A DNA stretch of 64,000 bases, taken from Deferribacteraceae bacterium (GTDB lineage Bacteria; Chrysiogenota; Deferribacteres; Deferribacterales; Deferrivibrionaceae). The translations under genes were made by a program, and so were the position numbers. The stretch lies in NCBI GenBank assembly GCA_020054865.1, contig JAIHAR010000005.1, forward strand, positions 1-64,000, read 5' to 3'. This document shows, in pieces, positions 1 through 64,000 of this stretch. Position 1 is the stretch's first letter; every line of letters starts with the position of its first letter. The notes beneath the pieces are model-generated. The model did not search any database and was not told the origin of the DNA. It worked only from the letters and a program-made list of their open reading frames with translations.

Positions 1-300
1 ATCCATCTGGGCAGCACCTGTAATCATGTTCTTTACATAGTCAGCGTGACCTGGACAGTCAACATGCGCATAGTGACGCTTCTCACTCTCATACTCAACG
101 TGTGCTGTAGCAATAGTAATACCCCTCTCACGCTCCTCAGGAGCTTTGTCAATATTACCATAATCCACAAACTCCGCCAAACCCTTGTGCGCTAATACAC
201 TGGTAATAGCCGCCGTTAACGTAGTCTTACCATGATCAACGTGACCAATCGTACCAACATTAACGTGAGGTTTCTTTCTCTCGAACTTCTGCTTAGCCAT
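1..300 (-). CDS. tuf: Elongation factor Tu, N-terminal part (runs off the window)
   Basis: Translation elongation factor Tu, the GTPase that delivers aminoacyl-tRNA to the ribosome. The visible 100 residues start [20 protein letters not shown]. They carry the P-loop GHVDHGKTT, the switch I region with [13 protein letters not shown], and the G3 motif [12 protein letters not shown]. The gene continues left of base 1, so domains 2 and 3 are not seen. It lies 26 bases downstream of a four-tRNA cluster on the same strand and is probably co-transcribed with it, as E. coli tufB is. The start ATG follows an AGGGAGAA ribosome binding site. Identification is certain. Confidence 0.97.
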
Positions 301-325
301 AGTTCTCCCTCCGATTTAGTTTTAA

Positions 326-398
<73 letters not shown>

Positions 399-469
399 AC
401 CGTTTTATACAAAAAAGCAGACGAAGACTACGCACTTCTCCGTCCTTTTAACTACCTATAAAAAAATAA

Positions 470-542
470 GCGGGTAACGGGACTTGAACCCGTGACCCTC
501 AGCTTGGAAGGCTGATGCTCTAGCCAACTGAGCTACACCCGC
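470..542 (-). tRNA. tRNA-Gly (anticodon TCC)
   Basis: The minus strand starts GCGGGTGTAGCTCAGTTGGC. The acceptor stem GCGGGT pairs with ACCCGC, and the anticodon stem TCAGC/GCTGA encloses CTTCCAA, giving anticodon TCC (Gly GGA/GGG). The T arm contains GGTTCAAGTCC. CCA is not encoded. Confidence 0.97.
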
Positions 543-549
543 ATAATAT

Positions 550-631
550 GGGGAGAGGAGGATTCGAACCTCCGAAGGCAGTCGCCGGCAGATTTACAGT
601 CTGCTCCCTTTGGCCGCTCGGGCATCTCCCC
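550..631 (-). tRNA. tRNA-Tyr (anticodon GTA)
   Basis: The minus strand starts GGGGAGATGCCCGAGCGGCC. The acceptor stem GGGGAGA pairs with TCTCCCC, and the anticodon stem GCAGA/TCTGC encloses CTGTAAA, giving anticodon GTA. The long variable arm is typical of a class II tRNA-Tyr, which explains the 82-nt length. It lies 7 bases upstream of tRNA-Gly. Confidence 0.97.
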
Positions 632-643
632 AAAAAAATTAAA

Positions 644-715
644 GCTGGCGAAGGGAATTGAACCCCCAACCTGCTGATTACAAGTCAGCTGCTCTACCGA
701 TTGAGCTACGCCAGC
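644..715 (-). tRNA. tRNA-Thr (anticodon TGT)
   Basis: The minus strand starts GCTGGCGTAGCTCAATCGGT. The acceptor stem GCTGGCG pairs with CGCCAGC, and the anticodon stem GCTGA/TCAGC encloses CTTGTAA, giving anticodon TGT (Thr ACA/ACG). It is the first gene of the tRNA-tuf transcription unit. Confidence 0.97.
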
Positions 716-744
716 TTAAAAACCTTTTTTCAAGGCGGATGTGG

Positions 745-773
745 ATATTAATAAAATATTTTTTCCATGTCAA
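745..773 (-). promoter_or_regulatory. Sigma-70 promoter of the tRNA-tuf operon
   Basis: Read on the minus strand, a perfect -35 TTGACA (768-773) is followed by a 17-base spacer and a -10 TAATAT (745-750), about 30 bases before the first tRNA. The bases just after the -10 are CCACATCCGCC. This is a GC-rich discriminator of the kind found at growth-rate-controlled stable-RNA promoters. Confidence 0.8.
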
Positions 774-823
774 GTTTTTTTTTCTTTTTTCAACAAAACA
801 GAAAATTTGTTGTTTTAATTCAA

Positions 824-1206
824 CTAACCATCTGATAAAACTTCTGAAATTGCATTCAGCAACTGTCTTAAATTGAAAGGTTTTTATAACAATTTTACTT
901 CATCTATTATAATTCCTCTGTCTGAAACAAGCTCTTCATTGTATCCAGACATAAAAATCACTTTTATATCAGACAGATAATCTTTAATCTTTTCTACCAA
1001 AACATTGCTGCTCATCTTAGGCATTATAACGTCAGTAATTACCATATCTATCTTTTGCCCGTTTTCACTTACAATTTTAAGGGCATCATGTGGATTTTTG
1101 CAGCAAATACATTATAACCAGCATGTGTTAGACTTGCTTCAAAAGTTTCTATCAAAAATTCTTCATCCTCAACAAGAAGGATATTAGCCTTCTTTAATGG
1201 CTTCAT
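824..1206 (-). pseudogene. Response-regulator receiver domain with a frameshift and a nonsense codon
   Basis: A stand-alone CheY-like receiver domain can be reassembled from two frames. The first part has ILLVEDEEF with the acidic pocket. The second has the phospho-Asp segment DMVITDVIMP, then [10 protein letters not shown] (the conserved T/S position), and finally KPFNLRQLLNAISEVLSDG after a stop. One missing A in the run near 1098 breaks the frame after NVFAA. A TAA at 884-886 then stands where the usual Q/x of xKPF (CAA) would be. The repaired sequence closely resembles the C-terminal receiver of the hybrid kinase at 6967-9579. The gene appears non-functional, though the frameshift alone could be a sequencing error. 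Confidence 0.75.
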
Positions 1207-1313
1207 ATCAATGCATAAAAACACCGTCTTTGAGTAATTCAGCAAACTCAAAGAGTTTTATCAACCTTTCCATTTAAAGTTATAACACAAAAAATTATGT
1301 TTTGCATTGAAAT

Positions 1314-3812
1314 TTACTCAAAAGCGGTAAATTTTTTCGGGTCAACCTTTTTGAATGTCCTCACAGGTAAAAATCCTGCAATAGATACAAAAATAATCAA
1401 TATCAACAGCAAAATAAAAAGCTTGAAGTATCTTACGTCAAATTCTATTGTCCAGCCAAAAGATTTTGTATTTACTACTCTGATAATTATTATGCTCAAA
1501 ATCCCCCCCAGAATACTGCCATAAATTGTCCCCAAAATTCCAATAACTGTTGCGGAAAAGGTATAAATCTTCACCAGTAGTTTATTGCTTGAACCAAGAT
1601 ATTTTAAGATGCTTATCTCCTTTCTTCTTTCAAGACTTACAGCATATAACATATTTCCAACTCCAAGAAGTGAAACAATGAGTGCTATCAACTGTATTGC
1701 GTATGTTATGGCAAAGCTTTTATCAAAAATTTTGATAACTTTTTGCCTTATGGTTAAATTGTTGTAAATATCAAGAGACTTGTTTTTATTGATTAAATCC
1801 TCAAGCTCAGCGATAACATTATCAGGATTTGCCCCCTTTTTCAGATAAATGCTTATCTGAGTAAATTTAAGCTCTCCCCAATATTTCTTTTGAAAGCTGT
1901 TGTCAAAAATGATAAAACCGTTTGTAGTGGAATAGCTTGTAAATACTTCTCTTACTTTAAATTTTTCTGTACCTTTCGGCGTATCAATATCGATATAATC
2001 CCCTTTATCTATCCCATATTTGACTTTCAAATATTCTGAAATAGCAACACTCTTTGTAACGTTAAAATTTTCTATCCCATCGTGGTGTTTTTTAACAACC
2101 CTTTCTTCGCCAAAGCCAAAAAGGATATTTTTCCCTTTGAAAGTACCAGGCATCGCCCTGAATGTGCTTACTGCCTCAACTTCATCTAAAGTCTTAATTT
2201 TTTGCAAAACATCTTCTTCAAGGGGCTCAAAACAAAAGTTTGATGAGCAAGATGAAGATTTGATAAAAATATCTGCCCTTAAATTATCATCTATCCAATC
2301 TGAAAGAGATGTCTTGAAAGAATCTATAAGGGTTACCATACTGATAATAAGTGCTGTGGAAATACTTACACTGATAAGCGCAATGGCAAATCTGTAAGAA
2401 CTGCTGTAAATGTCAGCAAAAGATATTATACCGACTGTCTTGAAAAACCTTTTTATGGTTTTTTCAAGTAAAACAAGCAATTTTTCCAGATAAAAAAATG
2501 CTGCTGCACAAAATCCAAGCAATATCAAAAAGACACCAAGGTATGAAAGGTATAGCTGGTCAAAATATTTAGATTTATAGTCGATAAAACTTACCATAAT
2601 ACCTGAAAATATAAGTATCACTCCCAGAATAAAGCCTGCAAAAAAATATTTCCTGAACTTCAACTCGAAAGTCCCTTTTCTTATAGTCTCAGTAGGCCTG
2701 ACCTTTGTAGCCTCAATTGAAGGGAAGATTGAAGAAAAGAGTGAAATAATAACCCCCAAGACAACCGAATAAATAGTATATTTGTTGAAAACAAAAATAT
2801 TTTTTATGTAAACTGGCTTAAATATTGTGGAAATAGTATCTTCCATTACTGCAAAAGAGTAAATGCTCACAAATTGCCCCAAAAATACACCTGAAATCGA
2901 GCCAATAACACCCAACAAAAGAGATTGTGTTACAAAAATCATAAGAATTTGAGGTTTTGATGCGCCAAGCGCCCTAAGTGTTCCTATCTGCTCCCTCTTT
3001 TTCACAACCGTAATAAAAATTGTATTAAACAGCATAAAAAATCCAACCAGAAACGCTATAAAGCTTATAAAATAAAGATTCATCTTAAACGATTTGAGTA
3101 TTTCGGTCTGATTTTGTACCAAAGAAGATTTTTTGAAAATCTGCAAATCGTTATCTAAAATATTTTTAACATTTTCTAAATCAGCTTCGTTTATATCAAC
3201 ATCAATTTTTGATATCTTACCGGATATTTTAAATTTTTCCTGGAAGTTTCCTATATCCTGATAAACTCCAGAAGGGATGCTTTCATCTTGCAAAATCCCT
3301 GCTACAGTAAATTTTAATTTCTCTTTTGATGTAAGGTAAAAAATATCACCTTTTTTAACATTTAACCTATTTGCAATATCTTCAGTTAAAACTGCCGCAT
3401 CAATATTTTCAAAAAAAGATTGCAAATCGATACTTGCACCTTGAAACTCAAAATTTCCATTTTTTAAAATTTTAAGCGTGTCTATACCAATTACAGGGAC
3501 AATCAAATCATTCTCTGCTACTGTGTCTATACGGATAACAGGATAAGCTCTAATATTTTTTTCATACAACTTTTCTAAAATATTTTCATTTATATAAGAG
3601 TCAAACTTACTTTTTATTTCATATTTAGCGATGGGGTTTAATTTCTTGATATCACTCGTCATACTTTCGATTGCGCTTTGAGTGGAAGACAGTATGGAAA
3701 GAAATAGTCCTACTCCAAGGGCCACGCCAAATATGGAAATAATACTGAAAAGTTTTTCTTCCCTAAGGTTCCTAAAAACAATAATTAAGATTAATCTCAA
3801 TTTATCAAACAC
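1314..3812 (-). CDS. FtsX-like ABC transporter permease (832 aa)
   Basis: Inner-membrane permease of the MacB/LolC/FtsX superfamily, in the fused form with two FtsX units. There is an N-terminal membrane anchor near residues 8-30 and an extracytoplasmic MacB-PCD-like domain. A three-helix FtsX block follows near 255-380, with the family segment KKREQIGTLRALGAS. After two central helices and a second periplasmic domain, a last FtsX block near 700-825 contains ERRKEISILKYLGSS. The start overlaps the end of the upstream ATPase gene by 8 bases. With the AttH/CrtC-like secreted protein upstream, the set resembles Agrobacterium attEFGH-type transporters, which probably move lipophilic molecules or lipoproteins outward. 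The substrate cannot be told from sequence. Confidence 0.9.
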   Translation of the reverse strand: MFDKLRLILIIVFRNLREEKLFSIISIFGVALGVGLFLSILSSTQSAIESMTSDIKKLNPIAKYEIKSKFDSYINENILEKLYEKNIRAYPVIRIDTVAENDLIVPVIGIDTLKILKNGNFEFQGASIDLQSFFENIDAAVLTEDIANRLNVKKGDIFYLTSKEKLKFTVAGILQDESIPSGVYQDIGNFQEKFKISGKISKIDVDINEADLENVKNILDNDLQIFKKSSLVQNQTEILKSFKMNLYFISFIAFLVGFFMLFNTIFITVVKKREQIGTLRALGASKPQILMIFVTQSLLLGVIGSISGVFLGQFVSIYSFAVMEDTISTIFKPVYIKNIFVFNKYTIYSVVLGVIISLFSSIFPSIEATKVRPTETIRKGTFELKFRKYFFAGFILGVILIFSGIMVSFIDYKSKYFDQLYLSYLGVFLILLGFCAAAFFYLEKLLVLLEKTIKRFFKTVGIISFADIYSSSYRFAIALISVSISTALIISMVTLIDSFKTSLSDWIDDNLRADIFIKSSSCSSNFCFEPLEEDVLQKIKTLDEVEAVSTFRAMPGTFKGKNILFGFGEERVVKKHHDGIENFNVTKSVAISEYLKVKYGIDKGDYIDIDTPKGTEKFKVREVFTSYSTTNGFIIFDNSFQKKYWGELKFTQISIYLKKGANPDNVIAELEDLINKNKSLDIYNNLTIRQKVIKIFDKSFAITYAIQLIALIVSLLGVGNMLYAVSLERRKEISILKYLGSSNKLLVKIYTFSATVIGILGTIYGSILGGILSIIIIRVVNTKSFGWTIEFDVRYFKLFILLLILIIFVSIAGFLPVRTFKKVDPKKFTAFE

Positions 3813-4449
3813 TTATCACGCCATCTTTTATTTTTATAATCCTATCTGTGAATTTTGCAATTTCATGATTGTGGGTAACCATCACAATTGTTGTCCCAAA
3901 TTTTATATTTAGCTCTCTAAGTATGTTAAGAATATTTTCGCCAGACGTTGAATCAAGACTTCCTGTGGGCTCATCAGCAAGAACAATCTTTGGCTCTTTG
4001 AGCAATGCTCTTGCAATTGCAACCCTCTGCATCTGACCACCTGAGAGCTGATGGGCAAAACTGTCTATTTTTTCACCAATTCCCAGCATATCCAACACTT
4101 CAGGGATTTTATCTTCATTTTTTACACCACCTATCAAAAGTGGGATTAAGATATTTTCCTTTACTGTAAGATTGTTAAAAAGATTAAAAAATTGAAAAAT
4201 ATATCCGATATATTTCCTTCTAAATTCCGTAAGCTTTTCCTCATCAAAATCTGTAATGTCAACGTTATTTATCATAACCTTTCCACTATCAGGCTTTTCC
4301 ATTGCCCCTATAATATTCAAAAGGGTAGATTTACCTGAGCCGGATGGCCCCATTATTGAGACGAATTCACCTGCTGAAATTTGCAAGCTCACACCCTTTA
4401 ATACTTTTGTTTCCCCATAATTTTTGTACACATTTTCAAGCAAAATCAT
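3805..4449 (-). CDS. ABC transporter ATP-binding protein, LolD/MacB type
   Basis: Cytoplasmic ATPase that powers the adjacent FtsX-type permease. The motifs are complete and in order: Walker A GPSGSGKST, Q-loop IFQFFNLF, signature LSGGQMQRVAIARAL, Walker B IVLADEPTGSLD, and H-loop MVTHNHEIA. The length (about 214 aa) is typical for LolD. I prefer the ATG at 4449 over a GTG three codons upstream, because AAGGTGAG lies 4 bases before it. The 3' end overlaps the permease start, which implies translational coupling. Confidence 0.92.
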   Translation of the reverse strand: MILLENVYKNYGETKVLKGVSLQISAGEFVSIMGPSGSGKSTLLNIIGAMEKPDSGKVMINNVDITDFDEEKLTEFRRKYIGYIFQFFNLFNNLTVKENILIPLLIGGVKNEDKIPEVLDMLGIGEKIDSFAHQLSGGQMQRVAIARALLKEPKIVLADEPTGSLDSTSGENILNILRELNIKFGTTIVMVTHNHEIAKFTDRIIKIKDGVISV

Positions 4450-4459
4450 ATTTCTCACC

Positions 4460-5512
4460 TTAATAACCTGTCAATTCCATATATGCCAGACCTGACATAT
4501 CGCCATAAACCTTACAGTCACCTTCATAATAATGATTAAATGTGGAATTTTGGGCTAAAAATTCCTGGTCTTTTACAAGAGTTTCTACAATCAATTTTTT
4601 ATTTTCAATCACCATTTCCCATTTTATAGGGTATTTTGATTTGGTCTTTTTTGAAACATAATATTTTAATGGTGTAAGCTTAATATCATCAAAATTTAAT
4701 TCTCTTTTTTCTCCATTTTTTTCTACTATTGCCACGTACGAACTTTTATCGATTGCTTCATTTTTATTTCTGATTCTGTATATTAAAATTTCCCTTTTAT
4801 CATCAAGCATAATAGAAAACCAATCCCACCCTTTTAATTTTGTCGTTTCATAATCTGAATTTATTTCACGGTCAAACCAGCTTTTGCCAGTCACAGAGTA
4901 TTTTTTATCATCAATTAAAATTGTTCCCTTTGTATCAAGTCTGGTTATTGAAAAATACAGTGATGCACACTCGGGGCAGCCAAAAATCTTGTTGGAATAA
5001 CCATCTTTCCCATTAAGTAGAGGTTTTTTATCCGGCTTTAAAACAAAATCAATTTTAAAATTTTTAGCATTCGCCTTTAGATAAATTTTGTTTAAGTCTC
5101 CACTTAATTCATCATCAAACACTTTGACATTCAGCATTTTATCTGATGCAAATGCCTCACCATAAGCACCCCTTGAAGTATCATCTTCAAAATAGTATTT
5201 TTTGCCATCTATATCCGTAATGGCAAAATGTGAAATATATATTCTATTTAGACCAAACTTACTCTTATATCTTTTTTTTGAAACATTTATCACAAAAAAG
5301 GTCAACTCATACCCAAAACTTTCTCCGCTGTCTGATTTAAGATGACCCGTAAAATACCACCATTGGCTTGAAAAATTATCTTTGAAATACATATCTTCAG
5401 GAAGGGTTACTTTGTCATTTTCAGTTAATTTGACAAAATCTCCTGAAATTGCAAATTTTGAGAAAATTAGCACAATAATAGGAAAAATAGCAAAAATTTT
5501 ATAATATCTCAT
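4460..5512 (-). CDS. Secreted AttH/CrtC-like lipocalin-fold protein (350 aa)
   Basis: The N-terminus (MRYYKIFAIFPIIVLIFSKF) is a signal peptide, with cleavage likely near residue 23, so the protein works outside the cytoplasm. The mature part starts with the family hallmark SSQWWYFTGHL and has a second conserved segment, KSWFDREINSDY plus GWDWFSIML. These are characteristic of the AttH / hydroxyneurosporene synthase (carotenoid 1,2-hydratase) fold. In bacteria without carotenoid genes such proteins usually sit next to LolCDE-like transporters, as here, so carotenoid hydration is unlikely. A role as a lipid-handling partner of the ABC transporter is inferred. Its start overlaps the end of the upstream SDR gene by 14 bases. 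Confidence 0.8.
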   Translation of the reverse strand: MRYYKIFAIFPIIVLIFSKFAISGDFVKLTENDKVTLPEDMYFKDNFSSQWWYFTGHLKSDSGESFGYELTFFVINVSKKRYKSKFGLNRIYISHFAITDIDGKKYYFEDDTSRGAYGEAFASDKMLNVKVFDDELSGDLNKIYLKANAKNFKIDFVLKPDKKPLLNGKDGYSNKIFGCPECASLYFSITRLDTKGTILIDDKKYSVTGKSWFDREINSDYETTKLKGWDWFSIMLDDKREILIYRIRNKNEAIDKSSYVAIVEKNGEKRELNFDDIKLTPLKYYVSKKTKSKYPIKWEMVIENKKLIVETLVKDQEFLAQNSTFNHYYEGDCKVYGDMSGLAYMELTGY

Positions 5513-6919
5513 CTGCCTGCCGTAAAATATCCTTTTGCATTAGTTTAAAAATAATTTTATGAAATGGAAGCATTGCATACCAATAAATCCTGCCGCCTAA
5601 ACCTTTAGGGTAAAAGTAAGCTGTAACTGAAAAGGTGTTGTCAAGAATAGAAAATTCAAGCCAGGCTTTACCCGGTAATTTCATCTGAGCCTGAAACAGG
5701 AGTCTTTTGTTTTCAACCAAATCAATTACTTTCCAGAAATCCACACTGTCACCCAATCTCAAATCACCACTTCTTTTACCTCTATTAAGGCCGTAACCCA
5801 CCAACAGTTTATCAATTAAACCTTTGATGCTCCATAAAATATTCAAGACAAACCACCCATTTTCACCGCCAACATTTTTGCAAACCTTAAAGATATTTTC
5901 TGCTTTTGCCTCGTCAATTTCAGCAATATATCTGTCAACATAGACAGCCTTTGAAATCTCAGGGATAAACGGCACATCACATATTTTACCCTTGCTGCTG
6001 TCGCACCATCTGCTTATGACCTGATGATTTTCGATTTCTTCAATAGATTTTTTGACAGCTTCTTCAAATCCTGTAATTTTAATTTCCGGAAATAGCCTTT
6101 TGGCCACATCATTTTCGATTACACTTTCGTGTTTTAGTCCCATTACAAGCTCCCTTGCAATGTCAAAGTTGACAGGGGAAAAGAGTATTAACCAGTATGA
6201 AGAGAGTCTGGGGGTTAATAAAGGTACTGACAAAATATATCTTTTTAGTCCCATAGCTTTTGCAGTCTTTAAAAGCATATCTTTAAAGGTCATAGGCTTT
6301 ATACCTATATCAACCTTCCCAGAGTAACTTTTGTCAAACAGGATTGCTGTTTTTAGATAATTTATCACATCAACAATATAAATAGGTGAAGTAAGCGTAT
6401 TTACCCATTTTGGGGCAACCATTACAGGTAATTTTTCAACGAGACTTCTGATTATTTCAAAGCTCGCACTACCAGAGCCAATAATTACACCTGCTCTAAA
6501 CCAGATACAATCCACCTTATCGCTACTGCTTAAAATTTCCCCGGTCAGGTATCTGCTTTTAAGATGAACACTCAAGTTATCTTTATTGCCAAGTCCACCG
6601 AGATAAATCACTTTTTTGACCTGACATTTTTCACAAACTTAAATAATTTTTTTGCACTGTTTTTTTCAGCATTTAAATAGTCTTCATCTTGGCCCATCAT
6701 ATGGATAAGATATACCGCCACATCCACACCTTTTAGTGCTTTTTCAAGGATTTCCTGGTTAAAAGTATCCCCTGCAAAGATATTGCAGCGTTCTTTAACT
6801 TTTTGTTCCAATTTGTTTGGATTTCTCACAAGTAGATTAATTTCAACTTCTTCATCAAAAATTGCCTCAAGAAGTCTCCTGCCTACAAAACCTGTTACAC
6901 CTGTTAACAATATTTTCAT
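5499..6919 (-). pseudogene. SDR/NmrA-like NAD(P)-binding protein with C-terminal DUF2867, broken by one frameshift
   Basis: The N-terminal 103 codons (6919 to 6608) encode a Rossmann NAD(P) site, TGVTGFVGRR, and the segment AVYLIHMMG. Reading then hits a stop. The next frame continues at once with KKVIYLGGLGNKD, the conserved strand-4 segment of this family, and runs 370 residues through the SDR half into a DUF2867 START-like domain (near SRWCDSSKG to the end). Restoring one A in the run near 6628 gives FVKKCQVKKVIYLGG and a normal protein of about 473 aa. Everything else is intact, so the lesion is recent or a sequencing error. It is the first gene of the operon with the AttH-like protein and the ABC transporter. 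Confidence 0.8.
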
Positions 6920-6966
6920 AATCCATTATAACATAAATTAGACCTTGGATTACAAATCAACATAAT

Positions 6967-9579
6967 TTAGTGAAAAATATTGTATATCTTCTCTGCCAAC
7001 TCTTCTATCCGGAAAGGCTTCTGCACAAAATCAATTTTAAAATCCTCAACAGACGCTTTCATATCATCCAGCATAATTTCATTGTATCCCGACATAAAAA
7101 TCACTTTTATATCAGGCTTTATCTCTTTTGCCAAAATAGAAAGCTCTTTTCCATTTAAATCCGGCATAACAATATCGGTTATTAAAAGATTAATATCTGA
7201 ATTTTCTTTTAAAATGTCCAGCGCATTCAGAGGGTTATTTGCAGCATAAACTTTATAATTTAAAAGCTCAAGCAATGTTTTCTCAGCCGTTAAAAGACTT
7301 TCCTCATCCTCGACAAGTAAAATACACTGCCCCTCACCCTTTTTAAAAGAAACTCCATAACTTGGATATTTATCTCCAGAGATTTCTTCATATGGCGGAA
7401 AAAATATTTTAAATGTGGTGCCTACCCCTTCTGCACTTTCTACATAGATATTGCCATTGTTTTGTTTTACTATCCCGTAAACTGTTGCAAGACCAAGTCC
7501 CGTACCTTTGCCTACATCTTTGGTGGTAAAAAACGGCTCAAATATTTTTCCCAGGTGCTCTTTTTTTATACCACAACCGCTATCAGAAAACTCCAACAAG
7601 ACATATCCGCCTTTTTTAAGCCCAGGATATTTACTATAATCTTCATTTTCAACGTAAACATTTCTTAATTTGATTTCAATTTGTCCCCTTCCGTTCATGG
7701 CATCTTTTGAATTGACAAGAAGATTGGTCACAATCTGGTTAAGTTGCGACATATCTATTTTGATATTTTTAACATCTTCAGCATAATCAAGTTTAAGCTC
7801 AACCCCTTCTCCAAGCAAAACCTTCATCATTTTAAGCTGATGATTAAAAAATTCCTTCAAATCAACAGCAACAATATTTACCGGCTGTTTTCTGGCAAAG
7901 CTGAGCAACTGTTTAGTTATTTCAGAGGTATGAAGTGCAGCATTTTTCATCTTTGAGATATAATCAAAAAGCCTTGAATTTTTATCAAGTTGCATCAGTG
8001 AAAACTCAATATAATTTAAAATAATTGTCATCATATTGTTGTATTCATGGGCAACACCACCTGCAAGTCTTCCGATAGATTCAAGCTTTTGAGCATGATT
8101 AAGCCTATCTTCAATAATCTTTTTTTCCGTAATATCCACAGCCGTGCCAAGGGCAGCAGGTTTACCATTCCAGGTGATTTTACCGGAGGTAAAATCTAAC
8201 CACCTCTCTTTACCATCCTTTGTTAAGATTTTAAATTCATATCTGTTTTCAACCGGCTCCCCCCTTTGCCTGGCAAGCCCTCTTTGCTTTATTCGCTCCT
8301 GATAATCAGGATGAACAATACTCCAGAAATTTTTGCCTATTATCTCATCCTGACTATAACCTGTGATATTCTCAAATCCCTTATTTACATAGACAAATTC
8401 GCTACCTTCGTAGACAAAAATAGCTGCAGCTGCATTATTCGTCAAAGCCCTAAATCTTTCTTCACTCTCTATCAAAGCCTGCCTGTCTTTCAAATTTTCG
8501 GTAATATCTTTTATAATGCCAAAAACAATATTTTTCTCTTTATCAAAATAGGCAATTGAATGAATATCCTTAATCAAACCGCTGTCATTTGATCTAATTT
8601 TAAATGTTATATCATAAGGGATATTGTGGTATATAAGATTTTTAAGTGCATCATCAAGATCCTTTCGGTATTGAGATAAAGGTACTGATTTTACAATCTC
8701 ATATTCAAACTTCTCACCGTATAACCCGTAAATTTTTTTTGCACCGGCGGAACCAATAATTGTATTCGTATTTAAATCAAGTTGCCAGTGGCCTGATTTT
8801 GTATAAAGCTCTGCTTTGTTCAACCTGTCTATTGCTTCATTCAGCTTTTGTTCAGCTTCAACTCTATATGTTATATCATAAGCTGTCCCAAGCACTGCCG
8901 GTTTACCATCAAAAACAATCTGCTTCCCACTAAAACTTGCCCAAAATACTCGTCCCTCTTTTGTAATGGCTTTTACATCATAACTTGACGGTACATTTTT
9001 ACCTTTTTGCCTATCGATACCTCTTTGTTTTACAATCTCCCTGAAATCAGGGTGGATAACCTCCCAAAATTTAAGTTCATTATAAAATTCATATTCTGAG
9101 TATCCAAACACTTTAAGCATACTTCTGTTTACATACAAAAATCTCTCACCTGAGAATATAAATATTCCTGCAGATGTAAAGTCGGCAAGTGTCCTGAAAA
9201 TACTCTCACCGTAGATGCTCTCAACTCTTCTGTCAGAAATATCTACAACTATTCCTTTTACCCCTTTAAATTCACCATTTTCAAATATCGATACTTTCTT
9301 ATCAAGGACATACTTTATAACGCCGCTTTTTGTTAAGATTCTGTACTCCTGAGAAATTGTTGTATGATTCTCATTAAGTTTTCTTGCCTCTGCAAGAACT
9401 AAATTTCTGTCGTCTGGATGAATTAATTCTGTCCAGCCAATATTCTTACTATTAAACTCTTCAGGAGAGTAACCGCATATATTTTCACTTCCTGAAACAA
9501 CTTCCACACTCCAATCAGGAAGCCCTTTGTATATCATCACATCTGCATCAAGAAAAAACTCAGAAAAGTTGCTATTCAT
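6967..9579 (-). CDS. Hybrid sensor histidine kinase with four PAS domains and a C-terminal receiver (870 aa)
   Basis: Soluble hybrid sensor kinase with no transmembrane segment. Four PAS/PAC repeats span about residues 10-495; the PAC endings [30 protein letters not shown] and [10 protein letters not shown] mark them. The dimerisation helix has the H-box [13 protein letters not shown], where AHEYNN replaces the commoner AHDFNN. The ATPase domain has [18 protein letters not shown] and [16 protein letters not shown] receiver domain fills about 755-870 with [10 protein letters not shown] and FVQKPFRI. No dedicated regulator adjoins it, but the decayed receiver at 824-1206 is its close relative. 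It probably senses a cytoplasmic redox or small-molecule cue, which is inference. Confidence 0.92.
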
Positions 9580-9707
9580 AATTATTTTTAATTTATATCA
9601 AAACCTTTTTCAATTATTTTTTGAATAATTATCTAAACTTCTTGACAACATATCAGGGATATATTAAAAAGACAGTGTTTTGATATAACAAACCGGGAGA
9701 TATATAA

Positions 9708-10181
9708 TTGTTAAGCTTTATATTTAGTTTTCTGGTTCTATTTGGCTTCTGGATGATTTTCTCAGGGCACTTTCATTTATTAACAAACGTACTTGGAATA
9801 ATATCATCATTAATTGTGGCTTTTTTTACAAATCGGCTTTTTTTCCCGGATAAAAAAGTAAACTTCAAACTTATAGCAAAAATCTTCCTTTATGTACCAT
9901 TTTTAATGAAGGAAATTATACTTTCAAATATAGAAATTCTTAAAATTTTACTAAAAAAAGATGTAAAACAAGAAATTGATCCAATTATGCTGGAGTTTGA
10001 ACCTGAAGTTAAATCAGATATTGGAATAACATTACTTGGGAACTCAATTACTCTAACACCTGGCACTGTGACTATTTTTGCACAAAAAGACAAATTTCTG
10101 GTTCATGCCATCAGTCCTGATTTCAAAGATGGAATATTCGCACTGCAAAACAAAGTAAAAAAAATTGAAGAGGCTTTATGA
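9708..10181 (+). CDS. mrpE: Na+/H+ antiporter subunit E (MrpE/MnhE)
   Basis: Small membrane subunit of a multi-subunit cation/proton antiporter. Hydrophobic helices at residues 1-40 and near 58-75 precede a cytoplasmic tail with the family segment LLGNSITLTPGTVTI, which identifies MrpE. Translation starts at TTG, 7 bases after GGGAGA. The gene overlaps mrpF by 4 bases and opens the nine-to-ten-gene operon that runs to 17029. Confidence 0.9.
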   Translation: MLSFIFSFLVLFGFWMIFSGHFHLLTNVLGIISSLIVAFFTNRLFFPDKKVNFKLIAKIFLYVPFLMKEIILSNIEILKILLKKDVKQEIDPIMLEFEPEVKSDIGITLLGNSITLTPGTVTIFAQKDKFLVHAISPDFKDGIFALQNKVKKIEEAL

Positions 10182-10435
10182 TTTTTGAGATCGGTATTAT
10201 CATTATCTTGGTTGCCTCTTTTTTCTCTTTATACAGAATAATTAAAGGTCCTACTTTTTTTGATAGGGTTTTGGCCGTTAACATGATAGGCACAAAAGTT
10301 GTTGTTTTACTTGTGCTTATAGATTTTCTATACAATAGGCCTGAGTTTGTTGATATTTCAATAGCTTATGCATTAACTAACTTTATAGGCACCATAGCTA
10401 TACTCAGACTCAAAGAAAAGGGGAAACTGGATTGA
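10178..10435 (+). CDS. mrpF: Na+/H+ antiporter subunit F (MrpF/MnhF)
   Basis: 85-residue protein with three predicted membrane helices. The MrpF segment RIIKGPTFFDRVLAVNMIGT is present. It overlaps both neighbours by 4 bases. In Mrp complexes MrpF belongs to the cation-handling E-F-G side of the antiporter. Confidence 0.92.
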   Translation: MIFEIGIIIILVASFFSLYRIIKGPTFFDRVLAVNMIGTKVVVLLVLIDFLYNRPEFVDISIAYALTNFIGTIAILRLKEKGKLD

Positions 10436-10740
10436 CATATATTACAGGTTTTTTGATAACTTTAGGTTCTTTGCTTATATTGGTTTCTTCAATAGGACTT
10501 ATCAGGATGCCTGGATTTTATACAAGAATCCATGCTGCAGGAAAAACTGATACCCTTGGGCAAATTCTAATTGTTTTAGGTCTTATATTGTATGAAGGGT
10601 TTTCGCTTATTTCTTTAAAGCTTATTTTTTTAGTTGCGTTTATCTTCATAGCAAATCCAACTGCAACTCACGCCCTTGCAAGAGCTGCTTACATCAAAGG
10701 GGTTCAGTGGTGGAGAAAGAAAAGTGACGATAGTTATTGA
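10432..10740 (+). CDS. mrpG: Na+/H+ antiporter subunit G (MrpG/MnhG)
   Basis: 102-residue three-helix subunit with the MrpG segment GLIRMPGFYTRIHAAGKTDT followed by PTATHALARAAY. The start codon is TTG. Its 3' end overlaps the following MbhD-like gene by 17 bases. Confidence 0.93.
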   Translation: MTYITGFLITLGSLLILVSSIGLIRMPGFYTRIHAAGKTDTLGQILIVLGLILYEGFSLISLKLIFLVAFIFIANPTATHALARAAYIKGVQWWRKKSDDSY

Positions 10741-11254
10741 TATACTCTTTTTGACATTTTTAATCTTTGCTGCTCTACTATCTATTTACTTTAAAAATCT
10801 TCTTAATTCCACAATAGTATTGGGAGCATATTCCCTTTATGTTGCTGTTTTATGGACTACGTTGAATGCTATAGATGTGGCATTTACTGAAGCAGCTGTG
10901 GGAGCGGGTATAAGTACTGTTTTGTTTCTTGCTGTTTTTACCAAAATACAACCAGAAGATAGGTCTGTTATTAAAAGAAACAGGCAAATTTTAGCACTTG
11001 GAACTTTATTCTTTGTAGGATACTTACTTATTTTAGGTATTACGGATATGCCTAAATTCGGTGATCCAAACTGGGTTACCAACACTTATTTGATCCCTGA
11101 CTACATTGAAAGAACAATGCATGAAACCGGTGCTGTAAACATTGTTACTGCAATACTTGGAAGTTACAGGGGATTTGATACAAATGGTGAAACTGCCGTA
11201 ATCTTTATAGCGGGAATTTGTACATACCTTATTCTAAACAGAGGTGAAAATTGA
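10724..11254 (+). CDS. MbhD/MbhE-type antiporter subunit (MrpB N-terminal/DUF4040 type)
   Basis: About 176 residues with five or six membrane helices. The segment LGAYSLYVAVLWTTLNAIDV, followed by AFTEAAVGAGISTVLFLA, is the MbhD/DUF4040 signature; the same module forms part of MrpA in Bacillus. The C-terminal third, with HETGAVNIVTAILGSYRGFDT and GETAVIF, matches MbhE. So the gene is a D-E fusion. A GTG start at 10724 is preferred because GGAGAAAG lies just upstream; a longer reading would overlap mrpG by 65 bases. Confidence 0.85.
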   Translation: MTIVIDILFLTFLIFAALLSIYFKNLLNSTIVLGAYSLYVAVLWTTLNAIDVAFTEAAVGAGISTVLFLAVFTKIQPEDRSVIKRNRQILALGTLFFVGYLLILGITDMPKFGDPNWVTNTYLIPDYIERTMHETGAVNIVTAILGSYRGFDTNGETAVIFIAGICTYLILNRGEN

Positions 11255-11673
11255 ATAAGGATATAATATTAAAAACTACAACGAGAATAATAGTACCTTT
11301 CATATTGGTATTTTCCCTTTATGTTTTAGCCCATGGTGAAATTAGTCCAGGAGGTGGTTTCCAGGGTGGAGTGATTTTTGCGGCTGGTTTTATACTCTAT
11401 TCAATGGTTTTTGGTGTAGAAGAATTGTACAAAATCATAAGCAAAAAAGTAATAATTTTTCTAACTGCTCTTGGAGTATCCATTTACACAGGTGTTGGAT
11501 TTATTACAATGCTAAATGGCGGAAAATTTCTTGAGTATGCAAAAATTCCTGGTTTTGATATGAAATCTGGAAATGCTATGGGGCTTTTATTCATTGAAAC
11601 AGGTGTTTTTATAACTGTTTTTAGCGTAATGTTGCTACTTTACATAGAGGTTGCTAAAAAATATGATAATTGA
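11251..11673 (+). CDS. mrpB: Na+/H+ antiporter subunit B (MnhB domain)
   Basis: 140-residue four-helix membrane protein with the MnhB hallmark LAHGEISPGGGFQGGVIFAA. It starts at TTG with a 4-base overlap of the preceding gene and ends inside the start of mrpC. It is a core subunit of the Mrp complex. Confidence 0.93.
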   Translation: MNKDIILKTTTRIIVPFILVFSLYVLAHGEISPGGGFQGGVIFAAGFILYSMVFGVEELYKIISKKVIIFLTALGVSIYTGVGFITMLNGGKFLEYAKIPGFDMKSGNAMGLLFIETGVFITVFSVMLLLYIEVAKKYDN

Positions 11674-12043
11674 CTTTTTAATTTACAAATATAACTATCT
11701 TGCAACTATAATACTTATTCTAATAGGTCTTTATAGTGTCATTGTAAATGGGAATTTACTAAAAAAAGTAATCGGGCTTAATATTCTGTCAACTTCAGTA
11801 ATTTTGTTTTACATCAGCATATCAAAGGTTTCAGGTGGCTCAGCTCCCATTTATGCTGAAAACGTTGTAAGATATGATAATCCTCTCCCTCATGTTTTGA
11901 TGCTCACAGCAATTGTGGTAGGTGTGTCAATTACTGCAGTTGCATTATCGATTATAATTAAGATAGAAGAAACGTATGGTACCATTGAAGAAGATGAGAT
12001 TGTAGAAATTGACCAAAATGACGATATGGTGGATAACAAATGA
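11663..12043 (+). CDS. mrpC: Na+/H+ antiporter subunit C (MrpC, NuoK-like)
   Basis: Three-helix subunit homologous to NuoK, with GLYSVIVNGNLLKKVIGLNI and the MrpC-type LTAIVVGVSITAVALSIIIK. The acidic C-terminal tail is typical. I chose the ATG at 11663; an in-frame TTG lies four codons upstream. It overlaps mrpB by 11 bases and the next gene by 4. Confidence 0.92.
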   Translation: MIIDFLIYKYNYLATIILILIGLYSVIVNGNLLKKVIGLNILSTSVILFYISISKVSGGSAPIYAENVVRYDNPLPHVLMLTAIVVGVSITAVALSIIIKIEETYGTIEEDEIVEIDQNDDMVDNK

Positions 12044-13524
12044 ACCTTAAAATGAACCTGCCCGCTCTTGTGGTCGTTTTTCCTTTCTTTTCTGCCATGA
12101 TGATGGTAGCAATAGGTATTTTTAATAGAAAAGTTGTTCCTTATATATTCCAGATTACTGCTACAATAACGGCATATTTTGCATTTTCACTCCTTATAGA
12201 AGTATATACAAATGGACCGATAAGATATTATTTTGGCAATTGGATTCCACCAGTAGGAATTGAGTATTATGTAGATTATTTAAATATTCTTTTCGTTACT
12301 ATTATTGCTTCAATATTTTTTGTAATGAGCTTTTATTTCCCTTTGAGCGTAAGGAAGGAAATACCTGAATCAAAAAGTTATATTTTTTACTCTGTTACTA
12401 CCTTGTTCGCTTCAGGTTTGCTTGGAATTACCATTACTGGTGATATGTTTAATATTTATGTCTTCACTGAGATATCATCTATAACAGCTTATGCACTAAT
12501 AGCAATTGGCGGAAATAGAAGATCTTACAGGTCGAGCTTTAATTATCTTATACTTGGAACAATTGGTGCATCTTTTATTGTTCTTGGGATCGGATATTTA
12601 TATATGGCAACAGGCACTTTGAATCTTCTCGATATGCAGGAAAGACTCCAGCACGTTTACAATTCTAAAATAACAATTTCTGCTGCTGCAATAATAATTG
12701 TAGGTCTTAGTCTGAAAATGGCTCTTTTTCCACTGCATTCTTGGCTTCCTGGTGCATACGCCCATTCACCGTCAACTATAAGTGCTTTTATGTCAGCAAC
12801 AAGTACAAAGGTAATGGCTTACTTACTGATAAGATTTGTTTATACCATATTTACTCCAAATTTTGCTACCAAAATAATACCTATTACAGATATAGTTATG
12901 TATATTTCTCTAATTGCAATAATTGCAGGGTCTTTTTTGGCACTCGGGCAAAAAGATTTAAAGTATATGTTTGCATATTCATCAGTCGGACAAATTGGTT
13001 ATATTGTTTTTGGTGCAATGCTTATAAATGCAAATGGTTTGATTGGTTCTATCTATCATTTTTTATCGCATGCCATTGTTAAAGGTGGTTTATTCTTGGT
13101 TGCTGGTATAATATTTTACAACTTTACTAATACAAAAATTGAAATCACCAATGGGCTATTTAAAAAAATGCCATTTACTTCTATTGGATTTCTAATATTT
13201 GCTCTATCAATGATTGGAATACCTGCTACATCTGGATTCATCAGCAAATGGTATCTAGTAATGGGTGCAATCGAAACTGGCAATTGGATTGGAGTTACCG
13301 TTATATTGTTAAGCTCACTTCTTACTGCTATTTATTTCTGGAGAGTTGTTGACAGAATTTTTTTCAAAGCACCTGATGATGATGTCAAATTCAATGAGCC
13401 TATTTCTATGATATTACCAACTTATATTTTGGCTGGATGTAGCATTTACTTCGGGCTCTTCCCTCACCAGTTGGTAAATTATGCACAAAAAGCTGTTTTG
13501 TTATTAATGGAGACTATTAAATGA
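12040..13524 (+). CDS. mrpD: Na+/H+ antiporter subunit D, first copy (NuoN/MrpD-like)
   Basis: 494-residue polytopic protein with about 14 helices of the proton-translocating NuoL/M/N family. Conserved charged positions lie in segments such as VFTEISSITAYALIA (the helix 5 glutamate), GLSLKMALFPLHSWLPGAYA (the helix 7 lysine) and YSSVGQIGYI. It overlaps its neighbours by 4 bases on both sides. This is the first of three related large subunits in the operon. Confidence 0.9.
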   Translation: MNLKMNLPALVVVFPFFSAMMMVAIGIFNRKVVPYIFQITATITAYFAFSLLIEVYTNGPIRYYFGNWIPPVGIEYYVDYLNILFVTIIASIFFVMSFYFPLSVRKEIPESKSYIFYSVTTLFASGLLGITITGDMFNIYVFTEISSITAYALIAIGGNRRSYRSSFNYLILGTIGASFIVLGIGYLYMATGTLNLLDMQERLQHVYNSKITISAAAIIIVGLSLKMALFPLHSWLPGAYAHSPSTISAFMSATSTKVMAYLLIRFVYTIFTPNFATKIIPITDIVMYISLIAIIAGSFLALGQKDLKYMFAYSSVGQIGYIVFGAMLINANGLIGSIYHFLSHAIVKGGLFLVAGIIFYNFTNTKIEITNGLFKKMPFTSIGFLIFALSMIGIPATSGFISKWYLVMGAIETGNWIGVTVILLSSLLTAIYFWRVVDRIFFKAPDDDVKFNEPISMILPTYILAGCSIYFGLFPHQLVNYAQKAVLLLMETIK

Positions 13525-15005
13525 CAGAAACTGTATACTCCCTTCTACCTATTTATGCAGTGTTAATTCCACTAATTTTACCAATACCTATTTATTTATT
13601 CAGAAACTACCCTAATGGAAGAGAGTTTTTTAGCATTGCTGGATCACTAGCCACTTTTATCACTGTTTTCTTAATATACACAAAAGTTAAGACAGGAATA
13701 TCTTTAGAATATACACTTTTTGAGTTTTTACCGGGGTTAAGTCTGAAATTCAAAGTTGATGCATTTGGAACATACTTTGCACTGATGGCATCATTTTTAT
13801 GGTTTTTGACAACATTTTATTCTATTGGATATATGAGGGGGAACAAAGAAAAAAATCAAACGCGCTTTTTCTTATTCTTTTCTTTGTCAATGTTTGCAGC
13901 CATTAGCGCTGCATTTTCCGGCAACTTGCTTACAATTTATGTATTTTATGAAATAATTACATTTTCAACTTACCCCCTTGTTGCACACAAACAGACCAAA
14001 GAAGCAATCCAGGGTGCAAGAAGATATCTTTCTTATTTGCTCTTAACCTCAGTTTTGCTTTTTCTTCCGGCACTTGTATATACATATTATGCCGCAGGAA
14101 CACTTGACTTTACACTTGGCGGGATATTTGCATCAAAGGAGAATGTAAATAAATCTGTTTTAGGTTTAATGTTGCTATTTTTTGTGTTTGGCTCTGCAAA
14201 AGCTGCTGTTATGCCATTTCACCTCTGGCTTCCATCAGCAATGGTTGCACCTACACCTGTTAGCGCCCTTTTGCATGCAGTTGCAGTTGTTAAAACTGGT
14301 GTATTTGTAATCATAAGAGTATTTGTGTATATATACGGTTTAGATTTTCTCAAGACAATATCCACTTCTAACCTTGTAACAATATTTGCCGCATTTACGA
14401 TAATTGTAGCCTCAATGGTTGCTCTCAGACAAGACAATATTAAAGCAAGATTAGCCTATTCTACTATAAGTCAGTTGTCTTATATAGTTCTTTCAGTTTC
14501 ACTTTTAAGTATTACCGGAGCAATTGGTGCAATTTTTCATATTGTTGCACATGGTTTTGCCAAAATTACACTCTTTTTCTGGGCTGGTGCTGTGTACGTA
14601 GCTAATCATAAAACCAAAGTTAGTGAATTAAATGGAATCGCAAAACATATGCCTTACAGCATGGCTGCGTTTACTGTTGGAGCTTTATCAATGATTGGTT
14701 TTCCTCCCATGGCCGGACTAATCAGTAAATGGTTTATCGCAACAGGCGCAGTTGAAGGGAGCAAACCCTGGGTAATTGCTGTACTTGTGATAAGTGCACT
14801 TTTAAACGCAGGGTACTTTGTGCCAATATTTATAAATGCTTATCTTAAAAAGCCTGAGCCGGAACACAACCATTCTCATCTTCATGAAGCACCAAAACTT
14901 ATGTTGGTTCCGATGCTTATAACTGCAACACTAACTATTTTTATATTTTTCTACCCAGAGTTTTTTTTAAAGCTTGCAAAACTTGCTTTGGGAATTGGAG
15001 GATGA
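13521..15005 (+). CDS. Antiporter large subunit, second NuoL/M/N-like copy
   Basis: 494-residue proton-translocating membrane subunit. The helix 5 glutamate region reads VFYEIITFSTYPLVA. The helix 7 region is AKAAVMPFHLWLPSAMVAPTP, and KARLAYSTISQLSYIVL and HIVAHGFAKITLFFWAGA follow. A histidine-rich loop (EHNHSHLHEAP) precedes the last helices and might bind metal. It belongs to the same family as the 12040 gene but is clearly diverged from it, consistent with separate channels in one complex. Confidence 0.88.
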   Translation: MTETVYSLLPIYAVLIPLILPIPIYLFRNYPNGREFFSIAGSLATFITVFLIYTKVKTGISLEYTLFEFLPGLSLKFKVDAFGTYFALMASFLWFLTTFYSIGYMRGNKEKNQTRFFLFFSLSMFAAISAAFSGNLLTIYVFYEIITFSTYPLVAHKQTKEAIQGARRYLSYLLLTSVLLFLPALVYTYYAAGTLDFTLGGIFASKENVNKSVLGLMLLFFVFGSAKAAVMPFHLWLPSAMVAPTPVSALLHAVAVVKTGVFVIIRVFVYIYGLDFLKTISTSNLVTIFAAFTIIVASMVALRQDNIKARLAYSTISQLSYIVLSVSLLSITGAIGAIFHIVAHGFAKITLFFWAGAVYVANHKTKVSELNGIAKHMPYSMAAFTVGALSMIGFPPMAGLISKWFIATGAVEGSKPWVIAVLVISALLNAGYFVPIFINAYLKKPEPEHNHSHLHEAPKLMLVPMLITATLTIFIFFYPEFFLKLAKLALGIGG

Positions 15006-15006
15006 G

Positions 15007-15258
15007 TTGAATAAGAAGGAGTTTGACTTTTTTGACAAGAAAGAAAATATAAAAAAGCTTAAAATATGGTTTTATATACTGTTAATTATATTAGTCTTGT
15101 TAGATTTGGTTATTCACAAACACCCCCATTATGCATGGGAAAATTTATTTGGCTCTTATGCCATTTATGGTTTTTTATCATGTGTTGTAATAGTTATTAT
15201 ATCAAAACTACTTGGAAAACTGCTTCTACAAAAACCAGAGGATTATTATGATAGGTAA
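15007..15258 (+). CDS. Small two-helix membrane protein of the Mrp-like operon (83 aa)
   Basis: A lysine-rich cytoplasmic start (KKENIKKLKIW) is followed by two membrane helices (near residues 20-36 and 50-70) and a charged end, LLQKPEDYYDR. The TTG start lies 5 bases after GGAGG and overlaps nothing important. An ATG-type start inside the previous gene is less likely. Position between two NuoL-like genes suggests an accessory subunit or assembly factor of the antiporter. I recognise similar short ORFs in Mrp-like clusters but cannot assign a function. Confidence 0.75.
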   Translation: MNKKEFDFFDKKENIKKLKIWFYILLIILVLLDLVIHKHPHYAWENLFGSYAIYGFLSCVVIVIISKLLGKLLLQKPEDYYDR

Positions 15259-17029
15259 TTTTCCAGTTTTTTTTATTTTCTTTATAGGTGCACTAATATT
15301 ACTATTAACAAAGGGTAAATTACATAAATTTATTTTTATAACAATACCCGCTCTTGCTTTTTTTGCCTTAATCAACACCCCTGTAAACACTGAAATAGTT
15401 GGTTCTTTTTTAGGTATCGATTTAAAATTTATTTTTATTGACAAGTTAAGTAAAGTCTGGGGATATATATTTGCAATTATGGCTTTTTCTTCAGCAATTT
15501 TTGCTTATCATAATGATGATTATAAAGAAAATATATATGCCACACTTTATATAGGGAGCTCTTACGGTGTTGTTTTTGCTGGTAACCTCCTAACTCTTTT
15601 TATTTTCTGGGAACTTATGGCCATATTTTCCACAATGATAATTTTTGCCAGAAAAACAGACGCTTCTACAAAATCAGGATTCAGATATTTGCTGGTGCAT
15701 GCTTTAGGTGGTCAATTACTTTTTGCTGGGATGATTTTGTATTATTTTAAAACAGGAAATTTGGACTTTGGATATATCGGGTTACAAGACGTGGCTACTT
15801 TACTGATAATGCTTGGATTTGCTATAAATGCAGCAATACCTCCATTTTCAGCCTGGTTATCTGACTCATACCCGGAATCTACTGTAACAGGTACTGTTTT
15901 TCTAAGTGCATATACCAGTAAAACTGCCGTTTACGTTCTTGCAAGAAGTTTCCCCGGTGAAGAAATCCTTCTTTACGCAGGCGCCATTATGACTGTTTAC
16001 GGAATCATTTATGCTATTTTAGAAAATGATATGCGTCGAGTCCTGTCATACAGTATTATAAACCAGGTTGGATTTATGATTGCAGGTGTTGGCCTTGGAA
16101 CTCAAATGGCTATTAACGGTGCTGCTGCTCATGCTTTTGCACATATACTTTATAAAGCACTTTTAATGATGGGAGCCGGTGCTGTCTTATATAGGACAGG
16201 GATTAGTAAAACTTCAAGACTTGGTGGGCTCTATAAAACCATGCCTTACACGCTTTTATTTAGCTGTATTGGAGCAGCTGCAATATCCGCATTTCCGCTT
16301 ACAAGTGGCTTTACCTCAAAGTCTCTTATTATAGCTGCATCCGCTGCTGAGCATAAAACTTTTGTTTACCATATACTTCTTTTAGCTTCTGCAGGTGTTT
16401 TTCTACATGCAGGTATAAAATTTCCATATTTTGTATTTTTCCAGAAAGATTCAGGATTAAGACCAAAAGAGGCTCCTAAAAACATGCTTATTGCAATGGG
16501 GTTTGTGAGCTTTTTATGTATCCTTCTTGGTGTATATCCGCAGGTATTATATAATATTTTACCTTATGAAGTGGACTTTAAACCCTATACCGCTTCTCAC
16601 GTATTACTCCAGTTGCAAATACTAATGTTTTCTGCTGCTGCATTCTTCTTTATGTTGCCAATGCTTAAGAGGACAGAAACGATAACGCTTGATACTGACT
16701 GGTTTTACAGAAAAGGTGGAGCCTTATTTATAAGTTTTGTAGACAATGTAATCATTAAGATCGGCTCCAAAATAAAAGATTTACTTTTTACCAAAATACC
16801 TGATAAATTTTCATACATCTTTTCAAATCCCGACGGGTATATTAAGATCATTTATAATATTGTATATTACAAAGTTTTTGAAGATAATCCTGAAAAATTA
16901 AAAGAAAACAAACTTCTTCTCAAAGACATAGGCAGAGTAAAGACAGATACTCATATTGGAATATCAATGATATGGGTAACATTATTTATGGCATTTTACT
17001 TATTAATTTATTACTTTTATGCAGGATAG
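15248..17029 (+). CDS. Antiporter large subunit, third NuoL/MrpA-like copy (593 aa)
   Basis: Largest of the three NuoL/M/N-type subunits. It has the helix 5 region FIFWELMAIFSTMIIFAR, INAAIPPFSAWLSDSYPEST in the helix 7/8 region, and RRVLSYSIINQVGFMIAG. A C-terminal extension (about residues 480-593) ends in a single membrane helix after an amphipathic stretch, recalling the lateral-helix tail of NuoL. The ATG at 15248 overlaps the small gene by 11 bases. It is the last gene of the operon; a 17030-17117 gap follows. Confidence 0.88.
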   Translation: MIGNFPVFFIFFIGALILLLTKGKLHKFIFITIPALAFFALINTPVNTEIVGSFLGIDLKFIFIDKLSKVWGYIFAIMAFSSAIFAYHNDDYKENIYATLYIGSSYGVVFAGNLLTLFIFWELMAIFSTMIIFARKTDASTKSGFRYLLVHALGGQLLFAGMILYYFKTGNLDFGYIGLQDVATLLIMLGFAINAAIPPFSAWLSDSYPESTVTGTVFLSAYTSKTAVYVLARSFPGEEILLYAGAIMTVYGIIYAILENDMRRVLSYSIINQVGFMIAGVGLGTQMAINGAAAHAFAHILYKALLMMGAGAVLYRTGISKTSRLGGLYKTMPYTLLFSCIGAAAISAFPLTSGFTSKSLIIAASAAEHKTFVYHILLLASAGVFLHAGIKFPYFVFFQKDSGLRPKEAPKNMLIAMGFVSFLCILLGVYPQVLYNILPYEVDFKPYTASHVLLQLQILMFSAAAFFFMLPMLKRTETITLDTDWFYRKGGALFISFVDNVIIKIGSKIKDLLFTKIPDKFSYIFSNPDGYIKIIYNIVYYKVFEDNPEKLKENKLLLKDIGRVKTDTHIGISMIWVTLFMAFYLLIYYFYAG

Positions 17030-17117
17030 TATCTAAATTAAATATAATTTAACCTTTTTCTTGAATTTTCCAGAAAAATTTATTAAGAAGTCATAGTTTA
17101 AAATCAGGAGGATTGTC

Positions 17118-18071
17118 ATGAAAAAATTTTTAAGTCTTGTTTTACTTATCCTGTTATTTTCAATAACCGGATACACAAAAACATTAAACATAGGTATTAC
17201 CCAGATTGTGGAGCATCCTGCCCTTGATGCCTGCAGGCAGGGCTTTATTGACAAACTTAAAGAGTATGGATTTGAAGATGGCAAAAATGTAAAATACGAC
17301 ATTCAGATTGCACAGGGGAATGTTGCCACAGCCAATCAGATTGCCAAAAATTTTGTTGGGGACAACAAAGATATTATAGTAGCTATTGCAACTCCGAGTG
17401 CTCTTGCAGTTGCAAACGCCACAAAGAAAATCCCTGTTATAATATCTGCAATAACCGACCCCGTCGGGGCAAAGCTTGTTAAATCCCTTGAAAAACCAGG
17501 GACAAACGTAACAGGGACAACAGATATGAGTCCGGTAAAAGAGCAGCTTTCACTTTTCAAAGAATTAGGACTTGATGTGAAAAATGTAGGAATTATCTAC
17601 AACGCAGGTGAAGCAAACAGCAGAAGTTTAGTAAATCTTGCAAAAAAAGTAGCAAAAGAATTAAATATGAATATTGTGGAAGCAACTGTTACAAACAGTA
17701 GCGGCGTACTTTTAGCAGCAAAATCCCTTGTAGGAAAAGTTGACGGCATATATATACCAACTGACAACACGATAGTTTCTGCTCTTGAGTCAGTCTTACA
17801 GGTAGCTTTTGACAATAAGCTTCCGGTGATTACCGGTGATACAGACTCTGTTGAAAGAGGATCTCTTGCTTCTCTTGGAATCAACTACTACAAACTTGGG
17901 AAACAAACAGGTGAAATAGCATACAAGGTGATAAACGGAGCAAATCCTGCAGAAACACCTGTTGAAACATTAAAAGACCTTGAACTTTTTGTTAATCTTA
18001 AATCTGCTGAAAAAATGAATATTAAAGTGCCAGAAGATTTCATAAAAAAGGCTGCCAAGGTAATCAAATAA
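17118..18071 (+). CDS. ABC transporter substrate-binding protein (PF04392, TrpX type)
   Basis: Periplasmic binding protein. The signal peptide covers MKKFLSLVLLILLFSITGYT. The mature part has features of the PF04392 family: IGITQIVEHPALDACRQGF at the N-terminus, IVAIATPSALAVANATKKIP, and AITDPVGAKLV. A relatively strong AGGAGG precedes the ATG. It forms a three-gene operon with the permease and ATPase that follow without gaps. In Streptococcus this family imports tryptophan (TrpXYZ), and branched-chain or aromatic amino acids are plausible here. The substrate is not proven. Confidence 0.88.
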   Translation: MKKFLSLVLLILLFSITGYTKTLNIGITQIVEHPALDACRQGFIDKLKEYGFEDGKNVKYDIQIAQGNVATANQIAKNFVGDNKDIIVAIATPSALAVANATKKIPVIISAITDPVGAKLVKSLEKPGTNVTGTTDMSPVKEQLSLFKELGLDVKNVGIIYNAGEANSRSLVNLAKKVAKELNMNIVEATVTNSSGVLLAAKSLVGKVDGIYIPTDNTIVSALESVLQVAFDNKLPVITGDTDSVERGSLASLGINYYKLGKQTGEIAYKVINGANPAETPVETLKDLELFVNLKSAEKMNIKVPEDFIKKAAKVIK

Positions 18072-18962
18072 ATGAGTTTGTATGCTTTTTTAGGTGCGCT
18101 TGAACAGGGATTTGTTTTTGCAATCATGGCTCTGGGGGTGTATATCACCTTCAGAGTCCTGGATTTTCCTGATTTATCCGTAGATGGAACTTTCCCCCTT
18201 GGTGCAGCCGTTTCTGCAATACTCATCGTCAAAGGGGTAAATCCATTTATCACTGTTGCAATAGCAACTCTCGCAGGAATGATTGCAGGTGGAATAACAG
18301 CACTTTTGAACACAAAACTTAAAATTCTTAACCTGTTGGCAGGAATTTTAATGATGATTGCCCTTTACTCTATAAATATCAGAGTTATGGGGCAGCCTAC
18401 CACAGCTCTGCTTGGATACGATACTATTTTCACACCATTTGAGGCGTTTGGAATAGAAAAATATATTCTCACCCCTATTCTTTTTGCGATTATCCTTATT
18501 ATCATTGCTGTCATACTGGTTTGGTTTTTACATACAGATATTGGCCTTGCAATGCGAGCAACAGGAAACAACATGAAGATGGTAAAAGCACAGGGGGTTA
18601 GTACCAACAGGATGATTCTATTTGGTGTAGCATTTTCAAACGGGCTTGTGGCCCTCTCAGGTGCCCTTGTAGCCCAAAGTCAGGGCTCAGCTGATGTTAA
18701 TATGGGGATAGGCACAATTGTGGCTGGCCTTGCATCCGTAATTTTAGGCGAGGCAATCATACAAGACAGAACAGTTTTTAGAGCTGTTTTAGGAGTAATA
18801 ATAGGCTCTGTGCTTTACAGAATTGCTATTGCAGTGGCTCTCTCTTTTAAAATCGGAGCATTGCAAATGACCCCATCAGATTTAAATTTGATGACATCAG
18901 TTCTTGTAACAATAGCCCTTATATTTCCAGGAATAAGAAAAAAAATAGGCCTTAAAATATGA
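18072..18962 (+). CDS. ABC transporter permease (BPD_transp_2 family)
   Basis: 296-residue inner-membrane permease with about nine helices, starting directly after the binding-protein stop. The segments YITFRVLDFPDLSVDGTFPLG and MRATGNNMKMVKAQGVSTNR are typical of the LivH/TrpY-type permeases that pair with PF04392 binding proteins. It overlaps the ATPase gene by 4 bases. Confidence 0.9.
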   Translation: MSLYAFLGALEQGFVFAIMALGVYITFRVLDFPDLSVDGTFPLGAAVSAILIVKGVNPFITVAIATLAGMIAGGITALLNTKLKILNLLAGILMMIALYSINIRVMGQPTTALLGYDTIFTPFEAFGIEKYILTPILFAIILIIIAVILVWFLHTDIGLAMRATGNNMKMVKAQGVSTNRMILFGVAFSNGLVALSGALVAQSQGSADVNMGIGTIVAGLASVILGEAIIQDRTVFRAVLGVIIGSVLYRIAIAVALSFKIGALQMTPSDLNLMTSVLVTIALIFPGIRKKIGLKI

Positions 18963-19753
18963 TTAATTTAGAAAACATTGTAAAAATCTTCCATAAAAAT
19001 ACCATTAATGAAAATAAAGCCATAAAAGGTATAAACCTGAATATTGAAAAAGGGGATTTTATAACAGTAATAGGAAGTAATGGCGCAGGCAAGTCAACAT
19101 TGCTCAATATAATTGCTGGTAATCTCATACCTGATGAAGGAAAAATATATATCGACAACAAAGATGTAACAAAAACACCTGACTATGAAAGAGCGGCTTT
19201 TATCGGTCAGGTATTCCAGGACCCACTATCTGGGACAGCAGGGAATTTGAGCATAGAAGAAAATCTTGCAATTGCCCAAAAAAGGGGTGAAAAAAGATGG
19301 TTTGCAAAGGGTGTTAAAAGCAGCGACAGAAAAAAATTTATCGAATCTCTAAAAGTATTGGGATTGGGACTTGAAAGCAGACTTAAGGACAAAGTCGGGC
19401 TTTTGTCAGGAGGGCAGAGGCAGGCACTGACCCTTTTGATGGCAACTCTTGTAAGGCCTCAGATATTGCTTCTCGATGAGCATACCGCAGCTCTTGACCC
19501 TAAAACTGCAGCCAAAATTATTGAACTTACAGAATATTTTGTCTCTCACTATAAGCTCACTGCACTTATGGTAACACATAACATGAAACAGGCTCTCAGC
19601 CTTGGAAACAGAACTATAATGATGCATGAAGGTCAAATAATACTTGATATCAAATCTCCGGAGCGTGATAAACTTACTGTCAAGGATCTTCTTGAAATGT
19701 TTTCAAAGGTGCGTGGCGAAGATATTGTTGATGACAAAATGCTTCTGAATTAA
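18959..19753 (+). CDS. ABC transporter ATP-binding protein (TrpZ/LivG type)
   Basis: 264-residue ATPase of the importer. Walker A reads GSNGAGKST, the Q-loop VFQDPLSG, the signature LSGGQRQALTLLMAT, Walker B ILLLDEHTAALDP and the H-loop MVTHNMKQA. The H in DEHTA, in place of the usual DEPTA, is common in this transporter group. It ends the operon; no clear terminator is visible in 19754-19901. Confidence 0.92.
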   Translation: MINLENIVKIFHKNTINENKAIKGINLNIEKGDFITVIGSNGAGKSTLLNIIAGNLIPDEGKIYIDNKDVTKTPDYERAAFIGQVFQDPLSGTAGNLSIEENLAIAQKRGEKRWFAKGVKSSDRKKFIESLKVLGLGLESRLKDKVGLLSGGQRQALTLLMATLVRPQILLLDEHTAALDPKTAAKIIELTEYFVSHYKLTALMVTHNMKQALSLGNRTIMMHEGQIILDIKSPERDKLTVKDLLEMFSKVRGEDIVDDKMLLN

Positions 19754-19901
19754 GCGTATTTTTAAATCAAGTTTTTTGAAAAATCAGCTAATATTCTTCA
19801 CAGTAAATACTTAGTATAATCCGCATACAAAAATATATTTCTTGCTTTTACCCGAAATGAGTATTAAAATAAATTAAAATGAATAAAATAATGGTAGGTA
19901 A

Positions 19902-21668
19902 ATGGGGATTGAAAAGGATGTTGGCTTAGTCAGAAGTATCAAATATCGCTGGATTTATGAACAAGTTGATAAAAGTAAAGTTTTTGAGCTGATAACAAAA
20001 CTTTCAATACCAGCTCCAATAGCAGAAACACTTGTAAAAAGAGGTATTGTTACTTCTGGGGAAGCTGAAACTTATTTTGATGTGCCTTTAAAAGATCTTG
20101 TAAACCCTTTCTTTCTAAAAGATATGGACAAGGCTGTCCAGCGGATTGCAAAGGCGATATTTAACCGTGAAAAAATATGTATCTACGGTGATTATGATGT
20201 CGACGGGATTACATCGACCTCACTTTTATATCTTTTTTTAAAAGAGCTAAATGCAAATGTAACCTATTATGTCCCCAACCGTCTTGAGGAAGGTTACGGG
20301 CTGAACAAGGAAGCAATAGACGAAATATGCCAGAAAAAAATAAACCTTATGATTACAGTTGATTGCGGGATAACCGCCGTGGATGAGGTAGCGTATGCCG
20401 TGGATAAAGGGATTGATATAATTATTACCGACCATCATCAGCAGGGTGAAAGACTACCTCTCAAGGCATGTGCTATAGTAAACCCAATGAGAATGGATGA
20501 TACATACCCATTCAAATATTTATCAGGCGTGGGTGTTGCATTCAAACTTGTAATGGCTCTCAGATACTTTTTACAAAATTCTCCGGAATATAAATTTAGC
20601 CTTCCCAATATAAAAAAATACCTTGATATAGTTACTCTTGGAACAATTGCCGATGTAGTCCCGCTTGTAGGGGAAAACAGAATCTTTGTAAAACATGGGC
20701 TAAAAATGCTAAGCGAAAAGAGCTCAAGAGTTGGGCTTGAAGAGTTAAAAAAGATAACCGGGCTTGTAAATGTTAGCCTGAATGCGTCGCACATAGGCTT
20801 TGTACTTGCACCGAGAATAAATGCTGTTGGAAGAATGGGGTGCAGTGATAGAGGTGTCAGACTACTTATCACTGAAGATAAAAATGAGGCAAGGTGGCTT
20901 GCTGAAGAACTCGATATGGAAAACAGATACAGACAGGGGATTGAAAAAACAATCCTTGCAGAATCTTATGCAAAGATAGAAAGGCACAGGCTTCATGAAA
21001 AATATAGAGGAATAGTTCTTTACTCCGAAGATTGGCACCCCGGAGTCATTGGAATTGTTGCCTCAAGAGTTGTCGAGAAATATTTCAGACCAACCATTGT
21101 GATAACAATGGAAAATGGACTTGGTAAGGGCTCTGCCAGGAGTATCCCGGCTTTTCACCTCTATGATGGTCTTAAGGATATCTCAGACCTTCTCGTTAGT
21201 TTTGGCGGTCATAAATATGCTGCAGGGCTTAAAGTTGAGGCTGAAAATATTAAAATGCTTCAAAAAGAATTTCACAAAATAATTTCCAGTCAGCTTAATG
21301 ATGAAGATTTTATACCGGAAATAAATATTGATGCTATCGTTGAAGATTCCCAGATTAACGATGAACTTGTACAATGGCTTAACAAAATGAGGCCATTCGG
21401 AAGTGGTAACAGTGAACCTGTGTTTCTTATGAAAGGCTTAAGAAAATTTCAGCAGTTTTTTTATATTGGCAAGGATAAAAAACATATCAAAGGTTTTCTT
21501 GAGAAAAATGGACGTGTATTTCAGGTAATAGGTTACAATATGCCGGAATATGAAAAAATACTGAAAAATAATGAAATATTCGATATAGCTTTTGTCCCGG
21601 AATACAATACCTGGCTTGGTGAAAAAACCATTCAACTAAAATTAAAAGATATTAGAGAAGCACAATGA
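19902..21668 (+). CDS. recJ: Single-stranded-DNA-specific exonuclease RecJ
   Basis: 588-residue 5'-3' ssDNA exonuclease of the DHH family. The phosphoesterase motifs are present: ICIYGDYDVDGITSTSLLY, MITVDCGIT, IIITDHHQ and GVGVAFKL. The DHHA1 module has GIVLYSEDWHPGVIGIVASR and SFGGHKYAAGL. A C-terminal OB-like domain starts near residue 460. The length is typical. Its stop overlaps the start of the (p)ppGpp synthetase gene (ATGA), so the two are co-translated. Confidence 0.95.
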   Translation: MGIEKDVGLVRSIKYRWIYEQVDKSKVFELITKLSIPAPIAETLVKRGIVTSGEAETYFDVPLKDLVNPFFLKDMDKAVQRIAKAIFNREKICIYGDYDVDGITSTSLLYLFLKELNANVTYYVPNRLEEGYGLNKEAIDEICQKKINLMITVDCGITAVDEVAYAVDKGIDIIITDHHQQGERLPLKACAIVNPMRMDDTYPFKYLSGVGVAFKLVMALRYFLQNSPEYKFSLPNIKKYLDIVTLGTIADVVPLVGENRIFVKHGLKMLSEKSSRVGLEELKKITGLVNVSLNASHIGFVLAPRINAVGRMGCSDRGVRLLITEDKNEARWLAEELDMENRYRQGIEKTILAESYAKIERHRLHEKYRGIVLYSEDWHPGVIGIVASRVVEKYFRPTIVITMENGLGKGSARSIPAFHLYDGLKDISDLLVSFGGHKYAAGLKVEAENIKMLQKEFHKIISSQLNDEDFIPEINIDAIVEDSQINDELVQWLNKMRPFGSGNSEPVFLMKGLRKFQQFFYIGKDKKHIKGFLEKNGRVFQVIGYNMPEYEKILKNNEIFDIAFVPEYNTWLGEKTIQLKLKDIREAQ

Positions 21669-23806
21669 CCACCAAAATTAAAAATATCCGTATAATGGAT
21701 ATTCAGGAAAAAGTTTTGCAGCATAGCGAAGATTCAAAAGGTGACCTTGAAAAGCTGCACAAAGCATACGTGTATGCCGCTCAAAAGCATCGGGGCCAGC
21801 TAAGACAAAGCGGTGAGCCCTATCTTTCACACCCCCTTTGCGTAAGCTATATTCTTGCAGATATGAATATGGATATAGATACAGTCATTGCAGGACTCCT
21901 GCACGATACACTTGAAGACACAGACGCTACTTATGAAGAATTGGAAGAATTGTTTGGCCGGGATGTTGCATTTCTTGTGGATGGTGTTTCAAAAATAGGC
22001 AAAATCCGTTTTAAATCTTCAGAGCAAAAAATGGCGGAAAATTTCAGAAAGATGCTCATATCAATGTCAAAGGATGTAAGAGTCATCGTAATAAAGCTTG
22101 CCGACCGTCTCCACAATATGCGCACAATAGATTTTCTAAGAGAAGAAAAACAAAAACGTATAGCTCAGGAAACAATGGAAATTTACGCCCCTCTTGCCCA
22201 CAGGCTTGGTATAGCCTGGATAAAGTGGGAGCTTGAGGATATGGCGTTTCGTATTCTTGACCGTGAGAAATATTATGAAATTTACAACAAGGTAAAACTC
22301 AAAAGAAGTGAAAGAGAAGAATATCTAAACAATATTTTGCAAACGGTAAAAGAACAGCTTGAGAAAAATAATATACAGGCAGAAGTCTCTGGCAGGCCAA
22401 AGCATTTTTATTCAATTTACAAAAAAATGATTGATAAAAAAACAAGTTTTGATGAAATATATGATTTACTTGCCCTCAGAGTGATAGTTCAGTCAGTGCC
22501 GGAATGCTATTCTGTACTTGGTATGATTCACAGCTTATGGAAACCAATCCCGGGAAGATTTAAAGATTACATTGCAATGCCAAAGGCTAACCTTTACCAG
22601 TCGCTCCATACAACAGTGATAGGCCCAAAAGGGATGACAGTGGAGTTTCAAATCAGGACTGAAGAGATGCACAGAATTGCAGAAGAGGGGATTGCTGCTC
22701 ACTGGAGATACAAAGAAGGTAAAAAATTTGATCCAAAGGAAGATAAAGCATTTGTATGGCTTAGACAATTGCTTGAACAAAAAGAGCTGAAAAACCCCGA
22801 AGAGCTTGTAGAAGCACTCAAAGAAGATGTGCTGCCTGCACAGCTTTACGTATTTACTCCAGCAGGCGACGTTGTAGAATTGCCAAGAGGCTCCACTCCA
22901 ATAGACTTCGCCTATGCCATTCACTCTGAGATTGGGAATAAATGTGTAGGAGCAAAAATTGATGGACGGATAGTACCCCTTAAATATAAACTTAAAGGGG
23001 GGGAAAGAATTGAAGTGCTTACCTCCGCAAATCAGGAGCCAAGGAGAGATTGGCTAAATTTTGTAAAAACAAACAGAGCTAAGTCAAGAATACGGGCATA
23101 CTTGAGGAAAAAAGAAGATGAAAGGGCCATTAACACTGCCAACAACTTACTGGAAAAAGAGTTTGCGGAAAGAAATCTTAATTTCAAGGAAATAATAAGC
23201 AAAAAAGAAAATCTGAGCAAAATCCTTGAAAGATTTAACTTAAAATCCCTTGACGATTTTCTGAAAGCTGTGGGTTTTGGAAGACTTTCACCGAAACAGG
23301 CAGCAAACATATTTGCAAGAGTAGATGAAAAAGATGATATTATTTCAAAGCCGACAAAGATAAAAGCAGAGCCTTTTAAAATTGATGGTATAGATGATAT
23401 AATGGTAAGGGTTGCAAAATGTTGCAACCCATTGCCAGGGGATGTGGTAAAAGGCTATATAAGTGTGGGCAGGGGAATAATTGTACACAGAGAGGATTGC
23501 AAAAACCTGAAAAATATGGCCTTTAGTGAAGACAGACTGATAGACGTAATCTGGGACGAAACAAAAAAATTTAAATCAAAAGTAAGAGTAAATAGCATAA
23601 CGGAGGACAGGCCAGGCATGCTCAACGATATTACCACTATTATCAAAGATATGGGGATAAATATCATAGAGCTTTCTGCAAAGCCGCTATCGGAAGGTAG
23701 AGCAAGACAGGACTTCACAATTGAAATAGCTTCCAAAGACCAGCTGGAAAAACTTGTCAGTAAATTAAAAAGCTCCCCTGGAATGATAACACTGAATGTA
23801 AACTAA
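21665..23806 (+). CDS. spoT: Bifunctional (p)ppGpp synthetase/hydrolase (Rel/SpoT, long RSH)
   Basis: Stringent-response enzyme of 713 residues. The hydrolase domain is intact, with SHPLCVSYILADMNMD, the HD motif LLHDTLEDT and KLADRLHNMRT. The synthetase domain has RPKHFYSIYKKM and the RFKDYIAMPK segment, whose RxKD motif marks bifunctional Rel/SpoT enzymes rather than mono-functional RelA (ExDD). TGS (YVFTPAGDVVELPRGSTPID), a zinc-finger-like CCNPLPGD region and a C-terminal ACT domain follow. It is probably the cell's only long RSH, although only this window is visible. Confidence 0.93.
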   Translation: MTTKIKNIRIMDIQEKVLQHSEDSKGDLEKLHKAYVYAAQKHRGQLRQSGEPYLSHPLCVSYILADMNMDIDTVIAGLLHDTLEDTDATYEELEELFGRDVAFLVDGVSKIGKIRFKSSEQKMAENFRKMLISMSKDVRVIVIKLADRLHNMRTIDFLREEKQKRIAQETMEIYAPLAHRLGIAWIKWELEDMAFRILDREKYYEIYNKVKLKRSEREEYLNNILQTVKEQLEKNNIQAEVSGRPKHFYSIYKKMIDKKTSFDEIYDLLALRVIVQSVPECYSVLGMIHSLWKPIPGRFKDYIAMPKANLYQSLHTTVIGPKGMTVEFQIRTEEMHRIAEEGIAAHWRYKEGKKFDPKEDKAFVWLRQLLEQKELKNPEELVEALKEDVLPAQLYVFTPAGDVVELPRGSTPIDFAYAIHSEIGNKCVGAKIDGRIVPLKYKLKGGERIEVLTSANQEPRRDWLNFVKTNRAKSRIRAYLRKKEDERAINTANNLLEKEFAERNLNFKEIISKKENLSKILERFNLKSLDDFLKAVGFGRLSPKQAANIFARVDEKDDIISKPTKIKAEPFKIDGIDDIMVRVAKCCNPLPGDVVKGYISVGRGIIVHREDCKNLKNMAFSEDRLIDVIWDETKKFKSKVRVNSITEDRPGMLNDITTIIKDMGINIIELSAKPLSEGRARQDFTIEIASKDQLEKLVSKLKSSPGMITLNVN

Positions 23807-23810
23807 TTTT

Positions 23811-25694
23811 TCAATTATTTTCCTCAAGCTTAGCTTTCATATCAAGAAGTGACTTTTTCATAGCCTCTATCAGCTTTACCATTACTGCATACATATCGTG
23901 AAGAAGTCTGACTATGGTAAAATTTATTTCTCTGGCAGGCTTGTCAGCTGAATTTCTTACTCCGTTTATTTCTATAATTGTTGTAAGATAGTATGATTGA
24001 ACAAAGTGCATAAATATCTCAAAAAATTTTTTCTCCCCAAAAACCGAAAGCGGCTGTTGAAGCTCATCAAACAGTCTTGCTGCTTTTTTTTCATCAAGCA
24101 CTTTTTCCTTTTCATACTTTAGAATAATTTTGTTAATAAACTCTGCACATTTATTAAACCCTTTCATAAATTTATCTATTACAGCATCGGAATATTCTAT
24201 CGCCTCATTCACCTTTTTAATTGATTGTTTTCTATACATTTCCTTCTCATCATCAGATGGATATTTTAGATATTTTTTTATATTATCAATCACATCAATA
24301 TCTTCACTGATATACTTTTCTATGGCTTTTTTAAAGGTCATTATCTTGGTTCCTACAATCTTTGCTCCACCTTCGGTAGCATTTATTACTTCTCCATCAA
24401 AACCAGCTATATCTTTTTCATAATATTTCATAAATTTATACCAAACATCGGTAGTCTTGATTTTTGGGACATAATTACCTTCGACTTCCAAGATTTGACG
24501 TCTAGTATGATATTGTTCCTCTTTTTCACCAAATGTAGCACCGGAGGCGTGGGTCACTTCATTCTCTCCAAAAGCCAAATCTTGACCAATAAGGATAATA
24601 GGATTACACCCCAAAAATTCCAAAATCTTAAACGCCATATTCGCAGCAGAAGGACCAATATCTAAAGTCCCTTTTTCAATCTCAAGCCACTGAAAAGTAG
24701 CAAAATTTCGATAGACAATTATCCTTTCTCCGGGAAAATTAGCATATGTTTCAGGGCGGATTACAGGACATGCTGACAAATAAACATCCTTTACATCTTC
24801 TTGGGTAAGCCCTTCAAAGAGCTTTGAAGTAGCAATTACCCTTTCAAGGGAAGTAACTAAGTGCGGCTTGAGACCATTCTTTTTCATTACCCTCAAAGAT
24901 GCGTCTGCAGCACAAATAACGGCCTTGTTTTCAAGCCCCTTTAGCAAGTGAATGTTCTTATTTAGAGATGGACCTGTTGCCACGACAATGCCTGGTTTCC
25001 CATCAAAAATGCCTTCTAAATCTTTAATCCCGGGCCAGCCAATTATCTCATTGATATTTAAAAATGTATTTACAATACCAATTAGCGAGTCCCAAGGGTC
25101 ATTGCCAAAGTGCAATAAAACTTCTTTTACTGCATCTTTTAAATGAGACATAACTTTCTTATAATAATCTCCGCTTAGTCTTAAAGATAAGCTATTATCT
25201 ATAATATTAATTGCTTTAACAAAAAGCTTTAAATTACCCATAAATAATATGGCATGCAAATTCACAAACACATCGTTAATTGGAATATCAATTAAAAGCT
25301 TTACACGTGAATCAGATATTACCGGTGTCAAGTCTATTGTGTAAAGTGCAACATAAAAAGGCTCAAATTCAGGCTCAAATACAATTAAAACAGACTCTTG
25401 CACCGCAAATTTTTGTAAAAAAGTCAATATTTCATACCCAAGCCCAAATCCAAAAAATATATTCAAAACCGGGAGTCTAATTTTGTTTCTCAAATCAGCT
25501 TGGACATAAGCCAGCGGGTCATTGTTGTCATAAGCAAGTAGCTTTTCAGGCAAATAAATTAAATTTGGAATTTTGTCGGGATGATTAGAAGATATGGTGT
25601 TATACTTACCATTACTTTTATATGATTCAACTTTTTTTGCCAAATCGGGTCTAAATTTTTTAAGTGCCTGAAGATTTTTTTCATAAATATTCAC
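23811..25694 (-). CDS. Motility-associated factor glycosyltransferase (Maf, DUF115/MptE-like)
   Basis: 627-residue Maf-family protein, thought to transfer nonulosonic acids such as pseudaminic acid onto flagellin in the cytoplasm. The central MAF_flag10/DUF115 domain carries GKPGIVVATGPSLNKNIHLL, VICADASLRVMKKNGLKPHL and ILIGQDLAFGENEVTHASG. The C-terminal helical part is typical. It is the last gene of the pse operon, 10 bases after pseI, and the whole cluster lies downstream of flagellin. That context strongly supports flagellin O-glycosylation. Confidence 0.9.
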   Translation of the reverse strand: MNIYEKNLQALKKFRPDLAKKVESYKSNGKYNTISSNHPDKIPNLIYLPEKLLAYDNNDPLAYVQADLRNKIRLPVLNIFFGFGLGYEILTFLQKFAVQESVLIVFEPEFEPFYVALYTIDLTPVISDSRVKLLIDIPINDVFVNLHAILFMGNLKLFVKAINIIDNSLSLRLSGDYYKKVMSHLKDAVKEVLLHFGNDPWDSLIGIVNTFLNINEIIGWPGIKDLEGIFDGKPGIVVATGPSLNKNIHLLKGLENKAVICAADASLRVMKKNGLKPHLVTSLERVIATSKLFEGLTQEDVKDVYLSACPVIRPETYANFPGERIIVYRNFATFQWLEIEKGTLDIGPSAANMAFKILEFLGCNPIILIGQDLAFGENEVTHASGATFGEKEEQYHTRRQILEVEGNYVPKIKTTDVWYKFMKYYEKDIAGFDGEVINATEGGAKIVGTKIMTFKKAIEKYISEDIDVIDNIKKYLKYPSDDEKEMYRKQSIKKVNEAIEYSDAVIDKFMKGFNKCAEFINKIILKYEKEKVLDEKKAARLFDELQQPLSVFGEKKFFEIFMHFVQSYYLTTIIEINGVRNSADKPAREINFTIVRLLHDMYAVMVKLIEAMKKSLLDMKAKLEENN

Positions 25695-25703
25695 ATCAAC
25701 TCC

Positions 25704-26720
25704 TTATTCTGTAATAAATTCTAACTTTAGTGGCGTGCCCTTTGCAAGGTCATATTTTGCCTTTTTACCCAATACACTTTTTAAATATTTAGGATGTAAG
25801 CCGTAGCCAGGTCTTATAGAGCGAATGTTATCATTAGTCAAAAAATCACCTGCTTTAATGTCTTTAACTACAAATAGACTCCTTGCAAAAATCCTACTCT
25901 TCTCCACTTTTTCCGATATTTCATACGTAACTTTGCCAAGAGCTTTTTCTACTTCTCTGATAGACTTTACCATTTCTGCAAATTTCTTTGGCTCTAAAGA
26001 AAAAGCAGAATCTGGTCCACCAAGTTTTTTATCGAGTATGAAATGTTTTTCAATTACTTGTGCACCAAGTGAAACAGCTGCAATTGGTGCAGATATACCA
26101 AGTGTGTGGTCAGATAAACCTACCTTTACTCCAAACCTACTTTTCATATCAGGTATAGTCAATAAATTAGCCTCTTCAAGTGGCGCAGGATATGCTGATG
26201 TACATTTCAACAAGGTAATATCTTCACAACCATTCTTTCTACAAGTTTCCACGGCAAGATCGATATCTTCGATTGTAGCTATCCCAGTGGATATGATAAT
26301 TGGCTTACCCTTAGAGGCAATATATTCAATTAAAGGTAAATCAGTAATTTCGAAGGAAGCAACTTTATAGATTGGAACATTTAATTCTTCTAAAAAATCT
26401 ACAGATGTTTTATCAAAAGGTGTGGAAAAGAAGGTAAGACCAAGCTTCTCGGCTAACTCTTTCAATTCAAAATGCCATTCCCATGGAGTGTAAGCTTGTT
26501 TGTAAAGCTCATACAGTGTCAGACCATCCCAAAGCGTACCTTGTTTAATCTGAAAATATTCATTATCGCAATCTATCGTCATAGTATCAGGAGTGTAAGT
26601 CTGTAGCTTAACTGCATCAGCCCCTGACTCCTTCATTGCATAAATCGTTTCTTTTGCAATGCTCAAGTCATGATTATGATTGGCTGAAAGTTCGGCTATG
26701 ATGAAGACATTGTTATTCAT
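25704..26720 (-). CDS. pseI: Pseudaminic acid synthase (NeuB family)
   Basis: Condenses 2,4-diacetamido-2,4,6-trideoxy-altrose (or a variant) with phosphoenolpyruvate to give pseudaminic acid. The TIM-barrel NeuB domain shows IIAELSANHNHDLSIAKETI, AVKLQTYTPDTMTI, FSTPFDKTSVDFLEE, ISTGIATIEDIDLA, GLSDHTLGI and VIEKHFILDK. A C-terminal SAF (antifreeze-like) domain with RSIRPGYGLHP follows. The length of 338 is normal. Starts and stops overlap with the formyltransferase gene (ATGA type). The pse assignment rather than neu/leg rests on the neighbouring pseB, pseC and pseG. Confidence 0.9.
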   Translation of the reverse strand: MNNNVFIIAELSANHNHDLSIAKETIYAMKESGADAVKLQTYTPDTMTIDCDNEYFQIKQGTLWDGLTLYELYKQAYTPWEWHFELKELAEKLGLTFFSTPFDKTSVDFLEELNVPIYKVASFEITDLPLIEYIASKGKPIIISTGIATIEDIDLAVETCRKNGCEDITLLKCTSAYPAPLEEANLLTIPDMKSRFGVKVGLSDHTLGISAPIAAVSLGAQVIEKHFILDKKLGGPDSAFSLEPKKFAEMVKSIREVEKALGKVTYEISEKVEKSRIFARSLFVVKDIKAGDFLTNDNIRSIRPGYGLHPKYLKSVLGKKAKYDLAKGTPLKLEFITE

Positions 26721-27316
26721 ATTAACCCTTTCTCATTAATGATATGTTTTAAATCTGAAATTTTGGTATGCCAGAATTCATCTCCAAAGTATTTTAGCAA
26801 ATCATCAAGCTCATTTTTCTTGTGCATAGTTGCTTTTCTATTATCCTGTTTTTTAGGAATAAATACACCTCTTTTTATTTTATCCCAATTTTCTTTAAAT
26901 AAATTTTGAATTTCAGTATTCAATTTTTCATAAGATGTAAAAAAAGTTTCTTTATTCTCATCAAACTGTACCTCTTTTTGAAAAATGATGTCCCCTGTAT
27001 CTAATCCCTCATCAATCAAATGAATTGTAACACCTTTAGGAGTATTCTCTATAAAGCTCCACACATTTGGGTGTGCACCACGATTATAAGGCAGTAGTGA
27101 AATATGAAGATTAATAATTTTATTTCTAAATAAATTCACAACTTCTTTAGAAATAATATACCTATAATTATAACTGATTATTAAATCAGGGTTAAAATTA
27201 TCAAATAGTTTTGAACTTAATTTTTCATTATAAATTAATGTATCAGCATTATTTAGTTTTAGCCATTCACAGAGACTATTTGAGACTGCATTATTAGATA
27301 GAAATAAAATCTTCAT
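26717..27316 (-). CDS. Formyltransferase-like sugar N-modifying enzyme, in place of PseH
   Basis: 199-residue member of the formyl-transfer (GART/Fmt N-terminal) family. The catalytic signature is present: INLHISLLPYNRGAHPNVW holds the Asn and His, and IDEGLDTGDIIFQKEV holds the Asp. No tRNA-binding OB domain is present, so it is not Fmt. It sits with 4-base overlaps between pseG and pseI, exactly where an N-acetyltransferase (PseH) is expected, and no GNAT gene is seen in the cluster. The inference is that it formylates the 4-amino group of the altrose precursor using N10-formyl-tetrahydrofolate. Confidence 0.75.
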   Translation of the reverse strand: MKILFLSNNAVSNSLCEWLKLNNADTLIYNEKLSSKLFDNFNPDLIISYNYRYIISKEVVNLFRNKIINLHISLLPYNRGAHPNVWSFIENTPKGVTIHLIDEGLDTGDIIFQKEVQFDENKETFFTSYEKLNTEIQNLFKENWDKIKRGVFIPKKQDNRKATMHKKNELDDLLKYFGDEFWHTKISDLKHIINEKGLI

Positions 27317-28332
27317 TTGATAGAATAACTAACCTCACTAATTAGTTTATTTACGATATTTAATACGCCTACACAATGAATAAATTTTTTGGTACACTCT
27401 GAAGAAAAATATCTTAATGAATAATTATGATACTTGTTCAGCATGTTAATTAAGTTAGTGACAAAAGTATCATCTCCCCACCAACCTGCATTTTCTAAAA
27501 ATCCCAAATCCTGCCATTTGGTAACATTTCCAATCTGATTTTCTGCTACTATAATGGCAATTGTCGGCACACCTACTCTTGCAAGCTCGTATAAAGTTTG
27601 CCCACCGGCTGAAATAGCAATATCACTTTCAAGCATTACTTCTTTCATCTTTTGAGCATCAGGAAAATATATTAAAGCTGTATTTTCATCTGAAGCTTTT
27701 TCTATCTCTTTTATATTCTTAAAACCTTTACCAATTATAACATTCTTTTTAATATTCGGATAGTTTTCAGCCAATAATTTTAAAACTTTTGGCGTCATAT
27801 TACGAAAATCATCACCGCCAAATGTAATCATTATACTTTCTACATTCTCTTTTATCTTTTTTTCCGGCACTTCCCAAAACTCTTTTCTAAGTGGCAAATA
27901 TTCTAAACCTAGCAAATAATTAATATCATCTCTTTTAGGATAAACTAAATATTTAGCATGAATATTACCATTTACTACAACTCCGCTTGGATATTCTATT
28001 CTATTATTATCATCATAATAAACTGGTAATTTTACTAATTTGCTAATTTTCTCATAAAGAGTTAAATCTGCCAAATAACTATCAATTATAGCAATATCTG
28101 CATCTTTAATCATATCAAAAAGTCTTTTTTGATTATCAATCCAATTAAAAATTTCGTATTCAGTTTCTTTCAGATACTCTTCAACAGATTCATCACCATT
28201 AATAATAAATTTTGGCTTTATATTTTTAATTTCAAATGCCTGATAAATTGCAATCATCCTCATAAGATGACCAAATCCTATATTTTTACCTGCTTCAGTC
28301 AGAATATAAACATTTAACAAGCTATTCTCCAA
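27313..28332 (-). CDS. pseG: UDP-2,4-diacetamido-2,4,6-trideoxy-altropyranose hydrolase
   Basis: Removes UDP from the activated altrose derivative before the PseI step. It has a GT-B-like fold with TEAGKNIGFGHLMRMIAIYQ at the N-terminus, whose GxGHxxR motif holds the catalytic His. IMITFGGDDFRNMTPKVL follows, and the donor-site segment DIAISAGGQTLYELARVGVP is in the C-terminal half. 339 aa is a normal length. The acceptor may carry N-formyl rather than N-acetyl if the adjacent formyltransferase acts first. Confidence 0.9.
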   Translation of the reverse strand: MENSLLNVYILTEAGKNIGFGHLMRMIAIYQAFEIKNIKPKFIINGDESVEEYLKETEYEIFNWIDNQKRLFDMIKDADIAIIDSYLADLTLYEKISKLVKLPVYYDDNNRIEYPSGVVVNGNIHAKYLVYPKRDDINYLLGLEYLPLRKEFWEVPEKKIKENVESIMITFGGDDFRNMTPKVLKLLAENYPNIKKNVIIGKGFKNIKEIEKASDENTALIYFPDAQKMKEVMLESDIAISAGGQTLYELARVGVPTIAIIVAENQIGNVTKWQDLGFLENAGWWGDDTFVTNLINMLNKYHNYSLRYFSSECTKKFIHCVGVLNIVNKLISEVSYSIK

Positions 28333-28333
28333 A

Positions 28334-28735
28334 TCATTGATATATTTTCAAACCTGTTATAACTTTTGTTACATTATCAAAATCTCTATCATTATGTAAA
28401 AGGTATAAATCGTTTTCCAAAGCAGTTTCGACAATTAACATATCAATAGTACTTCTAACTGTTATCCCCTTTTTTCTACATTCAAAATAATATTTTGCTG
28501 CATTTTCGTATGATTTTAGACCTAATTTTAAATAATAAAATTTCAAAGATGACAAATAATCATTTAAAATATTAAATTCTTTTGATGTTGCAGCACCTTG
28601 CAATATTTCCTGATAAATCAAATTGTTTATACCAAATTCTATCCCTCTATCAATTATAAAATCAAGTTTATCAGTTTTATCGTTACAATTACCTTTTAAA
28701 TAATCAATTAAAACCGAAGTATCTACTAAAATCAA
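28334..28735 (-). CDS. vapC: VapC-like PIN-domain toxin
   Basis: 133-residue PIN-domain ribonuclease. The acidic residues are in place: ILVDTSVLIDYLKG (D4), the glutamate in NLIYQEILQGA, TIDMLIVETAL, and LLHNDRDFDNV near the C-terminus. It follows vapB by 2 bases and ends 1 base before pseG. The pair is therefore embedded in the glycan operon between the cytidylyltransferase gene and pseG. Confidence 0.9.
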   Translation of the reverse strand: MILVDTSVLIDYLKGNCNDKTDKLDFIIDRGIEFGINNLIYQEILQGAATSKEFNILNDYLSSLKFYYLKLGLKSYENAAKYYFECRKKGITVRSTIDMLIVETALENDLYLLHNDRDFDNVTKVITGLKIYQ

Positions 28736-28737
28736 TT

Positions 28738-28938
28738 TTACATCCCTATTCTCATTGATTTATAATCATAATCTTCATTAAACTTTATTTTACCTTTTAG
28801 CTCTTTAATATTTTTTCTTTTTAGATTTTCTACAAATTCTTTTAAAGCAGTATTCACTAACTCTTTTTTAGTTTTAATATTAGTGAGTTTCATAGCTTCT
28901 TCCAATAACTTATCATCTATCACAATATTTGTCCTCAT
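28738..28938 (-). CDS. vapB: VapB-like antitoxin
   Basis: 66-residue antitoxin. The N-terminal ribbon-helix-helix (MRTNIVIDDKLLEEAMKLTN, then TKKELVNTALKEF) binds the operator. The C-terminal tail, LKGKIKFNEDYDYKSMR, is the toxin-neutralising part. I chose the ATG at 28938 because GGAGGT lies 6 bases before it; a longer reading would start inside the leader. The 78-to-100-base gap upstream (28939-29042) may hold its own autoregulated promoter. Confidence 0.9.
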   Translation of the reverse strand: MRTNIVIDDKLLEEAMKLTNIKTKKELVNTALKEFVENLKRKNIKELKGKIKFNEDYDYKSMRIGM

Positions 28939-29042
28939 AATACACCTCCATATACACATTATAACGCCTTCAAAAATCTTTGCAATTATTTATTTAAAGT
29001 ATTACAAATAGTTATAAAACTAATTCAGTTTTTTTATATTTA

Positions 29043-29888
29043 TCATTCTTTTGCTACAATATTTTCCAAAAAATTTGCACTGTTATATAAATCTTGCAAT
29101 TTTAAAACCTTTACAGCTTCAGATACTTCATCGCTCAAATTTGTAAAAATCTTCTTTTGCACAACTTTTTTATTTATCAGCTTCAGCCAAGGTTTTTGTC
29201 CAAAAAGTTTCACAATATCTAAGGCTTCAAAATACTCATTTTCATAATATAAATAATCAAATACTGCACATAAAAGTGCATAATCCTCTTCCACGTCAAG
29301 TGTAATTCTAATATCTGGTGCAGTTAAATATTGTGGAGCTTCAATAGATGATATGTTAAACTTATCTTTATTCGTGGTATGTATATAAGGGCATACATGC
29401 TCTCTTTCAAATATTTCTTTAGCTTCAAAATATGCCTTTTCAAGTGCATCAAAAGAGATTACTTCAACATCTAAACCATGAGGGAAAGCCCTTTTAATCG
29501 TGTTAGATGTATAATCTGCATTTTCATTTAAGTGTTTTTCAACTGCTAAATCAATAATATTCCAATCTATACAAGGGCAATCGGAAGTTACTCTGACTAT
29601 TGCATCAAGATTATTTTCCTTAGCAGACAGATAATATCTGCTCAACACATCATCTTTACTCCCCTTAAACCATCTTACATTTTCTTTGTCAGCTATTTTT
29701 ACAATTTCCTCATCTTCACTATCTGTAGTTGTTGCAATTATCACTTCATCTAATGATTGTGCTTTTAATACTCTTCTAATAACTTGCTGTAAAACAGTAA
29801 TATCACTATCAAAAGGTAGCGATTTTAAAATCTTTTTTGGCAGCCTAGTAGATGATGTCCTTGCCTGAATTATTGCTCCTACTTTCAT
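29043..29888 (-). CDS. spsF: SpsF-type cytidylyltransferase of the pseudaminic acid cluster
   Basis: 281-residue nucleotidyltransferase of the SpsF/COG1861 type. It starts with the substrate-binding motif GAIIQARTSSTRLPKKIL and has IRVTSDCPCIDWNIIDLAVE and YPH-like FPHGLDVEV. By cluster position it should make CMP-pseudaminic acid (the PseF role). It is of the SpsF rather than the classical NeuA/PseF subfamily, so the exact reaction is inferred. It overlaps pseC by 4 bases. Confidence 0.82.
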   Translation of the reverse strand: MKVGAIIQARTSSTRLPKKILKSLPFDSDITVLQQVIRRVLKAQSLDEVIIATTTDSEDEEIVKIADKENVRWFKGSKDDVLSRYYLSAKENNLDAIVRVTSDCPCIDWNIIDLAVEKHLNENADYTSNTIKRAFPHGLDVEVISFDALEKAYFEAKEIFEREHVCPYIHTTNKDKFNISSIEAPQYLTAPDIRITLDVEEDYALLCAVFDYLYYENEYFEALDIVKLFGQKPWLKLINKKVVQKKIFTNLSDEVSEAVKVLKLQDLYNSANFLENIVAKE

Positions 29889-31105
29889 AAAGATTCAAAC
29901 ACCTCTTGCACTTTATTCACTACAAAATCAAGTTCCTCATTAGTCATCCCGGGGTAAATCGGCAAACTTATCTCACTTCTATAAAATTCTTCGGCCTTTG
30001 GACATAATCCATTTTCGTAACCAAGATCTTGATAAAACGGGTGAAAATATACAGGGATATAATGCACCTGGACACCAACACCACATTCTCTTAATTTATT
30101 AAATAGTTCACGTTTTTTTTGTTTCAAGCTGTCTTTAAGCTTTATAGGATATAAGTGATAACTGTTATACGCATACTCCTTTTCAACAGGCAATTCAAAA
30201 TATGGATTGTTAACAAAAATTTCATTATACTTTTGCACAATACCTCTTCTCTTTTCAACAAAACTATCAAGTTTTTTCAGCTGACTTACCCCCAAAGCCG
30301 CCTGAATATCGGTCATTCGATAATTATACCCCAAAAGTTGCATTTCATAATACCACTCACCCACAAACGTTGAACTTTGAACGTTGAACTTTGAACTATC
30401 TTTTGTAATTCCATGATTTCTAAACATCAGCAGCTTTTCATAATATTCTTGCTTATTTGTCAAAACTGCTCCACCTTCGCCCGTTGTAATATGTTTTACC
30501 GGGTGAAAGCTAAACACAGTCATATCTGAGAATTGACAAGACCCCACATTGAACGTTGAACGTTGAACTTTATACCTTGCCCCTAATGCATGACAAGCAT
30601 CTTCTATAACTTTTAAATTATACTTGTCAGCAAGCTCTTTTATTTTTTTCATATCACAAGGCTGTCCAGCGTAATGAATAGGAACAATTAGTTTTGTCTT
30701 ATCCGTAATTTTGCTTTCTATTTTTTCACAATCAATATTCCCAGTATTTTCCTCAATATCTACAAATACAGGCCTTGCACCTAAATATAAACCGGCATTA
30801 CTTGTCGCAGCAAAAGTCATCGGTGAAGTTATAAACTCATCATCTTTTGTTAGTCCTGCAGCAAAATAAGCTCCATGTAAAGCAGACGTTCCACTGTTAA
30901 ACGTTACAGCATACTTTACACCACAATATTCTGCCAATTTTTCTTCAAATTCCTTTATCTTTGGACCCTGAGTGATAAAATCTGACTTTAACACTTCAAC
31001 AACAGCCTGTATATCATCGTTGTCTATAGATTGTTTTCCGTAGGGGACTGCTCTGGGATTTGACGCTTTGATGTTTTGATGTTTTGATGTTTTATTTATT
31101 TTCAT
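29885..31105 (-). CDS. pseC: UDP-4-amino-4,6-dideoxy-altrosamine transaminase, invaded by short tandem repeats
   Basis: PLP-dependent DegT/DnrJ/EryC1 aminotransferase that aminates the 4-keto product of PseB. The family start is AVPYGKQSIDNDDIQAVVEV, followed by GVKYAVTFNSGTSALHGAYF and VIEDACHALGARY. The catalytic-lysine segment is VFSFHPVKHITTGEGGAVLT. Three parts are unusual: the first 17 residues (KTSKHQNIKASN) are encoded by octamer repeats, and two surface loops (KVQRSTFNVG and FNVQSSTFVG) are encoded by tandem heptamers. The frame stays open. The true start may be further in. It overlaps the four-helix-bundle ORF by 14 bases. Confidence 0.9.
   Translation of the reverse strand: MKINKTSKHQNIKASNPRAVPYGKQSIDNDDIQAVVEVLKSDFITQGPKIKEFEEKLAEYCGVKYAVTFNSGTSALHGAYFAAGLTKDDEFITSPMTFAATSNAGLYLGARPVFVDIEENTGNIDCEKIESKITDKTKLIVPIHYAGQPCDMKKIKELADKYNLKVIEDACHALGARYKVQRSTFNVGSCQFSDMTVFSFHPVKHITTGEGGAVLTNKQEYYEKLLMFRNHGITKDSSKFNVQSSTFVGEWYYEMQLLGYNYRMTDIQAALGVSQLKKLDSFVEKRRGIVQKYNEIFVNNPYFELPVEKEYAYNSYHLYPIKLKDSLKQKKRELFNKLRECGVGVQVHYIPVYFHPFYQDLGYENGLCPKAEEFYRSEISLPIYPGMTNEELDFVVNKVQEVFESL
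30369..30397. repeat. Tandem heptamer array A inside pseC
   Basis: Read on the coding strand, four heptamers alternate GTTCAAA and GTTCAAC. They encode the loop FNVQSSTF of PseC, at a place where homologues have unrelated, variable residues. Confidence 0.8.
30549..30570. repeat. Tandem heptamer array B inside pseC
   Basis: Three copies of the same heptamer (GTTCAAC, GTTCAAC, GTTCAAT) encode part of the loop VQRSTFNVG. The unit matches array A, 150 bases away. Confidence 0.8.
31061..31093. repeat. Tandem octamer array at the pseC start
   Basis: On the plus strand TTTTGATG occurs twice perfectly after one CTTTGATG, flanked by degenerate copies (TGACG and TTTTATTT). It covers the beginning of pseC and abuts the stop codon of the four-helix-bundle ORF. 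Confidence 0.8.
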
Positions 31106-31457
31106 CGTGATACCTTATAAAATTTGTAATCATTCCTGCTAATCTTTGGCAAATACTTTCAATTTTATCAAATTCACCCAATTTCAGATAATTAAGTTCC
31201 TTAGCTATTTCTATTTGTGTTTGCAATTCGCTTAATGAACCTTTAGAAATATATAAAAACCTTATAAAATCTTTTTTAGTATTTCTTTCATAACCTTCTG
31301 CTATATTAGAAGGAATAGAAACAGCAGTCCTTCTTACTTGATCTCTTAAATTAAAATCTTTTTTAAACAACTCATTTTCAGTTATTCTGTATATATAAAC
31401 AGCCAAATCTTTCGATATCTTCCAAATTTCTAAATCTCTAAAAGTAGTTAAACTCAT
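31092..31457 (-). CDS. Four-helix-bundle protein (23S rRNA intervening-sequence family)
   Basis: 121-residue protein of the PF05635 / TIGR02436 family, first seen in intervening sequences of 23S rRNA genes. Family segments are FRDLEIWKISKDLAVYIYRI, LRDQVRRTAVSIPSNIAEGY, FLYISKGSLSELQTQIEIAK and a C-terminal helix. Function is unknown. Here it separates pseB from pseC and is flanked on both sides by octamer tandem repeats, so it looks like an inserted element rather than a native member of the pse operon. It overlaps the pseC start by 14 bases. Confidence 0.9.
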   Translation of the reverse strand: MSLTTFRDLEIWKISKDLAVYIYRITENELFKKDFNLRDQVRRTAVSIPSNIAEGYERNTKKDFIRFLYISKGSLSELQTQIEIAKELNYLKLGEFDKIESICQRLAGMITNFIRYHDENK

Positions 31458-31470
31458 AATCTTACACCCT

Positions 31471-31510
31471 CACAACTCCATCACCTCATAACTCCATAAC
31501 TTCACAACTC
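31471..31510. repeat. Tandem octamer array between pseB and the four-helix-bundle ORF
   Basis: Five octamers in register on the plus strand: CACAACTC, CATCACCT, CATAACTC, CATAACTT, CACAACTC. The last copies run into the 3' end of pseB and supply its stop codon (31502-31504). Confidence 0.8.
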
Positions 31511-32485
31511 TAAGCCACTTATTATCTCTAATAACTCATCTTTCGTTAACCACCAACTATTATTGTCACTCCTATAAGAAAATCCTTCAGGCAATTCTTT
31601 CCCACCGTTGCCAAAATCTTTTGGTGCTTGCCAATTCAAAAATTCAGGGATAATCCTATAATGGTCATCATACTCTCTGGTGTGTCTTGCATCGTCTTCA
31701 GGAATCATTACTTCATGCATTTTCTCTCCGGGTCTTATCCCTACTTCCTCTATATCTGCCTGAGGCGCAATGGCTCGAGCAAAATCTTCCATCCTCATAC
31801 TCGGAATTTTCGGAACAAATATTTCACCACCCGTCATATATTTAAATGCCTTTAACACAAGCTCGACTGCTTGTGGCAAGGTAATCCAAAATCTTGTCAT
31901 ATCTTTATGAGTTATAGTTAATTTGCCTTCCTCTTTTTGCTTTAAAAAAAGTGGCAGCACCGAGCCACGACTTCCCAAAACATTTCCGTATCTCACCACC
32001 GCAAACCTTGTAACTCTGCCTCCGGCATATGAATTTCCAGCCACGAAAAGTTTATCAGAGCAAAGTTTTGTTGCACCATAAAGATTTAATGGATTTGCAG
32101 CTTTGTCTGTAGAAAGAGCAATCACTTTTTTTACACCGTTATCAATGCAGGCCTCAATTACATTTTGAGCACCCAATATATTTGTCTTTATTGTTTCAAA
32201 TGGGTTGTATTCCCCAGCAGGCACCTGTTTTAAGGCAGCGGCATGTATTACATAGTCTATTCCATAAAATGCTCTGTAGAGTCTGTCCTTATCCCTCACA
32301 TCACCAAGAAAAAACCTCAGTCTTTTATCATGCCCAAACTCACTTTTCATTTGATATTGTTTAAACTCATCTCTACTTAAAATTACTACCCTCTTAGGGT
32401 TAAAATTCTCAAGAACATACTTTACAAAACACTTCCCAAATGAGCCTGTGCCACCAGTTATCAAAACATTTGCACCATTAAACAT
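31502..32485 (-). CDS. pseB: UDP-GlcNAc 4,6-dehydratase (inverting), PseB
   Basis: First enzyme of pseudaminic acid synthesis, converting UDP-GlcNAc to the 4-keto-6-deoxy-altro sugar. 327-residue SDR with GGTGSFGKCFVKYVLE (NAD site), VIHAAALKQVPAGEYNPFET and ALSTDKAANPLNLYGATK. The last two carry the altered catalytic triad typical of inverting dehydratases. The end of the gene (GLEL and stop) lies in an octamer repeat, so its last few codons may be secondary. AGGA-type ribosome binding (TGGAGGAAAC) precedes the ATG. Confidence 0.95.
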   Translation of the reverse strand: MFNGANVLITGGTGSFGKCFVKYVLENFNPKRVVILSRDEFKQYQMKSEFGHDKRLRFFLGDVRDKDRLYRAFYGIDYVIHAAALKQVPAGEYNPFETIKTNILGAQNVIEACIDNGVKKVIALSTDKAANPLNLYGATKLCSDKLFVAGNSYAGGRVTRFAVVRYGNVLGSRGSVLPLFLKQKEEGKLTITHKDMTRFWITLPQAVELVLKAFKYMTGGEIFVPKIPSMRMEDFARAIAPQADIEEVGIRPGEKMHEVMIPEDDARHTREYDDHYRIIPEFLNWQAPKDFGNGGKELPEGFSYRSDNNSWWLTKDELLEIISGLEL

Positions 32486-32553
32486 GTTTCCTCCAGAAGA
32501 AACTTTTTCCCATTTGCCATTATATTGTAAATGAATATCAATTTTTGTGCCAT

Positions 32554-32578
32554 AAAAAAAGGGGCGTGAAGCCCCTTT
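32554..32578 (-). terminator. Rho-independent terminator after flagellin and the DUF2292 gene
   Basis: On the minus strand the stem AAAGGGGC / GCCCCTTT with loop TTCAC is followed by a run of seven T. The first stem base pairs overlap the stop codon of the DUF2292 gene. It separates the flagellin unit from pseB. Confidence 0.9.
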
Positions 32579-32738
32579 AAATTTTTATGCTCTCTGTTTT
32601 CTTGACAATTGTCACCTTCCCGGCTTCAAATTTTACTTCCAGCGACCCATAATATTGATTCTGAAACATATCTCTCAAAATTTCATACAATTTTGTTAGT
32701 TGCGATTTATCATTGTTTTTCATATTTACAGCAGCCAT
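32577..32738 (-). CDS. DUF2292 (YezD-like) small protein, 53 aa
   Basis: A short gene between flagellin and pseB. The start ATG follows GGAGGTAAATT. The sequence has a helical N-terminal part (LTKLYEILRDMFQ) and the DUF2292/YezD-type core YYGSLEVKFEAGKVTIVKK with a short IKI end. The family is widespread, small and of unknown function; its members often resemble a single beta-sheet. It lies 46 bases downstream of the flagellin stop and shares its terminator. Co-transcription with flagellin is therefore likely. The family match is from the motif pattern only. Confidence 0.7.
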   Translation of the reverse strand: MAAVNMKNNDKSQLTKLYEILRDMFQNQYYGSLEVKFEAGKVTIVKKTESIKI

Positions 32739-32762
32739 AATTTACCTCCATGTAAAGTTATT

Positions 32763-32777
32763 TCACAATCCTTGTGA
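32763..32777 (-). promoter_or_regulatory. CsrA-type hairpin before the DUF2292 gene
   Basis: The minus strand reads TCACAAGGATTGTGA: a perfect 6-bp stem with a GGA loop. It lies 25 bases upstream of the DUF2292 start codon. The core ACAAGGAUUGU nearly matches the CsrA SELEX consensus RUACARGGAUGU, with one extra U. Binding is inferred. Confidence 0.5.
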
Positions 32778-32784
32778 TTTTAAA

Positions 32785-35052
32785 TTAACCCTGTAAAAGC
32801 TGTAATGCCATCTGTGGTACCTGATTTGCCTGTGCAAGCATTGCAGTACCTGCCTGACTTAAAATCTGGCTTCTTGTAAACTGTGACATTTCTTCAGCCA
32901 TATCAAGGTCTCTAATTCTTGATTCGCTTGCAGTCATATTTTCATGGGCAACACTCAAGTTTGCAATTGTATGCTCAAGTCTGTTAATCTGAGCACCAAT
33001 AGTAGCTCTAATTGTAACTACCTGAGTAAGGGCCCTGTCGATGTCAGGAATAGCCTTCTGAGCCAACTTTTGAGAAACAATCAAAGTATTCTCAAGCCCA
33101 AGACCTTTAACATCAAGCTGAGGAATAGATACTGCAAGTGTCTGCCCCTGATTTGGCCCTATCTGTAAATCGGTTGAATTATCAACTACATGGAGGAAAT
33201 ATTCATTTGAAGATGTATTTTCTTTAAATTTTATGGTTTCACTTGTTGAATCCCAGTAAGACTCAACTGTAGCCCTGGAATCAATGACAAGTTCCACACC
33301 TTGAATGACGCCATTTACCCTGTCATTGCCAGTTTCATCCACACCTATCAAATCTCCGGTATGAGCATCTTTAATCGTCACAAGTGTTGTATTACCAACT
33401 GATTCCTGAATTTCTGCCAGAGAAAGTGCATCAATAAGTCTCTGATCACCACTGAAAGCTATTTCACCAAGCTCACCGGTCAATGCAGTCTGGATTACAA
33501 AAGTACCTTTTACAGTCCTGTTGCCATTATCACTTGGCACAGAAACATAGTCTACAAGGTGCGAATTTACCTGCTCATCTGTTGAGCCAAGACCAAGCTC
33601 ATTTACCAGTGCATCAGTCAATTTTGTCTCAAAATCGCTGATAGTATCATCCCCCTCAAGGTAGATTGTGGCACTTTTTCCATTACCCCAGATTGTAAGC
33701 TCCTGTTTATTTTCAAACAGGTTATTGCCATCAGCATCGATAAACCTTTCAATATCCTTTAATTTTGTAGTCGTTGTGGCAGCCTCACCACCACCGGCGA
33801 TATGAAGTGTGCCAAAACCTGAGTTAATCGTACCATCAGTTTTTCCAAATACAATATCCAGACTTCCAATATTTAAATTACCAGTCTGTTCATCCAAGTC
33901 AGCAAGATATATAGTCTTGGTTATCTCTTCAGAAGTAGAAGCAAGTGAATTTGCAGCTGTAAAGTTAATTGTTATTTCCTGCTTTTGCCCTGAAGGCCCA
34001 TCAGTTATTCCAACAGCACCTTGACCTTGGTTATTTGGTGTTATTCCCCTTGAAACAGAAAATAAAAATCTATCCCCAGTTTGAAATCTTCCTGTTGCAG
34101 ATACAGTAAATCCAGCAGTTGTAGTTATACCACCGTCTGATATATCCGTATCAGTGCTTGAGCCTAGCAATTCACCTGTAATTGCACTGTAAAAATAAGT
34201 AATTGCCGCCGAACCGCTATCACCTGTGATCTCTACCAGAGCATATCCGTCAAAAGTAAGACCTGAAATTGTCGCATTTCCGATAGTCCCAGCAGAACCT
34301 GGCTGCAAGAAGGAGCCTATAGTAGCAACAGCAGAACTTGTTGTTACACCTGATCCATGTAGTATCAGTGTATAGTCATTATCTCCTGTTTCCCATAATG
34401 ATGTAGGATTACTAACTTTGGATATATTTGTGTCATCAGTGGCATTTGCAGTACTGTCAGCATACTCCGCACCAATCTTACCTTCCTGAAGCGTCATAAT
34501 GTCACTTTTAAATATCTGGCTCTGGCCTATTTTGTTTGCCTCAAAAGTTATCTCATAGTTTGCTTCAGCCACATTGCCTCTGATAAGCGCACTTATTTTG
34601 TTGCTGCTTGCCGACCAGAGTGCCGTGCCATCTCCATTTAACAACTTTTTGGTGTTAAACTCTGTTGCGGTAGAAATCCTGTTAATTTCCGCCTTGAGCT
34701 GCTCTACCTCTTTTTGAAGCTCCACCCTGTCATTTGAAGTATAAGTACCGTTTGCAGCTTGCACTGCCAATTCACGCATCCTTTGAAGCATTGAAGATAC
34801 TTCACCAAGAGCACCTTCAGCCGTCTGGAGCATAGAAATACCGTCCTGAGCATTCATCATTGCCCTTTTCAGGCCGCTGATTTGTCCACGCAATTTTTCA
34901 GAAATTGCCATACCTGAAGCATCATCTGCTGCGTGATTAATTCTGAGCCCACTTGATAATCTTTCGAGGGATTTACCGAGTGCGGACTGTGTCCCGCCAA
35001 GATGCCTTTGAGAATTCAAAGACATGATGTTGTTGTAAATTGATAAACTCAT
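32785..35052 (-). CDS. fliC: Flagellin (755 aa)
   Basis: Flagellar filament protein. The N-terminal D0/D1 region is [20 protein letters not shown] through [20 protein letters not shown] and [20 protein letters not shown], all highly conserved. The C-terminal D1/D0 region (near residues 665-755) has [20 protein letters not shown] and ends [13 protein letters not shown]. Between them lies a long, Ser/Thr-rich, beta-type variable region of about 500 residues. This makes the protein roughly half again as long as E. coli FliC and offers many O-glycosylation sites. The pseudaminic acid and Maf genes downstream support glycosylation. Expression is probably from the sigma-28 promoter at 35127-35154. 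Confidence 0.97.
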
Positions 35053-35102
35053 TTTATCCTCCTTGATTTTTTCAATAGAGGTTTACCCTATTAAATTTTC
35101 CT

Positions 35103-35118
35103 GACGCTTCCCTGCGTC
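35103..35118 (-). promoter_or_regulatory. Flagellin leader hairpin with GGA loop (candidate CsrA site)
   Basis: The minus strand reads GACGC-AGGGAA-GCGTC: a 5-bp stem and a 6-base loop that contains GGA. It lies about 50 bases before the flagellin start, whose own Shine-Dalgarno AAGGAGGA holds a second GGA. This matches the two-site layout known for CsrA on B. subtilis hag mRNA. The role is inferred. Confidence 0.5.
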
Positions 35119-35126
35119 TGGGGAAA

Positions 35127-35154
35127 TTATCGGCAACAAGTAAACTTTTCTTTA
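35127..35154 (-). promoter_or_regulatory. Sigma-28 (FliA) promoter of flagellin
   Basis: On the minus strand TAAA (35151-35154) is followed by 16 bases and a perfect -10 GCCGATAA (35127-35134). The consensus is TAAA-N15-GCCGATAA. The -10 lies about 75 bases before the flagellin ATG. Confidence 0.85.
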
Positions 35155-35221
35155 GAAAAAATTTGCATATTTATTTTTTTTCACTAAAAAAGTGGTATAA
35201 TTAATATGATTGGAGAAAAAA

Positions 35222-36394
35222 ATGGCCAAATTTGACATTGCATTACCCGAAGATATACTTGCCGGAAAAACTACAGACATATATTTTCTTCGAACTGAAG
35301 AAGTCTTAAGAAAAGCACATATCAACAAAAAAGTTACAATGGAAATTGCCCAAAAAGGGATGCCGGAAGAATACCCTTTTGGAATATTCACCGGGCTTTC
35401 CAACGTGTTGGAGCTGCTTGAAGGTAAACCGGTAGATATATACGCAATCGAAGAAGGGAGTGTATTTTTTGAAAATACCCCTGTCTTATCTATTGTAGGA
35501 AACTATCTTGATTTTGGAGTTTACGAAACGGCAATTTTGGGATTTATCTGCCACGCCTCAGGAATCACAACAAAGGCATCCAAATGTAAATTGGCAGCAA
35601 AAGGTAAGACAGTCCTCAGCTTTGGTGCAAGAAGGGCTCATCCTGCCATAAGTGGTATGATTGATAAATACGCTTACATCGGGGGATGTGATGGTTTTTC
35701 TGTCCTTTTTGCAGAAGAACTAATCGGCAAAAAGGCAAGCGGTACAATACCCCATGCGTTGATTTTACAAGTAGGGGATACAACAGAGACTATGAAACTG
35801 TTCAACATGTACATAGATAAATCAGTGCCAAGAATTGCCCTTATTGACACTTTTAACGATGAAAAATTTGAGACATTAAATGTTGCAAATGCTTTAAAGC
35901 AAGATATAAGTGGGGTAAGACTTGATACTCCCGGTTCAAGAAGAGGTGACTTGAAAAAAATTGCCCAAGAAATCAGATGGGAACTTGATATCAGAGGATT
36001 CAAACATGTAAAACTTTTTGCAAGCGGTGGTCTTGATGAAAAAAAGCTAACAGAGCTTTCAGACATAATTGACGGATTTGGAGTGGGCACGAGTATTTCA
36101 AATGCAAAGATAATGGATTTTTCAATGGATATTGTAGAAATAGATGGTAAGCCCTTTAGTAAAAAAGGAAAAATGTCAGGATTTAAATATGCTTACTCAT
36201 GTTCCAAATGTTTGCGGCAGTCATTTAGTATTCATGAAAATGACAGCAAAATCTGTCCAGACTGTAATTTGAAAATGACTCTGATTACAAAAAAATTTAT
36301 GGAAAATGGGAAGATAATTACAAATCTACCATCTGTTGAAGAAATAAAAAATAAAATCATTAATAAGTTTGACTTATTGAAGAAATTTTGTTGA
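35222..36394 (+). CDS. pncB: Nicotinate phosphoribosyltransferase with a C-terminal zinc ribbon
   Basis: Converts nicotinate and PRPP to nicotinate mononucleotide in NAD salvage. The type II PRTase barrel shows YFLRTEEVLRKA at the N-terminus, LSFGARRAHPAISGMID, TIPHALILQVGDT, IALIDTFNDEKFETL, SGVRLDTPGSRRGDL and VKLFASGGLDEKKLTEL. The last about 50 residues carry CSKC and CPDC (16 residues apart), a zinc-ribbon-like tail seen in archaeal-type enzymes. The ATG at 35222 has GGAG seven bases upstream. It is divergent to flagellin. Confidence 0.9.
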   Translation: MAKFDIALPEDILAGKTTDIYFLRTEEVLRKAHINKKVTMEIAQKGMPEEYPFGIFTGLSNVLELLEGKPVDIYAIEEGSVFFENTPVLSIVGNYLDFGVYETAILGFICHASGITTKASKCKLAAKGKTVLSFGARRAHPAISGMIDKYAYIGGCDGFSVLFAEELIGKKASGTIPHALILQVGDTTETMKLFNMYIDKSVPRIALIDTFNDEKFETLNVANALKQDISGVRLDTPGSRRGDLKKIAQEIRWELDIRGFKHVKLFASGGLDEKKLTELSDIIDGFGVGTSISNAKIMDFSMDIVEIDGKPFSKKGKMSGFKYAYSCSKCLRQSFSIHENDSKICPDCNLKMTLITKKFMENGKIITNLPSVEEIKNKIINKFDLLKKFC

Positions 36395-36420
36395 ATTATT
36401 GATGTTTTTTATATTATAAT
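36391..36420 (+). promoter_or_regulatory. Possible sigma-70 promoter of the hydrogenase operon
   Basis: TTGAAT (36391-36396) and TATAAT (36415-36420) are 18 bases apart, 28 bases before the hydrogenase start codon. The -35 overlaps the pncB stop. The -10 is perfect and the -35 is weak. Confidence 0.4.
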
Positions 36421-36448
36421 ATGTTGTTCTAATTTATGGGAGGTTTAT

Positions 36449-37540
36449 ATGAGCAAATTTCAGAATATTCTTGACAGTTATGGCGTAAGCAGAAGAGATT
36501 TTCTAAAGTACTGCACAGCGCTTGGGGCTACATTGTCCCTATCCCCTGCTTTGGCTCCAAAAGTTGCTGAGGCAATCGAAAAAGATGACAGACCACCAGT
36601 AATCTGGCTTGAGTTTCAGGATTGTGCGGGAGACTCTGAATCTTTACTAAGATCAAACAGACCAACAGTTGCAGAATTAGTCCTTGACTATTTATCAATA
36701 GATTACCATGAGACAATTATGGCAGCAGCCGGACACCAGGCTGAGGAAGCACAGAGAGCAACAGTTGAAAAATACAAGGGCAAATATATATGCGTCGTTG
36801 AAGGCTCTATCCCGGTAAATGATGATGGGGTCTATTGTACAATCGGAGGCAAGTCTGCTGTTCAGATACTAAATGAAGTGGGAGGCAATGCTGCATTTGT
36901 AATTGCTGTGGGTACGTGTGCGACATATGGGGGACTTCCTGCTGCTTATCCAAATCCTACAGGGGCAAAACGGGTAAAAGAACTCCTTCCGAACAAAACG
37001 GTTATAAACCTTCCAGGTTGCCCAATGAATGTGGACAATCTGACAGGGACAATAGTGCACTACCTTCTTTTCGGCGCTCCACCGGTAATGGATAAATTTT
37101 TAAGGCCTAAATTTGCTTACGGCAAAAGAATACATGATAATTGTGAAAGAAGAGGCCATTTTGACGCCGGTCAGTTTGTTAACGCATGGGGTGATGAGGC
37201 GCACAGACAAGGTTGGTGTTTATACAAAATGGGATGTAAAGGACCTGAAACATTCCATAACTGCCCGACTGTCAGATGGAATGAAGGGACAAGCTGGCCT
37301 GTTCAATCAGGGCATGGATGTGTGGGCTGTAGTGAACCGGGCTTTTGGGATACTATGACACCAATATACAACAGGTTGCCTAATATCCCCGGATTTGGTG
37401 TTGAAGCCACAGCCACAAAGATTGGCGCTGCTGTAGTGGGAATATCGGCTGTGGTATTTGGTACGCACGGTATAGTAAGCCTTATCAGAAATAAGGGTAT
37501 GGTCAAAAAAGTAGAGCACGAATTTGAAGATGAAGAGTAG
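36449..37540 (+). CDS. hyaA: [NiFe] uptake hydrogenase small subunit (group 1)
   Basis: Fe-S subunit of a membrane-bound H2-oxidising hydrogenase. The Tat signal YGVSRRDFLKYCTALGATL sits at residues 10-28, so the complex is exported folded. The proximal-cluster residues lie in WLEFQDCAGDSESLL and AVGTCATYGGLPAA plus NLPGCPMNV. Medial/distal cluster ligands are in IHDNCERRGHFDAGQF, GWCLYKMGCKGPETFHNCP and GHGCVGCSEPGFWD. A C-terminal membrane anchor (about 328-350) follows. 363 aa is normal. GGGAGG precedes the ATG. Electrons go to the cytochrome b encoded two genes on. Confidence 0.96.
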   Translation: MSKFQNILDSYGVSRRDFLKYCTALGATLSLSPALAPKVAEAIEKDDRPPVIWLEFQDCAGDSESLLRSNRPTVAELVLDYLSIDYHETIMAAAGHQAEEAQRATVEKYKGKYICVVEGSIPVNDDGVYCTIGGKSAVQILNEVGGNAAFVIAVGTCATYGGLPAAYPNPTGAKRVKELLPNKTVINLPGCPMNVDNLTGTIVHYLLFGAPPVMDKFLRPKFAYGKRIHDNCERRGHFDAGQFVNAWGDEAHRQGWCLYKMGCKGPETFHNCPTVRWNEGTSWPVQSGHGCVGCSEPGFWDTMTPIYNRLPNIPGFGVEATATKIGAAVVGISAVVFGTHGIVSLIRNKGMVKKVEHEFEDEE

Positions 37541-37552
37541 GGAGGATAAAAT

Positions 37553-39268
37553 ATGGCTAACAAAAAAATCGTAGTCGACCCGATTACAAGGATAGAAGGT
37601 CATTTAAGGATAGAAGCAAAAGTAGAAGACGGTAAGATTGTGGATGCTTGGTCCAGCTCCACAATGTTTAGAGGAGTAGAAAAAATCCTTCAAGGGAGGG
37701 ACCCAAGGGACGCCTGGTATTTTACACAAAGATTTTGTGGTGTATGTACTACCGTTCACTCTCTTGCATCCATCAGGGCAGTTGAAAATGCCCTTGGCAT
37801 AAGAATCCCTTTCAACGCAGAAATGATTAGAAACATCATAATCGGTATTCAAAATGTACAAGACCACGTAATACATTTTTACCACCTGCATGCTCTTGAC
37901 TGGGTAGATATAGTTTCAGCACTCAGTGCCGACCCTAAAAAAACAGCTCAACTTCAGCAGTCAATTTCAGACTGGAAATATTCCAGTGAAGACTATTTTA
38001 GAGGTGTGCAAAACAAAGTAGCAGCTTTTGCAAAAACCGGAAGACTCGGACCTTTTGGAAATGCTTATTGGGGGCACAGTGCATACAAACTTCCACCAGA
38101 AGCAAATCTTATGGCAGTAGCTCACTATCTTGAAGCATTGAATCTTCAAAAAGAAATTATCAAAATCCATGCTATTTTAGGTTCAAAAAATCCACACCCT
38201 CAAACCTTCCTGGTGGGCGGTATGTCTATACCTGTTGACCCTAATAGTCAAAATGCACTTAACGCTGATAAAATTGCAGAAATTAACAAATATATCGCAA
38301 TGGCAAAAGAATTTGTAGAGCAGGTTTATATACCTGACCTTTTGGCTGTTGCTCCATTTTATCTCGAATGGGCAAAATACGGTGGTGGACATTTAAACTA
38401 CCTTTCTTACGGCGAATATCCTGAAGACCAAACTGGCTACCCTAACGGGTTGTGGATGCCTGCAGGGGTAATTTTAAATGGTGATTTATCAAAGGTATAT
38501 GAAGTAAACCAGGAGAAAATTACTGAGTATGTAACACATTCATGGTATGATTACACAGGAGGGGACAGTAAGGCCAAGCACCCTTATGATGGTGAGCAAA
38601 TCTGGAAGTACACAGGTCCAAAACCACCTTATGAATATCTTGACACCGATAATAAATATTCTTGGGTAAAAGCGCCAAGGTATGATGACAAACCAATGGA
38701 AGTTGGCCCTCTTGCAAGGATGCTTATAGGCTATGCTAAAGGGCATAAAGAGATTAAAGAAACAGTTGATTTGGTTTTAAACAAACTTGGGGTAGGGCCT
38801 GAAGTGCTTTTCTCAACACTTGGAAGAACCGCTGCAAGAGGTATTGAAACACTTATTACCGTAAACAGATTGCCAAAGTGGGTAAATATGCTCGTTGGCA
38901 ATATAAAATCGGGTGATCTTGCTATTCACAACAATGAAAAATGGAATCCAGATTCATGGCCAAAGTCAGCAAAAGGATATGGATGGCATGAAGCTCCAAG
39001 AGGAGCATTAGGACACTGGATAGTTATTGAAGATAAAAAGATTAAAAACTATCAAGCAGTTGTTCCTTCCACTTGGAATGCTAGCCCGAGAGACACAAAC
39101 GGCATAAGAGGGCAATATGAAGAATCTCTTATCGGAACACCAATTGCTGATCCTGAAAAGCCGCTTGAAATATTAAGGACAATCCATTCCTTTGACCCAT
39201 GTCTTGCCTGTGCCGTTCATGTTTATGATGAAAAAGGTGAGCTTAAGTCAAAAGTAAAAGTTTTATAA
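37553..39268 (+). CDS. hyaB: [NiFe] uptake hydrogenase large subunit
   Basis: Catalytic subunit of 571 residues. The N-terminal nickel ligands are in RFCGVCTTVHSLASIRAVE and the C-terminal ligands in SFDPCLACAVHVYDEKGE. The tail after the final His (VYDEKGELKSKVKVL) is the segment removed by a dedicated protease during maturation. PITRIEGHLRIEA is the family start. No HyaD-type protease and no hyp genes are in the window, so maturation must be encoded elsewhere. GGGAGG lies 7 bases before the ATG. Confidence 0.97.
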   Translation: MANKKIVVDPITRIEGHLRIEAKVEDGKIVDAWSSSTMFRGVEKILQGRDPRDAWYFTQRFCGVCTTVHSLASIRAVENALGIRIPFNAEMIRNIIIGIQNVQDHVIHFYHLHALDWVDIVSALSADPKKTAQLQQSISDWKYSSEDYFRGVQNKVAAFAKTGRLGPFGNAYWGHSAYKLPPEANLMAVAHYLEALNLQKEIIKIHAILGSKNPHPQTFLVGGMSIPVDPNSQNALNADKIAEINKYIAMAKEFVEQVYIPDLLAVAPFYLEWAKYGGGHLNYLSYGEYPEDQTGYPNGLWMPAGVILNGDLSKVYEVNQEKITEYVTHSWYDYTGGDSKAKHPYDGEQIWKYTGPKPPYEYLDTDNKYSWVKAPRYDDKPMEVGPLARMLIGYAKGHKEIKETVDLVLNKLGVGPEVLFSTLGRTAARGIETLITVNRLPKWVNMLVGNIKSGDLAIHNNEKWNPDSWPKSAKGYGWHEAPRGALGHWIVIEDKKIKNYQAVVPSTWNASPRDTNGIRGQYEESLIGTPIADPEKPLEILRTIHSFDPCLACAVHVYDEKGELKSKVKVL

Positions 39269-39278
39269 GGGGGCAGTT

Positions 39279-39953
39279 ATGGCTGATAATAAATGTGCTG
39301 CCAGAAGGTATGTTTATGTCTGGGAAGGTCCTGTAAGAATTTCACACTGGTTAAACTTCTTTTGTATAATTTTTCTATCTATAACCGGTGTATATATACA
39401 TTACCCTTTTGTTACCGCATGTAGCCTTTCCAACGCACCTTATATAATGGGTATAGTAAGGTATTCTCACTATCTGGTGGGGGTAATTTTTGCTTTTAGC
39501 GTGCTGCTTAGACTTTTCTGGCTTTTTATGGGAAATTACTATTCAAGCTGGAAATCTTTTTCAAATCCTTTTAAAAAAGAAGATAGAAAAATATTCTGGG
39601 GCTACTTTAAATACTACATTTTTCTTGAAAGAAACCCACCTCACGTCTTGGGGCATAACCCGGTTGCACTTGTAGCATATATCGTGCTTTTTAATCTTTT
39701 TATACTGCAAATTATAACCGGATTTGCTCTATGGAGTCAGGCAGACCCGAACAGCACAATGTATGCCATTACAGGCTGGATTTTCAATTTTGTCAGCAAC
39801 CAGTGGGTAAGATTTTATCATTACATCTTTATGTTTTTGGTAGCTGGATTTGTAATTAATCACATTTACAGTGCTGTAATTTTCGACTTTAAATCTCAGT
39901 CAGGTGAAATAAGTTCGATTTTTTCTGGATGGAAACCTGAAAGAAGACGCTAA
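39279..39953 (+). CDS. hyaC: Ni/Fe-hydrogenase b-type cytochrome subunit
   Basis: 224-residue di-heme cytochrome b that passes electrons from the small subunit to the quinone pool. Four membrane helices are visible. Haem-ligand histidines lie in RISHWLNFFCIIFLSITG, RYSHYLVGVIFAF, VRFYHYIFMFLVAGFVINH. The C-terminal region GEISSIFSGWKPERR is cytoplasmic. It follows hyaB by 10 bases and ends just before a strong terminator. Confidence 0.95.
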   Translation: MADNKCAARRYVYVWEGPVRISHWLNFFCIIFLSITGVYIHYPFVTACSLSNAPYIMGIVRYSHYLVGVIFAFSVLLRLFWLFMGNYYSSWKSFSNPFKKEDRKIFWGYFKYYIFLERNPPHVLGHNPVALVAYIVLFNLFILQIITGFALWSQADPNSTMYAITGWIFNFVSNQWVRFYHYIFMFLVAGFVINHIYSAVIFDFKSQSGEISSIFSGWKPERRR

Positions 39954-39958
39954 TAACC

Positions 39959-39984
39959 AGGCCCCGATTTGGGGCCTTTTTTTT
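39959..39984 (+). terminator. Rho-independent terminator of the hydrogenase operon
   Basis: The stem AGGCCCC / GGGGCCT with loop GATTT is followed by eight T. It lies 6 bases after the hyaC stop and insulates the ars promoter just downstream. Confidence 0.93.
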
Positions 39985-39995
39985 ACAATTTCATA

Positions 39996-40023
39996 TTGAC
40001 ATATCACGATATATGATTATAAT
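39996..40023 (+). promoter_or_regulatory. Consensus ars promoter with a palindromic operator in the spacer
   Basis: The -35 TTGACA (39996-40001) and -10 TATAAT (40018-40023) are both perfect, with a 16-base spacer. The spacer holds ATATC-AC-GATAT (40001-40012), a palindrome suited to an ArsR-family dimer. The start codon at 40032 is only 9 bases after the -10, so the transcript should be nearly or fully leaderless. Confidence 0.85.
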
Positions 40024-40031
40024 CTACTTCC

Positions 40032-40745
40032 ATGATAGATTTTTTAAAGACTATTTCAGACGAGCAGCGTTTAAGAATAATAAATCTTGTCGACCTTAAA
40101 AAACTTTGTGTGTGCGACCTTGAATCCACTTTAAAAATCAAACAGTCAACCCTGTCCTCTCACCTTTCAAAATTACGCAAAGTAAATGTCATAGATTTTG
40201 AGAAAGATGGAAAGTGGATATATTATTTTTTGAACGATAATCTCGACATTGACTTTAAAAAGATTATATCTATTATTCTCAATAACTTCAGAAAAACAGA
40301 TATTGCCAAAAATGACATTAATAATTTGGAAAAATTGAATTCAGGATGCAAACAAAAGAAAAATATTATTGTAATCTGTACAAGCAATTCCTGCAGGAGC
40401 CAGATAACTGAAGCAATTATAAGAAATTACTCCGATTCTAAGGTTTTTAGTGCAGGCTTAAATCCTAAACCAACTGTAAATGAAAATATAAAAAAATTTC
40501 TTGCCAAAAAGTTTCCCGATTTGAAGTTTTTTCCGAAACATATTGATAATTTCAAAGATGATTATTTTGATTATGCAATTTTTGTGTGCAAAGATGCCTA
40601 TAATTCATCAAAATACAGTGTAAACGCCAAAAATATTTTATTCTGGGACATAGAAGATATCGATAACGACAATGTAACTGAATCAGAAATCAATAATGTT
40701 TATAATAAACTCTTAAATAAAGTTAAAAAGGAGCTTTTAAAATGA
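40032..40745 (+). CDS. ArsR-type repressor fused to a low-molecular-weight phosphatase domain
   Basis: 237-residue two-domain protein. Residues 1-85 form an ArsR winged helix (ISDEQRLRIINLV) with the As(III)-binding CxC of LKKLCVCDLES and the recognition helix KQSTLSSHLSKLRK. Residues 110-237 form a LMW-PTP/ArsC-like domain with the P-loop ICTSNSCRSQITEA. The second catalytic pair of thioredoxin-linked ArsC (CxxxxxxC) is not present: only FVCKDAYNSSKYS is seen. So the phosphatase domain may not reduce arsenate by itself. It is the first ars gene, 4 bases of overlap with arsC, and should repress its own operon until arsenite binds. Confidence 0.88.
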   Translation: MIDFLKTISDEQRLRIINLVDLKKLCVCDLESTLKIKQSTLSSHLSKLRKVNVIDFEKDGKWIYYFLNDNLDIDFKKIISIILNNFRKTDIAKNDINNLEKLNSGCKQKKNIIVICTSNSCRSQITEAIIRNYSDSKVFSAGLNPKPTVNENIKKFLAKKFPDLKFFPKHIDNFKDDYFDYAIFVCKDAYNSSKYSVNAKNILFWDIEDIDNDNVTESEINNVYNKLLNKVKKELLK

Positions 40746-41164
40746 AAAAGAAACTACTTTTTTTATGCACGGGGAACTCTTGCCGAAGCCAGATGGCAGA
40801 AGGATATGGCAGACTATTTCTTGGGGACAAATATGATGTTTACTCCGCCGGGATTGAGAAACACGGGCTTAATCCATATATGGTTAAGGTTATGCAGGAG
40901 GATAATGTAGATATCCGCACACACTATTCAAAGACATTATCGGATTTAGGTGAAATAGATTTTGACGTGGTGATTACTGTCTGCGGTCATGCCAATGAAA
41001 CATGCCCGACATATTTAAAAAAGGCAGAAATTATTCACAAAGGTTTTGATGACCCTGCAAAATTTGAAGGTAGTGAAGAAGAAAAAATAGATGGTTTCAG
41101 ACGTGTAAGGGATGAAATAAAAAATTATATAAAAAATGAGCTTAGAAATTTATTGGAGAAATAA
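40742..41164 (+). CDS. arsC: Arsenate reductase, thioredoxin-linked LMW-PTP type
   Basis: Reduces cytoplasmic arsenate to arsenite. 140 residues with the P-loop FLCTGNSCRSQMAEGY and the redox pair in TVCGHANETCPTYL, the second and third catalytic cysteines. KGFDDPAKFEGSEEE carries the general-acid Asp. The product is exported by the Acr3 pump encoded 2 bases downstream. Confidence 0.95.
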   Translation: MKKKLLFLCTGNSCRSQMAEGYGRLFLGDKYDVYSAGIEKHGLNPYMVKVMQEDNVDIRTHYSKTLSDLGEIDFDVVITVCGHANETCPTYLKKAEIIHKGFDDPAKFEGSEEEKIDGFRRVRDEIKNYIKNELRNLLEK

Positions 41165-41166
41165 TT

Positions 41167-42213
41167 ATGCAAAAGAAAATGAGTTTCTTTGACAGATATC
41201 TCACTCTCTGGGTAGCGATATGCATGATCGCAGGGATTATCGCAGGTAAAATAATACCTGAATTTATAACTGGTTTGAGGGACATTGAATTTGCAAAAGG
41301 CTCTCAGATAAATCTTCCTATTGCAGTTTTAATATGGCTTATGATTTACCCAATGATGCTGAAAGTTGACTTTTCTTCAGTGCTAAACGTAGGTAAAAAT
41401 CCAAAGGGGTTGGTTATTACCGGTTTTGTAAACTGGCTTGTAAAACCTTTCAGTATGGCACTTCTTGGATACATATTTTTTAAAATACTTTTTGTCCCTT
41501 TTATCGGGCCAGAGCTTGCTGACCAATATACGGCAGGAGGGATTATTCTTGCTGCAGCTCCATGTACGGCTATGGTTTTTGTCTGGAGTTATCTTGTGGA
41601 TGGTGATCCCGGATATACTTTGGTGCAAGTAGCTTTAAATGACCTTATTATGCTCGTGGCTTTTGCTCCTATAGTTAAATTTTTAGTAAGCGGCGCTGCA
41701 AATCTTATAGTACCTTTTTCCGTACTATTTTACTCGGTAATAGTTTTCATAGTAATCCCTCTTGCTGCAGGTATCATTACAAGGTCATTACTGTTAAGGC
41801 TTAAAGGTGAAGAATGGTTTAAAGGATTTTTACAAAAGCTTCATCCTGTTACAATAAGTGCTCTTCTACTTACATTGGTTTTAATATTTGCTTTTCAATC
41901 TGACAATATTACAGGCAGATGGTTTCACGTTATCTTAATTGCAATACCGATACTAATTCAGGTTTATTTTAATTCATCAGTGGTTTATTTTTTAATGAAA
42001 TTATTCAAAGTAAAGCACAATATTGCTGCCCCAGGAGCACTAATTGGAGCAAGTAATTTCTTTGAGCTTGCAGTAGCCACAGCTATTACACTTTTCGGGC
42101 CAGAATCAGGTGCCGCTCTTGCAACAGTTGTGGGTGTTTTGGTGGAAGTACCTGTGATGCTTTCAGTAGTTAAAATTACAAATTCAACAAGACATTGGTT
42201 TAATTTCAGTTAA
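41167..42213 (+). CDS. acr3: Arsenite efflux permease Acr3
   Basis: 348-residue, ten-helix As(III)/H+ antiporter of the ACR3 (BASS-like) family, not the ArsB family. Family segments are FFDRYLTLWVAICMIAGII, WLMIYPMMLKVDFSSVL, AAPCTAMVFVWSYLVDGDP (with the essential Cys) and LIGASNFFELAVATAI. It is the last gene of the ars operon. Its TAA stop (42211-42213) is the first three bases of the left inverted repeat of an IS element, so the insertion may have trimmed or replaced the original end. Confidence 0.94.
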   Translation: MQKKMSFFDRYLTLWVAICMIAGIIAGKIIPEFITGLRDIEFAKGSQINLPIAVLIWLMIYPMMLKVDFSSVLNVGKNPKGLVITGFVNWLVKPFSMALLGYIFFKILFVPFIGPELADQYTAGGIILAAAPCTAMVFVWSYLVDGDPGYTLVQVALNDLIMLVAFAPIVKFLVSGAANLIVPFSVLFYSVIVFIVIPLAAGIITRSLLLRLKGEEWFKGFLQKLHPVTISALLLTLVLIFAFQSDNITGRWFHVILIAIPILIQVYFNSSVVYFLMKLFKVKHNIAAPGALIGASNFFELAVATAITLFGPESGAALATVVGVLVEVPVMLSVVKITNSTRHWFNFS

Positions 42214-43495
42214 ATAGTTATCCCTGAAAAATTCGTTTTTGAGCAAATATTGCGATTTTTTTGTACATTTTAGTTTAACTGTTTGTAAAATGCTACGTAT
42301 GGAACCACTAAATTTTAAGTGCCGCATCCCAAAAGTTCGGTTCTTTGGATACTGTTCGTCATCATTTGTCACAAATTTTTAAGAAAAAAATAAAAGGTGT
42401 GCCAAAAGCGCCCTTAAACTATAGCCACAACCAGATAATACAGCGTTTATTTCATTGCCTTCGTGACCTTTAAGATAATTGCAACCCATACGACTGTTTC
42501 TTTTGATATGAGAAATCAAAGCTTCAACTGATGCCCGTTTCTTTAATAACCGTCTAAAATAATGACTAAATTTCTTTAAACTCCTCGGAACAACATTAAT
42601 CTTGATGTCACCTTTATAATTATGACCTCTATAGCCTAAATCTACAAATGCCTCTTCTATTTTATTATCTCCTATAACCTTAGACGCTTCATCCAAACTT
42701 ATTTGCAAGGTCTTGCTGTCATGAACATTCTTTTTAAAATTTGTTATTCCAATTGCAAAACTCTTAGTCAGACTACCAACTATACCCACTTTATTGCCAA
42801 ATTCATACCGCTTATGGGTCTTACCCTTACCAATACACTCCACTTCAGGATGATAAAGGCTGTAAAGTTTATTCTTACTGTGTTTGTCACGGGATTGAAG
42901 ATTACTAAAATAAGATGACAATCTTTTAAATTCAGTACTATCCTTTAAATTATCAGGTAGTTTACGTTCCAAATCTCTATAAAGCCTACCCATATTTGTC
43001 TTAATCCTGGACGTTAACCGCTTTGCTTGTGCATATTTACGACTGTGAACAAGACCATTATGGGTTCTTATTGCTCGTTTTGTTACTCGTAAATAACTTT
43101 GTTTTAAGCAAACTGAATGGGTCTTTGCATATTTTACCAAATATTTTATCATAGCAAAATAAAGCCTTATGTCCGTAGGGTACGATATATTCTTTTCCTG
43201 AACATAGGTTTACCGGGTCGACCTTTCTCACTGTACAGTTTGCCAAACTCTTCTTCTAATTTCTCCCAGTTGATTATTTGGCTCAATTTACATAGCGGAT
43301 GAAATAGGTCTATTATGTTAACTAATATTGGCTTCAAATGCTCTTCTAAAGGTATATGAGTAGACTTTGGACGCATCAAAAACTCCCAGATAATTGTTGT
43401 GTTCTAAGGGATTACTGTAAAAAATATAGCAGAATACTGTACTAATTTCAATATATTATTAATAAGTTACGTTATTTTTCATGGGTAACTATTTA
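42211..43495 (-). mobile_element. Deleted IS5-type insertion sequence
   Basis: Imperfect terminal inverted repeats of 21 bases frame the element. The left end (42211-42231) starts TAAATAGTTATCCC, and the right end (43475-43495), reverse-complemented, starts TAAATAGTTACCCA; 19 of 21 bases match. Between them lie the two ends of an IS5-family transposase. The central part, including the first catalytic Asp, is deleted. The left repeat begins in the acr3 stop codon and the right end lies 8 bases from a rhodanese fragment. The target duplication cannot be settled by eye. Confidence 0.85.
42379..43379 (-). pseudogene. IS5-family transposase with an internal deletion and frameshift
   Basis: The N-terminal 55 residues (43379 down to about 43210) read LSQIINWEKLEEEFGKLYSE and GRPGKP, the typical IS5-group start. 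The 3' part (43152 to 42379) encodes about 257 residues with NKIYSLHxPEV-like NKLYSLYHPEVECIGKGK, YEFGNKVGIVG, EEAFVDLGYRGHNY and KKRASVEALISHIKRNSRMG, which is the DDE domain's second Asp and Glu region. The roughly 100-150 residues between them are missing. The copy cannot be autonomous but could be mobilised in trans. Confidence 0.85.
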
Positions 43496-43502
43496 TTTGT
43501 TG

Positions 43503-43725
43503 TTATTTTTTTAACTGTTGAACAGGTAAAGCAACAAGGCTTGCCCACTCAAGCCATGAACCATCGTAGATTTTTACATTGTCAATTCCTGCAACATATT
43601 TGATTGCAAAATACATATGGGCTGCTCTATCTCCACTGTGACAATATGTAACAATAGGCTTATCTCCATCTACTTTTTTTGCTTTTAGAGCTGCTTTTAT
43701 ATCGTTTGCACTTTTGAAAGTATGA
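43503..43725 (-). pseudogene. Rhodanese (thiosulfate sulfurtransferase) 3' fragment
   Basis: Only the C-terminal about 73 residues remain. They include PIVTYCHSGDRAAHMYFAIK, with the catalytic Cys of the rhodanese loop CxxGxRA, and DNVKIYDGSWLEWASL. The N-terminal sequence has been replaced by a transposase remnant, so the open frame that runs across the junction is accidental. Its former start and signal sequence are lost. Confidence 0.8.
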
Positions 43726-43934
43726 AGAAATTGTAACCGCTTTAATGTATGTTTAATTCCACAATTCTTATTTAAATAACCGGATATGGCAGTAAGATTT
43801 AAGCTGCGTGTAGCAAAACAACCGGAAATCATCTCAAGAATATATTTTTGTTACGGCTTTATAAGATAATCGTGAAGGTTTCTTGCAATATTTAACATTT
43901 TTTCCTTCACATTTTTAGCAATTTCACCTATCAT
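43726..43934 (-). pseudogene. N-terminal relic of an IS4-like transposase
   Basis: From the ATG at 43934 (after GGAGG) the frame reads MIGEIAKNVKEKMLNIARNL, a stop after LIKP, then QKYILEMISGCFATRSLNLT and ISGYLNKNCGIKHTLKRLQ. The latter pattern (an all-helical start ending in KxTLKRL) is typical of IS4-family transposase N-termini. After LKRLQ the sequence changes abruptly into the rhodanese tail. No matching C-terminal part is seen. Confidence 0.6.
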
Positions 43935-43938
43935 ACAC

Positions 43939-44003
43939 TGCCTCCATATTGTTGTTATTGTTGCTTTTTTTTGTCAAAATCATAATACAACATCTTGGAG
44001 GCA
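43939..44003. repeat. Imperfect inverted repeat upstream of the transposase relic
   Basis: The arms 43939-43954 (TGCCTCCATATTGTTG) and 43988-44003 (CAACATCTTGGAGGCA) match at 13 of 16 bases around a 33-base T-rich spacer. It may be an IS end or an old promoter/operator of the transposase. Confidence 0.5.
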
Positions 44004-44075
44004 TTAGCAATTATAAATACCTCTCAAATATAATCTCTTATATAAAAATGGGGTGACGGCAGAGTTTATGAACCT

Positions 44076-45428
44076 TTATCCCTTAATTTTTATGCCGTAT
44101 TTTTTTATTTTGGCATTAAGTGTTACTCTTGATATTCCAAGAGCATCAGCCGTTTTTGACAAATGAAAATTATTTGATTTCAGAGCATTTAAAATCATCT
44201 CTTTTTCAAGGCTTTCCACCGCTTCATTAATATTATTGAAATCTGTTTCTCTGCCGTAACCAGGATCATTTTCTGTCAAGTTTAATTTGATATGCTCAGG
44301 CTCTATTGATTTGCCATCAGCAAGCATAACAGCCGTGTTGATAACATTCTTAAATTCTCTGACATTTCCCGGCCATGTATATGATGATAAAATATCTATG
44401 ACCTTCTTGTTGAGACAGGTTATACTCTTTTTATACTCCTTTGCAAAAATATTGATAAAATATTTTGCAAGCTGCTCTATATCTTCCACCCTATCCCTTA
44501 ATGCAGGCAGTTTTATAGTGACTCCACTTACCCTGAAATACAAATCTTGCCTGAATAAATTTTCATCCATAAGTTCGCTTATCTTTTTATTAGTTGCTGC
44601 CACAAGCCTTACATCAAGCTTTATCTTTTTTGTCCCCCCCAGATGCTCTATTTCACTGGTTTCAAGGACTCTTAGAAGCTTGGACTGTAGGCCTTTTGAA
44701 ATTTCACCTATCTCATCAAGAAATATTGTCCCGCCTTGAGCAAGCTCAAACTTTCCCGGTTTTGATGCAGTTGCACCGCTGAATGCACCTTTTTCATAAC
44801 CAAAAAGTTCACTCTCAAGCAAATCTCTTGGGATCGCAGCACAATTAATCGGCACAAATGCTCCCCTTCTTCCGCTATACTTATGAATCATATTTGCTAT
44901 TAATTCCTTGCCAGTACCGCTTTCCCCGACAATCAAAACAGGTGTCTTGGTAGGGGATACATTTGCTACAATTTTCAATACTTCCCTTATATCTTTGGAA
45001 ATTCCTATAAATCCTTTTGAAGTAACATCTTCAACTTTTACATACTCATTTCCGCATATCTCAAATCTTTTATTTTTCTTATACTTTTCAATATATTCTA
45101 TCAAATCCTCAATATTTACAGGCTTTGTTAAAAAATCTTTTGCTCCAAGCCTGATGGATTCCAAAACGGTATCACTTGTCCCAAATGCAGTTATCATAAT
45201 TACTGGAATATCAGGAAAATCTTTCTTGATTCTTTCCAATAAATGTAGACCATTTGAGTCACCAAGCCGTATGTCTAAGAATATAAGGGATATATCTGGT
45301 GTATTGTGCAATATTTCATATGCCAATCTTGGGGTATCTGCTGTCTCAACTAAATACCTGTCTGCCAAAGACCTTTTTATACTATACCCTAAAGCCTCAT
45401 CATCATCTATCAATAAAATTTTATCCAT
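44076..45428 (-). CDS. Sigma-54-dependent response regulator (NtrC family)
   Basis: 450-residue activator. The receiver (1-120) has LLIDDDEALG, LIFLDIRLGDSNG and DFLTKPVNIE. The AAA+ sigma-54 interaction domain (about 140-370) has Walker A VGESGTGKELIA, the sigma-54-contacting GAFSGA loop in YEKGAFSGATASK and GGTIFLDEIGEI. A Fis-type HTH ends the protein (LSKTADALGISRVTLNAKIKK). It is the final gene of the operon led by arrA, 1 base after its kinase. The likely target is the sigma-54 promoter of arrA, so the operon controls itself. Confidence 0.95.
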   Translation of the reverse strand: MDKILLIDDDEALGYSIKRSLADRYLVETADTPRLAYEILHNTPDISLIFLDIRLGDSNGLHLLERIKKDFPDIPVIMITAFGTSDTVLESIRLGAKDFLTKPVNIEDLIEYIEKYKKNKRFEICGNEYVKVEDVTSKGFIGISKDIREVLKIVANVSPTKTPVLIVGESGTGKELIANMIHKYSGRRGAFVPINCAAIPRDLLESELFGYEKGAFSGATASKPGKFELAQGGTIFLDEIGEISKGLQSKLLRVLETSEIEHLGGTKKIKLDVRLVAATNKKISELMDENLFRQDLYFRVSGVTIKLPALRDRVEDIEQLAKYFINIFAKEYKKSITCLNKKVIDILSSYTWPGNVREFKNVINTAVMLADGKSIEPEHIKLNLTENDPGYGRETDFNNINEAVESLEKEMILNALKSNNFHLSKTADALGISRVTLNAKIKKYGIKIKG

Positions 45429-45429
45429 A

Positions 45430-46800
45430 CTACTCCTTTGTAAGCCTGATTATAAAGGTAGTCCCATATTCATCAGAAGAAACATTTATCTGCCCATTTA
45501 GGGCATTTATTATGGACTCAATATAAAAGAGTCCAAGCCCTGTCCCTGTCTTCTTTGTAGTATAAAACGGTAAAAATATTTTATCAATATTCTCTTCATC
45601 TATCCCAAATCCATTATCACGAAAACCGACTAAAACATAGCTGCCTTGGTCTTCAAAAACAATCTCTACCCTTGTAGCTGCAGCTTCAAAACTGTTATTT
45701 ATAAGATTGATAAGTATTTCTATTACCTTTTCCCCATCAGTAAATATAGTGTCACTTTTTATGTTGTTAATAAATATTAACTCAAGTTTATCAGAGAAGT
45801 TAATATAAATATAGTCTTCCAAGACCTTTTGTATTTCGCTTACTTTTACATCACTCTTTTTAATACTTATTGGCTTTGCAATTTCTAAAAAATCATTAAC
45901 AATTTTGACAATCTTATTAGTTTCACGAATAAGATATTCGGTATCTTTTGAATATCTTTCATCCAGCTCTTTTGCAAGAGTTTGGGCGAGTAATAGCACT
46001 GTCATAGCCGGATTTTTCAACTCATGGGCAAGCCCTGATGACATCATACCGATTGAAGCCATCTTAGCATTTGCCATAATCTTCTTTTCCTGCTCCATAT
46101 TTTTATCAATTGCATCAGCAAGTCTTTTTGAAATATCGGTCAAATTTTTTGCAATATCTCTAACCTCTCTCGATGAATACCAGGGCAATTTAATATCTTC
46201 AGTCAGATTAGATAAATCCATCTTTTGGACATACTCATTTAACGCTTGCATAGGTGTTATAAGTAAATTTGTAAAAAATACTACAACAATAAGAAGAAAA
46301 ATAAACGTAAATATTTCTGTAACACCAATCTTTAAACTATCTTTTATTGCCACTTCAACAATATAGTCAGGATTTATCTCATAAATAATATATCCCACGA
46401 CACCTTGATTGTCGCCAATTGTTATAGGAAATTTTATAAAATTAGCTTTATCAGCTTTTTCAGGATATTGTTTAACAGCAAGAGCATCTGTAATATAATT
46501 CATATCTTTATCAAATAGATAAACATTTTTTAAGTAATCAGATGATTTTTGAATAGACTCCACAATTGTAAACATTGTGTAGATATCTTTATAAATAATT
46601 GCTTCACCAAGCTTTATATTTAATATGGATACGTTTTGCTTTATGGAATTATTTACCGTTTCGGTTAAAAACCTTTTGCTGTAACTATAAGATAGCGTTA
46701 TTGTAACTAATAAAGTAAAAAAAGACGCAAAGATGGTAAGAAGAATTACCCTCGTTCTAAAGCTATTTGGTATTAATAATTTTATAATTTTCGACTTCAC
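45430..46800 (-). CDS. Membrane sensor histidine kinase of the arr operon
   Basis: 456 residues. Two membrane helices (about 17-37 and 180-200) enclose a periplasmic sensor domain, followed by a HAMP-like linker. The H-box is SSGLAHELKNPAMTVLLLAQ. ATPase motifs are NLINNSFEAA, FRDNGFGIDEENI and KKTGTGLGLFYIES. The start is GTG at 46800, inside the end of the binding-protein gene (38-base overlap). Together with the PhnD-like protein and the sigma-54 activator it resembles the AioX-AioS-AioR arsenite-sensing module. Confidence 0.92.
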   Translation of the reverse strand: MKSKIIKLLIPNSFRTRVILLTIFASFFTLLVTITLSYSYSKRFLTETVNNSIKQNVSILNIKLGEAIIYKDIYTMFTIVESIQKSSDYLKNVYLFDKDMNYITDALAVKQYPEKADKANFIKFPITIGDNQGVVGYIIYEINPDYIVEVAIKDSLKIGVTEIFTFIFLLIVVVFFTNLLITPMQALNEYVQKMDLSNLTEDIKLPWYSSREVRDIAKNLTDISKRLADAIDKNMEQEKKIMANAKMASIGMMSSGLAHELKNPAMTVLLLAQTLAKELDERYSKDTEYLIRETNKIVKIVNDFLEIAKPISIKKSDVKVSEIQKVLEDYIYINFSDKLELIFINNIKSDTIFTDGEKVIEILINLINNSFEAAATRVEIVFEDQGSYVLVGFRDNGFGIDEENIDKIFLPFYTTKKTGTGLGLFYIESIINALNGQINVSSDEYGTTFIIRLTKE

Positions 46801-47617
46801 GGCTAATCTTTATCACATCTGAATAATCGTAACCAAGGCCATCTTCAAATCTGTCAATATTTAACTGCCTTAAAATCTTTCTTCCCTTTTCATCTTTGTC
46901 CATATTAATCAAAATACTTTTTATCCTATTTAATAATCTTACATTTATTTTTTTTGAAGCAATAATAGGAGGGATAGGAAAATCAGGGGATTTAAATATC
47001 ACTTTTGTATTATTAATAACTTCAGGAGAGACTATTTTTTCATGTTCATAAATAAGACTATCCACCGGTGCAATATCCACCACACCTTTACTTACCAAAT
47101 ATATTGATTTATCGTGATTACCTGTAAAATAAATATTTGAAAAATACTTTTCTATATCAATATCGTTATTTTTAAAAAAGTATAAAGGATACAAAGTGCC
47201 ACTAAATGAAAGCTTATCTGTAAAGGCAATCGTCTTACCTTTTAATGATTTTAAGTCTTTATATTCAAAATCTTTTTTAACAATAAAATAGGACTGATAT
47301 TTTGACTTACCGTTTACCACAGGAATTGCCAAAAGCACGTATGAATCATCCTTCAAAAATGCGATTGCCCCAGAGCACACACTTGCGATGTCAACCTCCG
47401 CATTCTCAATCAACTCATTCATTTCTGAATAATTTTTTTTGCTTACAAACTCAACATTTTGCCCAAGTTTTTTTGAAATATACTCGTTAAGTCTCTCATA
47501 CAAATAAACGGTATTTCCTGCAGAAATAACTGAGGAAACACCAAACTTTATGGTTTCAGCAAATGAAAATGTAACTATAAACAAACTAAATATTAGTATG
47601 TAGCTAAATTTCTTCAT
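46763..47617 (-). CDS. PhnD/AioX-like periplasmic binding protein
   Basis: 284-residue secreted protein. The signal peptide is MKKFSYILIFSLFIVTFSFA. The mature part has the PhnD-type features KFGVSSVISAGNTVYLYERL, ASVCSGAIAFLKDDS and LKGKTIAFTDKLSFSGTLYP. There are no transporter permease or ATPase genes near it, so it is a sensor accessory rather than an importer component. AioX, a PhnD-like protein that binds arsenite for the kinase AioS, is the closest functional model. The Cys in ASVCSGA could be an As(III) ligand. It overlaps the HMA gene's stop by 14 bases. Confidence 0.85.
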   Translation of the reverse strand: MKKFSYILIFSLFIVTFSFAETIKFGVSSVISAGNTVYLYERLNEYISKKLGQNVEFVSKKNYSEMNELIENAEVDIASVCSGAIAFLKDDSYVLLAIPVVNGKSKYQSYFIVKKDFEYKDLKSLKGKTIAFTDKLSFSGTLYPLYFFKNNDIDIEKYFSNIYFTGNHDKSIYLVSKGVVDIAPVDSLIYEHEKIVSPEVINNTKVIFKSPDFPIPPIIASKKINVRLLNRIKSILINMDKDEKGRKILRQLNIDRFEDGLGYDYSDVIKISREVENYKIINTK

Positions 47618-47858
47618 ACCTGCTCAAAGTAAATTCTCTTTTTTCCTGCAAGGAGACATCAATAAGTGCCCTCTTCAAAATTTCTTTACCGAAGTCATCT
47701 TCTGCTTCCATACTAAACATACGGGATTTAATGTCAAAGTCTATATTTTTGACACCCTGCAACCCGGCAAGATGCTGCACTATGGCATCGGGACACCCCA
47801 TTCATAAAAATCCACCCTTTATCCCCATACCATCTACTTCAAACAGCATTTTTTTCAT
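47604..47858 (-). CDS. Candidate selenoprotein: heavy-metal-associated (HMA) domain with in-frame UGA (UxxC)
   Basis: 84 residues if UGA (47802-47804) is read as selenocysteine at position 19. Before it the frame encodes a first beta strand and loop, MKKMLFEVDGMGIKGGFL. After it come MGCPDAIVQHLAGLQGVKNI and a two-strand/helix end. The result is the complete beta-alpha-beta-beta-alpha-beta order of HMA (MerP/CopZ/Atx1) domains. The U-M-G-C motif falls exactly before helix 1, where such proteins have CxxC. The ATG overlaps the arrD stop (ATGA) and its own stop overlaps the next gene, so it is a coupled member of the arr operon. An alternative is re-initiation at the ATG right after the UGA, giving a 65-residue protein that lacks strand 1. 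Metal or arsenic/selenium handling is inferred. Confidence 0.7.
47771..47789 (-). promoter_or_regulatory. Candidate bacterial SECIS hairpin
   Basis: In the mRNA, GAUGC (bases 13-17 after the UGA) pairs with GCAUC (27-31). Inside, CA pairs with UG around a UAG apical loop, with a two-base CA bulge. A lower CCC/GGG pairing (10-12 with 37-39) can extend it. The loop lies about 20 bases after the UGA and contains G, within the 16-37 base range described for bacterial SECIS elements. Confidence 0.55.
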
Positions 47859-48445
47859 TTTATTCTCTCAACAAAAAGCTTTAACATTTCTCCAACTGTT
47901 TTATAGAACTCAGTTTCAGCTTTTTCGATTATATCTTGAGCTAATTTATCTGCAAATGGCGTAAAGTAATTGTTTACAAATGTATCAAGCAGCTCTTTAT
48001 TCTCCTGAACATCTGCCTCAGTTTGAATTTTTACAAGCATAAAATGGATGAACTCAAGCTCAATAGCAATATGGTCAGGAACTGTTTTCTGATCTTCAGA
48101 TACCTCTACTCCAGCTTTTAGATATATTTTTTCAACCTCCCTGGTTGTAACCCCATTTATCAATCGTTCACTTTCCAAATATACAGAACCATAGGGATAT
48201 GCCAACTTTTTGAATGGTCCAAAAAACAAAGCTGCATGATCGACTCTCAAATTTTCAAATGTTTCGTCATAAAACGAATTGCGTAACCTCTTAAAAAACT
48301 CGTTAAATTCAGGGCAATATGTTTTTACAATATTTTCATATTCATTAAAAAATTCTTCGTTGCCATCAGCAAAGACTTCTGAAGGCTCATAAAACAAAAC
48401 AGACAATAAATGTGACGCTTCCGTCAGGCAATCAATATCTTTCAT
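47855..48445 (-). CDS. arrD: TorD-family chaperone of the arsenate reductase
   Basis: 196-residue all-helical chaperone that helps insert the molybdenum cofactor and hold back the Tat substrate. The family signature is present: FFGPFKKLAYPYGSVYLE (the YxSxYL-type turn) and TVPDHIAIELEFIHFMLVKI. It lies 67 bases after arrB, beyond a strong intercistronic hairpin, and overlaps the HMA gene by 4 bases. It is a normal member of arr operons. Confidence 0.88.
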   Translation of the reverse strand: MKDIDCLTEASHLLSVLFYEPSEVFADGNEEFFNEYENIVKTYCPEFNEFFKRLRNSFYDETFENLRVDHAALFFGPFKKLAYPYGSVYLESERLINGVTTREVEKIYLKAGVEVSEDQKTVPDHIAIELEFIHFMLVKIQTEADVQENKELLDTFVNNYFTPFADKLAQDIIEKAETEFYKTVGEMLKLFVERIK

Positions 48446-48465
48446 TATCTCTCCTTAATATCAAA

Positions 48466-48495
48466 ATTTCTCCGGCAGCAAGCCGCCGGAGAAAT
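48466..48495 (-). other. Strong intercistronic hairpin between arrB and arrD
   Basis: Perfect 11-bp arms (ATTTCTCCGGC / GCCGGAGAAAT) enclose an 8-base loop. On the transcript strand only four T follow (TTTTGATA), so it is at best a partial terminator. An RNA-stability barrier that favours arrAB over the downstream genes is plausible. Confidence 0.8.
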
Positions 48496-48512
48496 AATAT
48501 ATAACTTTTTTA

Positions 48513-49265
48513 TTAAATTTTAAAGTTGTTTATGTAATAAACATTAGGTTCAGTACCTGCTTCCTCTTTAAGCCTGTAAGCCTTATGTTTCTTAAGAAGC
48601 TTTGATACTTCACTATTGCTGTCCTGCAAATCTCCAAATACTCTTGCTCCAGATGGACATGATACCACACAATAAGGTAGCTCACCATTTTGAGTTCTAT
48701 GATCGCAGAATATACATTTTTCAACAACACCAGGTTTTCTTACAGCTTCGTAGTCGGGGTGTTTGTAATCAGTTTTGTATGGTGGAGTTGCAGTTCTTTT
48801 GGCAATTTCTGCGCCACTGGCTGCACCAGCAACTACCTTCGTAGTATCAGCATAATTTGCAAAAACTTTTTCCCCTTCTACATTAAAACTAATTACACTA
48901 TATTGAGCATCTTTTTCTTCATCAAGATCCCACACACTGTATGGACAAGCATCCTGGCAAGAGCGACAACCTATACAACGTTCATCATTATGCATTGTTA
49001 CATTATTTTTTGTTTTGAACATTGCTTTTGGAGTCACAGGACAAGCCTCAACACAAGCTGCTTTTGAACAGTGATTACACAATACAGGATATGGGGTATA
49101 TTTTACATTTGGAAAGTTCCCCTCCATTTTGATATAAAAGTCAGCCCAGTTATAGCTTTGACCATTTTTTCTTTCCTGTGTGTTATTTTCTGTCTTACAG
49201 GCAATTCCACATGCCCCACATCCAACACATTTTTTTAAGTCTATCACCATTGCATATTTAGGCAT
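48513..49265 (-). CDS. arrB: Respiratory arsenate reductase Fe-S subunit
   Basis: 250-residue electron-transfer subunit with four [4Fe-4S] motifs: CVGCGACGIACKTEN, CNHCSKAACVEACP, CIGCRSCQDACP and CIFCDHRTQNGELPYC followed by CPSGA. It has no signal sequence and is carried out with ArrA by the Tat system. The start has GGGGGTAAA upstream. It lies 11 bases after arrA. No arrC (NrfD-like quinol oxidase) gene follows, so electrons must arrive through another quinol oxidase. Confidence 0.93.
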   Translation of the reverse strand: MPKYAMVIDLKKCVGCGACGIACKTENNTQERKNGQSYNWADFYIKMEGNFPNVKYTPYPVLCNHCSKAACVEACPVTPKAMFKTKNNVTMHNDERCIGCRSCQDACPYSVWDLDEEKDAQYSVISFNVEGEKVFANYADTTKVVAGAASGAEIAKRTATPPYKTDYKHPDYEAVRKPGVVEKCIFCDHRTQNGELPYCVVSCPSGARVFGDLQDSNSEVSKLLKKHKAYRLKEEAGTEPNVYYINNFKI

Positions 49266-49276
49266 ATTTTACCCCC

Positions 49277-51817
49277 TTATAGTTTCTCAATTTTTACGCC
49301 AACAAAACCACCATTTCTAGCGGTAGAGCCGGAGATACGATCATACTCAGCCGGCATGAGCTCATTGTTATTAAACCCTTTTGTAGGAGCAACACCGAAT
49401 TTACCTGTGGCAACCTTTCCATATGCCCAGTGACCCTGCCCATACATTTTTGTAACTGTTCCTGGTCTGATTCCTGGGTAAAGGTTTGCCTTTGTCACAA
49501 AACTCCCTGTTACAGAAGTTACCCTTATAGTATCTCCATCTTTAATACCTAATTTCTTTGCATCTTCAGGATTGATTCTCAAAGCATCATCCCATGGGAC
49601 ATCAGCCATATCACACTTCCTGAACTCCTGATACCATGGGGTATTTTGAGAACGCCCTTCTCTATTAAGCCTTGATTTGTGATCAAAGAACATAAATGGG
49701 TACTCTTCTTTACTTCCGTACCTTAAAGGCCTTTCATAGTGAGGTACAAATGCAAGTTCCCCTCGAGCTTCATATTTGGTAACTTCCATTACTTTGTCTA
49801 CATCTACATTATGTTTTTTTGCATGCTCTGTTAAAGCTTTCTCAAGAGTCTTGCTATAAAATTCAAATTTGTGCGTTTCAGTTTTGAATTTACCCCAATG
49901 ACTCTTATATTTATAAGGCCCTGTATTCCATACGCCTTTTTCAGTAAACTCTTTCCAGCCGTTTATCTTGTCCCCATAAAGTTCCTTTTTTCCGTCCCAC
50001 AATGGAGCTGTGTAATATTTTACTGCGTAAAGAGCAAATTCTTTCTCATTTGTTGGAGATTTTCCAGTCTCTGGATCTTTAAACTCATTGTTGTAGTAGT
50101 TTAAAAGATTTGGAAATCCTCTCTCAGCAAGCTTCTTAGCTATCAAGTATGGGATCTCAGTCTCATCTATCTTTACATCAAAAATTGGCTCTACTACTGG
50201 CTGAACAAGACAAACTTGGGCATTTGCATTACCAATTGTCTTTAAATATCCCCATTTTTCAAATGTTGTAATTGCACAAGGCAGCACTATATCAGCAAAC
50301 ATTGTCATTTCTGAAGCATGCGTAGTCAGATGTACAAAAAACAGTTCAGGATTGGAAAATGCCTTTTCCCATCTTTGCCCTTCTGTACCTGAAAAAGCAA
50401 AATTGTTCATATAGCCTATACACATTTTTATATCATATGGATCTTTTTTCAACATTGCAGTAGCAACATTGTTTGTAACAACCGCGCTACCTGGCTTCCC
50501 TTTATTTAATGCAGGAAACTCAAGATAACCTCTCTGGTCAATCTTTTTAAATTTTTTCTTTGCTATCTCATCCTGGTAAGGTTTAAGATCAGGCATATGA
50601 TTGGCCACTTGTTTCATTTTTTGCAGCACACCACCTTCCACATCTACCGAACCAAGAAGGCCATTTAATGCATGAACTGCCATAGCAGAATATGTACCTC
50701 TAATCTGCATAGCAGCACCAGGTCCCATCCACACACATACCTTTGGGGCTTTTGCTGCCATTTCTCTTGCAGTCTTATAAATTTGTGCTGCAGGGATACC
50801 ACATTCTTTTTCAGCCCACTCAGGTGTTTTATCTTTAAGCTCAATATTCCACCATTTTACAAGACCGTAAGTATGCTTTTCTTCAAAGGTAGATTCATCA
50901 ACTGCCTGATTTTTTACAAATCTGTTTTTACCATCTTTGAAATCTCCAACAAACTCTTTGCTCCATAATCCTTCAGTCAACAACACATGAGCCAGTGCTG
51001 CGGCAAGAGCTCCGTCAGTTCCTGGAAGAATTGGCAGCCAGTTATGCGCCTTTGCTGCAGCAGGTCCCATTTTAGGATCAACAACTGTCACAATTCCTCT
51101 GTCAAGAACTTCATGAAAACGCTTAATCATTAATGCAACTTGTCTGTTTGAAACAAGAGGATCAAGCCCCCATAAAAGTAAATAGTCAGTATTTGCAGTG
51201 TCATAATCTCTGTAATCCCAATACCCTTGAGTAAAAAATGCACCTGATTTTTCTGCTTCTGCACAAAGAGCACTATGAGAAATATTATTAGGAGAGCCAT
51301 AGATTTTGGTCATAGCATCATAAATTACATCTCTCATGTAGGTATATCTTCCTCTATTGAGCATGTATTTATGAGCTTCACCATTTTTTCTAAGCTCCAT
51401 CATTTTATCCGCAATAGTATTTAAAGCTTCATCCCAGCTAATCGGAACAAACTTAGGGTCAATCCCTCTACCTTTCTGGGGATTAGTTCTTTTCATTGGT
51501 GTTACAACCCTGTCAGGGTCATATAGCTGCTGTAAACCAATATGTGCTCTTGGGCAGCATGTTCCCAGATTGCTTTTACTGTGAGGATTACCTCTGACCT
51601 TTACAGCCCTTCCATCCTGAACAAAGACTTGGATTGGATCCCAAGTAGTACAGCCCTGGCATGTTGTGGATACCCATTTACCCGGCTTTTCTCCAACATC
51701 ACCCATCTTTTTAGCTTCAGCTGGTTTAAGTGCATTAGTTTTTGCACCACAGCCGACAGCTAAAACGGCACCCGCAGCTGCCGTTGCCTTAATAAAATCT
51801 CTTCTTTTGATATGCAT
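49277..51817 (-). CDS. arrA: Respiratory arsenate reductase catalytic subunit (molybdopterin)
   Basis: 846-residue periplasmic arsenate reductase. The Tat motif KRRDFIKATAAAGAVLAVGC starts the protein. ArrA-typical stretches are RTNPQKGRGIDPKFVPISWD, SHSALCAEAEKSG (the Cys that binds Mo), ELKDKTPEWAEKECGI and, at the end, DRISGSTARNGGFVGVKIEK. The first cluster motif reads CQGCTTWD and later CCPR. The third cluster ligand, usually Cys (CxxCxxxC), is Asp here (GAT codon), which could alter the FS0 cluster potential. Good SD (AAGGAGGAA) and a sigma-54 promoter precede it. Assignment to Arr rather than Arx or Psr rests on overall similarity as I recall it. Confidence 0.9.
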   Translation of the reverse strand: MHIKRRDFIKATAAAGAVLAVGCGAKTNALKPAEAKKMGDVGEKPGKWVSTTCQGCTTWDPIQVFVQDGRAVKVRGNPHSKSNLGTCCPRAHIGLQQLYDPDRVVTPMKRTNPQKGRGIDPKFVPISWDEALNTIADKMMELRKNGEAHKYMLNRGRYTYMRDVIYDAMTKIYGSPNNISHSALCAEAEKSGAFFTQGYWDYRDYDTANTDYLLLWGLDPLVSNRQVALMIKRFHEVLDRGIVTVVDPKMGPAAAKAHNWLPILPGTDGALAAALAHVLLTEGLWSKEFVGDFKDGKNRFVKNQAVDESTFEEKHTYGLVKWWNIELKDKTPEWAEKECGIPAAQIYKTAREMAAKAPKVCVWMGPGAAMQIRGTYSAMAVHALNGLLGSVDVEGGVLQKMKQVANHMPDLKPYQDEIAKKKFKKIDQRGYLEFPALNKGKPGSAVVTNNVATAMLKKDPYDIKMCIGYMNNFAFSGTEGQRWEKAFSNPELFFVHLTTHASEMTMFADIVLPCAITTFEKWGYLKTIGNANAQVCLVQPVVEPIFDVKIDETEIPYLIAKKLAERGFPNLLNYYNNEFKDPETGKSPTNEKEFALYAVKYYTAPLWDGKKELYGDKINGWKEFTEKGVWNTGPYKYKSHWGKFKTETHKFEFYSKTLEKALTEHAKKHNVDVDKVMEVTKYEARGELAFVPHYERPLRYGSKEEYPFMFFDHKSRLNREGRSQNTPWYQEFRKCDMADVPWDDALRINPEDAKKLGIKDGDTIRVTSVTGSFVTKANLYPGIRPGTVTKMYGQGHWAYGKVATGKFGVAPTKGFNNNELMPAEYDRISGSTARNGGFVGVKIEKL

Positions 51818-51856
51818 ACATATTCCTCCTTACAAAGAGTAGTCAGCACGTATTGA

Positions 51857-51871
51857 GCAATTAGTATGCCA
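51857..51871 (-). promoter_or_regulatory. Sigma-54 promoter of the arr operon
   Basis: The minus strand reads TGGCAT-ACTAA-TTGC, matching TGGCAC-N5-TTGC with GG and GC in the required phase. The -12 lies about 40 bases before the arrA ATG. The operon's last gene encodes a sigma-54 activator. Confidence 0.85.
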
Positions 51872-51941
51872 TTTTTTCTGTATTTTTTATTTCTTGTAAG
51901 TGCTGATATTAGCTTTAATAACATAAACAACTATCTCTTAT

Positions 51942-51964
51942 CTTTGTAAACAAACTTTACAAAG
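51942..51964. promoter_or_regulatory. Perfect palindrome upstream of the arr promoter (candidate enhancer site)
   Basis: CTTTGTAAA and TTTACAAAG are 9-base arms around CAAAC. The centre is about 85 bases upstream of the sigma-54 promoter, the usual distance for an NtrC-family activator site. A half-site TTACAAAG recurs at 51830-51837. A second inverted pair, TCAGCAC (51843-51849) and GTGCTGA (51900-51906), straddles the promoter. Confidence 0.6.
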
Positions 51965-52088
51965 CACATAAAATATCTTTACATTTTATGAGGATTTGCT
52001 GAATCTGATTAATAATTCACCTTTTCTTCTTGTGAGAATTTCATTGAAGCTATAATATTTAAATAATCATAAATTAGGGGTGGAAAAA

Positions 52089-53501
52089 ATGAATCATCCA
52101 AAGATTATACAAGGTGGAATGGGGATTGGTGTTTCAAACTGGAAACTGGCAAGAGCAGTTTCCATTTCAGGCGGTTTAGGTGTTGTTTCATCTACAGCTC
52201 TTGATACATTGATGGTCAGAAGACTTTTTCATAAAGATGAAGATACAAAAAGAGCCCTTCTCAAATTTCCTTTAAAGAATATTTCAGAGAAAATATTGGA
52301 CAATTATTATGGAGAAAAAAACAACAATAAAGGTTATCCGCAACTTCCTTTCTTTTCGGTTGATATTAGAGATGAACTTATTGCTCTAACAATTGCCGCA
52401 AACTTTGTAGAAGTGTACCTTGCCAAAGAAGGGCATAGCAATCCTGTCGGAATTAATCTGCTGGAAAAAGTTCAGATGCCTACCCTTTACTCCCTTTATG
52501 GTGCAATGCTGGCTGGAGTTGATTATGTAATAATGGGAGCCGGTATCCCAAGAGAAATTCCCGGGATTTTAGATAAGCTTTCAGCTGGTCATGATGCAGA
52601 GCTAAACCTTTATGTTTCCGGAGCTCAAAGCGGAGAATCATATAAAATGCATTTCAGCCCTAAAAAGTTTATGGGCAAGCAATTAAACCTAAAACGCCCT
52701 TACTTCTTTCCTATTGTATCTTCAAATACACTTGCCACAACACTCATGAAAAAATCGAATGGCAAAATTGACGGACTTATAATTGAAAATTATTCCGCCG
52801 GAGGGCATAATGCTCCCCCAAGAGTAAAAGGGGTGTTTCACGATAACGGCTCCCCGGTTTATGGCGACAAAGACATTGTAAATCTTGATAAAATCAAGGA
52901 ATTAGACATACCTTTTTTCCTCGCGGGCAGTTTTGTTACTCCTGAAATTATTAGTAAAACGATAGATGAAGCTGGCGCATCTGGAATACAGGTAGGAACT
53001 ATATTTGCACTTACCAGTGAATCAGGCTTTGAAGAAAGTATCAAACTGGAAATAGTAAATAAAATAAAAAACAATACGATTAATATTTTCACAGACCCTA
53101 TGGCCTCACCAACTGGTTTCCCTTTTAAAGTTGCCAGCATCAAAGGGACGTTATCCGAACAGGATATCTACGACAATAGGCCGAGAGTCTGCAACTTAAG
53201 ATATCTGGCAGAGCTTTACAAGGATGAAAATGGAAATATAGGTTACAGATGCCCTGCTGAACCAATAAATGAATATTTAAAGAAAGGTGGAAAAATTGAA
53301 GAAACTGTTGGAAGAAAATGTCTTTGCAACGCTCTCCTTGCAAATATCGGATATGGAAATACCTATAAAAATGGCTACAAGGAGCCATATCTTATCACAT
53401 TAGGGGATAGCGTAAGTTTGATCTCTCACTTCTTACCAGATGAAGGATTGCCCTCAGCCAAAAATGTTACAATACAATTAAAAAGCTATATTGAAAATTA
53501 A
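52089..53501 (+). CDS. Nitronate monooxygenase / NPD-type FMN protein
   Basis: 470-residue TIM-barrel flavoprotein of the 2-nitropropane dioxygenase/FabK-like family. The N-terminus has PKIIQGGMGIGVSNWKLARA and GGLGVVSSTALD. FMN and active-site segments are MGAGIPREIPGIL, LIIENYSAGGHNAPPR and AGASGIQVGTIFALTSESGF. The C-terminal extension has a cysteine-bearing part, GRKCLCNALLANIGYG. The longer subtype resembles those near anaerobic gene clusters, with substrate unknown. It diverges from arrA, sharing 52-kb intergenic DNA, and ends at a good terminator. ATG at 52089 is preferred over GTG at 52080 because AGGGGTGG precedes it. Confidence 0.82.
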   Translation: MNHPKIIQGGMGIGVSNWKLARAVSISGGLGVVSSTALDTLMVRRLFHKDEDTKRALLKFPLKNISEKILDNYYGEKNNNKGYPQLPFFSVDIRDELIALTIAANFVEVYLAKEGHSNPVGINLLEKVQMPTLYSLYGAMLAGVDYVIMGAGIPREIPGILDKLSAGHDAELNLYVSGAQSGESYKMHFSPKKFMGKQLNLKRPYFFPIVSSNTLATTLMKKSNGKIDGLIIENYSAGGHNAPPRVKGVFHDNGSPVYGDKDIVNLDKIKELDIPFFLAGSFVTPEIISKTIDEAGASGIQVGTIFALTSESGFEESIKLEIVNKIKNNTINIFTDPMASPTGFPFKVASIKGTLSEQDIYDNRPRVCNLRYLAELYKDENGNIGYRCPAEPINEYLKKGGKIEETVGRKCLCNALLANIGYGNTYKNGYKEPYLITLGDSVSLISHFLPDEGLPSAKNVTIQLKSYIEN

Positions 53502-53519
53502 CCTTACAATAAGTCATTT

Positions 53520-53546
53520 AGGGGTCTACATTTTATTTAGACCCCT
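53520..53546. terminator. Bidirectional rho-independent terminator
   Basis: The stem AGGGGTCTA / TAGACCCCT encloses a 9-base A/T loop. It follows the nitronate monooxygenase stop by about 18 bases and also faces the end of the thioredoxin-like gene on the other strand. The T-run is short (TTTAATT). Confidence 0.8.
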
Positions 53547-53554
53547 TTAATTGT

Positions 53555-53633
53555 TTAATACTCAAAACAGTCTGGACAAATCTTTTTACCGTCAGTAACT
53601 CTGACACTACCCAAAAAAAGGGGGTTAACCCAT
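53555..53633 (-). pseudogene. Possible orphan zinc-ribbon tail
   Basis: The minus-strand frame overlapping the end of the thioredoxin-like gene reads NPLFLGSVRVTDGKKICPDC and then FEY before a stop. CPDC and the VxDGKKxC pattern resemble the last turn of a zinc-ribbon domain. No adequate start codon precedes it. It is either the remnant of a lost gene or chance. Confidence 0.3.
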
Positions 53634-53870
53634 ATACTGATTTAAAATCTCTTTTACCTGCTCAATGTTTGGCAAAGGTTTCCCTTCGTGCACAACAACA
53701 TCATCTACCACAAGGCCTGGAGTAAACATAACATATTTAGTTATCTCAGACATCTCTTTAACATACTCAACAGAAGCATCTTCCAGACCTAATTGTTCAA
53801 CGGCTGCTAATGTTGTGTTGTATAAAATTTCACAATTTCTGCAGCCTGTTCCTAAAACTTTTATTCTCAT
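53625..53870 (-). CDS. Thioredoxin-like redox-active disulfide protein (small)
   Basis: 81-residue protein with a TIGR00412-type fold: VLGTGCRNCEILYNTTLAAV at the start (CxxC), then ITKYVMFTPGLVVDDVVVHE with the cis-Pro segment. It lacks a signal peptide. It lies three genes from a PF03773-type permease, a common pairing with this thioredoxin type and with ArsP. It could reduce metal- or arsenic-bound thiols. Confidence 0.88.
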   Translation of the reverse strand: MRIKVLGTGCRNCEILYNTTLAAVEQLGLEDASVEYVKEMSEITKYVMFTPGLVVDDVVVHEGKPLPNIEQVKEILNQYMG

Positions 53871-53944
53871 TCTACACCTCTCATTTTTATTTTTGTGGAA
53901 TCATAAAAATATATCTAAAAAAATAAGTTAAATTTAAAAAAACA

Positions 53945-54925
53945 TTAACCACAAAGTATACCCTTTTCTACACACTCATCAACTTCCAACTGCAAAGTAA
54001 CATGATTTATACCATATTCTAACAATTTTTCCTCAACCTTTTTTCGTATTTTTCCCGCATCGCTAAGCATCATGTCCTCAAGCTCGGCATGCGCTTCAAA
54101 AAATATATCTTTTTCTCCCACAGACCAGATATGAATGTGATGCACATTTTTAAGTCCATCTATCTGCTCGACAATATTCTTAATCTCTTCAATTGATATA
54201 TCCACGGGTGTACCTTCCAATAAAATATGTACAGATTTTTTCAATATTTTAAAACTTTCAATTAGTACATACACACCGATTATTATTGTCAGTACCGGGT
54301 CAATCCAGTAAATTTTAAAGAAAATTATACCAAGTGCGCCCAGTATAACCGCCACAGAAGATATAGCATCCGAAAGCATATGCAAATAAGCAGATTTAAT
54401 ATTCATATTTTCATGACTTCCAGCCTCAAGAAAATATATACTGAGTAAATTACCTACAAGACCGATTATGGCAATAGTAAGCATTGTAGAGCCCAAAATA
54501 GGTTCCGGATAATAAAATTTCTTAAAAGCTTCGAAAAAAAGGAATACAGATATACCCACAAGTACGGCTGAATTTAAAAGGGCAGCCAAAATTTCAGCCC
54601 TTTTAAGTCCAAATGTATGTTTTAAAGAATTTTCTTTCTGGCCCAATTTTAGAGCAATATAACTAATAATTACCGCAATTGCATCACTAAAATTATGTAA
54701 TGCATCGGATATTAATGATAAACTTCCGGAAATTATCCCACCAATAATCTCTGCAAAAGTAATACCAAAATTTAGCAAAATAACCCAGAAAAGTTTTTTG
54801 CCGGAAACCTCACTAACATCAATATGGTTATGGTGATGATGGCCGTTACATTCGTGACCATGCTCATGGTTATGAATATGATGGTCGTAGCTATGCCCAT
54901 TTATCTTTTTGATTTTATTACCCAT
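53945..54925 (-). CDS. Cation diffusion facilitator (Zn/Cd-type metal exporter)
   Basis: 326-residue six-helix metal/proton antiporter. The N-terminus is very His-rich (SYDHHIHNHEHGHECNGHHH), likely a metal sensor. Transport-site residues are in ISDALHNFSDAIAV (HxxxD) and HMLSDAISSVAV (HxxxD), consistent with zinc specificity. The C-terminal cytoplasmic domain has VHHIHIWSVGEKDIFFEAHA. It lies 4 bases after the permease gene at 54930, with which it is probably co-transcribed. Confidence 0.92.
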   Translation of the reverse strand: MGNKIKKINGHSYDHHIHNHEHGHECNGHHHHNHIDVSEVSGKKLFWVILLNFGITFAEIIGGIISGSLSLISDALHNFSDAIAVIISYIALKLGQKENSLKHTFGLKRAEILAALLNSAVLVGISVFLFFEAFKKFYYPEPILGSTMLTIAIIGLVGNLLSIYFLEAGSHENMNIKSAYLHMLSDAISSVAVILGALGIIFFKIYWIDPVLTIIIGVYVLIESFKILKKSVHILLEGTPVDISIEEIKNIVEQIDGLKNVHHIHIWSVGEKDIFFEAHAELEDMMLSDAGKIRKKVEEKLLEYGINHVTLQLEVDECVEKGILCG

Positions 54926-54929
54926 AATA

Positions 54930-56099
54930 TTATCCTATGAATTTACCAAAAACTATACCTGCTATTGTTGACATAATAATCACCAATATAACATAAACAA
55001 TAGTTTTCTTAGTGCCTATAACGCTCCTTATAACCAACATATTTGGCAGGCTCAATGCTGGACCTGAAAGAAGAAGCGCAAGAGCCGGACCTTTACCCAT
55101 TCCTGCCCCAATTAGCCCTTGCAAAATAGGAATTTCTGTCAGCGTGGAAAAGTACATAAAAGCACCTACTATGGAAGCAAAAAAGTTTGCAAAAAAGGAA
55201 TTGCCCCCAACCAATGATTCGATATATTTTCCAGGGATAATACCTTCATGACCTGGTCTTCCAAGGAAAAATCCTGCCACAAGCACACCAACAAAAAGCA
55301 ATGGAATAATCTGTTTTGCATATACCCATGTCTCTTCAAACCAGGCTAACCTTTTATCTTTATCCATAGAGACAAATGAAAAGATAGCAACAAGAATAAG
55401 AGAAAAGGCAGTAAGATACCATTTGCTATGGTAAATCGCTGCAAATAGTGTCTCTTCACTGGTAGGTTTTGCCCAGGTAGCAAAAAGAAGAACACCAATC
55501 ATTGAAACAAAAAACAAAACTGTCTTAACAGGTGAACCTTTCTGCTTTGCAAAATTTGTTTTTGGGGCATTTGCCACCTGTCTTTCTGCTTCATCCTTTT
55601 TAAATATAAAAGCCATCAACAGTCCGATAACTACTGAAAAAAGTATTGCACCTATTGCCCTTGCCAGCCCCATCTGATATCCTAAAACTCGTGCCGTTAA
55701 AACAATAGCCAAAATATTTATCGCTGGCCCTGAATATACAAACGCCATTGCTGGCCCAAGACCTGCACCCCTTGAATAGATACCTGCAAAAAGTGGCAAT
55801 ATTGTGCAGGAACAAACAGCAAGAATAGTACCTGAAACAGAAGCTACACTGTATGAAATAATCTTCTTGGCACCTGCACCAAAATATTTAATCACCGACG
55901 CTTGAGAAACAGTAACACTCATAGCTCCGGCAATAAACAGCGCCGGAATAAGGCATGTAAGAGTATGCTCCCTGATGTATTCCTGAAGCATAAAAAATCC
56001 TTCCAATATTGCACCTGACACTTTTGGAGTATCAAAATCCACCAAAAACACGTAAACAAAGATACCAAGCAGAGTAAGAAATTTATTCCTTTCCTTCAT
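54930..56099 (-). CDS. PF03773 permease (ArsP-like, 389 aa)
   Basis: Membrane permease of the DUF318/ArsP family with eight or more helices. The segments ALFIAGAMSVTVSQASVIKY, VCSCTILPLFAGIYSRGAGL, MAFVYSGPAINILAIVL and a C-terminal repeat with STLTEIPILQGLIGAG and LLLSGPALSLPNMLVI show the internal repeat. The CSC motif in helix 3-4 resembles the metal-binding cysteines of ArsP, which exports trivalent organoarsenicals. Given the arsenic island and the adjacent thioredoxin-like gene, metalloid export is likely but not proven. Confidence 0.85.
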   Translation of the reverse strand: MKERNKFLTLLGIFVYVFLVDFDTPKVSGAILEGFFMLQEYIREHTLTCLIPALFIAGAMSVTVSQASVIKYFGAGAKKIISYSVASVSGTILAVCSCTILPLFAGIYSRGAGLGPAMAFVYSGPAINILAIVLTARVLGYQMGLARAIGAILFSVVIGLLMAFIFKKDEAERQVANAPKTNFAKQKGSPVKTVLFFVSMIGVLLFATWAKPTSEETLFAAIYHSKWYLTAFSLILVAIFSFVSMDKDKRLAWFEETWVYAKQIIPLLFVGVLVAGFFLGRPGHEGIIPGKYIESLVGGNSFFANFFASIVGAFMYFSTLTEIPILQGLIGAGMGKGPALALLLSGPALSLPNMLVIRSVIGTKKTIVYVILVIIMSTIAGIVFGKFIG

Positions 56100-56192
56100 A
56101 CTAAACCACTTTCATTTTTCTGACAAAAATACTCAAGATTTGGAAAATGTCAAGTATATTTTTATATTTATAGAAATATAGATAGGCAAGTA

Positions 56193-57227
56193 TTAATTTA
56201 GCAATTTTCTTTTCAAATAAACTTTAATGAAAGCAGCAACCGGCAATGAAAATATCATTCCACCTAGTCCTAACAAATACCCACCTACCATTAATGAAAA
56301 AATAACAGCAGTAGGGTGCAGCCCCAAAGATTTACCAACAAGTCTCGGTGTAACTATATTGCTTTCAATAAACTGAACCACGGTAAATCCTATCAATATA
56401 TACAAAGGATGCAAAAAATCACCAAATTGCAAATATGACATTGTAATTGAGGAAACAAAACCAACCAGAAACCCCAAATATGGGATAAAACTAAGAACAC
56501 CGGAAACAATCCCTATCAAGAGCCCTCCATCAACCCCTACAATCATCAATACAATTGAATAGCTTACTCCAAGAAAAACAGATACAAGCAATTGTCCTCT
56601 GAAATATCTGCTTATTATATCATTAAACTCATAAAATGAGTTTTCTACGTTAAGGTTTCGAAAATTTTTATTAAATATATCAAAGAACTTATCCTTTATA
56701 ACGTCAAAATCTTTTAGAAAATAAAAAACCAGTATTGGTATAATCATAAAATTAAAAAAAGACTGAACAAACGTATAAACCGAGGACGTAAAATTCTTTG
56801 TAAAGGAGAATAAAAACTTTGACAGTACATCAAACTTTCCTAAAACAAAATCTTTAAGCATATTTATATCAAATTCAGGGCTTATATTTTTAGCGTAGGT
56901 TTCAATCTTTGTTGCAAAAATCTGAAAATATTTCGGAAAATTATTAATTATTGTCAGAAGCTCAGAATACAAAATAGGCAATACAAATATAACAACCATA
57001 GCAAGAATTAATGAAAATATTAAAAACACAGCTACAATTGCAAAAGTACGCCCCATCCTCTTTTTTTCCAAATAATCAATTAACGGGTCAAATAAATAAG
57101 CAAGCAGTATTGATATGGCAAAAGTGGTTACTATATCTTTTAATTTATTGACAACAACAAATAACAAGAAAAGGAACACCAGCAAAAAAATCTGTTTTAG
57201 ACTGACTTCAATTTTAACTGTCCGCAT
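56193..57227 (-). CDS. AI-2E family transporter (PerM/YdiK type)
   Basis: 344-residue membrane protein with eight helices and the family segments ISILLAYLFDPLIDYLEKKR, ISGVLSFIPYLGFLVGFVSS and GLHPTAVIFSLMVGGYLLGL. Members include TqsA, PerM and Na+/H+ antiporters, so AI-2 export should not be assumed. It stands alone, with a 65-base gap downstream. Confidence 0.9.
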   Translation of the reverse strand: MRTVKIEVSLKQIFLLVFLFLLFVVVNKLKDIVTTFAISILLAYLFDPLIDYLEKKRMGRTFAIVAVFLIFSLILAMVVIFVLPILYSELLTIINNFPKYFQIFATKIETYAKNISPEFDINMLKDFVLGKFDVLSKFLFSFTKNFTSSVYTFVQSFFNFMIIPILVFYFLKDFDVIKDKFFDIFNKNFRNLNVENSFYEFNDIISRYFRGQLLVSVFLGVSYSIVLMIVGVDGGLLIGIVSGVLSFIPYLGFLVGFVSSITMSYLQFGDFLHPLYILIGFTVVQFIESNIVTPRLVGKSLGLHPTAVIFSLMVGGYLLGLGGMIFSLPVAAFIKVYLKRKLLN

Positions 57228-57294
57228 AGCAAAATAATTTTAGCATATTTAAAGTAAATAAACATCAAAAAAATATCTTTCAAAGTCAAAATAA

Positions 57295-57945
57295 TTACAC
57301 TGTCTCCCTTTTTATAGCTTCAATTATTTCATCAGGCTCAGCCCTAACTGTATAGTCAGCCTTACCAAAACTGTAACTAATTCTCATATCGCTGTTTATT
57401 ACAAAAGTTGCAGGCACTGGTATTTCAGCATTTTCATTTCCATTATATGCACTTAAATTATGCCCAAGTTTTAAGTATAGAGCAACCAATTCATCAGGAA
57501 GTTTGAACACAAGATTATACTTCTTTGCAACTTTATTCCCTACATCAGATAATACCTGAAACTTTAATCCATGTCTGTCAATGGTTTTGTCAGCAAAATC
57601 TGGTAACTCGGGGGATACGGCCACAAGGTCAGCATTTACAGAATTAAATTCATCAAGTCTGCTATTAAGATAATTAAGCTGCAGATTGCAATATGGACAC
57701 CAGCCACCTCTATAGAAAGTCAAAATAACAAATCTGTTTTTTACAGCTTCTGACAATTTGAATTCTTTCCCCAAATGATTCTTCAGCGTGAAATCTATGG
57801 CTTTACTCCCAACTTTTGGCAATTTTTCCTCTATTTTGGATGCCACCAAATCATCAGTCGCTTTTTTCATTATTAATTTGATTTCATCTGGAATCTCTTT
57901 AAGCCTTTCTTGTTTAAAATTTGCCAACATGCTATTCAAATCCAT
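57295..57945 (-). CDS. Peroxiredoxin-like AhpC/TSA protein
   Basis: About 216 residues. An N-terminal helical part precedes the thioredoxin fold: KAIDFTLKNHLGKEFKLSEA, then FYRGGWCPYCNLQLNYL. The active site is a CxxC (WCPYC), as in the peroxiredoxin-like family, rather than a single peroxidatic Cys. NKVAKKYNLVFKLPDELVAL and PATFVINSDMRI follow. The ATG at 57945 has GAGG upstream; a TTG four codons earlier is possible. It may detoxify peroxides. Confidence 0.88.
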   Translation of the reverse strand: MDLNSMLANFKQERLKEIPDEIKLIMKKATDDLVASKIEEKLPKVGSKAIDFTLKNHLGKEFKLSEAVKNRFVILTFYRGGWCPYCNLQLNYLNSRLDEFNSVNADLVAVSPELPDFADKTIDRHGLKFQVLSDVGNKVAKKYNLVFKLPDELVALYLKLGHNLSAYNGNENAEIPVPATFVINSDMRISYSFGKADYTVRAEPDEIIEAIKRETV

Positions 57946-58059
57946 ATTTAACCTCAATCATTTGTATTTGTTATGTTGATAAAATATATGAGCAAATTTT
58001 AAAAAGTAAACATATAAATTTAGTAGGATAAAGATTAAAAAAAACACGTTAAACAAGAA

Positions 58060-58335
58060 TCAAACTTTTCTTCTAAATTTTTCGTTGATTTTATAAACTT
58101 CGGACAATATCAAAGCTACTGCCTTGTAAAGCTCTTCCGGTATCTCAGTATAAATTTCTATTTTGGACAGTGCTTCTACAAGATTTGGGTCTTCTTTTAT
58201 CTCAATTCCGTGCTCACGGGCACGCTTTAGTATCTCTTCAGCCACATACCCCTGACCTTTGGCAGTAACCACCGGAGCTTTATTTTTTTCAGGGTCATAT
58301 TTTAGTGCCGTAGCTTTTTTTCTTGTAAATTTCAT
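58060..58335 (-). CDS. FlhB C-terminal-like protein (FlhX type)
   Basis: 91 residues matching the cytoplasmic end of FlhB: ATALKYDPEKNKAPVVTAKG and EILKRAREHGIEIKEDPNLV, then YTEIPEELYKAVALILSEVY. FlhB's self-cleaving NPTH segment, which should stand before ALKYDPE, is missing. Such stand-alone tails (FlhX in epsilonproteobacteria) can partly replace the processed FlhB tail. It overlaps the aminotransferase stop by 1 base (TAATG). Confidence 0.9.
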   Translation of the reverse strand: MKFTRKKATALKYDPEKNKAPVVTAKGQGYVAEEILKRAREHGIEIKEDPNLVEALSKIEIYTEIPEELYKAVALILSEVYKINEKFRRKV

Positions 58336-59621
58336 TAGGCAAACTTTTTATATTCTTTTAGAGATTTCAAATATATATCGGCAATTTTCTTTTCGAGTTT
58401 TCTTTCAATATGAGAAAACGACAAGGCGCCACCACCATGCATTGTGTATATGCCATTATTGATTAAAATTACCTTAAAAAGATTATCAAGTCGAGAAGAC
58501 TCATTACTCAAAATATTACCAACAGAAAAATCGTTGAGGCTAAATCCTTTTTCAAAAAATGAGATAGAAAAAAGTGACCTGTAGCCCTTGACAAGGGCAT
58601 TTATTTTAAGGTTTTTGACAATTTCCGATACCGCACCTATAAGATTTTCACCCGACTTATTCAGTTCATCATAATTAAGATATTTTAGCTGCTTTAGTGT
58701 TGTTACCCCTGCAACCATAGCAGGCACAGTTGCAGAAAATGTACCGCCACCGGTAATAACCTTTTTGGTTAATATCAACTCCATTATCTCTTTTTTACCA
58801 CCGTAACACCCAATCGGAAAACCGCCACCAATGATTTTACCCATTGTAATCATATCGGGCGACACACCAAACACCTCAGAAATACTACCGTACCTGAATC
58901 TAAACCCTGTAATAGTCTCATCAAAAATCAAAACACTGCCATTTTCGTCGCAAAATTTTCTTAAGAATTTAAGATATTTTTCATCCGCAGCAACACCACC
59001 GCCAGCACCCAACACAGGCTCAATTATAATACATGCAACTTTCTGTTTTATTGCATTCAAAATTTTACTTGACTCATCAATGTTATTAAAGGGGATTGCA
59101 ACAGTTTCATCACATCTGTTTTCAAATGGAGGCTTTACCTGATATGCAAGGTCAGAATTACCACCGTGCCAGCCACCTTTAATTTTAACAACGATATTCT
59201 TCTCAGTGTATGCCCTTGCAAGTCTTGTGGCGTACATTGTGGCCTCTGTCCCTGAAGTACAAAACCTTAGTTTTTCAACTTCAGGGATTGCTGATTTAAC
59301 TGATTCTGCCAACTTTAACTGATATTCATTTATAATACCTGTATGCCATCCATTTTTTTCTGCCTGAACCACTTGCTTTAAAAGATTTTTATCACAATGA
59401 CCAAGAATATTTGCATAATGTCCCATCCATAAATCTATCAACCTGTTACCTTCAATAGAATATATATAAGGGCCTTTAGATTTCTTTATCACAAAAGGGA
59501 AAGGTTCAAAAAACCTTATATCGTGACAAACACCGCCGGGAAAAATATTCAAAAACTTTTCATTGAAAAGCTGCCCCGATTCAAAAAATTTTGCAGAATA
59601 TTTTTTGTAAATTTTATTCAT
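58335..59621 (-). CDS. Class III aminotransferase (HemL-like)
   Basis: About 428-residue PLP enzyme related to glutamate-1-semialdehyde 2,1-aminomutase. Motifs: LRFCTSGTEATMYATRLARA (phosphate-binding), IIIEPVLGAGGGV, VLIFDETITGFRF and the PLP-lysine region ITMGKIIGGGFPIG. The substrate is not clear. The genomic context (DUF72, FlhX) does not suggest haem synthesis. The ATG at 59621 follows AGGGAAAAAAG; it overlaps the DUF72 gene by 8 bases. Confidence 0.85.
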   Translation of the reverse strand: MNKIYKKYSAKFFESGQLFNEKFLNIFPGGVCHDIRFFEPFPFVIKKSKGPYIYSIEGNRLIDLWMGHYANILGHCDKNLLKQVVQAEKNGWHTGIINEYQLKLAESVKSAIPEVEKLRFCTSGTEATMYATRLARAYTEKNIVVKIKGGWHGGNSDLAYQVKPPFENRCDETVAIPFNNIDESSKILNAIKQKVACIIIEPVLGAGGGVAADEKYLKFLRKFCDENGSVLIFDETITGFRFRYGSISEVFGVSPDMITMGKIIGGGFPIGCYGGKKEIMELILTKKVITGGGTFSATVPAMVAGVTTLKQLKYLNYDELNKSGENLIGAVSEIVKNLKINALVKGYRSLFSISFFEKGFSLNDFSVGNILSNESSRLDNLFKVILINNGIYTMHGGGALSFSHIERKLEKKIADIYLKSLKEYKKFA

Positions 59622-60411
59622 CTTTTTTCCCTGCCATATCGGCAAAATACAGAGCATTTACTGCTGCCCTGCCATTTTCAAGATTGCAAAATGAAACAAA
59701 CACATTGTTTGACACTATACTAAGTTTTTTTATATCTTCGTAAAGTTGCTTTAACTCATCTTCCTTATATGAATAATTTAACACTTTATCTTCCGGGGTC
59801 AACCAAAGGTTGCTCCTACCGTAAAGTCTGACATATGTATTGCTGTTGGTAGTAATGGGGTAGTACGGCGCAAGCCCCTTAACTGGTGGCATATCAACTA
59901 CCACAATACCAAGAAAACTGCTCCTCATATCTTCAAGATACCTTTCCTTGTACCATGTCCTATTAGGAAGCTCAAAAAATATCGGCAACTCAGCAAAATC
60001 TTCTTTCAGTTTCAGCATAAGCTCAAAATTTGCTTTTGAAGCCGAAAACTTGGTACTAAAATCGCATAAATAACTAACAGCTATTTTTTGCTCAAGAAGT
60101 GGAGCTATACCATTTTTAAATTCTGTCAAATCTTCTTTCGTATATTTACCTTTCATAAAAATTTTATTAATTCTTATTGAAACCTTTGTTTTCCCCTTAA
60201 TCCTCTCGGCTATACTTTCAGTAGTTTTTAAAATAGGCATTTTATAAAAGGTATATGTTATCTCAAGAAAATTAAAATGTCGTGCATACTCATTGAGCAT
60301 ATCGTAATTTGTTACTCTCTCATTGTAAAAAGTCCCCTTCCAGTCGTCATATTTGTAGCCACTTGTGCCCACAAAAAGCGGCGTGTCCTGAATATAAAGC
60401 ATTTTTCCCAT
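59614..60411 (-). CDS. DUF72 family protein (YecE-like)
   Basis: 265-residue TIM-barrel-like protein of unknown function. Typical segments are LFVGTSGYKYDDWKGTFYNE at the N-terminus, FNFLEITYTFYKMP, FFELPNRTWYKERYLEDMRS and YVRLYGRSNLWL. The C-terminal NNVFVSFCNLENGRAAVNAL is also conserved. AGGAAAGAG precedes the ATG. Confidence 0.9.
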   Translation of the reverse strand: MGKMLYIQDTPLFVGTSGYKYDDWKGTFYNERVTNYDMLNEYARHFNFLEITYTFYKMPILKTTESIAERIKGKTKVSIRINKIFMKGKYTKEDLTEFKNGIAPLLEQKIAVSYLCDFSTKFSASKANFELMLKLKEDFAELPIFFELPNRTWYKERYLEDMRSSFLGIVVVDMPPVKGLAPYYPITTNSNTYVRLYGRSNLWLTPEDKVLNYSYKEDELKQLYEDIKKLSIVSNNVFVSFCNLENGRAAVNALYFADMAGKKDE

Positions 60412-60491
60412 AAATTCTCTTTCCTTTGTTTATTTTTTGAAAATCTTTATTACTTTTAAAAGAAATAATCAACAGAAGTTTGAACTATGAC

Positions 60492-61385
60492 TTACTGATT
60501 TTTAAAAATATAATCAATGTCAGTCTCATATGATAATTCCGGCTCATTTATTAATCCAATTTTTTGCTCTTTATCCGTATTTAAGTCTGTTAATCTATTT
60601 CTATAACTATGCCATACAGGTGGATTTTCAATCTCTATTTTCCTGTATTTGCTTAATTCCAAATATTTTTTATCGGTATCAATACCTATAAATTTTCTTC
60701 CCAGCAGATTTGCTGCAATTCCAGTGGTACTACTTCCGGTAAAAGGATCTAAAATCCAGGCTCCTTGTTTCGTGGAGGCAAGGATGATTCTTGTTAATAC
60801 CGAAAGTGGTTTTTGCGTCGGGTGTTTTCCGCAACTTTTTTCCCATTTCGCAATAGCAGGTAAAACCCAAACATCCTTCATTTGCTTCCCCCCGTTAATC
60901 TCTTTCATCAACTCATAATTAAAATAGTGAGATACTTTTGCATTCTTCCTCGCCCAGATAATCTGCTCGGTCGAATGGGTAAAATATTTACAGGAAAAAT
61001 TTGGCGGTGGGTTGGTTTTCTGCCAGGTGATTATGTTTAGAATTTTAAAATCCAGCTCAATTAAAATTTGGCCAATACTAAAAATATTATGCATTGTACC
61101 GCTTATCCAGATAGTAGCATTTTCTTTCATTTTATCTCTAACAAGTTTTAACCATCTGCGGTTAAAATCGTTTATATATTCAAAACCCTTTGATTTATCC
61201 CATCCACCCTTATTTACGCTTGTTATTTTTCCGTTTTTTATGGTTAATCCATCGTTGGATAAAAAATATGGGGGATCTGCAAAAACCATATCAAACTTAA
61301 AATCGAACTGTGGAAGAAGCTCAAATGTATCACCATGAAGCAAAATAAAAGTTTTATCTTTTGATTTGAAGTAGGGTTTAATCAT
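60492..61385 (-). CDS. DNA adenine methyltransferase, DpnA-like (second R-M methylase)
   Basis: 297-residue amino-methyltransferase of the beta class: the catalytic motif MVFADPPYFLSNDGL comes first and the AdoMet site DPFTGSSTTGIAANLLGRKF near the C-terminus. DpnII-type systems usually have such a second, ssDNA- or GATC-methylating enzyme next to the Dam-type methylase. It follows the unknown 61388 gene by 2 bases. Assignment to DpnA is inferred from context. Confidence 0.85.
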   Translation of the reverse strand: MIKPYFKSKDKTFILLHGDTFELLPQFDFKFDMVFADPPYFLSNDGLTIKNGKITSVNKGGWDKSKGFEYINDFNRRWLKLVRDKMKENATIWISGTMHNIFSIGQILIELDFKILNIITWQKTNPPPNFSCKYFTHSTEQIIWARKNAKVSHYFNYELMKEINGGKQMKDVWVLPAIAKWEKSCGKHPTQKPLSVLTRIILASTKQGAWILDPFTGSSTTGIAANLLGRKFIGIDTDKKYLELSKYRKIEIENPPVWHSYRNRLTDLNTDKEQKIGLINEPELSYETDIDYIFKNQ

Positions 61386-61387
61386 AG

Positions 61388-61918
61388 TTAAATACTTAGA
61401 ATAGCATCATAAAACATAGCTCTACCTTGACCAGACCAATATGTAACATCTTGTTCAATAAAAAACCACCGTGTAAGCTTTAATATTAATTCATAATTGT
61501 GCCCATTTCCAACTGGCAATTGTCCTAATTGCCCAAGGGCATTTAGATATGTTCCACAATTATACATAATGTTTACCCCATTTAAGAATGCTTGCCACTG
61601 TGCTTGACTTAGCAATTGTTTCTTGTTTCTTAAATCGTTTAAAACAAAATTATGGTCAGGTGGTCTGTCGTTTCCATTATTCCATAAATATTTATTTTCA
61701 GCATAAATAACAAAATCACAACCCTTATTTAATCTTCCAGGACGTTCTAAATATATTCGCGAACCGTCAGAGAGAGTTTCAACAAAATATCGATATTTCT
61801 GACCCTGATTTTCTTGCGCCCACTGTTGCAATAAAAAAGTTCTTACAGCATCTCTTGTAGTAAAGTTTTCTATATTGTTTAAATTTATATTTATGGAATA
61901 GTCGTTTCTTATTGCCAT
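61388..61918 (-). CDS. Unrecognised protein inside the DpnII-type R-M operon (176 aa)
   Basis: I do not recognise this family. It starts MAIRNDYSININLNNIENFT and contains DGSRIYLERPGRLNKGCDFV, LWNNGNDRPPDHNFVLNDLR, QWQAFLNGVNIMYNCG and RWFFIEQDVTYWSGQGRAMF. There is no signal peptide or membrane helix. Its ATG overlaps the stop of the endonuclease gene by one base and it ends 2 bases before the second methylase. It is therefore translated as part of the R-M operon. A nuclease-partner, control or DNA-binding role is possible, but nothing in the sequence settles it. Confidence 0.85.
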   Translation of the reverse strand: MAIRNDYSININLNNIENFTTRDAVRTFLLQQWAQENQGQKYRYFVETLSDGSRIYLERPGRLNKGCDFVIYAENKYLWNNGNDRPPDHNFVLNDLRNKKQLLSQAQWQAFLNGVNIMYNCGTYLNALGQLGQLPVGNGHNYELILKLTRWFFIEQDVTYWSGQGRAMFYDAILSI

Positions 61919-62820
61919 TATTCCAATATCCTTTTTAAAACTCCATTTCTTAACATTTCCAAATTCAGCAAATAGTCCGCTTTGTCAAAATACTCCCTTA
62001 AAGGCTTTAAGGTAGATTTCCAACCAGCCCCATCGGTTATCCAGATAAATTCAATCCCTTGATTATTCCAATACTCATTCATTTTGATGTATTCAGTAGC
62101 AGTTGATTTAAGTTTTGAACCTCCACCACCATAAAAATTAACTTCAATAAAATAAAGTTTTCCGTTTTTATTTATTGCAAAATCAATTATGCGAGAAGAC
62201 TTATCAACTTTAACATCTATATTCCATTTATCTTTTATTTTTTTAGCCGTGGCTTGTGGCATATATTCAATTCCCAACTCACTGCAAGTTTCCCTTACAA
62301 ACTCTTCAACCAAATTTTCCATTAAAGCTCCACCACGGTTTTTTCTTCCGTTACTATCAATCCCCACTTCAACACCAGTTGCATAGTCCACTAAATTTTT
62401 AATTTTTTTATCTTGTAACAGATCTCCCAAACCACTTTTTAAGATAAAATCCGCAAATGCTTCTATTTCTTCTTTTTTGTAAGTTTTCTTTGAAAAATTG
62501 AATTCTCGATAAATAAAATTTCTTGTGTCTATCAAGACTTCTAATGAGTTGTCTCTTATAGCAAGAAGTAAAGGAATGGCTTTAATAGTTTCGGGGTATT
62601 TTAACATTAAGCTAATAGTTTCTTTGTGTAAATCCTTTTTTCCAATAAGATAATTAAGTAAATTCAATTCCTTTTCAATTGGTTTAATATTTTGCAAAAC
62701 CTTCTTCCAGTTTACAAAATAACTCCATTGTGTAATTTTATCTTTAAAGGTTGATATTATCTGGTTAAAAAGTTCATCCTCAGTTTTATTTAGCAATTGA
62801 CATAGTTTTTTCATAAGCAT
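61918..62820 (-). CDS. Type II restriction endonuclease, DpnII/MboI family (GATC)
   Basis: 300-residue endonuclease. The C-terminal half has the DpnII-type core GRKNRGGALMENLVEEFVRE, RIIDFAINKNGKLYFIEVNF with the acidic catalytic pair (D...ExN), and GGGGSKLKSTATEYIKMNEY. The N-terminal helical region matches the family. It should cut unmethylated GATC. The start overlaps the end of the Dam-type methylase by 35 bases, which links expression of the two. Confidence 0.9.
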   Translation of the reverse strand: MLMKKLCQLLNKTEDELFNQIISTFKDKITQWSYFVNWKKVLQNIKPIEKELNLLNYLIGKKDLHKETISLMLKYPETIKAIPLLLAIRDNSLEVLIDTRNFIYREFNFSKKTYKKEEIEAFADFILKSGLGDLLQDKKIKNLVDYATGVEVGIDSNGRKNRGGALMENLVEEFVRETCSELGIEYMPQATAKKIKDKWNIDVKVDKSSRIIDFAINKNGKLYFIEVNFYGGGGSKLKSTATEYIKMNEYWNNQGIEFIWITDGAGWKSTLKPLREYFDKADYLLNLEMLRNGVLKRILE

Positions 62821-63697
62821 TATTTGTAATCAATAACTCCGTTAATTCTCCTCGTTTATTTGGATTAGCATTTATATTTCTCCTTGCAAACACTCTTTTG
62901 ATATTAAATTCACTATACAAATCATCAAAAAAATTATCGTTCGGATTTTGTCCTTTCACGTCGGAATTACTTAAAATCCAACAATAACCTAACGAATCTA
63001 ATTTTTTACAAAAATTAGAGAGTCTTATCTGATCCGCATCGTCAAACTCTTCTTTTGAATAAGAATTAAAACTGGAGGTTTTACTTAAAGGTTTGTATGG
63101 AGGGTCAAAATAAAACAAGGCTTCCCCTTCAGCATATTTCAATGTTTCTTCAAAATCTCCATTTAATATAATTACTTTTTGCAATGCTTTATTTGCTGCT
63201 CTTAAATTTTCCTCATCACAAATCATGGGCTTTTTGTAACTACCTATAGGAACGTTAAATTCATTTTTACGGTTTACACGATATAAACCATTAAAACATG
63301 TGCGGTTCAGAAAAATAAACAAAGCTGCCTGCATAGTTGGTTTTGAACTTCGCATATTAAATTCGTCCCTTTTTGAATAATAAAAATGTTTTTTTGCATC
63401 TAACTTGTCTTCAAGTAAGTGATATTCTTTTTCCAATTCTTTCAAGACTAAAATCAGTTCATTTATATTATTTTTTATTACATTGTAAGTATTTATCAAA
63501 TCAGAATTAATATCATTTATAACTATTTTTTCCAATTCGGGATAATTTTCAATCATATAAAATAAAACTGCACCTCCACCAACAAAAGGCTCAATAAAAG
63601 TAAATTTTTTGTATTTAAAGCAGGCGGGTATTGTTTTGCCAATTTCATCTAAAAGCTGAGATTTCCCGCCCGCCCATTTAACAAATGGTTTTGCCAT
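62786..63697 (-). CDS. Dam-type DNA adenine methyltransferase (GATC, DpnM-like)
   Basis: 303-residue alpha-class adenine methyltransferase. It starts MAKPFVKWAGGKSQLLDEIG, with FIEPFVGGGAVLFYMIEN (AdoMet site), RTCFNGLYRVNRKNEFNVP and the catalytic ALFYFDPPYKPLSKTSSF. The end, RGELTELLITN, is typical of Dam enzymes. It protects GATC from the endonuclease encoded next. It is the promoter-proximal gene of the R-M operon, so protection would be made first. Confidence 0.93.
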   Translation of the reverse strand: MAKPFVKWAGGKSQLLDEIGKTIPACFKYKKFTFIEPFVGGGAVLFYMIENYPELEKIVINDINSDLINTYNVIKNNINELILVLKELEKEYHLLEDKLDAKKHFYYSKRDEFNMRSSKPTMQAALFIFLNRTCFNGLYRVNRKNEFNVPIGSYKKPMICDEENLRAANKALQKVIILNGDFEETLKYAEGEALFYFDPPYKPLSKTSSFNSYSKEEFDDADQIRLSNFCKKLDSLGYCWILSNSDVKGQNPNDNFFDDLYSEFNIKRVFARRNINANPNKRGELTELLITNNAYEKTMSIAK

Positions 63698-63714
63698 TGC
63701 AACCTCTCGATTTT

Positions 63715-64000
63715 TTACCCCACAAATTTCTTTAGCACATAAGGTAATATTCCACCAGATTTATAGTACTCTACCTCTATTTCAGTATCAAGTCTTGAAA
63801 GGGCTTCAAATTCTATCTTTGCACCATCCTCTTTTTCGGCTATAACTTTTAAAATTTGCCCGGGCTTTAAATCACCAAGCCCTAAAATCGAAAATTTTTC
63901 ATTTCCGCTTATTCCAAGACTTTCATAAGACTGACCTTCCCTAAACTGCAGCGGCAAGACACCCATTCCTACAAGATTGCTCTTATGAATCCTCTCAAAA
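63715..64000 (-). CDS. acn: Aconitate hydratase, C-terminal end (runs off the window)
   Basis: The last about 95 residues of an aconitase (TCA cycle, citrate to isocitrate). They include ERIHKSNLVGMGVLPLQFRE, the small-domain segment in which R/SNL and GMG are conserved, then LGISGNEKFSILGLGDLKPG and YYKSGGILPYVLKKFVG, a canonical ending. The rest lies beyond base 64000. It is upstream of the R-M operon with a 17-base gap. Confidence 0.93.
   Translation of the reverse strand, partial: FERIHKSNLVGMGVLPLQFREGQSYESLGISGNEKFSILGLGDLKPGQILKVIAEKEDGAKIEFEALSRLDTEIEVEYYKSGGILPYVLKKFVG

Follow-up and report, generated by a model that had tools for sequence, protein, structure and literature searches.

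A probable selenoprotein gene of the HMA fold within an arsenate-respiration locus of the Deferribacterales

The window, a 64,000-nucleotide stretch of DNA from a Deferribacteraceae bacterium, contains a short gene with an in-frame UGA that very probably encodes a genuine selenoprotein with a heavy-metal-associated (HMA) fold, a judgement drawn from sequence comparison and structural modelling that does not extend to the ligand. An earlier note on this DNA had proposed that a UxxC selenoprotein motif here replaces the CxxC of HMA proteins. Cys-containing homologues, a putative SECIS hairpin, purifying selection, a tRNA-Sec, selD and the modelled fold all speak for that proposal. The sequence evidence is strong that this is a real selenoprotein family, of a known kind but not yet listed.

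The UGA-containing gene and its homologues

The gene occupies 47604–47858 on the minus strand. Its ATG (47858–47856) shares 4 nt with the TGA stop of an arrD-like gene (47855–48445), codon 19 is a TGA (47802–47804, minus strand) predicted to be read as selenocysteine, and the frame continues for 65 more codons to a TAG at 47606–47604, with the 3′ end overlapping the next gene (46763–47617) by 14 nt. These coordinates are the ones that the earlier note had assigned to the frame. The read-through product of 84 residues, MKKMLFEVDGMGIKGGFLUMGCPDAIVQHLAGLQGVKNIDFDIKSRMFSMEAEDDFGKEILKRALIDVSLQEKREFTLSRYEEI, carries the motif U19-M-G-C22. A scan for frames with a start codon, at least 12 codons, a TGA and at least 50 further codons, lying outside other long open reading frames, returned exactly one in the 64 kb, which is this gene. 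Ordinary gene-calling software truncates it at the UGA "stop".

The gene is present in 10 of the 51 genomes of the phylum. The earlier note had suggested looking for Cys or U at position 19 in homologues from other arr operons; across the phylum, both occur among the homologues. TGA is found in the five close homologues, namely the genome of the window, its congeners G012 and G013, and G010 and G011 of another family; a Cys codon is found in the five distant ones, all from a single genus (g8) of a third family, where Cys22 is kept and the frame runs unbroken from an upstream start. The UGA-bearing genes amount to only four independent sequences, distributed over two Deferribacterales families, the G012 copy being identical to that of the window. 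These homologues show 60–84% identity (60–67% for the genes of G010 and G011), and no further stop occurs in any of them; one of the five TGA-bearing genomes is a single 2.36-Mb contig. The U/C column, Cys22, G10, M11, G12, F48 and F76 are invariant in the ten-member alignment. That five genomes (four distinct sequences) share a TGA at this codon and five more have Cys there confirms at the sequence level that the read-through frame exceeds chance.

A domain-wide sample of 290 genomes revealed no family member outside the Deferribacterales, only ordinary HMA domains. Scans of genome contigs with back-translated patterns, which are short and hence limiting, gave nothing at first and then one already-known Deferribacterales Cys form, and a plasmid search produced no match. 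An apparent second HMA gene with a TGA, in G024, proved to end in an ordinary stop.

Decoding of the UGA

Before the UGA, 10 of the 12 degenerate codons with a conserved amino acid differ silently, and over residues 9–18 pN is 0–0.04 against a pS of 0.6–1.1. By these substitution patterns the pre-UGA codons are under purifying selection, and their silent evolution implies that this stretch is translated into protein.

A predicted bacterial SECIS hairpin is located at 47752–47775 (minus strand), with a 9-bp stem and a 6-nt loop, CGGGUU, placed 35 nt after the UGA (−10.6 kcal/mol). Its sequence is CAUCUUGC-CGGGUU-GCAGGRUG, with a G second in the loop. The four distinct genes have stems of 8–10 bp, the same loop at the same 35 nt, and energies of −9.2 to −11.2 kcal/mol. 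The rules for such elements specify a stem of 4–16 bp, a loop of 3–9 nt with G in its first two positions, a loop 16–37 nt after the UGA, and an energy of at most −7.5 kcal/mol (PMC13188914), and the hairpin satisfies all of them in 4/4 distinct genes; the background in the window is 22 of 2472 UGAs on both strands (0.9%) satisfying the model at −7.5 kcal/mol. The SECIS codons, 29–34, are identical across the four genes in six of six cases versus 11 of 34 comparable codons elsewhere (Fisher p = 0.003). No two-sided compensatory change was found in the stem, where 7/8 pairs never vary; because the pairs hardly vary, covariation argues neither for nor against the element. In one species an alternative fold is lower in energy than the hairpin, and the region downstream of the UGA, taken as a whole, does not fold unusually well compared with shuffles (z −0.6 to −1.8). 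The evidence for a SECIS element is its position, its loop and the frozen codons, and not whole-stretch folding energy. An Rfam scan of the whole window returned tRNAs only.

The earlier note had named selA, selB, selC and selD as the genes to look for. A tRNA-Sec (selC; 60.4 bits versus a cut-off of 47; ARAGORN anticodon tca) and selD (contig C63, 26337–27248) were found in the genome of the window, and its selD carries an in-frame UGA, as does that of 10/10 Deferribacterales tested. Neither selA nor selB was found in the deposited assembly, a bin that is 87.8% complete; the earlier note had listed such an absence as speaking against a selenoprotein. Among 12 other genomes tested, selA is present in 11 and selB in 11, and the two are adjacent in both congeners and in the remaining Deferribacterales examined. 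Contig C31 of the window's genome is syntenic with G012 through the neighbour gene of selB and ends approximately 100–200 nt short of the selB end; because it ends at the place expected from this synteny, the missing pair is taken as a probable assembly gap.

Other ways of reading the UGA account for the data less well. It could be a true stop, leaving an 18-codon leader and then a 65-residue protein whose ATG follows at once (TGAATG); about 10 nt before this ATG lies an AAGG(N)GG sequence, a possible ribosome site. The pre-UGA codons evolve silently, however, including the Gly-Gly codons of this supposed site, and good ribosome sites (AGAGGTG, AAGGGG) are located at the upstream starts in three species. 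The earlier note had considered that homologues might normally start after the UGA; the Cys homologues instead read through from the upstream start and share the GMG motif as well as the first strand. The short form, moreover, would be devoid of strand 1 of the AlphaFold model. We therefore consider termination very unlikely. The chance that the TGA is a nonsense mutation or a sequencing error in a Cys gene, leaving a pseudogene, appears negligible: the codon is one base from TGC or TGT and the window derives from a fragmented assembly, but the same TGA recurs in five genomes assembled independently of one another, none of these genes shows any other lesion, and purifying selection is seen on both sides of it. 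Just as improbable is a UGA read as Trp, or read through without selenocysteine, for which no supporting point was found; the adjoining arrD terminates with TGA, no homologue has Trp at the site, and a tRNA-Sec and a UGA-containing selD are present. If the UGA is decoded as selenocysteine, SelB and Sec-tRNA(Sec) would bind the hairpin after it and insert the residue at codon 19.

The arr locus and the link to arsenic

All genes of the locus lie on the minus strand. The catalytic subunit of respiratory arsenate reductase, arrA (49277–51817), matches NF041714 over its full length with 1157.9 bits, below the model's cut-off of 1600, which no ArrA match in the phylum attains, and PDB ArrA (6cz7) with 1009.7 bits. 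The iron-sulfur subunit, arrB (48513–49265), has NF041715 as its best match (243.7 bits; cut-off 450), and arrD (47855–48445) encodes a TorD/DmsD-like chaperone (PF02613, 87.2 bits; TorD/DmsD models). On the other side of the selenoprotein gene are found arrX (46763–47617), a periplasmic oxyanion sensor with ArrX 6x6b as its best PDB match (8.7e-35) and with conserved AioX-type pocket residues, taken for comparison from those named in PMC5908839; arrS (45430–46800), a sensor histidine kinase (PF00512/PF02518); and arrR (44076–45428), a sigma-54 response regulator (PF00072/PF00158/PF02954). The context of an arsenate-respiration operon described earlier holds, with ArrA, ArrB, the TorD-like chaperone and ArrX all present.

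Three further observations concern the window itself. The arrX-arrS-arrR set at 44076–47617 places these genes in the Deferribacterota, contrary to the 2018 statement that arrXSR is absent from Deferribacteres (PMC5908839). Judged from translations only, the segment 40032–42213 encodes an ArsR-type regulator fused to an arsenate-reductase-like phosphatase domain, together with a second arsenate-reductase-like protein and an Acr3-like transporter. The segment 53625–56099, again from its translations only, encodes a small CxxC thioredoxin-like protein beside a cation-diffusion transporter and an ArsP-like permease.

Because the selenoprotein gene overlaps both arrD and arrX, co-translation with the two is likely, and in this lineage the protein would be produced during arsenate respiration. 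A special form of the selenoprotein reading would give the protein a dedicated role, carrying arsenic or regulating arsenate respiration; it draws on these overlaps of start and stop and on G013, where the gene adjoins arrX-S-R even without arrABD. In the G013 locus (6398–15405), a tetrathionate-reductase-like enzyme, a small periplasmic protein and a rhodanese replace arrABD, with the selenoprotein gene, ArrX (88% identical), kinase and regulator retained; Ttr, porin-like and rhodanese genes have been described in Deferrivibrio metallireducens (PMC11896075). Against such a dedicated role stands the distribution across the phylum, with arrA in 12 of 51 genomes, the selenoprotein gene in 10, and both in 2, compared with a chance expectation of 2.4; 10 of the 12 arrA-bearing genomes are without the gene and 8 of the 10 gene-bearing genomes are without arrA. 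The neighbourhoods point the same way: uvrB and a penicillin-binding-protein-like gene flank the selenoprotein gene in G010 and G011, and transporters are close to it in the Cys-containing genomes. We regard the dedicated role as unlikely.

Comparison of the window with G012 reveals 91–100% nucleotide identity in the block around arr (44076–54925), with 100% for the selenoprotein gene, against 77–88% DNA identity for most flanking genes outside it and 69% protein identity for SelD. These values indicate a recent exchange of the arsenic island between the two species, and the two selenoprotein genes are therefore counted as a single observation. As the gene does not track arr and has unrelated neighbourhoods, the selenoprotein would either predate the arr link or be independent of it. 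The arsenic metallochaperone put forward in the earlier note is thus unsupported as a general role, since co-occurrence with arrA is at chance level and the operons of the relatives are unrelated. A narrower proposal, that in this genus the free-standing HMA selenoprotein serves as an arsenite carrier or an arsenic-sensing part, with Sec19-Cys22 as the site for As(III) and with recruitment from an older family that had a different ligand, is also doubtful.

Fold, possible function and known relatives

In HMA proteins the metal is held by a CxxC motif where helix 1 begins. The AlphaFold model built from the ten-sequence alignment has a pLDDT of 91.5 and the order β-α-β-β-α-β, with the metal motif preceding helix 1. 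Fold searches of the PDB gave 16 matches with E ≤ 0.001, all of them HMA domains (MerP, Cu-ATPase domains, CopZ, Atx1, CopP and the CCS chaperone), and the family profile matches Cu-ATPase HMA domains and MerP at the sequence level. The window protein scores 16.3 bits with the Pfam HMA model PF00403, under its cut-off of 24.8, and weak matches to this model occur in 6/10 family members. The motif GMG, six residues and [U/C]xxC is found in 10/10 members, none of which has the canonical GMxCxxC, and the distant HMA matches show canonical spacing. The protein is, according to the model, an HMA protein by fold that forms a separate subfamily by sequence.

In the predicted product, an 84-residue protein of β-α-β-β-α-β HMA fold, Sec19 and Cys22 would pair as selenol and thiol where helix 1 begins. 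This pair may hold a soft metal or metalloid, such as Cu(I), Hg(II) or As(III), or cycle as a selenenylsulfide redox pair, and the protein would act in the cytosol, having no apparent signal peptide. The odds lean slightly towards a soft metal or metalloid of some kind being bound; arsenic seems improbable as the main ligand. A thiol/selenol oxidoreductase that carries no metal, a variant of the selenoprotein reading, is a tenable if less probable function: a redox function is assumed for most UxxC selenoproteins (PMC13188914), but the fold here is that of HMA proteins and not of thioredoxin. A role other than metal binding or thiol redox is quite unlikely.

The 2026 inventory of prokaryotic selenoproteins (PMC13188914) lists 119 families. 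Among them are NF041115, an HMA-like protein with UxxU, and a UxxC-bearing E1-E2 ATPase, so HMA-type selenoproteins are known as a kind. The present family is not recognisable in that 119-family table, no NCBIfam selenoprotein model other than NF041115 matches the window protein, and the Deferribacter and Deferrivibrio genome papers searched contain no mention of selenoproteins. The earlier note's view that such a protein had not been described consequently stands for the family and falls for the kind. The work adds a selenoprotein family missed by gene callers to the 119 prokaryotic families, and the arr operon of one genus gains an extra gene. The family also represents a natural Sec-for-Cys swap in an HMA metal motif, and since Cys relatives from the same order are available for comparison, what selenium contributes to a site for metals or metalloids can now be tested.

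The locus resembles the ArrX-ArrS-ArrR and AioX-AioS-AioR systems in that a sensor with an AioX-type pocket, a kinase and a sigma-54 regulator follow the selenoprotein gene; we know of no HMA selenoprotein in either module. Among selenoproteins, NF041115 is likewise a small HMA-like protein with selenocysteine in its metal motif, but that motif is UxxU rather than UxxC, and the window protein reaches 17.1 bits, far below the cut-off of 95. The E1-E2 ATPase shares UxxC in a metal-handling protein and is set apart, by its description, as a membrane ATPase versus a free-standing protein of 84 residues. The PF00403 proteins (MerP, CopZ, Atx1 and the HMA domains of Cu/Zn ATPases) have in common with this family the fold, the [U/C]xxC at the start of helix 1, the preceding GM and the pattern of strand 2. 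The window protein differs from them in having seven residues, not one, between the Met of "GM" and the motif, in selenocysteine in place of the first Cys, and in its score below the Pfam cut-off.
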